This document shows positions 1 to 23,419 of a stretch of DNA of 23,419 nt, piece by piece; positions within the stretch are counted from its first letter, which is position 1, and each line of letters opens with the position of its first letter. The position numbers and the translations under genes are program-made. The DNA is taken from NCBI GenBank assembly GCA_030849065.1, contig JASAON010001416.1, forward strand, positions 1 through 23,419, read 5' to 3'. Under the pieces are notes generated by a model. That model was given only the letters and a program-made list of their open reading frames with translations, was not told the DNA's origin and did not search any database. Origin of the DNA: Jaenimonas drosophilae. Its lineage: Eukaryota > Euglenozoa > Kinetoplastea > Trypanosomatida > Trypanosomatidae.

Positions 1-1
1 A

Positions 2-478
2 TCCAACTTGATATCGGGCACACGGCGCACCTTCATGCAGCCAACCTCTCCAGGATCACCTCCGCCGGAGGTTGGCAACAGCGCACTGAAGCAGCGTGCG
101 GCAGGACGCATGAAGACGGTTTCAATCGTGGAGGTCTCGAGCTCATCCTCGAGCCGCCAACAACGCTCCAGCCGGCCAACGACAGCGGATGAGGTGTGCG
201 GGGAGAGATCGCCCGAGATGGCCCCTGCACTTCCTCTTTCTCTTCCTACATCTGATCGTCATGATGAGCATCATGATGATGATGATGATATGCCGCCGAT
301 GGAGGCATCCATGGCCACTGCACTTCCTGGGGGTTTGGTCGTTGGTGTGGCACCTCTTCCGTCAGGGCCCTACTCCCCCGACAACTCCCGTGTTCTTGGT
401 GCTCCTACGATGCAACAGTCTGCTGCATCTCTGCCCGACCCGCGCTCCATCACTCCACCATTCGATGGAGCCATATGA
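2..478 (+). CDS. C-terminal end of an unidentified protein (5' truncated by window)
   Basis: The frame is open from the first complete codon and ends at TGA 476-478, giving 158 residues of the end of a longer protein. No domain is recognisable. The visible part looks disordered: it is rich in Ser and Pro, with a Ser run from about residue 46, an acidic His/Asp run (HDEHHDDDDD) near residue 87, and several Ser-Pro or Thr-Pro pairs (TSPGSPP, RSPE, YSPD, SITPP) that could be phosphorylation sites. Two short similar blocks (MAPALP and MATALP) come from a near-repeat in the DNA. The base composition differs from the simple-repeat spacer that follows the stop, and all clear genes in the window share this strand, so I read it as a true CDS end. 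The overlapping frame at 189-671 runs into repeat sequence and is treated as a shadow. Confidence 0.6.
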   Translation, partial: SNLISGTRRTFMQPTSPGSPPPEVGNSALKQRAAGRMKTVSIVEVSSSSSSRQQRSSRPTTADEVCGERSPEMAPALPLSLPTSDRHDEHHDDDDDMPPMEASMATALPGGLVVGVAPLPSGPYSPDNSRVLGAPTMQQSAASLPDPRSITPPFDGAI

Positions 479-977
479 GTGCGTGTTGTTGTTGTTGTTG
501 TTGTTGTGCGAATGGAGGAGGTGTGTGAAGATCTTCTTCTTCATATTGTATATTTTTCTATGTTGTTGGTTTTTTTCACCCCCCCACCAAATGGCGCCAC
601 AAACTCACGAAACGCGACGATGTTACATGATGATGCTCAGAGAGCACACAGAGATGTTCTGTCTCCAATGAAGATGGACTAAAACGTTTTTTTCCACGTG
701 GATGATGATGCTGATGATGAATCATGCTTCTTTTGTTTCTCCTACTTCATCTTAACAACAACAACGCAGATCTCATCCGCGTTCGGAAGATCCATATCGC
801 GTTCCCGCCCACATATTTAGAGAAAGAGAAGCAAAAAAAGGGGCCAAATTAGATCGCCATCTCCCCCCAACAACATCATCAACATCGCAACGACCCTCAT
901 CAACGCACAAACACACCCGTAGCAGCAACACACACACTCATCTCATATACACACGCGCGCACACAACGCAATCAAGG
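479..977 (+). other. Spacer: GT-rich 3' part, then ATG-free CA-rich leader of IFT22
   Basis: The first half is T/G-rich with a (GTT)n run at 485-506 and ends in a GATGATG-type block to 726. The second half switches to C/A-rich sequence ending in CA repeats just before the IFT22 start. The last ATG before the gene is at 724-726, after which there is none for 251 nt. No ORF with coding character is seen. Confidence 0.6.
727..769 (+). promoter_or_regulatory. Candidate trans-splice acceptor for IFT22
   Basis: A pyrimidine-rich run at about 727-752 is followed by AG at 768-769. Using this site gives a 208-nt 5' leader with no ATG. Pyrimidine tract plus AG is the usual acceptor form in kinetoplastids. 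The assignment rests on this form and on the ATG-free sequence downstream, not on transcript data. Confidence 0.4.
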
Positions 978-1682
978 ATGGCAGATCGTGGTCGTGCTGC
1001 TGCCGGTGGCGGTTCCGACAAGGTGAAGATCATTGTGATTGGCCCCACCAAGAGCGGCAAGAGCACCGTTGCCAACTTTTTGTGCGGCACCCGCGAGAGC
1101 CCAACGAGCAAATACTACGAAACCAACCCACTCCGCATCATTGAAACAGAGCTGGACCTCGACGCCACCAAGGTTGGTGGCAGTGATCGTCGCGTTGTGT
1201 TCTCGGGCGGTGATTTGAAGCGCAAGAAGGTGGTGGCGCAGGTGTGGGATGTGAGTGGCAACAGCAAACACCAACCATGCTGGCCCGCTGTAGCGGCAGA
1301 AACAGATGGTATTATCTTCGTCTTCAACCCCGAGGTGAAGGGCGCGGAGAAGGAGCTCGCGCTGTGGTTCAAGAACTTCGCCGTGAATCAGGATGAGCTC
1401 GATGACAAGGGCGATTATGCCCGGCGTGTCAGGGATGCGCACTGCCTCATTTTTGCGCATCACTCCAGCCCACCTCAACGTGGTTTGGGTGAGGCACTCC
1501 CAGCGATGCCGAAAGGTATGGAGCGGATTGCTGCCATGGAAACATCGCTGGACTATCAGAGCACCAACTTCAAGGAGGCCTTTGATAAGCTTGTGGAGAA
1601 GATTGTGCTCGATCAGATGGAGGCGGAAGAGAATCAGGTGCTGCAAGCACAACGCGATGATGAAGCACGCCTTAGACCTTGA
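978..1682 (+). CDS. IFT22: IFT22 / RABL5, small GTPase-like intraflagellar transport subunit
   Basis: The 234-residue protein is a Rab-like GTPase of the IFT-B complex, which carries cargo along the flagellar axoneme. A P-loop is present as GPTKSGKS at residues 22-29. The switch region reads VWDVSGNSK (89-97), followed by CWPA (101-104). The family-typical IFAHH (158-162) stands where ordinary Ras proteins have NKxD, as in animal RABL5. The IIFVFN strand (112-117) and the C-terminal helix also fit. Human IFT22 is about 185 residues; here there is a short Gly/Ala-rich N-terminus, extra residues between motifs and a longer acidic helical tail. The start is the first ATG after a 251-nt ATG-free leader, and the stop is TGA. 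A long antisense ORF over the gene is a codon-usage shadow. Family assignment is confident; nucleotide dependence cannot be judged from sequence. Confidence 0.9.
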   Translation: MADRGRAAAGGGSDKVKIIVIGPTKSGKSTVANFLCGTRESPTSKYYETNPLRIIETELDLDATKVGGSDRRVVFSGGDLKRKKVVAQVWDVSGNSKHQPCWPAVAAETDGIIFVFNPEVKGAEKELALWFKNFAVNQDELDDKGDYARRVRDAHCLIFAHHSSPPQRGLGEALPAMPKGMERIAAMETSLDYQSTNFKEAFDKLVEKIVLDQMEAEENQVLQAQRDDEARLRP

Positions 1683-2244
1683 GGCACACACAAACACACA
1701 ACAACAGTACATGTGTGTGTGTGCGTGGGCTGGATGATGGAAGATGTTGGTTGGTCGCGACGACGTGGTTGGAGGAGTGTGGAGTAGCTGAACGTGGTTG
1801 TATGGTATGTGTGTGGTGTGTGCGTATGAATGTATATACGCACACACACACGCACACACGCAGCAGGGTTCTTCTCTTTCTTCCATGGTTGCGATGAGCC
1901 TGCGTAGAATCGTCGTTTGGCGTATTGTTTTTGTTTGTCTCAGGGCTTGGCACGGAGCACCCTTGCAGCCATGTTGTTGATGCTCCTCCAACACACACAC
2001 ACACACACACACACTACCAAAGAGAACGCAACTCACGTTTTTTTTTCCCCCTTTGAGGTGTGCATGTGTGTGGGGCTCTACAAACAAGTCAATCCGTGTA
2101 TATGTGGTGAGTATTGCCATTTATATCTCTCGGTGTGTTCCTTCCTCCCTGTTCTTGTTTTGTGCGGAACCATCATCTCTTCCCTTCCCCTTCCTCCTTC
2201 TTCACTCTTTCTCACCACCACACATCATCTTCTTCTTCTTCATG
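1683..2244 (+). other. 3' region of IFT22: TG-rich spacer with ATGs
   Basis: Downstream of IFT22 the strand is TG-rich with alternating GT and CA runs, including a (CA)13 tract at 1989-2014. ATGs are scattered through it, the last at 2242-2244. No coding frame stands out. It likely holds the 3' UTR and polyadenylation zone of IFT22. Confidence 0.5.
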
Positions 2245-2249
2245 TGTAG
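2172..2249 (+). promoter_or_regulatory. Pyrimidine tract and AG at the start of the 3.84 kb ATG-free zone
   Basis: A long C/T-rich tract (about 2172-2240) ends in ATGTGTAG, with AG at 2248-2249. It is the strongest pyrimidine-AG signal in this spacer, and its ATG at 2242-2244 is the last one before the gene at 6088. This makes it the best candidate for the trans-splice acceptor that would define the long leader. Other acceptor-like sites exist downstream, for example around 5825. Confidence 0.45.
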
Positions 2250-3299
2250 CAGCTACTTTAGCCAACATCTGCTTTTGTTTTTACGTTGGTTTTTTTCTGG
2301 TTTCTGTTTTTTTTTCCCTCACTTCTTCTTTTGCTTTGTTTGCTCGTTCGCTCCTTCAAATCAATCAACATCTTGGCAGCGTGTGTACCACTAGGATCTC
2401 TCACGCACAGAGAAACACACAACGCCCTGGTGTGAAGAAGTTTATAGGCAATCAAACACACACACACACACAAACAAAACACACCCAACAAACAACTTCA
2501 AGGAAACAAGCTCTTTTTCATTTTTTTGTATTTTTGTATTTTTCATTTGTTAGTCCTCCTCCTCCCCTCCTGTTTTGTAGCTTTCTTAGTATCACCTCGC
2601 GCTTGCCTCTTGCCCCTCTCTCCCTCTCTCGAGCTTCCATCTTAACTTCCGTTCACGAACGAATTCATCGCCAAGACGGAAAAAAAAAAGAACGAAGCAG
2701 CAGTTAGGCAGATACTCGTCGAGAGCTCTACACGCATCTCCGCACCACATTTTTATCCTCGGAGATTTTTTCAGGCAATCAAAGGACAGGATTGTTGGCA
2801 CGAATCCGCAGCGCTGCACAAGAGAACACACGCGAACACTCACATCAACCTCAACCATCATCATCATCATCACTGTTGGTCCTGTGTTTCTACGTAGCAA
2901 CGCCACTTTCCTGCCACACTCTCCTGACGCACTTGAAGAAGCAGCCGCATCAGCCAACATACCTGCAGCCATCCAACAACCAATCTTCATCTTGTTCCGA
3001 GCTCACAACAACTGCGTTTGCTCCAACAGTGTTGAAACGCATTGACCTGTTTTTTCGCTTGGCTTCGACGACGTTGACGGCATCCACGAAGACTCTTCAC
3101 GCAATCACCTCTTTCATAGTACCTCACTGTGAAAAGCAGCACAACAACAACAAGAACAACACGAAACAAGAAGACTTCATTGTGTGTGTTCGAAACGCGT
3201 AGGATCATCATCCCCGTTACGTACACTCCGGTACACATCTTCTTCATTGCTCAGTTTCGTTGTTGTTGTGTTCTCTCCTCCTTCACCGTGTTGAGCTCC

Positions 3300-3324
3300 C
3301 ACACACACACACACACACACACAC
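3300..3324 (+). repeat. (CA)n microsatellite
   Basis: About twelve perfect CA units inside the ATG-free zone. Similar CA tracts lie nearby at 2455-2472, 3457-3476, 3669-3699, 4507-4530 and 4632-4654. Confidence 0.95.
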
Positions 3325-3560
3325 GTAGTCCTGCTTCCGGCTTGTACATCACATTGATTCCTCGATCGTACGTATCTGCCAGTATTTATATAAAAACACA
3401 CATTTATATAGCCGTCTGCGAAAACAACAACAACAACAACCAAACTACACACGCGAACACACACACACACACACACTCACACTTTATATAGCTCTCATTG
3501 AGCATTTGTGTTGTGTTGTGCTCCTTCGCGGCTGCAACGCGTAGCCACACACTTCTCCAA

Positions 3561-3581
3561 GAGAAAGAGAGAGAGAGAGAG
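3561..3581 (+). repeat. (GA)n microsatellite
   Basis: A GA run interrupted once near its start. It is a rare purine-rich patch in an otherwise G-poor leader. Confidence 0.9.
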
Positions 3582-5065
3582 TATACGCACCTGCACCAAC
3601 AACTTGTACCAAGGATTTGTTGTTGCTGCTTGGACCGAACTTCCACCATTGTGTAGGAATCCTTCGCCAACACACACACACACACACACCACACACACCA
3701 TCTACTTCATTGAAAACAGCCACTCGAGGGACGACGAAGACGTTTTCATCGCAAACATCGCAGCAGAACACAACCTTCACTCTCTCTTACTCTTCTCCAA
3801 CCACTCCCGTTTTTCCGCAACGTGTTCGGCAGTGTTGTGGATCAACCAACAACTCCATCTTCACCAACTTAGCAGCTTGGAAAGCGTGGAAGGCACACAC
3901 ACACACAAAGAACACTCAAACACACTCGCAACAACGTTGTTTGTTGTTGTTTTTTGTGGTGCTCTTCTTCGCTCGTTTGGAGTAGTACAATCCTTCATCA
4001 TCTTCTTTGTTCCGCTGTTGTTGAGTGCCGGTAAAAAAAAAACGCAAACGCAGAAGATCAACAACAAACCATCTTGGTGTCATTTGTCAGAGCACGTGTT
4101 CGTCCATCTGAAGACTTTCTTGGTTCAGGCACACACACGATCAAGCATCCATCCACATCATCCGTTTCCAGCTGCTGCAATCCCCACCATTTTATCACAG
4201 CTGTGCCATCATTAAAAAGAGAGCTACCCCATCCTACTCTCATCAACGTTCACTCCGGAGTAGAAACACTTCGCACACGTTTGGACTGCGAAGCCAACAT
4301 ATCACACCAGCCGTCTTCCCTCTTCCTGCGAGGAGCGTTGCTACAAGAAGCATCCGGCTTCGTTGGACGATAGCCATCAAACTGCTGCTGTAGCTAAAAT
4401 ACGCACAACAACAACAAAAAATTCATCTTTTTTTGTGTAGTCAAGGCGTGCAACGTGCTTCATTGAGAAGGAAATACTCCCGATCGACGACGAAACACGC
4501 AGACGAGACACACACACACACACACACACATTCGGTGAATCATCAGGAACAACTTTACTTGAGCGTTAAGTCCCTCCCACACTCCCCCTTCCAGCATTCA
4601 TATCATCGTCGTTGTGATTTGACGTTGATCAACACACACACACACACACACACAACTCACCAGGCAGTCTTCTATATCTGCTGGCTGACCACCATCAAGC
4701 ACAGAGCACAAACACACACAAGAGTATCTACAAAGAGGGAAGGAGAGCGTTGCATACCTTTGCCGATATCCCCAGCTGCTCTGTTTGCTTGTTCGTTGGT
4801 GCATCTTCAATTGTTGTTTCCAGGCGCCACGTGTTGAACGCCGAACAACTCTTTTTTACGAGACAACCGAAAAAAAACACACACACAAGGTTTTGTATCT
4901 TTGTTCCATCGGAAACACACCCTTTCCCGTTCCGTGGCTTGCAAACACACACACACGTACGTACATCATCCAGCTTGTCCAGACCGCCACCTCGGGAACG
5001 CGTTCTCCCCTTCCATCAACGCACGCATTGAAGAGCTGAAGAGGCTTCCTCCTCCTCGCGTAGAG

Positions 5066-5088
5066 CTACTACTACTACTACTACTACT
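5066..5088 (+). repeat. (CTA)n microsatellite
   Basis: About seven units of CTA within the ATG-free zone. Confidence 0.9.
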
Positions 5089-5793
5089 GTTCGTCAAGCA
5101 ACAAACAAATCAGTCACCCCATCTTTTTATTATTGTTTGTATCTTTCTCTGGGGATTTTTTCTTGTTGTTGTGCTGAAAATCTACGTGAGAGCTTGCATC
5201 TTCTATCAGCTGATCCAGCTCCTACACGTACTTTCACGCAGCTCTTCCTTCGAGTGTGTCGCGCTTCATCAGCATTTTTGTTTTTGCACTATTCTTTGAT
5301 CCTCCATCGAAGAAGAAGAAGAAGGAAGGCGCACTCACGCGATACAAGCAGAGCACGTCGTACTCTGCACACCCACCTCTACTACACATCATCTACAAAC
5401 ACAAGCAAAAAACAACAACAACAACACCTCTCCCTGTTTTCAGTACCCCCCCACTCTTTGTTTCCTTATTTCTGCACGTGGGCCGCAGTTTCATCTTCTT
5501 TTTTTTTGTGCTTCGTGTTTAGCAACAAGCAACCGTCGTCGTTTGTGTCAGTCCATCAATTTTTGTTTGGCCAATTTTTCTAGCACAACCATTCTCTCAC
5601 TGCCTGTTGGTTGTTGGTTGTGGCTGCATCACTTTCTTTTTCAGAACACCAACCAATCAACACGCGAACACTTTACTTGTAGTTGTTGTGCTTCATTTTT
5701 CGGCCATTTGTCATTGTTGTGTGGATTGCTTGGATTGAGCTTTTCTCATTCTGCTTGGGTTGCTGTTTCTCCACAGACACACGCAAACACACA

Positions 5794-5825
5794 TTATTTT
5801 TTTTTCTGTTTCTGTTTTGCTGCAG
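5794..5825 (+). promoter_or_regulatory. Second candidate splice acceptor upstream of the orphan gene
   Basis: A nearly pure T-rich pyrimidine tract is followed by TGCAG with AG at 5824-5825, which would leave a 262-nt leader before the ATG at 6088. By form it is a textbook acceptor. If it were the only one used, the ATG depletion farther upstream would be unexplained, so it may be an alternative or internal site. Confidence 0.35.
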
Positions 5826-6087
5826 ATCTTGCTGTGTGTATCACTGTTGCTGTTGTTCTTGTGTACGGCCAGTCGCTGCACAACAAACAACATCAAAATT
5901 TTTTCACACCAGCTGGAGGCAAACTTCGCTCACTCGATCTCTGCACAACAGACGCACGAGGAGCTGAATCTACCCCTCCAATCATAGTCCTACGGCATTC
6001 GTAGACGTGTTTCGGAACACCACAAACACAATCACAAAACAACATCAGCAACTGGTACGCAGATTCGCAGGAGGGAGATAGCTAGAG

Positions 6088-7824
6088 ATGTTTTCATCCA
6101 TTTATGATTCTGTTTCGGAACACTGCACACCACAAGGTGTGGTAGATGATGTTGCATCCAACACATCAGCATCATCATCAAGCCATCTCCACAATCACTG
6201 TAGATGGGTGGAGAAGAAGTATGAAGGAATGACACGTTGGTCGGATAGCCACGAAGATGGTGAAGCCACGCACTCCATGAGCAGCTGCAACAGCAGCATG
6301 GCGAGTGAGCCACACAACGCTGAGGAGATGCACCCAAACATCGGCAACAACATCATGTGCAGCAGCAGCAGCAACAACACCACCATCTCCACGAGTGTGG
6401 TGGACGACGACGAAGAGGAGAAGGACGATGAAGAGGAGGCATACATCCCCATTGACTACGATGAGGAGCTGGAGGATTGCAGCCAATACACATTCAGCAA
6501 AGATAGTGTTGTGTGGGGCACCTCACTCACGGGTGAAGGATGCAACGCGGAAGAGAATGAGAAGGATGTCGCTGGTTTTCACGTAAGCAACAGCTACGAT
6601 GATGTGGATCCATTCTCTGTGAGTTGGTGGCACCAGCCACACACCGCAGATGAATCTCATCTTCCTCCATCCCCGTCGCGTTATCAGGCCGAGCTCAGCG
6701 ACGCAGATGCGTGCCAAGGCCTTCGCTTGCTTCTGCGTGAGGCCTGCCGCAACAATATGCTGCAAATCAAGCACACACCATCCTACGCCTTCGGCCCCGA
6801 TTATGATGATGGTGATGCAGCCTTCTTGCCAGCAACACATCAAAGTGGCACCCAACGTAAGTTGGCCTACCTCTGCAAAACACGCCAGGAGTGGCAGCAG
6901 CTTGCGTGCCACATGACGAGTGAGTTGGATCGTTGCCCATCCAATCATCGTGCGCTGCTCTCCGCCCTCAGCAACCTCTCCATCTTCAGCAATGATCATC
7001 ACTGCATCTTGCGGGAGTTGAGCTCTGCCAAGGCGGAGGAGGCACGCCGTGCACGACGTGAGCGTGCGGAGCAGATCATTTCCACCCTCAAGACGCAACA
7101 ACGCCTCTTCTTGCTGCCGGTGCTCCGCGCATACGAGGAAGAGCCCGCCACAGAGGTGCCCTTGACACTAGATGTGGTTGCTGCATCTGCCATGATGAAG
7201 ATGGAGGAGGTGGAGGAGGATGTGGTGTGTAGCCTAACAGCCACCCCGAGCGATCGCAGCCCCGCATGCACCTCACACCGTCTGAGCAGCCCGTACAGCT
7301 CCTTCCCGGGATTGTCGGATGAGGATTTGATTCACGTTGAGGCTCGCGCCATGAGCGGAGGTGGCGGAAGCTTTCTGCTCTACGAGGTTGAGGCAAGTGG
7401 TACTGCTGCGGCGGCAGGGGCTGGACGTATGCATGGCGCGGAGATGTATAGCTGGATCACCAACAACGTGGATTACCCCTCACTGACAACCTCGATGAGC
7501 GAGGGCCGTCTTGGCCTGAGTGGCCGTCTTGGCGTGAGTGGCCGTCGCGGGTTGGATTGCAGCGGGCGCAGCAACTGGAGCAGCCGCCGGCCCTCGTCTG
7601 GCTTGCTCGGTGCCTTCGTGGAAGTGAGCGAATCTGCCGGGCTCTTCCGCGCCCCCTCGTGCACGTCATCGCTGGAAGAGATATGCCCGAGCCCCGTGGG
7701 GATGGAGGAGGAAGCGGAGGAAGGCTGGGGCATGTGGTCTGTGCAGAAGGATGCCGGTACGTCATCCTCGACGGAACAACACAACAACCATTGCAACTTC
7801 CCCATGTTCTGTGGAGCACGTTGA
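6088..7824 (+). CDS. Orphan protein, 578 residues, acidic and low-complexity with a central helical region
   Basis: I do not recognise a family. The start is the first ATG in 3.8 kb, and the stop is TGA directly before a CA microsatellite. The N-terminal third is Ser/Asn/His-rich with a strongly acidic block (about residues 105-130, DDDEEEKDDEEE). Residues about 200-350 look globular and mostly helical, with LRLLLREACRNNMLQIKH, a Trp-containing helix near 265-280 and a charged Ala/Arg/Glu helix (about 310-335) that could form a coiled coil. The C-terminal 200 residues are Ser/Gly-rich, with a short tandem repeat (GRLGLS, GRLGVS, GRRGL, about residues 473-488), and end in a Cys-containing tail. 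No signal peptide or membrane segment is seen. Its position between IFT22 and the dynein-2 light chain allows a ciliary role but does not show one. Confidence 0.75.
   Translation: MFSSIYDSVSEHCTPQGVVDDVASNTSASSSSHLHNHCRWVEKKYEGMTRWSDSHEDGEATHSMSSCNSSMASEPHNAEEMHPNIGNNIMCSSSSNNTTISTSVVDDDEEEKDDEEEAYIPIDYDEELEDCSQYTFSKDSVVWGTSLTGEGCNAEENEKDVAGFHVSNSYDDVDPFSVSWWHQPHTADESHLPPSPSRYQAELSDADACQGLRLLLREACRNNMLQIKHTPSYAFGPDYDDGDAAFLPATHQSGTQRKLAYLCKTRQEWQQLACHMTSELDRCPSNHRALLSALSNLSIFSNDHHCILRELSSAKAEEARRARRERAEQIISTLKTQQRLFLLPVLRAYEEEPATEVPLTLDVVAASAMMKMEEVEEDVVCSLTATPSDRSPACTSHRLSSPYSSFPGLSDEDLIHVEARAMSGGGGSFLLYEVEASGTAAAAGAGRMHGAEMYSWITNNVDYPSLTTSMSEGRLGLSGRLGVSGRRGLDCSGRSNWSSRRPSSGLLGAFVEVSESAGLFRAPSCTSSLEEICPSPVGMEEEAEEGWGMWSVQKDAGTSSSTEQHNNHCNFPMFCGAR
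7504..7550 (+). repeat. 18-bp tandem repeat inside the orphan CDS
   Basis: Two 18-bp units, GGCCGTCTTGGCCTGAGT (7504-7521) and a copy with one change (7522-7539), are followed by a diverged partial third unit. They encode repeated GRLG(L/V)S in frame, so unit gain or loss would keep the reading frame. Confidence 0.85.
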
Positions 7825-7825
7825 A

Positions 7826-7851
7826 ACACACACACACACACACACACACAC
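7826..7851 (+). repeat. (CA)n microsatellite after the orphan stop codon
   Basis: Thirteen CA/AC units begin one base after the TGA of the 578-residue gene. They therefore lie in its 3' UTR. Confidence 0.95.
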
Positions 7852-8613
7852 GTGTGGTACGTATGTTTGATCTCCCCCCAAAGAAAAAAACACGCATAGA
7901 AGATCGGTGTTGTGGTGGCAGAGGTACCTGTGCTCTGGATCCTCCCACGTTGGAGGTTCAGCCCACCTTCATCACCTTCGCACACAGACACACACACCTG
8001 ATTGCTTGTGTTTCTTTCTTTTCTTCTTGTGCTATATGAATATGTGTGTGTGTGTGTGTAGATGGTGCTACACTCCTCCCCCTACTTCCAATGGCATTCA
8101 TTGGCAGATGCAACACACTGATTCATGTGCAGCTCATACGGGGGGCTCTCCTTCTCCAAATCTACGCACGCACTTCTTTTTTTCACGTCATGTGCGGGTG
8201 CGCCGCAGCAGCCCACCGCTGCCACCACATCCGCAATCCCTCTCCCACCGCGCAGCTTTCATCTCAGCCACATCATTTGTTCTCGCGTATGCGTCGTCCA
8301 TGTTCGGATCGAGATGGATGAGCAGGATCCTCCTTGGATGTGTGTAGGGCCACACGCAGGAACCTCCTTCATACTTGTTGCGATTGGCATGCTTTCGCCA
8401 TTACCTCTTCTGACCTCTCAAACGCCGCCCTGTATAGCCGATGTGTTTCTTGCCTTCTTTTTTTCTTCGTTCTGTTTTGTTGTTGTTTTTGTGTGTTCTT
8501 CCGCTTCTGCTTCCATCCTCGTTCATCCTCCCCCCCCCACTCACACAGCACAACAACGCTGTGCCATCACTCTCCCTCATCCTCATACTCTTCCCATACA
8601 CACCAACACATTG

Positions 8614-8733
8614 ATGAGCTGTAGTATGCTCCTTATGTTTTTGTGGTTGTGTCTGAGCCTTATGCTGCTTCAGCGGTTGGCTGCAACCAACTTCCGTTCC
8701 GTTCTGTTTGGTGCGTGCAAGTATGAAATATGA
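8614..8733 (+). CDS. Candidate 39-residue hydrophobic small protein
   Basis: This short ORF starts at the first ATG after 171 nt without one. That stretch has a long pyrimidine tract (about 8446-8535) and AG at 8547-8548, which is gene-like context. The peptide has a hydrophobic N-terminal segment (MSCSMLLMFLWLCLSLMLL) resembling a signal anchor, then a polar tail ending in ACKYEI. Stop is TGA. T-rich DNA readily encodes hydrophobic peptides, so this may be chance. Confidence 0.22.
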   Translation: MSCSMLLMFLWLCLSLMLLQRLAATNFRSVLFGACKYEI

Positions 8734-10327
8734 AGGTGTGTGTGCGAGAGGGAGATCAACTCTAAGATGCACAGACGTTTGTGCGTGCGTGTGTGTGCGT
8801 TTGGGGTGTGTGGAGTGATTGAGGATGCGTGAGTGAGGTTGGAAGACGTTGGCTTCTCTTGGTTATGCTATCCTCCCACCTACGGGCTCTACCTCGCCAA
8901 TGCCGTGAAGATGGCGCACGGCATCTTTTTTCATGTTTTCTCTCGGTTTCTGTTTTTTTTTATCTTTTTCTGTTTTTCGTTTTCGCGGTATGTTGCACGC
9001 TCATTGTTGTTGCTGACGTTGTTGTTGTGGCGGATGTAGTGCTCTTGGAGGCCAACTGGCCCACATCCTAACACACTCGATGAATTGTTTTTGCTTGCCT
9101 ATGCCAACGTAGCTCCGAGACGAAGAGAAAGAAGCGTTCGTTGGGCCTCCCTTCCCCCGCAACAACAACAACATCAACAGCAACAACAACCAAACCACAA
9201 ACAAACTTCGTTGGCACACACCAGGAGAGAGCTCACTCGCCTCATCTCCTGTCTTTTTTGCTGTGTGTGCAGCATCCCTCTACTCATGATCATGTTAAGG
9301 ATGAGGGATGCTGAGCGCTTGTCCCATCAACGCACAACATGTGTTGTTGTTGTTGGTGATGATTGTGGGTGTGGGGACAACTGTGGAATGATCCTCACAC
9401 CACAAAACACACACGCACTCGCAACAAATAAACAAACAACAACAACAACAACATCATCATTCCACTCACACACGTTTGCCAACACCCACGCGGCACGTGT
9501 AGCTCCTCCTCCTCCTCCCTTCACCTTCTCCCACCCTTCTTCCTCACAGACAACCTCTCAACGCCACCCTCGTCCTTGTGGTGTGCAGCCACACACACGC
9601 ACGCACACACACGTATGCCCTTGCATGCATGTGTAGCGTGTCTGTGAGAGGTTTGCACATCTTTGTGGTGGATGCTGATGTTGCGATTGTTTCTTTTTTT
9701 GTTTTGTTTTTGTTTTGTGAGAATTGCTCTAATCAACAGCACAGCGTAATAAGAACGGGAGAAGGTGGCGGGGGAGGAGGAGTGTGGCCTCCTCCACACA
9801 CACACAAAAAAAATAACACACACACACACAGAGAGAGAGAGAGGATCTGAAGAACATCGTTCCCTGTTTGTACGTACCCATGAACGTCTTCCTCTTTTTC
9901 CTCTCTCTCTCACACCCACACACCTGCACTGCTTCTACACACATGAGCTTCATTTTTGTTTTTGTTTCTTTTGTTGTTGATGCTCCACACACCTCTTCGA
10001 CTCCTCCTCTCTTTTTTTTCTTTTCTTTTATCTGTTTTGTGTGGCAGTGCAGCCTTTTTTTTTTGTTGTTCTTCGGAGTTCCTGTATATACGCGTGTACC
10101 CTCGTAGGATTCCACCAACTAACAGAGATGTACGAGAAGCGCTCGCTTGCTTGCTTGTTATTTGTTCGTGTTTTTTTTTTGTTGGATAAACACACACGTA
10201 CCTAATGAATTATTTCTTCTTCTTGTTTGTTTGCTTGTTTGGTTATTGTTCCTTCCCAAAACCAATGCAACTCCTCCGTTTCACACACACACACGCGCGC
10301 ACACACAAATACACACACACATGCAGC

Positions 10328-10462
10328 ATGAACCAGCAACAACGAGATGAAAAACGTTTTGCTTTTGCTTGTTTTGGCGAACCCTCCACGATGGAGGATG
10401 TAAAAAAAGCACATCAACACGTTGATGCCATGATGATGATCTCCATCTACATACCCAGATGA
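10328..10462 (+). CDS. Candidate 44-residue small soluble protein
   Basis: A non-repetitive ORF is preceded by a CA-rich block like the one before IFT22 and followed by GT-rich sequence. The peptide begins MNQQQRDEKRFAFACFGEPS and continues with a charged amphipathic part (MEDVKKAHQHVD), so it is not a translation of the neighbouring repeats. Against it, another ATG at 10321 opens a nine-codon overlapping ORF in a different frame. No family is recognised. Confidence 0.22.
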   Translation: MNQQQRDEKRFAFACFGEPSTMEDVKKAHQHVDAMMMISIYIPR

Positions 10463-12345
10463 GGTTGGTATGTACGGGTTGGTGAGGTACGAAGAAGTAA
10501 GGTGCGGAGTGCTCATCACTAGTGTGGCGCTGCAACAACGTTCATGGGACAGCACGCATGAATGATGATGGTTCCTTCTCCCTTCCTCCTTCTCCACATT
10601 ACCAAGAAAAAAAAAGTGAGATTACTGAATTTCAAAACGTTTTTATATGTTCGTTTTCTTTTCTTCTTTTGTGTGTGTGTGTGCTGCACACTTGTGGCTA
10701 TCAGTGATGATGGTTTTTTTTTTTGTTGATGTGGTGAATCCATCTTCGTGTTAATCCATCATCGCTTTGCGTGGAGATAGCGCTCATGACTCTGAACGGG
10801 GAGTATACATTTACCCAGATGGAGTGGCGGGCGGCCATCCTTGTTGTGGTTGTTGTTGTTGTTGGTGTGTTGTTGTTGTTGTTGTTGCGATGATGTTGGT
10901 GGTTAGAGTAGTGTTGAATCTGCAGAGCTCACAAGATGGACTATGCAACACCTACATCAACCTTCAACATACGCACGTGCACCATATACATACAGACACA
11001 CAAGAGATGATGAACGTCGTCCGCGTAGAGATGCCAGGAACAACATTTTTTTTGTTCTTTTTTTCTTGATTAACTGCGTGCTGGCGCATGTTGTCCTTCA
11101 CATTATCATGTGTTTGTTTCACTTTTCCACCTCCATCGAAACAACACACAACCAAGCAACTCCAGCCCACTTCCTCGTGAATGTGATGATGATGATGATG
11201 ATGATGTGGCTGTTGTTGTTGTTGTTGGTGTTGTTGAAAGAAGAGAAGATTTGTTTTCGTGTGGTCGGGAGGGTGAGGAGACTCCCACGCGCATCTGCAC
11301 ATACACGGAGGAATTGTCTTCATTTCTTGTCTAGTGCTTGTGCGTTGATGCGCTTCACACTTCGTTGTGGTGGAGCGGCGGAGGAGGTAGGCGCACCATC
11401 ATCATCATCATCATCATCATTCATACTTACCCAAACACGCTGATGCAGTGTGTGTGTGGTGATGTGTGTTTGGAGCTGAGATGATTGGTTCATGTACTGC
11501 CGTACCACAAACAAACACCTTCGACGTTGATTTTGATTTTTTTTGATTCACTTTTTATGGCGTTCTTCACGCTTCTTCGTTGCTCGATGTAGCAGCGGCA
11601 CCTCATTAACGCGACGAAAACAGAAGTGTGGTGTTCTTTGGAACATCTTCTCCTTCCACCTCACCAACCAAACGGCATACACACACGCACACGTCTTTGT
11701 GTGTGTGTGTGTTGATGTTGGTATTGGTGATGATTGTGGTTTTTGTAGGTGATGCAACAAGTAGCCCTCCTCCACCACTTTTTTTGCTTGTTTCATGGAT
11801 GAATGAAACACCACATGTGCGATGATGATGTTGGGCTGGTGAGGATGATGCGGTGGAGCGCTGCACGGCAGACTCATCATCATCCAATCTTCTCACCCCC
11901 CTCACTCATACACACGCTCCAATCGCGCACACGTTTTTCTTGCGTGTGTGTGATGTACAGGTTGTTTATTAGCTCGGAGAGCAAAAGAAAACAAGAACAA
12001 CAACAAGTGTTTTGTGAAACAAACTTGTGTTGTTTGCCGTTTTGGTCTGTGTATGTGGGCGACGGGAGTACAGCTGCCGAAGAAACTCCCCACCTCATTA
12101 CACAATGTTGTTGTTTTTTCAAGAGGAGAACGTCATTTACCATGTTGTATGTACTTCTTTTTTTGTTTTGTTGTATGTTGTGCTTATGCCCACCTCTATG
12201 TTCATGGTTGTTGCTGTTGTGGATTGTTTGCTTCACACACACAACACACAAACAAACAACTCACACACAAAAAAAGCAAACAAAAAATAGGACAAACAAT
12301 CATTCAAAAAAACAAACAAGAAGAAAAAAATACTTCAATATACAC

Positions 12346-12627
12346 ATGTTATATACAATGTTATATACATACACCATGTTTGGATTTGTGAGTGAAGAAG
12401 AGAATCCTTCTCATGCACCTCATCGAGTCTGTTGTGCTCCTCATGCTTGTGAGGAGTACATACACACACACAGATGCAGATGCTCATGGCATTGCCACTT
12501 GTTTTTTTCTTTTATTTTGTTTGGTAGTTTGCTGTGCCCGTTTGATGTTTGTTGTGTGTTTTTGGCTCCACACAAAAAAAAACGGAGGCGTATGTGTTGT
12601 GAGGGAGTGCGGCTATCTCCATCTTAG
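12346..12627 (+). CDS. Candidate 93-residue cysteine-rich single-span membrane protein
   Basis: The ORF follows about 138 nt without ATG, rich in A and CA. Three ATGs in a row (12346, 12358, 12376) are all in its frame, created by a duplicated ATGTTATATACA. The peptide has an N-terminal soluble part (MFGFVSEEENPSHAPHRVCC), a Cys/His-rich segment, one hydrophobic segment (HLFFSFILFGSLLCPF), then a basic cluster KKKRRR and a short tail. Stop is TAG. No family is recognised, and part of the hydrophobic segment comes from T-rich DNA. Confidence 0.22.
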   Translation: MLYTMLYTYTMFGFVSEEENPSHAPHRVCCAPHACEEYIHTHRCRCSWHCHLFFSFILFGSLLCPFDVCCVFLAPHKKKRRRMCCEGVRLSPS

Positions 12628-12904
12628 CTCGTACCACATCTCCGACGCATACCCCCTCCCTCCCCCCAAAAACACATTCACAACATGTGCTCCACACCAC
12701 AGCAACTCTTCTTGTTATAGCTCTCTCTCTGCGTTTCTGTGTTGCACTTCACAGTTGGCCGATCATCTACATGTTTGCCACCATCAAAAGACGTTAATCA
12801 TAAATCCATGACGCAATCCCCCCACCTCCTCCTACATTTCCTCCTCCCTGCGCTCTGATGTAATCACGTTTACAACCAAAAACAAAAAATACAAACAGAC
12901 AAAT

Positions 12905-13105
12905 ATGATTTGTGAGAGATTGTGTGGTGGTGGTTGCCGGAGTTGTTGTTGTGTTGTTGTTGCGCTGCTCCACCTCCCCAATGATGATGATGGTGGTGGA
13001 GTATCCATAACATTCAGGATATACAACTCACACGTGAAGGGCTCACCTCTGTGTAAACAAGATGATGCCCTGCAGCACACGCACACACACACATCATTTG
13101 ATTGA
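12905..13105 (+). CDS. Candidate 66-residue small ORF
   Basis: The ORF starts with ATG (MICERLCGGGCRSCCC) and has a non-repetitive middle (VSITFRIYNSHVKGSPLCKQ) before a Thr-His run from a CA microsatellite. The ATG-free stretch ahead of it is only about 46 nt, and the preceding ATG is immediately followed by a stop. The evidence is weak. Confidence 0.12.
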   Translation: MICERLCGGGCRSCCCVVVALLHLPNDDDGGGVSITFRIYNSHVKGSPLCKQDDALQHTHTHTSFD

Positions 13106-14042
13106 TGATGATGTTGTTGGTGTTGGGTGTTCTGTGTTGGTTTGCGTGGTGACTCCGTTGCGGTTTCATTTTGTATTGTGCGTGTTTTACCGCGTTTTGG
13201 GGGAGTATCGTACAACACCACCGAGCACACAATCATTCATTGCAACGTGTGCCTATATATATATGCCAGCCACACACACTCACACAAGCGCACGCACAAA
13301 CACACAAACACACAAACATATTCGTTTTTGTTTGACGGGCATAGTACGACTTCTACTTCCACCACTACCAAGTGGGCTTTCCTTTGATGTTTTGCTTCAG
13401 TTTTGTGTGCGCCGCGTACGTTGCTTCTTTTTTTTTTTTTTCTTGTTTCATAATTTTCAGCTTATACCTCAACGGTCATGTGTAGTGTGTGATGATTTTT
13501 ATACTTCTTGCGATTGACATGATGAATGATGCCAGCTTTTTACGAGCTCTACATGATCAAACTTGGGGGAGAGGGGGAAATACACTGCAGCACACTTCTC
13601 TGTGTGTTGCGTAGGTGTTGTACTTCTCATTCTTGTTTTTTTTTTCTTGGTTTGTGGTGTAGCGTGAAGATTTGATGTTAAGGAGATGATGATGATGATG
13701 ATGATCGCCTCCCTCCTTCTTCCGCAACCAAATGATGGGTATAACCAACTTGATTCCGTTGTTCCTCTCGTTTTTCATTTTTATTGTTGTTTCATCTCGT
13801 TCATGTGTGTGATGCAGTCATACCAATTCGTGTGGAGGCACAGATGAATCATGCTTGTGTGTGGTTTGGCACAACAACCCCAAACTCACTCAATGCCCAC
13901 TTTTGCGTGTGAAGGTGTTGCTGTTGTTGTTGATGATGATTGAAGTGGTGTGTGCGCGTGGTGCAACAGGCCGCAGAGACGATCTCTCGCTGTTAAACCC
14001 ATCTCAACTTCCTCATCTTCATCATCAACATCATCTCCGCCA

Positions 14043-14152
14043 CTTCTGCTTTTTTTTTGTTCTGCCCACAATTTTTTTTCCCCCACCCCCTTCGATATAT
14101 AACCTACACCATCGACAAAAACAACAACAACAACAACAACAACATTTTTCAG
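14043..14152 (+). promoter_or_regulatory. Candidate splice acceptor before the 86-residue ORF
   Basis: Two T/C-rich runs (about 14049-14095), a (CAA)n stretch and then TTTTTCAG with AG at 14151-14152 precede the ATG at 14173. A second AG lies at 14162-14163. The last earlier ATG is near 13940, giving about 230 nt without ATG. Confidence 0.35.
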
Positions 14153-14172
14153 CTGCATCACAGTGGATCATC

Positions 14173-14433
14173 ATGACTTCGCAAGACTTATTCCTCCAGT
14201 GCGTATGTGTCGGGTTTTATGTTTCTTGTGTTTCGTGTTTTCGTGGATTTACCACACACTCACGGAGGGGGAGAGCCGTGGAGTACCTCACAACTACTCC
14301 CACTTTCCCTCTCCTTCTCTTTGCGGTTGTGTGCGCGTGTGTATGTACAGGGATGTACCTCGATCTCTTCGCTCTCTTCTTTGTTGTTCCTCCAAAAAAA
14401 AAAACTACAACACAATACCTGCAACACGAGTGA
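14173..14433 (+). CDS. Candidate 86-residue protein with two membrane segments
   Basis: This is the best small-gene candidate in the 7.5 kb zone. It begins at the first ATG after about 230 nt without one, just after pyrimidine runs and AG, as the confirmed genes do. The peptide starts MTSQDLFLQCVCVGFYVSC. It has a Cys-containing hydrophobic segment (about residues 6-23), a polar basic loop (RGFTTHSRRGRAVEY, 24-38), a second hydrophobic stretch (about 45-72, FPLLLFAVVCACVCTGMYL onward) and a Lys/Thr-rich tail. Most codons are not simple repeats. Stop is TGA. No family is recognised, so expression or conservation is needed to call it a gene. Confidence 0.35.
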   Translation: MTSQDLFLQCVCVGFYVSCVSCFRGFTTHSRRGRAVEYLTTTPTFPLLLFAVVCACVCTGMYLDLFALFFVVPPKKKTTTQYLQHE

Positions 14434-14691
14434 TGCGTGCAACATCTGCTGCACACGTCCACGTGAATGTGGGCATGTGTGGTGAAGAGAGAGGAGGGGG
14501 CCTTGATCTCCTCTTCACACTCTTCTGTGAGGGAGCTGGGCTGAGGTATGCGATTCACCCACACACACACACACAAACACGCCTGCGTGCTTCGTTCTCC
14601 TACTCTCTGCGATGGATCCATCAACATTTCCATGTCTCAACATCTTTTTTCGGGATCGGATTCGGCGACGTTTTTTTGTTTTTGTTGTGTT

Positions 14692-14723
14692 GTGTTGTTG
14701 TTGTTGTTGTTGTTGTTGTTGCA
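14692..14723 (+). repeat. (GTT)n microsatellite
   Basis: About ten GTT units ending in GCAG. Comparable trinucleotide tracts lie at 11184-11205 (GAT), 11398-11420 (ATC), 13686-13705 (GAT) and 14117-14143 (CAA). Confidence 0.9.
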
Positions 14724-14940
14724 GTATTGATGATGGTGGTGGAGGTGGTGAAGCGTGTGAATGGGGAGTAGTTCTCCTCCACGCAGCCTACCATCATCTC
14801 CTCACACACAAAAATGCACCTCATGACGCAACCAACAATACACACAAGCCCACATTAAGACGAAGACGAAGAACACGCTTACTTTTGCTGTTGTTGTTTC
14901 ACGTTTATTCGCCATATTTCTCGCTCTTCCTCTCATTTAC

Positions 14941-15342
14941 ATGCGTGTGATGTTTGGGAGATCTTTGATCTCCCAAACATCATCATCTGAATGTGGTTGT
15001 AGGCACACACAAACACACACACACACACAGACCTCTTCTTCTGTATGTGTGTATCACGAGATCAACCACGATATCTGCCTGTTCGTGCGATTCAAGGTAC
15101 TTCCTACGACCGTCTTCCTCTCTTTGAAGAGGATTCGGAAGCAAACATACGTGTTTGCGAGTGTGCGCCATGATGATGGTTATGTACCGCATGCAATGTG
15201 CTCTGTACTCTCGCTCATGTTGTTGTTTCATGAAGGATTTATAGAAGGACGGCTGAAGTCTGTGGTGTTGGCTATCAACCTAGTTCCGCCAACACAAACA
15301 CACGCACATACACGTACACACACACACATTTTGTGTTTCTGA
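14941..15342 (+). CDS. Candidate 133-residue ORF overlapping the dynein-2 LIC upstream region
   Basis: The ORF starts with ATG after about 104 ATG-free nt with a pyrimidine tract. Its middle (about 15050-15290) has little simple repeat and reads as plausible protein, including YHEINHDICLFVRFKVLP and a basic stretch LSLKRIRKQ. Both ends are repeats translated as His/Thr runs. It ends 10 nt before the dynein-2 LIC start in another frame, so as a gene it would overlap that gene's leader. A perfect 16-bp inverted repeat lies over codons 3-14. It may be a small gene, a decayed one or chance; the antisense frame at 14983-15231 is equally open. Confidence 0.2.
   Translation: MRVMFGRSLISQTSSSECGCRHTQTHTHTQTSSSVCVYHEINHDICLFVRFKVLPTTVFLSLKRIRKQTYVFASVRHDDGYVPHAMCSVLSLMLLFHEGFIEGRLKSVVLAINLVPPTQTHAHTRTHTHILCF
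14948..14982. repeat. Perfect 16-bp inverted repeat with a 3-nt loop
   Basis: The left arm TGATGTTTGGGAGATC (14948-14963) is the exact reverse complement of 14967-14982, separated by TTT. As RNA or single-stranded DNA it would form a very stable hairpin. Nothing else in the non-coding DNA that I noticed has such a perfect arm. Confidence 0.95.
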
Positions 15343-15352
15343 GTGCATTGAG

Positions 15353-16777
15353 ATGAGTGAATCCGTCTCTATCTCCGTAGACGCTGAGCGAGCGCCATCG
15401 CCCGAGAAGTCGGTGGTGCAGGAGGGAAGCCGCGCATCGGTGAAGCGCGAATCATCGGTGAAGTTGGATGATGCGAAGCTGAAGCCATCATCTACGCTCA
15501 CCACAACACCATCAGCCGCCATCACAACCACACCAAAGAAGACCAAAGCACCCACTGCGGTGGTTGCTGCTTCTGCTGCTGCGACTGCAGAATCTGGAGA
15601 GGATCCAGCCTCACCTCTCCTCAACGGTGCTCAAGGTGAGGATGATGATGATGATGATGAATCTCTCGGTGGACCGCGTGTTACCGTGGATCCAACCAAG
15701 GATCTGTGGCTGAACATCCTCGCCAATGTGAAGGACGCCACGGTGGAGCAAACCGAGACGAACGTCTTGTTTGTTGGTGCATCGGGCAGTGGCAAAACAA
15801 CCTTGTTGCAGCGCATCTATTCCTCCATGAATGCGGGAGGTGGTGGTGGTGGCTCAAAGAAGGTGAAATCCACCACGGCGCTTGATTATGGTTTTGCACG
15901 TCGCGTGGATCGCAGCGTGGCGCAGGTGGCACACTTTTGGGAGCTTGCGCAAGGAACGGAGCTCGCGCAGCTCTCCGAGGTGGTCTTGACGCCAGAAAAC
16001 ATTCACGCCGTGTCGGTGGCGGTTGTGGTGGATGCCACGGATGCCGGTTTGGCCATCGCCTGGGAAACGGCCACCTATTGGCTCAAGCGTGTAGATCGTC
16101 GTGTGGGTGAGATTATGCAGCGCATGCGTGCCAAGGGCAGCAACACCCCTGACAAGATGATCACGCGTGCCAAGACGGCCGTTGGCCTCGATCACCCCGA
16201 CCTCGCACGCCTGCGTCTGAGTGGGGTACCAACGGTGCTCGTCATTAACAAGATGGATAAGTTTTCTGGAGATACACGCCAGCTGAAGATTCTGGCGCGC
16301 AGCTTCCGCTTCCTTGCCCACCTCTACGGCGCGCATCTCATCTTCACGTGCGAGCAAGAAAACAACCAGTGGAGGTCCTTCATGAGCTTCGTTCTCTTCC
16401 AGAGCACCCTGGATGCCAAACACCTCAACTTTGATCCAGAACGTGGCGGTGTTCTTCTCACCGCTGATCAAGATGCCTTTGCTGAGATTGGTGAGCCCAC
16501 CATTGTAGAGGACTTTAGCCACGGCGGGGCGTCTTCGCGTGGAGGTGATGGCGAGCTCGATCGCTGGGGTGTGCCCTTTGAGCAAACGTTTCACGCCACG
16601 AAGTTGCCGGATAGTACCAAGGCTCTCTCTGACCCCTTCGTGAAGCGTTTGTACGATACGAGTGGTACGGATGGTTTTGGTGAGCCAACCATCGATGCCC
16701 TGCGCAAGCAAAAGGATGAGGAGCTGGAGCAATACCGCAAGAGCGCCAAGACCAAGACCAAGGAGAAGGAAAAGTAG
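15353..16777 (+). CDS. DYNC2LI1: Cytoplasmic dynein-2 light intermediate chain (retrograde IFT motor)
   Basis: The 474-residue protein is the light intermediate chain of the dynein that returns IFT trains from the flagellar tip. A P-loop GASGSGKTT is at residues 142-150. The family signature VAHFWELAQGTELAQL lies at 192-207, just after ALDYGFARR (176-184). NKMDKF (299-304) matches the nucleotide-binding loop position, and FRFLAHLYGAHLIFT (318-332) and the C-terminal LRKQKDEELEQYRKS (450-464) match the animal protein closely. The N-terminal ~115 residues are a Ser/Thr/Ala-rich extension with an Asp run (97-102) encoded by a GAT microsatellite; animal homologues are about 350 residues. The start is the first ATG after 120 nt without one. 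The basic C-terminus (TKTKEKEK) is a short Lys/Glu tail. Stop is TAG. Confidence 0.93.
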   Translation: MSESVSISVDAERAPSPEKSVVQEGSRASVKRESSVKLDDAKLKPSSTLTTTPSAAITTTPKKTKAPTAVVAASAAATAESGEDPASPLLNGAQGEDDDDDDESLGGPRVTVDPTKDLWLNILANVKDATVEQTETNVLFVGASGSGKTTLLQRIYSSMNAGGGGGGSKKVKSTTALDYGFARRVDRSVAQVAHFWELAQGTELAQLSEVVLTPENIHAVSVAVVVDATDAGLAIAWETATYWLKRVDRRVGEIMQRMRAKGSNTPDKMITRAKTAVGLDHPDLARLRLSGVPTVLVINKMDKFSGDTRQLKILARSFRFLAHLYGAHLIFTCEQENNQWRSFMSFVLFQSTLDAKHLNFDPERGGVLLTADQDAFAEIGEPTIVEDFSHGGASSRGGDGELDRWGVPFEQTFHATKLPDSTKALSDPFVKRLYDTSGTDGFGEPTIDALRKQKDEELEQYRKSAKTKTKEKEK

Positions 16778-17567
16778 GTGCAACCAGCATGCAGCAGCTC
16801 CTACCTGGGGTGATGCACCGGTCGTGGTCGGGGTGAGATGGAGGGGCCGTGGAGCACGTGTGCGTGTGTATGAGGTTCAGACCATGGACGCACACACACA
16901 CACACACACCAGGAACTACACCTCATCTCACCTCACTCTCCAACTACGCTGGTACAAGAGCCTCTCTTTCTTTGTGTGCGTCTGACGGCGTAGATGTACG
17001 ACCGATGCATCTCTCAACGGTATGGATGGAGATGAAGCACTGCTCTCTATCACACACATGAGATCAACGTTTGGATGAGGTGTGTGGGTGGATGCGTTTC
17101 GGCTGAAGTGTAGAAGACGTGAAGGATTGAGGAGCTGAGATACCTCAACCTCCTGTGTACGTCGTACATGTTTGATGTGTGTGTAGTTCTTGGTGGATGC
17201 CTCCCAACGTTGTGAGTTTGCCCCCCTGTGCTTCCTTCATGCACATCTCCCACACAACACGCAGATTGTTGTTGTTGTTGTTGTTGTTGGGGGCACCGTG
17301 GGATGAATTCAGTGGCAGACACACAAACAACATATTTAGAGCCGTGGATATCAATGATGCACCACTGCGCTGAAAAAAACAACAACAACGGTTGGGCCAT
17401 GTTGATGAGAGGAGCACATGTGTAGTACCTCCCACAACCGCTGCCATCCCTTCTACTACTCTATGTGTGCCACCTACTACTTGTGCTCTCTTTTCTTCTT
17501 GTATCATGCTGAATGTTTAGGCTGTTTGTTGTAGTACTCATTGTGTGCGGTGAGTGTGTTGCTGTTG
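16778..17567 (+). other. Spacer between dynein-2 LIC and the chaperonin-like gene
   Basis: TG-rich sequence with ATGs alternates with short CA-rich blocks. Microsatellites include a CA run near 16891-16908 and GTT units at 17265-17289. I see no coding frame. The end is pyrimidine-rich and leads into the next gene. Confidence 0.5.
17488..17520 (+). promoter_or_regulatory. Candidate splice acceptor for the chaperonin-like gene
   Basis: A CT-rich tract is followed by ATGCTGAATGTTTAG with AG at 17519-17520. The last ATG before the gene is at 17513-17515, just before this AG, leaving a 47-nt leader with no ATG. This mirrors the ATGTGTAG arrangement at 2242-2249. Confidence 0.4.
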
Positions 17568-20489
17568 ATGGGTTCCAAGGATGCCGTGTGCGTTCAGACT
17601 TGTTTGCCCATCAGCCCCTTGACGGAGTGGCTGGAGTACGTGGCACAGAAGCTGCCGTTGGGCCCATCCTTGCACCTACAACGTGTACGTGCAGATTCAC
17701 TCCTCCCTGATGCCGGCACAGGAAAAACGAAGATGATCATGGGTGCTGCAGATGTACTCATGCGGCCACGTGTTGCAACGCTTCTTGGGCATCCAGTTGG
17801 TGGTGAGCCGTCTTCCATGGACGTTTGCATCAACGGCCAACGGGTGCATGTGCTAGGTATGTGGCGGGCTCTCCTCAGCCCTCTACTCCTTCGTGGCGAG
17901 GATGCACGTGCATCATCATCATCATCGCGCTTCTCCAGCATGCACGTGGATGCGGATGGCCAAGGAAGACGGTTGTTGTGTGTGTTGGCGGCTTTACACA
18001 CACTGGTGGGCAGCTCACGCTCGCTGCATCACCTCTTTGATATGGCTGGTTGTGCCACTTCTTCGTACATTGCGCGGTTTCCGGTGTTGTGGGCAGATCA
18101 TGTTGGTGGTGAGGAGGCCTCACGTGGGTGGAGCCCCAATGCGGCTGCAACACGTCAGCGCCATCGTGTACGTTTGGTGCAGCTCATGCGCCGCATGGCG
18201 ATGATCGATGGCCTTCGTCTAGGTGCTACCTCCCCAACAACAAGAACAACCGAGGAGGAGGAGGAGGTGGTGCCAGAGGATTGGCTGAGTTTTGTGGCGA
18301 GTGAGGCGTGGAGGGAGCTCCATCTCTGTGGAGATGCTTGGGCGTTGTACCACGATGATGGCATTCAAGCTTGCCCCATCACGTACGTCACCGGCATAAT
18401 TCATCATCTTCTTGCCGCTGAGGTTGAGGGGGAGACGCTGCACACGCTGCGGCAGCTTCTGGTGAGCTACCTACACCCAGACCAACCATCGAATAAGATG
18501 ATGATGAGTGCGCCATGTATGTGGGAGGATCTGGAGCATCGTCTGCGGTGGCTCCTTCATCATCCATCCGAGGTCTTGATGCTGCCACACCTCCACGGCG
18601 CCGACGGGGCCATCAAAACCACCACCGACGTGAGCCCCACCACCGCACCGCTGCATGCCGCTGTACGTGCAAGCCGTACCGTTGATGCACGTGTGTTTGT
18701 GCTTCCGCGGCTGGATGCACGTGAGGATGTGGCACATTTGCCGCAGGTTTCACCTCCTTTCCCATGCTTTGAGCGTGGGGCGAAGGTGGCAGAGGGTCAG
18801 GATCTTCTCTCCCCGCTTCCATCATCATCATCGTCTTGTGATGATGATGATGATGATGATGGTGCTACACGCGTGGCGTTTCTACGTGTAGATCCCAGTG
18901 GAGGTTGGCTCAGTGCCGTGGAGGATGCTCACAACACCCGCACATTTCTGCCCTTCTACTCCAACGATGCGCACCATCAACGGGCTGCTGCATCTGCACG
19001 CCGCCCGGCATGGCGCCCACCAAACTCATCCAGTGAGGAGGATGAAGAAGATGAGCGGCTCTATCACTCCAACACGCACCAACGCACTGTGCTCCGCCAT
19101 GGAAACGATGGCGATGTGCAAGCTCCGCGCCATGTTGATCCATCATCATCATCATCGCCCAATGATGTACTGGAGCTGGCTGTTGTGGCGGTCCTGCGCC
19201 AACTGGCCATTGCCCCACACGCGGAAGATGATGTGGTGTTGCGTGGCACCATTCGCCTATGTACGTGGGCGGTGCTCCACGGGGTGGAGGTGTTGCTCTC
19301 ACCCGAACGTGTGCCAAGTGTGCTGCAATCCTTTGCTCAGCGCCACATCACCTCGTTGCGCGCCACACTCATTGCGGAGTACGCCGCCGGCCGTCTTGCC
19401 CTCAACGCCGATGCGTGGGCCAACCTCACTTCCACGCGATCATCATCATCATCATTGTGTGGGATTTACGTCGTGGATCAACTCCATCCAGGATGTCTGA
19501 GGCGGCTGCAAAACGCCGTGAAGGGGAGCTCCATGGTGTGGTGCCGGGATACTTTGCGTATGTATTCAGCTGCTGGAGATGCCATCACCGTGGATGTGCG
19601 CCGGTGTTGTGTGTGCCGATCCACGGAGCTCCTCCACCTCCCTCACGAAGCGGTTGGGCGGCAGCCCTATCTGGGCCGCCGCTGTTGCGTTGTTAAGGTG
19701 CGAGGTGGTGATGATGGCCATGATGCAGCAAACAAGAAACATGTTGGTGGTGCTCCACGTCTGGTGCTGCTCCTCCTCACTCCATCCGTGGCGTTAACGA
19801 ACCTCTACGAGGGGCTGCTTCTCAAGGTGGCCCGAACGTTGCTGGGCGTGTTGCACGACGAGTGGAGATGCACCCCAGAAGTCATGAGGGATGAGGTACG
19901 CCCACAACAACAACAACAACAGCAACAACCGCGTGGTTGTATTGTGCGGGCTGGAGGCGTCTTTGGTGTTGCAGTGGCACAACGTCTTGCACGCCTGGCC
20001 AGTGATGTGGCGCATGCACGGTGCCGCGTGGTTGGGAGCTCTGACCTCCCCATGTTAGCCACCGCCATGATGATTCTGGCTGCCGCAGCCCTCGCACCCG
20101 CCAACGCTATTGCCCAATCTGTGATGGCCGATGGCTCCCCGCTTGCGGCGTTGCTCGCAACGCACATTGGCCATCCACCTGCAGGCCCTCGGTCTCGGCA
20201 GAAGGCGTGGCGGGCGAGTGTGGTGGATGCGCTCCAACACCAACCCTCACAATCTTCTTCTTGTGCCATGGCCGTACACCTCTACCGATGCTCTGTGGAG
20301 GAGGAGGTGAGTCTGAGGCGTGATGATGCTGAGCTCAGCCGCCTACGTGATGAGCTGCGGCCAACCAACACAAGCTGGGCTGGATGGCCGAGCACAAACT
20401 ACGCCTTCGTGGAGCCCATCTCTGGCTATACCGGTGCTCTACGGAGTACGGCAACGGCGTTGGCCACCATCCTCTCCGCCGCACGGTAA
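17568..20489 (+). CDS. Divergent group II chaperonin-like protein, BBS6/BBS10/BBS12 type
   Basis: The 973-residue protein has a scattered but ordered set of TCP-1/cpn60 features. DAGTGKTKMI (48-57) stands at the LGPxGxxKM position, and DADGQGRRLLCVLAALHTL (128-146) at the GDGTTxxxVLA position. The apical pattern CGIYVVDQLHPGCLRRLQ (631-648) resembles the strand and helix before the chaperonin 'hot' loop. RLVLLLLTP...LLKVARTLLGVLHDE (731-765) matches the domain-returning segment. CIVRAGGVFGVAVAQRL (791-807) matches the VPGGGAxExxLA helix, ILAAAALAPANAIAQ (836-850) the ALxxIPRTLAENAG stretch, and VEPISGYTGALRSTATALA (948-966) the C-terminal equatorial strand and helix. True CCT subunits are about 550 residues; the excess is Ser, Asp, Glu and Gln-rich inserts. 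Degenerate ATP motifs and inserts fit the BBS chaperonins, which help assemble the BBSome. I cannot say which of the three it is. An upstream TTG frame extension is not needed; ATG 17568 is used. Stop is TAA. Confidence 0.72.
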   Translation: MGSKDAVCVQTCLPISPLTEWLEYVAQKLPLGPSLHLQRVRADSLLPDAGTGKTKMIMGAADVLMRPRVATLLGHPVGGEPSSMDVCINGQRVHVLGMWRALLSPLLLRGEDARASSSSSRFSSMHVDADGQGRRLLCVLAALHTLVGSSRSLHHLFDMAGCATSSYIARFPVLWADHVGGEEASRGWSPNAAATRQRHRVRLVQLMRRMAMIDGLRLGATSPTTRTTEEEEEVVPEDWLSFVASEAWRELHLCGDAWALYHDDGIQACPITYVTGIIHHLLAAEVEGETLHTLRQLLVSYLHPDQPSNKMMMSAPCMWEDLEHRLRWLLHHPSEVLMLPHLHGADGAIKTTTDVSPTTAPLHAAVRASRTVDARVFVLPRLDAREDVAHLPQVSPPFPCFERGAKVAEGQDLLSPLPSSSSSCDDDDDDDGATRVAFLRVDPSGGWLSAVEDAHNTRTFLPFYSNDAHHQRAAASARRPAWRPPNSSSEEDEEDERLYHSNTHQRTVLRHGNDGDVQAPRHVDPSSSSSPNDVLELAVVAVLRQLAIAPHAEDDVVLRGTIRLCTWAVLHGVEVLLSPERVPSVLQSFAQRHITSLRATLIAEYAAGRLALNADAWANLTSTRSSSSSLCGIYVVDQLHPGCLRRLQNAVKGSSMVWCRDTLRMYSAAGDAITVDVRRCCVCRSTELLHLPHEAVGRQPYLGRRCCVVKVRGGDDGHDAANKKHVGGAPRLVLLLLTPSVALTNLYEGLLLKVARTLLGVLHDEWRCTPEVMRDEVRPQQQQQQQQPRGCIVRAGGVFGVAVAQRLARLASDVAHARCRVVGSSDLPMLATAMMILAAAALAPANAIAQSVMADGSPLAALLATHIGHPPAGPRSRQKAWRASVVDALQHQPSQSSSCAMAVHLYRCSVEEEVSLRRDDAELSRLRDELRPTNTSWAGWPSTNYAFVEPISGYTGALRSTATALATILSAAR

Positions 20490-21098
20490 GAAGAGGTGGT
20501 GATGATGCTGATGCGGATGATCTTGTGTGCGAGTGCGTGTGTGTGTTGTTGTTGTTGTGGTTGTGGCACTATGCTCACTCCCATGAGTGGGACTCCCCTC
20601 CCGCTCCAACCAAAACAAATGCTTCCTGTTTGCAGATTTGTGCTGATTCACCATCACCTTGCATCACATGCCTTCTTCTCTGCACACACACACACAACAA
20701 CACACATCTCAACATACATCGTTGTTTCTTCATCTTGTTCCTCTTCTTAGAAACACGCACGTCGCTTGTTCAGCCCCACCACCACACGCAACCACCTCCT
20801 TCTATTTTTGTTTTTCTATTTTTCTTGTTGTTGTTGTTTCACTAGTATACTACCAAAGTAGCACCAAAAAACAGCAACAAACACACATCTACACTTCCTC
20901 TTTATATTCGCGTGTCTCTGTGTGTGTGTGTGGCTTCTCCACTAAGCATCAAGCAAGAATACAGCTTCCATATCCACACTACTTCTTAGACAGAACAGTC
21001 AGAGCCCCCCCCCCCTACACCCCATCTACTTTCCTAATACATCACACAACCACAAAAACACACACAAAATTCGTTGTTGTTTTTTCTATCTTTTCAAC
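20490..21098 (+). other. Spacer and ATG-free leader of the Cys/QN-rich gene
   Basis: The spacer is GT-rich after the chaperonin-like stop (to about 20580) and then CA/CT-rich. The last ATG is at 20668-20670, and the following 428 nt have none up to the start at 21099. No ORF of note is seen. Confidence 0.55.
20802..20845 (+). promoter_or_regulatory. Candidate splice acceptor for the Cys/QN-rich gene
   Basis: A long T-rich pyrimidine tract is followed by CACTAG with AG at 20844-20845, which gives a 253-nt leader with no ATG. A second pyrimidine tract at about 21072-21094 sits directly before the start codon but has no AG after it. Confidence 0.4.
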
Positions 21099-21947
21099 AT
21101 GTCTGAAATGCAGGTTATCAACGTGGATGCAATGCGGCTGCTTACTGTGGAGTTCGTTCACCGCCGTGAGTGTGGCACCGAGGCACAGAAGCAGTCTGTT
21201 GCCACACTGCAGCTTCCTGCCTCTTCACTGCTGCGTGATGTGCGCACAGCCCTACACGAGCATCTTGTGCAGAACCCTACAGACCCACTTCTTACACGTA
21301 TGCTTGGCCGCAGCCGTAGTGTGGATGTGAACTCACTGTGCTTCTTTGCGCTGACCACGTCTTTGTTGCCGTCGCCTTGCCCCACTGAGGGGAGCAGTGC
21401 TGAACCCGTAGAGCCCTGTGATGGCCCTCAGCTTGTGAGTGTACCACTGCAGTGCTCGTTGCAGGAGGTTGCCTCTTCTGTTGGAGTAGCGGATGAGTCC
21501 ACCTCTCCACTTCGTTTGTACTACTGTGATGAGCGTGGCTATGGTGATGATGCTGATCTGTGCCTGTGCCTCTGCGCGTTGTGCGCCTGCTGTCTGGCCT
21601 GCTGCTGTGCGGCAGAGGCCGTGAATGCCAAGCAGGAGGCCAATGCCGCTCAGCAACAGAACAGGTACAATCAGCAACAGCAGTACAACAACAACCAATG
21701 TAACCACAATCAAGGCTACAACAACCAAGGCTATAACAACCAAGGCTATCAGGGCAACTACAACTACAATAACAACAACTATAGCAACTACCAGCCCCAG
21801 CCACAGTATGGATACCAACAACAACAACAGGGTTACTACGGGCAGCAGCAGCAGCAACCACCACAGCAGTATGGGTACCAGCAACAGCCGAACTACTACG
21901 GAAACGGCGGCAATCAAGAGAATCGCGTCTACTACTCGTCGGCCTAG
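21099..21947 (+). CDS. Protein with a cysteine cluster and a prion-like Q/N/G/Y tail
   Basis: The 282-residue protein has three parts. Residues 1-150 form a compact N-terminal region (MRLLTVEF, then SVATLQLPASSLLRDVRTAL) that could be a small alpha/beta fold; I do not recognise it. Residues 154-170, LCLCLCALCACCLACCC, hold nine cysteines in 16 positions, suitable for multiple palmitoylation or membrane attachment. Residues 186-282 are almost only Gln, Asn, Tyr and Gly, with three NQGY repeats (about 204-217) and blocks such as YGYQQQQQGYYG, typical of prion-like phase-separating domains. Cys-rich modules next to Q/G/Y-rich sequence occur in CYSTM-type proteins, but there the Cys part is C-terminal. 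The start is the first ATG after 428 ATG-free nt. Stop is TAG. A tandem paralogue begins at 23358. Confidence 0.8.
   Translation: MSEMQVINVDAMRLLTVEFVHRRECGTEAQKQSVATLQLPASSLLRDVRTALHEHLVQNPTDPLLTRMLGRSRSVDVNSLCFFALTTSLLPSPCPTEGSSAEPVEPCDGPQLVSVPLQCSLQEVASSVGVADESTSPLRLYYCDERGYGDDADLCLCLCALCACCLACCCAAEAVNAKQEANAAQQQNRYNQQQQYNNNQCNHNQGYNNQGYNNQGYQGNYNYNNNNYSNYQPQPQYGYQQQQQGYYGQQQQQPPQQYGYQQQPNYYGNGGNQENRVYYSSA
21705..21749 (+). repeat. 15-bp tandem repeat encoding NNQGY
   Basis: Two identical 15-bp units (AACAACCAAGGCTAT, 21720-21734 and 21735-21749) are preceded by a diverged copy (21705-21719). They are in frame and lie in the prion-like tail. Confidence 0.9.
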
Positions 21948-23357
21948 TAGCTGTGAACGTGTTTTCTTCGTTTTTTGTTCTTTGTACGCCATCATCACCG
22001 CGCAACCATGGAACGCAGCTCGTCGATCCATGGACATGTGCCGATGATAGCACCCGACTGTGGGAGATCCGGCACTTCTCTGCCCCCCCCTTTTTGTTTG
22101 CGATTGGTTATTATTTATATCTTGTGTTTTGCCTGTTGATCCACCACGCCATACGTGCATGAGTACATAAAGATGTGATAGTGTATGTGTGGGATGCCCC
22201 CCCAACGCCCGTTTCTTCGAGTTATCAGTGTGCCTGGGCGTGTGTGTGGAAGGACCCGTTCTATTTTTCATCAAGTGATGTGTTGTTTTGATGGGCATAG
22301 TGATGGCTAGATACAGTTGGTGCAGCCAAACGCCGTGTTTGGCTGTAGTCGCTTACTTTTTCGGCGATATCCCTCCTGCTTTTTGATCGGAGGAAAACGC
22401 TCATTGATAGGCCCACAACACCAGCGCAAATCAAGTATTCCACGAAGAGTTTCGTTCCTTGGCAACCTTGCGCCAGTGTGTTGTGGGGTTATGCTGCAAT
22501 GGCGAAAGTTTGTGATTTGATGATGTGGTTAATGAGCGTTTGATGCAACACTCTTTGTGGCGTGGATTTCTTGTGAGCGTTGCAGTCTGTTGTTCTTGCA
22601 GGCTGCTCCATCTTCTCACGCACCAACTTGCGAGGGTTGCTTCTGTAGATGCTACACACGAAATGTGCAGACTTGGCAGCCCCATGTACTGAGCCCCCCC
22701 CCCTGTGAGTGAGAACTACAGGAAGCTGATGAACGGTACATGTGTGTCCGGGTTGCTGTTGTTAGTGTTGCTACGTGGTGTGTGTGTGTGTGTGTGGTCT
22801 TCCTCCCTCTTATTTCGGAATGCCTTCCCTTTGCACTGTAACCCACACGAAGTATTTTTCTGTTATTGCAGCGCCACCCCTCACCAAGGCTCCCCCTCCT
22901 CTCCCCAAATTATCTCTTTGCACTCTAATACTCTGATCCATCACGTTGGTGCACCTGCCAGACTCGCCATATGTACATCTGATGAGTGAGCCCTTTGATT
23001 CATTGGCCCACTGTGTGTACATTACTACTCCGAACCGAAACAACAACTTTGTTGTGAGCTTCTTCTTCTTCATGTACTGCTCTTCGCCCACTTCAATTCA
23101 TCTCCTTTGCAAGTATTCTTTTGCTCACTACTGAGTACGTTCAACGTCTTGACACTACACACACACACACACAAGCAAGTGTACAGCGTCACCACATCTC
23201 TTCCTTTGTTCCGTTGTTGCTTGAGCTGACTCCACTACTTCCTTTGTAGTATTGTGAGGACAGCCTTGATTCACTCGCCTTCGATTCACATAGGCGTTCT
23301 TCTTTTTATTTTCGTTGTTGCTTGATTCATCACATCACGTCCTTCGTTTTCATACTG
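21948..23357 (+). other. 1.4 kb spacer between tandem paralogues
   Basis: The first part is T/GT-rich with ATGs. Around 22260-22700 the sequence is unusually free of simple repeats and contains a short perfect inverted repeat. From about 22850 it turns CA/CT-rich. The last ATG before the paralogue is at 23072-23074, followed by 283 nt without one. A 43-residue ORF at 22008-22139 and antisense frames at 22258-22685 are open but not convincing. Confidence 0.5.
22323..22345. repeat. 9-bp perfect inverted repeat, 5-nt loop
   Basis: CAGCCAAAC (22323-22331) pairs with GTTTGGCTG (22337-22345) around the loop GCCGT. A flanking G-U and U-A pair could extend it as RNA to 11 pairs. I do not recognise it as a tRNA or snoRNA. 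Confidence 0.85.
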
Positions 23358-23419
23358 ATGGCCCCTTCCACGGAGATGGAAACGTGCAGCGTTGAAACGA
23401 TGCGGCTGCTCACTGTGGA
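23358..23419 (+). CDS. Start of a tandem paralogue of the Cys/QN-rich protein (3' truncated by window)
   Basis: The first 20 codons and two further bases are visible. Residues 5-20, TEMETCSVETMRLLTV, align without gaps to residues 2-17 of the upstream gene, SEMQVINVDAMRLLTV. The DNA over MRLLTV differs at one synonymous position (CTT versus CTC) in the visible part. It begins at the first ATG after 283 nt without one, behind T-rich pyrimidine sequence. The rest lies outside the window, so whether it keeps the cysteine cluster and tail cannot be seen. Confidence 0.8.
   Translation, partial: MAPSTEMETCSVETMRLLTV

Follow-up and report, generated by a model that had tools for sequence, protein, structure and literature searches.

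The 3.84 kb upstream of a 578-codon open reading frame (ORF) contain no ATG on the coding strand, and this ATG-free zone begins at a strong candidate spliced-leader (SL) acceptor and ends at the start codon. We infer from these features that the ORF is probably expressed from an SL mRNA whose ~3.84-kb leader is scanned by ribosomes over its whole length and kept AUG-free by selection. The window, meaning the whole stretch of 23,419 nt that was analysed, is an entire contig of an 18.79-Mb assembly of 370 contigs. The features discussed below are the following.

978..1682, + strand: IFT22/RabL5, the upstream gene (E 5.3e-82 to 6ia7, a structure named intraflagellar transport protein 22)
2172..2249, + strand: pyrimidine-rich tract (2176–2213, plus TTCTTCTTCTTC before 2242) and AG, read from the sequence; putative SL acceptor, with the SL joined to 2250
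2250..6087, + strand: ATG-free, non-coding, G-poor zone by ATG count, periodicity, codon score and folding; probable 5′ leader of ~3.84 kb
5797..5825, + strand: internal pyrimidine tract (22 nt) and AG 7 nt on; possible alternative acceptor, giving a leader of 262 nt
6079..6081, + strand: in-frame TAG blocking N-terminal extension of the 578-codon ORF, from the sequence (open frame of 580 versus 578 codons)
6088..7824, + strand: 578-codon ORF by periodicity and codon score, encoding an orphan protein; putative cistron of the leader
15353..16777, + strand: cytoplasmic dynein-2 light intermediate chain by protein matches, the downstream gene

Sense-strand absence of ATG between 2245 and 6087

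A direct count found 0 ATG on the + strand from 2245 to 6087, as a preliminary description made from the letters alone had read, while AT (170), TG (221) and CAT (89) are all common in the same interval (659 G and 1104 C). The nearest ATG on either side begins at 2242 and at 6088, leaving a gap of 3846 nt; the second-longest + strand gap in the window is 431 nt (20668–21099). The description had expected several tens of ATG by chance and took shuffles in which zero is common as an outcome that would refute it. Base composition of the zone alone gives 48, and 1000 dinucleotide shuffles gave a mean of 35.3 and a minimum of 21, the opposite of that outcome. The loss is therefore beyond chance and sense-only, the antisense equivalent CAT being retained at 89. 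From 0 against 35.3 expected, the upper limit for the ATG observed/expected ratio is below about 0.085 (95%, Poisson), which in a scanned leader would bound the number of tolerated upstream AUGs. The GATGATG-type repeats, which the description noted as missing here with their complement present, follow the same pattern: ATGATG and CATCAT number 0 and 10 in the zone versus 34 and 20 in the non-coding interval 7825–15340.

Chance, simple repeats or strand-biased mutation could in principle have emptied the zone of ATG in the absence of any translational selection. The zone is indeed G-poor, its CA runs amount to 154 bases and its TG runs to 0, and several other triplets also fall below the dinucleotide shuffles (GAC 27 versus 62, GTC 25 versus 62, AGT 27 versus 58, TAA 6 versus 32). 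These rare triplets nevertheless stay above zero and only ATG drops to it. Dinucleotide composition and repeat masking still predict 34–35 ATG (34 with 557 simple-repeat bases masked), and 2250–5825 alone should hold 32 and holds 0, for which the Poisson probability is ~1e-14. Relative to expectation, GAC and GTC are even scarcer in 7825–15340 than in the zone, and ATG shows no avoidance there (193 found, 1.28 times expectation). When the zone was set against 7825–15340 across all 64 triplets, ATG had by far the largest drop, with TAA second at a distance. We consider an origin without selection very improbable.

Codons one step from AUG behave differently from AUG itself. CTG, GTG, TTG, ACG, AAG, AGG, ATA and ATC are all at or above expectation in the zone, and ATT stands at 0.77 of expectation, compared with 0.52 in 7825–15340. 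Near-cognate codons as a class are thus not avoided; under selection for scanning, they would initiate too poorly to be purged.

We then compared the zone with a control sample of 113,419 bases (0.6% of the genome), read on both strands and including the window; its 90 kb outside the window come from six contigs, each read over its initial 10 kb, and from contig C370, read over 30 kb. ATG-to-ATG gaps in the sample (n = 4811) have a median of 30 nt, and the longest after that of 3846 nt are 729, 698, 663, 636 and 431 nt. Two of these end at ORFs, the 698-nt gap at one of 795 codons (open at the end of its stretch) and the 431-nt gap at one of 282 codons. Since the gaps of 729, 663 and 636 nt precede just 3, 6 and 51 codons and no long ORF, a gap of several hundred nucleotides is by itself no proof of a leader. 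Every other sliding 3838-nt window in the sample (n = 159,358) contains at least 48 ATG, with a mean of 85.8. The ATG-free zone is real and unique within the 113-kb sample.

The same sample listed 34 control ORFs with an ATG start, at least 200 codons and a periodicity of at least 5. We dropped the minus-strand ORFs 972–2120 and 21333–22298 of the window, which lie antisense to IFT22 and to the ORF starting at 21099; IFT22, the 21099 ORF and the 578-codon ORF all stand outside the control set, and 31 controls remain, 30 of them with sequence beyond 50 nt upstream (judged from base totals). Upstream of these 31 genes, ATG occurs at 7.3 per kb in the first 50 nt, 14.7 at 50–100 nt, 32.3 at 100–200 nt and 23.2 at 200–400 nt, while CAT is flat at 22.7–25.8 per kb. 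The genome as such avoids ATG ahead of start codons, and at the control genes it does so over ~100 nt only. At the 578-codon gene the same depletion reaches 3.84 kb.

Character of the zone and of the adjoining ORF

The zone is non-coding. Its three-base periodicity is 1.31, against 10.0–17.0 in five coding sequences (CDS) measured, and its three frames have codon scores of −0.13 to −0.17. Stops are distributed unevenly over the frames (31, 21 and 12; binomial P for 12 or fewer of 64 = 0.007, uncorrected), a weak signal that would fit a decayed or unusual coding sequence. Such an origin is hardly credible given the low periodicity, the negative score of every frame and the lack of a Met codon in any of them, and a Pfam search with eight open stretches of the zone returned no family above cut-off. 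A known structured RNA or a tRNA gene was rejected as well, Rfam at gathering scores and ARAGORN having returned neither class across the window. The zone is single copy in the genome except for a 34-nt match, and a repeat family was accordingly rejected as its source. Internal duplication was likewise rejected as the source of its length; its internal repeats comprise CA- and CAA-rich families only, with no inverted repeats.

Folding differs between the two strands of the zone. The mean minimum free energy (MFE) per 120 nt over 62 windows is −19.8 kcal/mol for the sense and −26.4 kcal/mol for the antisense strand, compared with −26.2 and −25.9 kcal/mol and hence no strand difference in 7825–15340. 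The leader-like interval 20668–21098 (6 windows) has an even larger difference, with −13.0 sense and −24.6 antisense. Weak sense folding of the zone is largely due to its poverty in G (659 G versus 1104 C) and is not independent evidence for a leader.

The 578-codon ORF has a periodicity of 11.7 and a codon score of +0.29 (0.25, 0.38 and 0.14 by thirds); it is coding-like throughout, and codon statistics are the ground for taking it as real. It cannot begin upstream of 6088 because of the in-frame TAG at 6079–6081. The zone exceeds this CDS in length (3838 versus 1734 nt), as had been supposed. A whole-length homologue search with the 578-residue protein gave no match at E ≤ 0.001 among the best 7994 candidates scored, and residues 195–350 gave none at E ≤ 10 among 1538 candidates. 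In its own genome the protein matched itself only, and viral contigs held no homologue. Solved structures yielded one match (E 0.79), which is not meaningful; in Pfam the best hit, DUF7658 (E 0.092), was under the cut-off, and NCBIfam gave none. AlphaFold prediction from the single sequence produced no confident fold (mean pLDDT 35).

The neighbouring genes are of recognisable descent. The dynein-2 light intermediate chain gene matched 61 proteins at E ≤ 0.001, the named ones nearly all being dynein light intermediate chains of trypanosomatids or Bodo; the closest named matches come from Novymonas, Porcisia, Leptomonas and Leishmania, the best at 65% identity. Viral contigs contained no match to IFT22. 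Together, the dynein chain and IFT22 identify the source as a trypanosomatid.

Candidate acceptor sites and the extent of the transcript

The preliminary description placed the start of the zone at a strong pyrimidine-AG site and its end at the start codon, and both ends hold. The tract 2176–2213 is 38 nt long, the second longest in the window, and the first AG lies 36 nt on, at 2249. Among 184 candidates for a first AG after a tract, ranked by an ad hoc score made for this analysis, this AG comes second. The left edge of the ATG-free run coincides with it, at the resolution of tens of bases that such an edge allows. Excerpts of published surveys accommodate the geometry: L. major acceptors have tracts of 7–123 nt and a median distance of 64 nt (PMC4538839), and the ranges printed for T. 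brucei (PMC2936537) also take in a 38-nt tract with an AG 36 nt on.

The SL RNA gene was sought with a Leishmania-type 3′ half of the sequence. This query was unmatched in the assembly, as was a shorter pattern also with 1 mismatch; the shortest contig of the assembly is apparently 10,105 bases, and SL RNA arrays that sit on shorter contigs could be absent from it.

The proposed course of expression is as follows. Trans-splicing of polycistronic RNA at the AG ending at 2249, or close to it, would yield a capped SL mRNA with a 5′ leader of ~3.84 kb. 43S ribosomes would be recruited at the cap and would scan through the leader, which is G-poor and folds weakly, until the first AUG that they meet, at 6088, where synthesis of the 578-residue protein would begin. 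Any new AUG in the leader would capture ribosomes ahead of 6088, and we propose that for this reason purifying selection has removed all leader AUGs, in every frame and context.

Two other transcript structures bear on this proposal. In one, acceptors within the zone (among them 2379, 2675, 5488 and 5825) would give rise to most mRNAs, and the 3.84-kb form would be minor, though relevant to fitness; exclusion of AUG would then provide robustness, with 6088 being the first AUG from any acceptor. High-ranked internal candidates exist at 2379, 2675 and 5488 (4th, 6th and 9th of the 184). Internal acceptors have also not been purged from the zone, as CAG/TAG is not reduced there (21.9 per kb versus 12.9 per kb in 7825–15340). 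Even so, the long form must still matter if selection is to reach 2250, and it can be argued that a rare long form would hardly sustain the removal of ~35 ATGs. Some mixed use of internal acceptors is quite plausible; a predominance of internally spliced forms is in our estimation unlikely.

In the other, two RNAs would be made: an AUG-avoiding SL non-coding RNA from 2250 to ~5700, and an mRNA whose own 262-nt leader starts at 5825. The pyrimidine tract and AG at 5825 would provide the acceptor, although by the ad hoc score this site falls outside the best 40 of the 184 candidates, and composition becomes T-rich from ~5100 onward. Between the two RNAs, the spacer from poly(A) site to acceptor should tolerate ATG, an argument of moderate force. 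A spacer of 556 nt, the L. major median, would span 5270–5825 and should hold 5.1 ATG (Poisson P of none 0.006); one of 142 nt, the T. brucei median, should hold 2.3 (P of none 0.10). ATG exclusion also continues past 5825 to the start codon. Why a non-coding RNA should lose its distal AUGs is not evident, and the non-coding interval 7825–15340, with its 193 ATG, does not avoid them. A leader from 5825 by itself would leave the empty 2250–5825 unexplained. We regard the two-RNA arrangement as rather improbable, and a single selected, scanned leader from the vicinity of 2250 as the best account.

Comparison with known leaders

The published figures below are drawn from excerpts of the respective papers. 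The preliminary description had this DNA carrying a mature, scanned, G-poor and weakly folded leader from the AG at 2249 to 6088, a reading that indirect evidence favours. It further stated that it knew no kinetoplastid leader of such size with strict AUG exclusion; size by itself has precedents in the group. Judged by SL sites, 5′ UTRs of L. major range from 0 to 7252 nt (PMC4538839), direct RNA sequencing of L. donovani gave 2 to 7,744 nt (PMC12978572), and 235–356 T. brucei genes, depending on life stage, have a major 5′ UTR longer than 2 kb (PMC2916883). Typical leaders are short, with medians of 32–47 nt (PMC2916883) or 130 nt (PMC2936537) in T. brucei, 127 nt in T. congolense (PMC6084854), 233 nt for the primary site in L. 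major (PMC4538839) and 242 nt in L. mexicana.

Like trypanosomatid SL 5′ UTRs, the zone is preceded by a pyrimidine tract and AG, its first downstream AUG opens the CDS, and it shares the AUG depletion just upstream of starts that the 31 control genes display. With the kilobase 5′ UTRs of Leishmania it has a length of several kilobases in common, the published maxima being compared by length alone. It differs from long leaders regulated by upstream ORFs (uORFs) in having no AUG-initiated uORF. In T. congolense, uORF number correlates with leader length (r = 0.88) and uORF-bearing leaders have 1.1 per 100 nt (PMC6084854), a density that would give ~42 uORFs in 3.84 kb, where the zone has none. 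Length alone is not new, and strict AUG exclusion at such length looks new: our literature search returned no report of AUG exclusion over a kilobase leader, by phrase matching that was weak (for example, on the prime sign in 5′ UTR).

Expectations for translation through such a leader diverge in the same excerpts. In T. brucei, ribosomes occupy the main ORF less densely on mRNAs with uORFs (PMC6597758). According to the same paper, a kinetoplastid 5′ UTR is seldom longer than 250 nt, and reporter expression in T. brucei fell with leaders above 200 nt (PMC6597758), so that scanning over 3.8 kb should be poor. Yeast translation is reduced only modestly by unstructured leaders of 50–500 nt and strongly by structured ones (PMC12415969); in mechanical terms, a long leader that folds weakly is thus at least plausible. 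The yeast reporter leaders share weak structure before the first AUG with the zone; they are designed and, judging by their purpose, AUG-free, whereas the zone is natural and ~8 times longer. That leader length lowers or conditions expression is speculative. Tentatively, a natural 3.8-kb scanning track of about twice the CDS length might make scanning processivity (eIF4F/helicase state, ribosome loss) the regulated step, with AUG exclusion keeping the track usable.

If the zone is an AUG-free leader, it would serve as a natural test object for the distance that 43S ribosomes can scan and for what is gained from a leader of several kilobases. Its 537 triplets that are one base change away from ATG could provide a position-by-position readout of scanning flux. 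More generally, where a genome comes with no transcript data, the position of a mature 5′ end can be marked by the AUG depletion of its raw DNA.

Besides the undiminished CAG/TAG, one compositional feature runs against the leader reading. The UCC motif was inhibitory in the yeast scanning study (PMC12415969, in the excerpt), and TCC is not reduced in the zone, standing at 20.1 per kb versus 17.6 per kb in 7825–15340.

Stop codons and smaller ATG-free runs

Stop codons are unevenly distributed among the three frames of the ATG-free zone at 2250-6087 (31, 21 and 12). TAA is scarce there, with 6 found against 31 expected, and its observed/expected ratio in the non-coding comparison stretch at 7825-15340 is 0.49. 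The signature of this zone recurs in smaller form in the following feature.

20668-21098: ATG-free run of 431 nt, G-poor and weakly folded, abutting the ATG of a 282-codon ORF

Elsewhere in the 113,419-base sample, ATG-free runs of 663 nt (minus strand of L010) and 636 nt (plus strand of L011) are followed by only 6 and 51 codons, respectively, without a long ORF.

Spliced-leader exon

The 3' half of a Leishmania-type spliced-leader exon had no match across the assembly, including at one mismatch in 18 bases. Contigs are apparently size-ordered and the smallest seen has 10,105 bases, so the assembly may lack short arrays.

Other regions of the contig

Pfam and NCBIfam searches returned no family for the 973-codon ORF at 17568-20489, which has coding-like periodicity. 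The gene strand of the 7.5-kb spacer at 7825-15352 lacks a convincing ORF (longest listed, at most 274 aa) but nonetheless carries strong pyrimidine-AG candidates at 8548, 10047 and 9588, ranked first, third and fifth of 184 acceptor candidates by an ad hoc score. This spacer could represent fast-evolving small genes, non-coding transcripts or a long 3' UTR.
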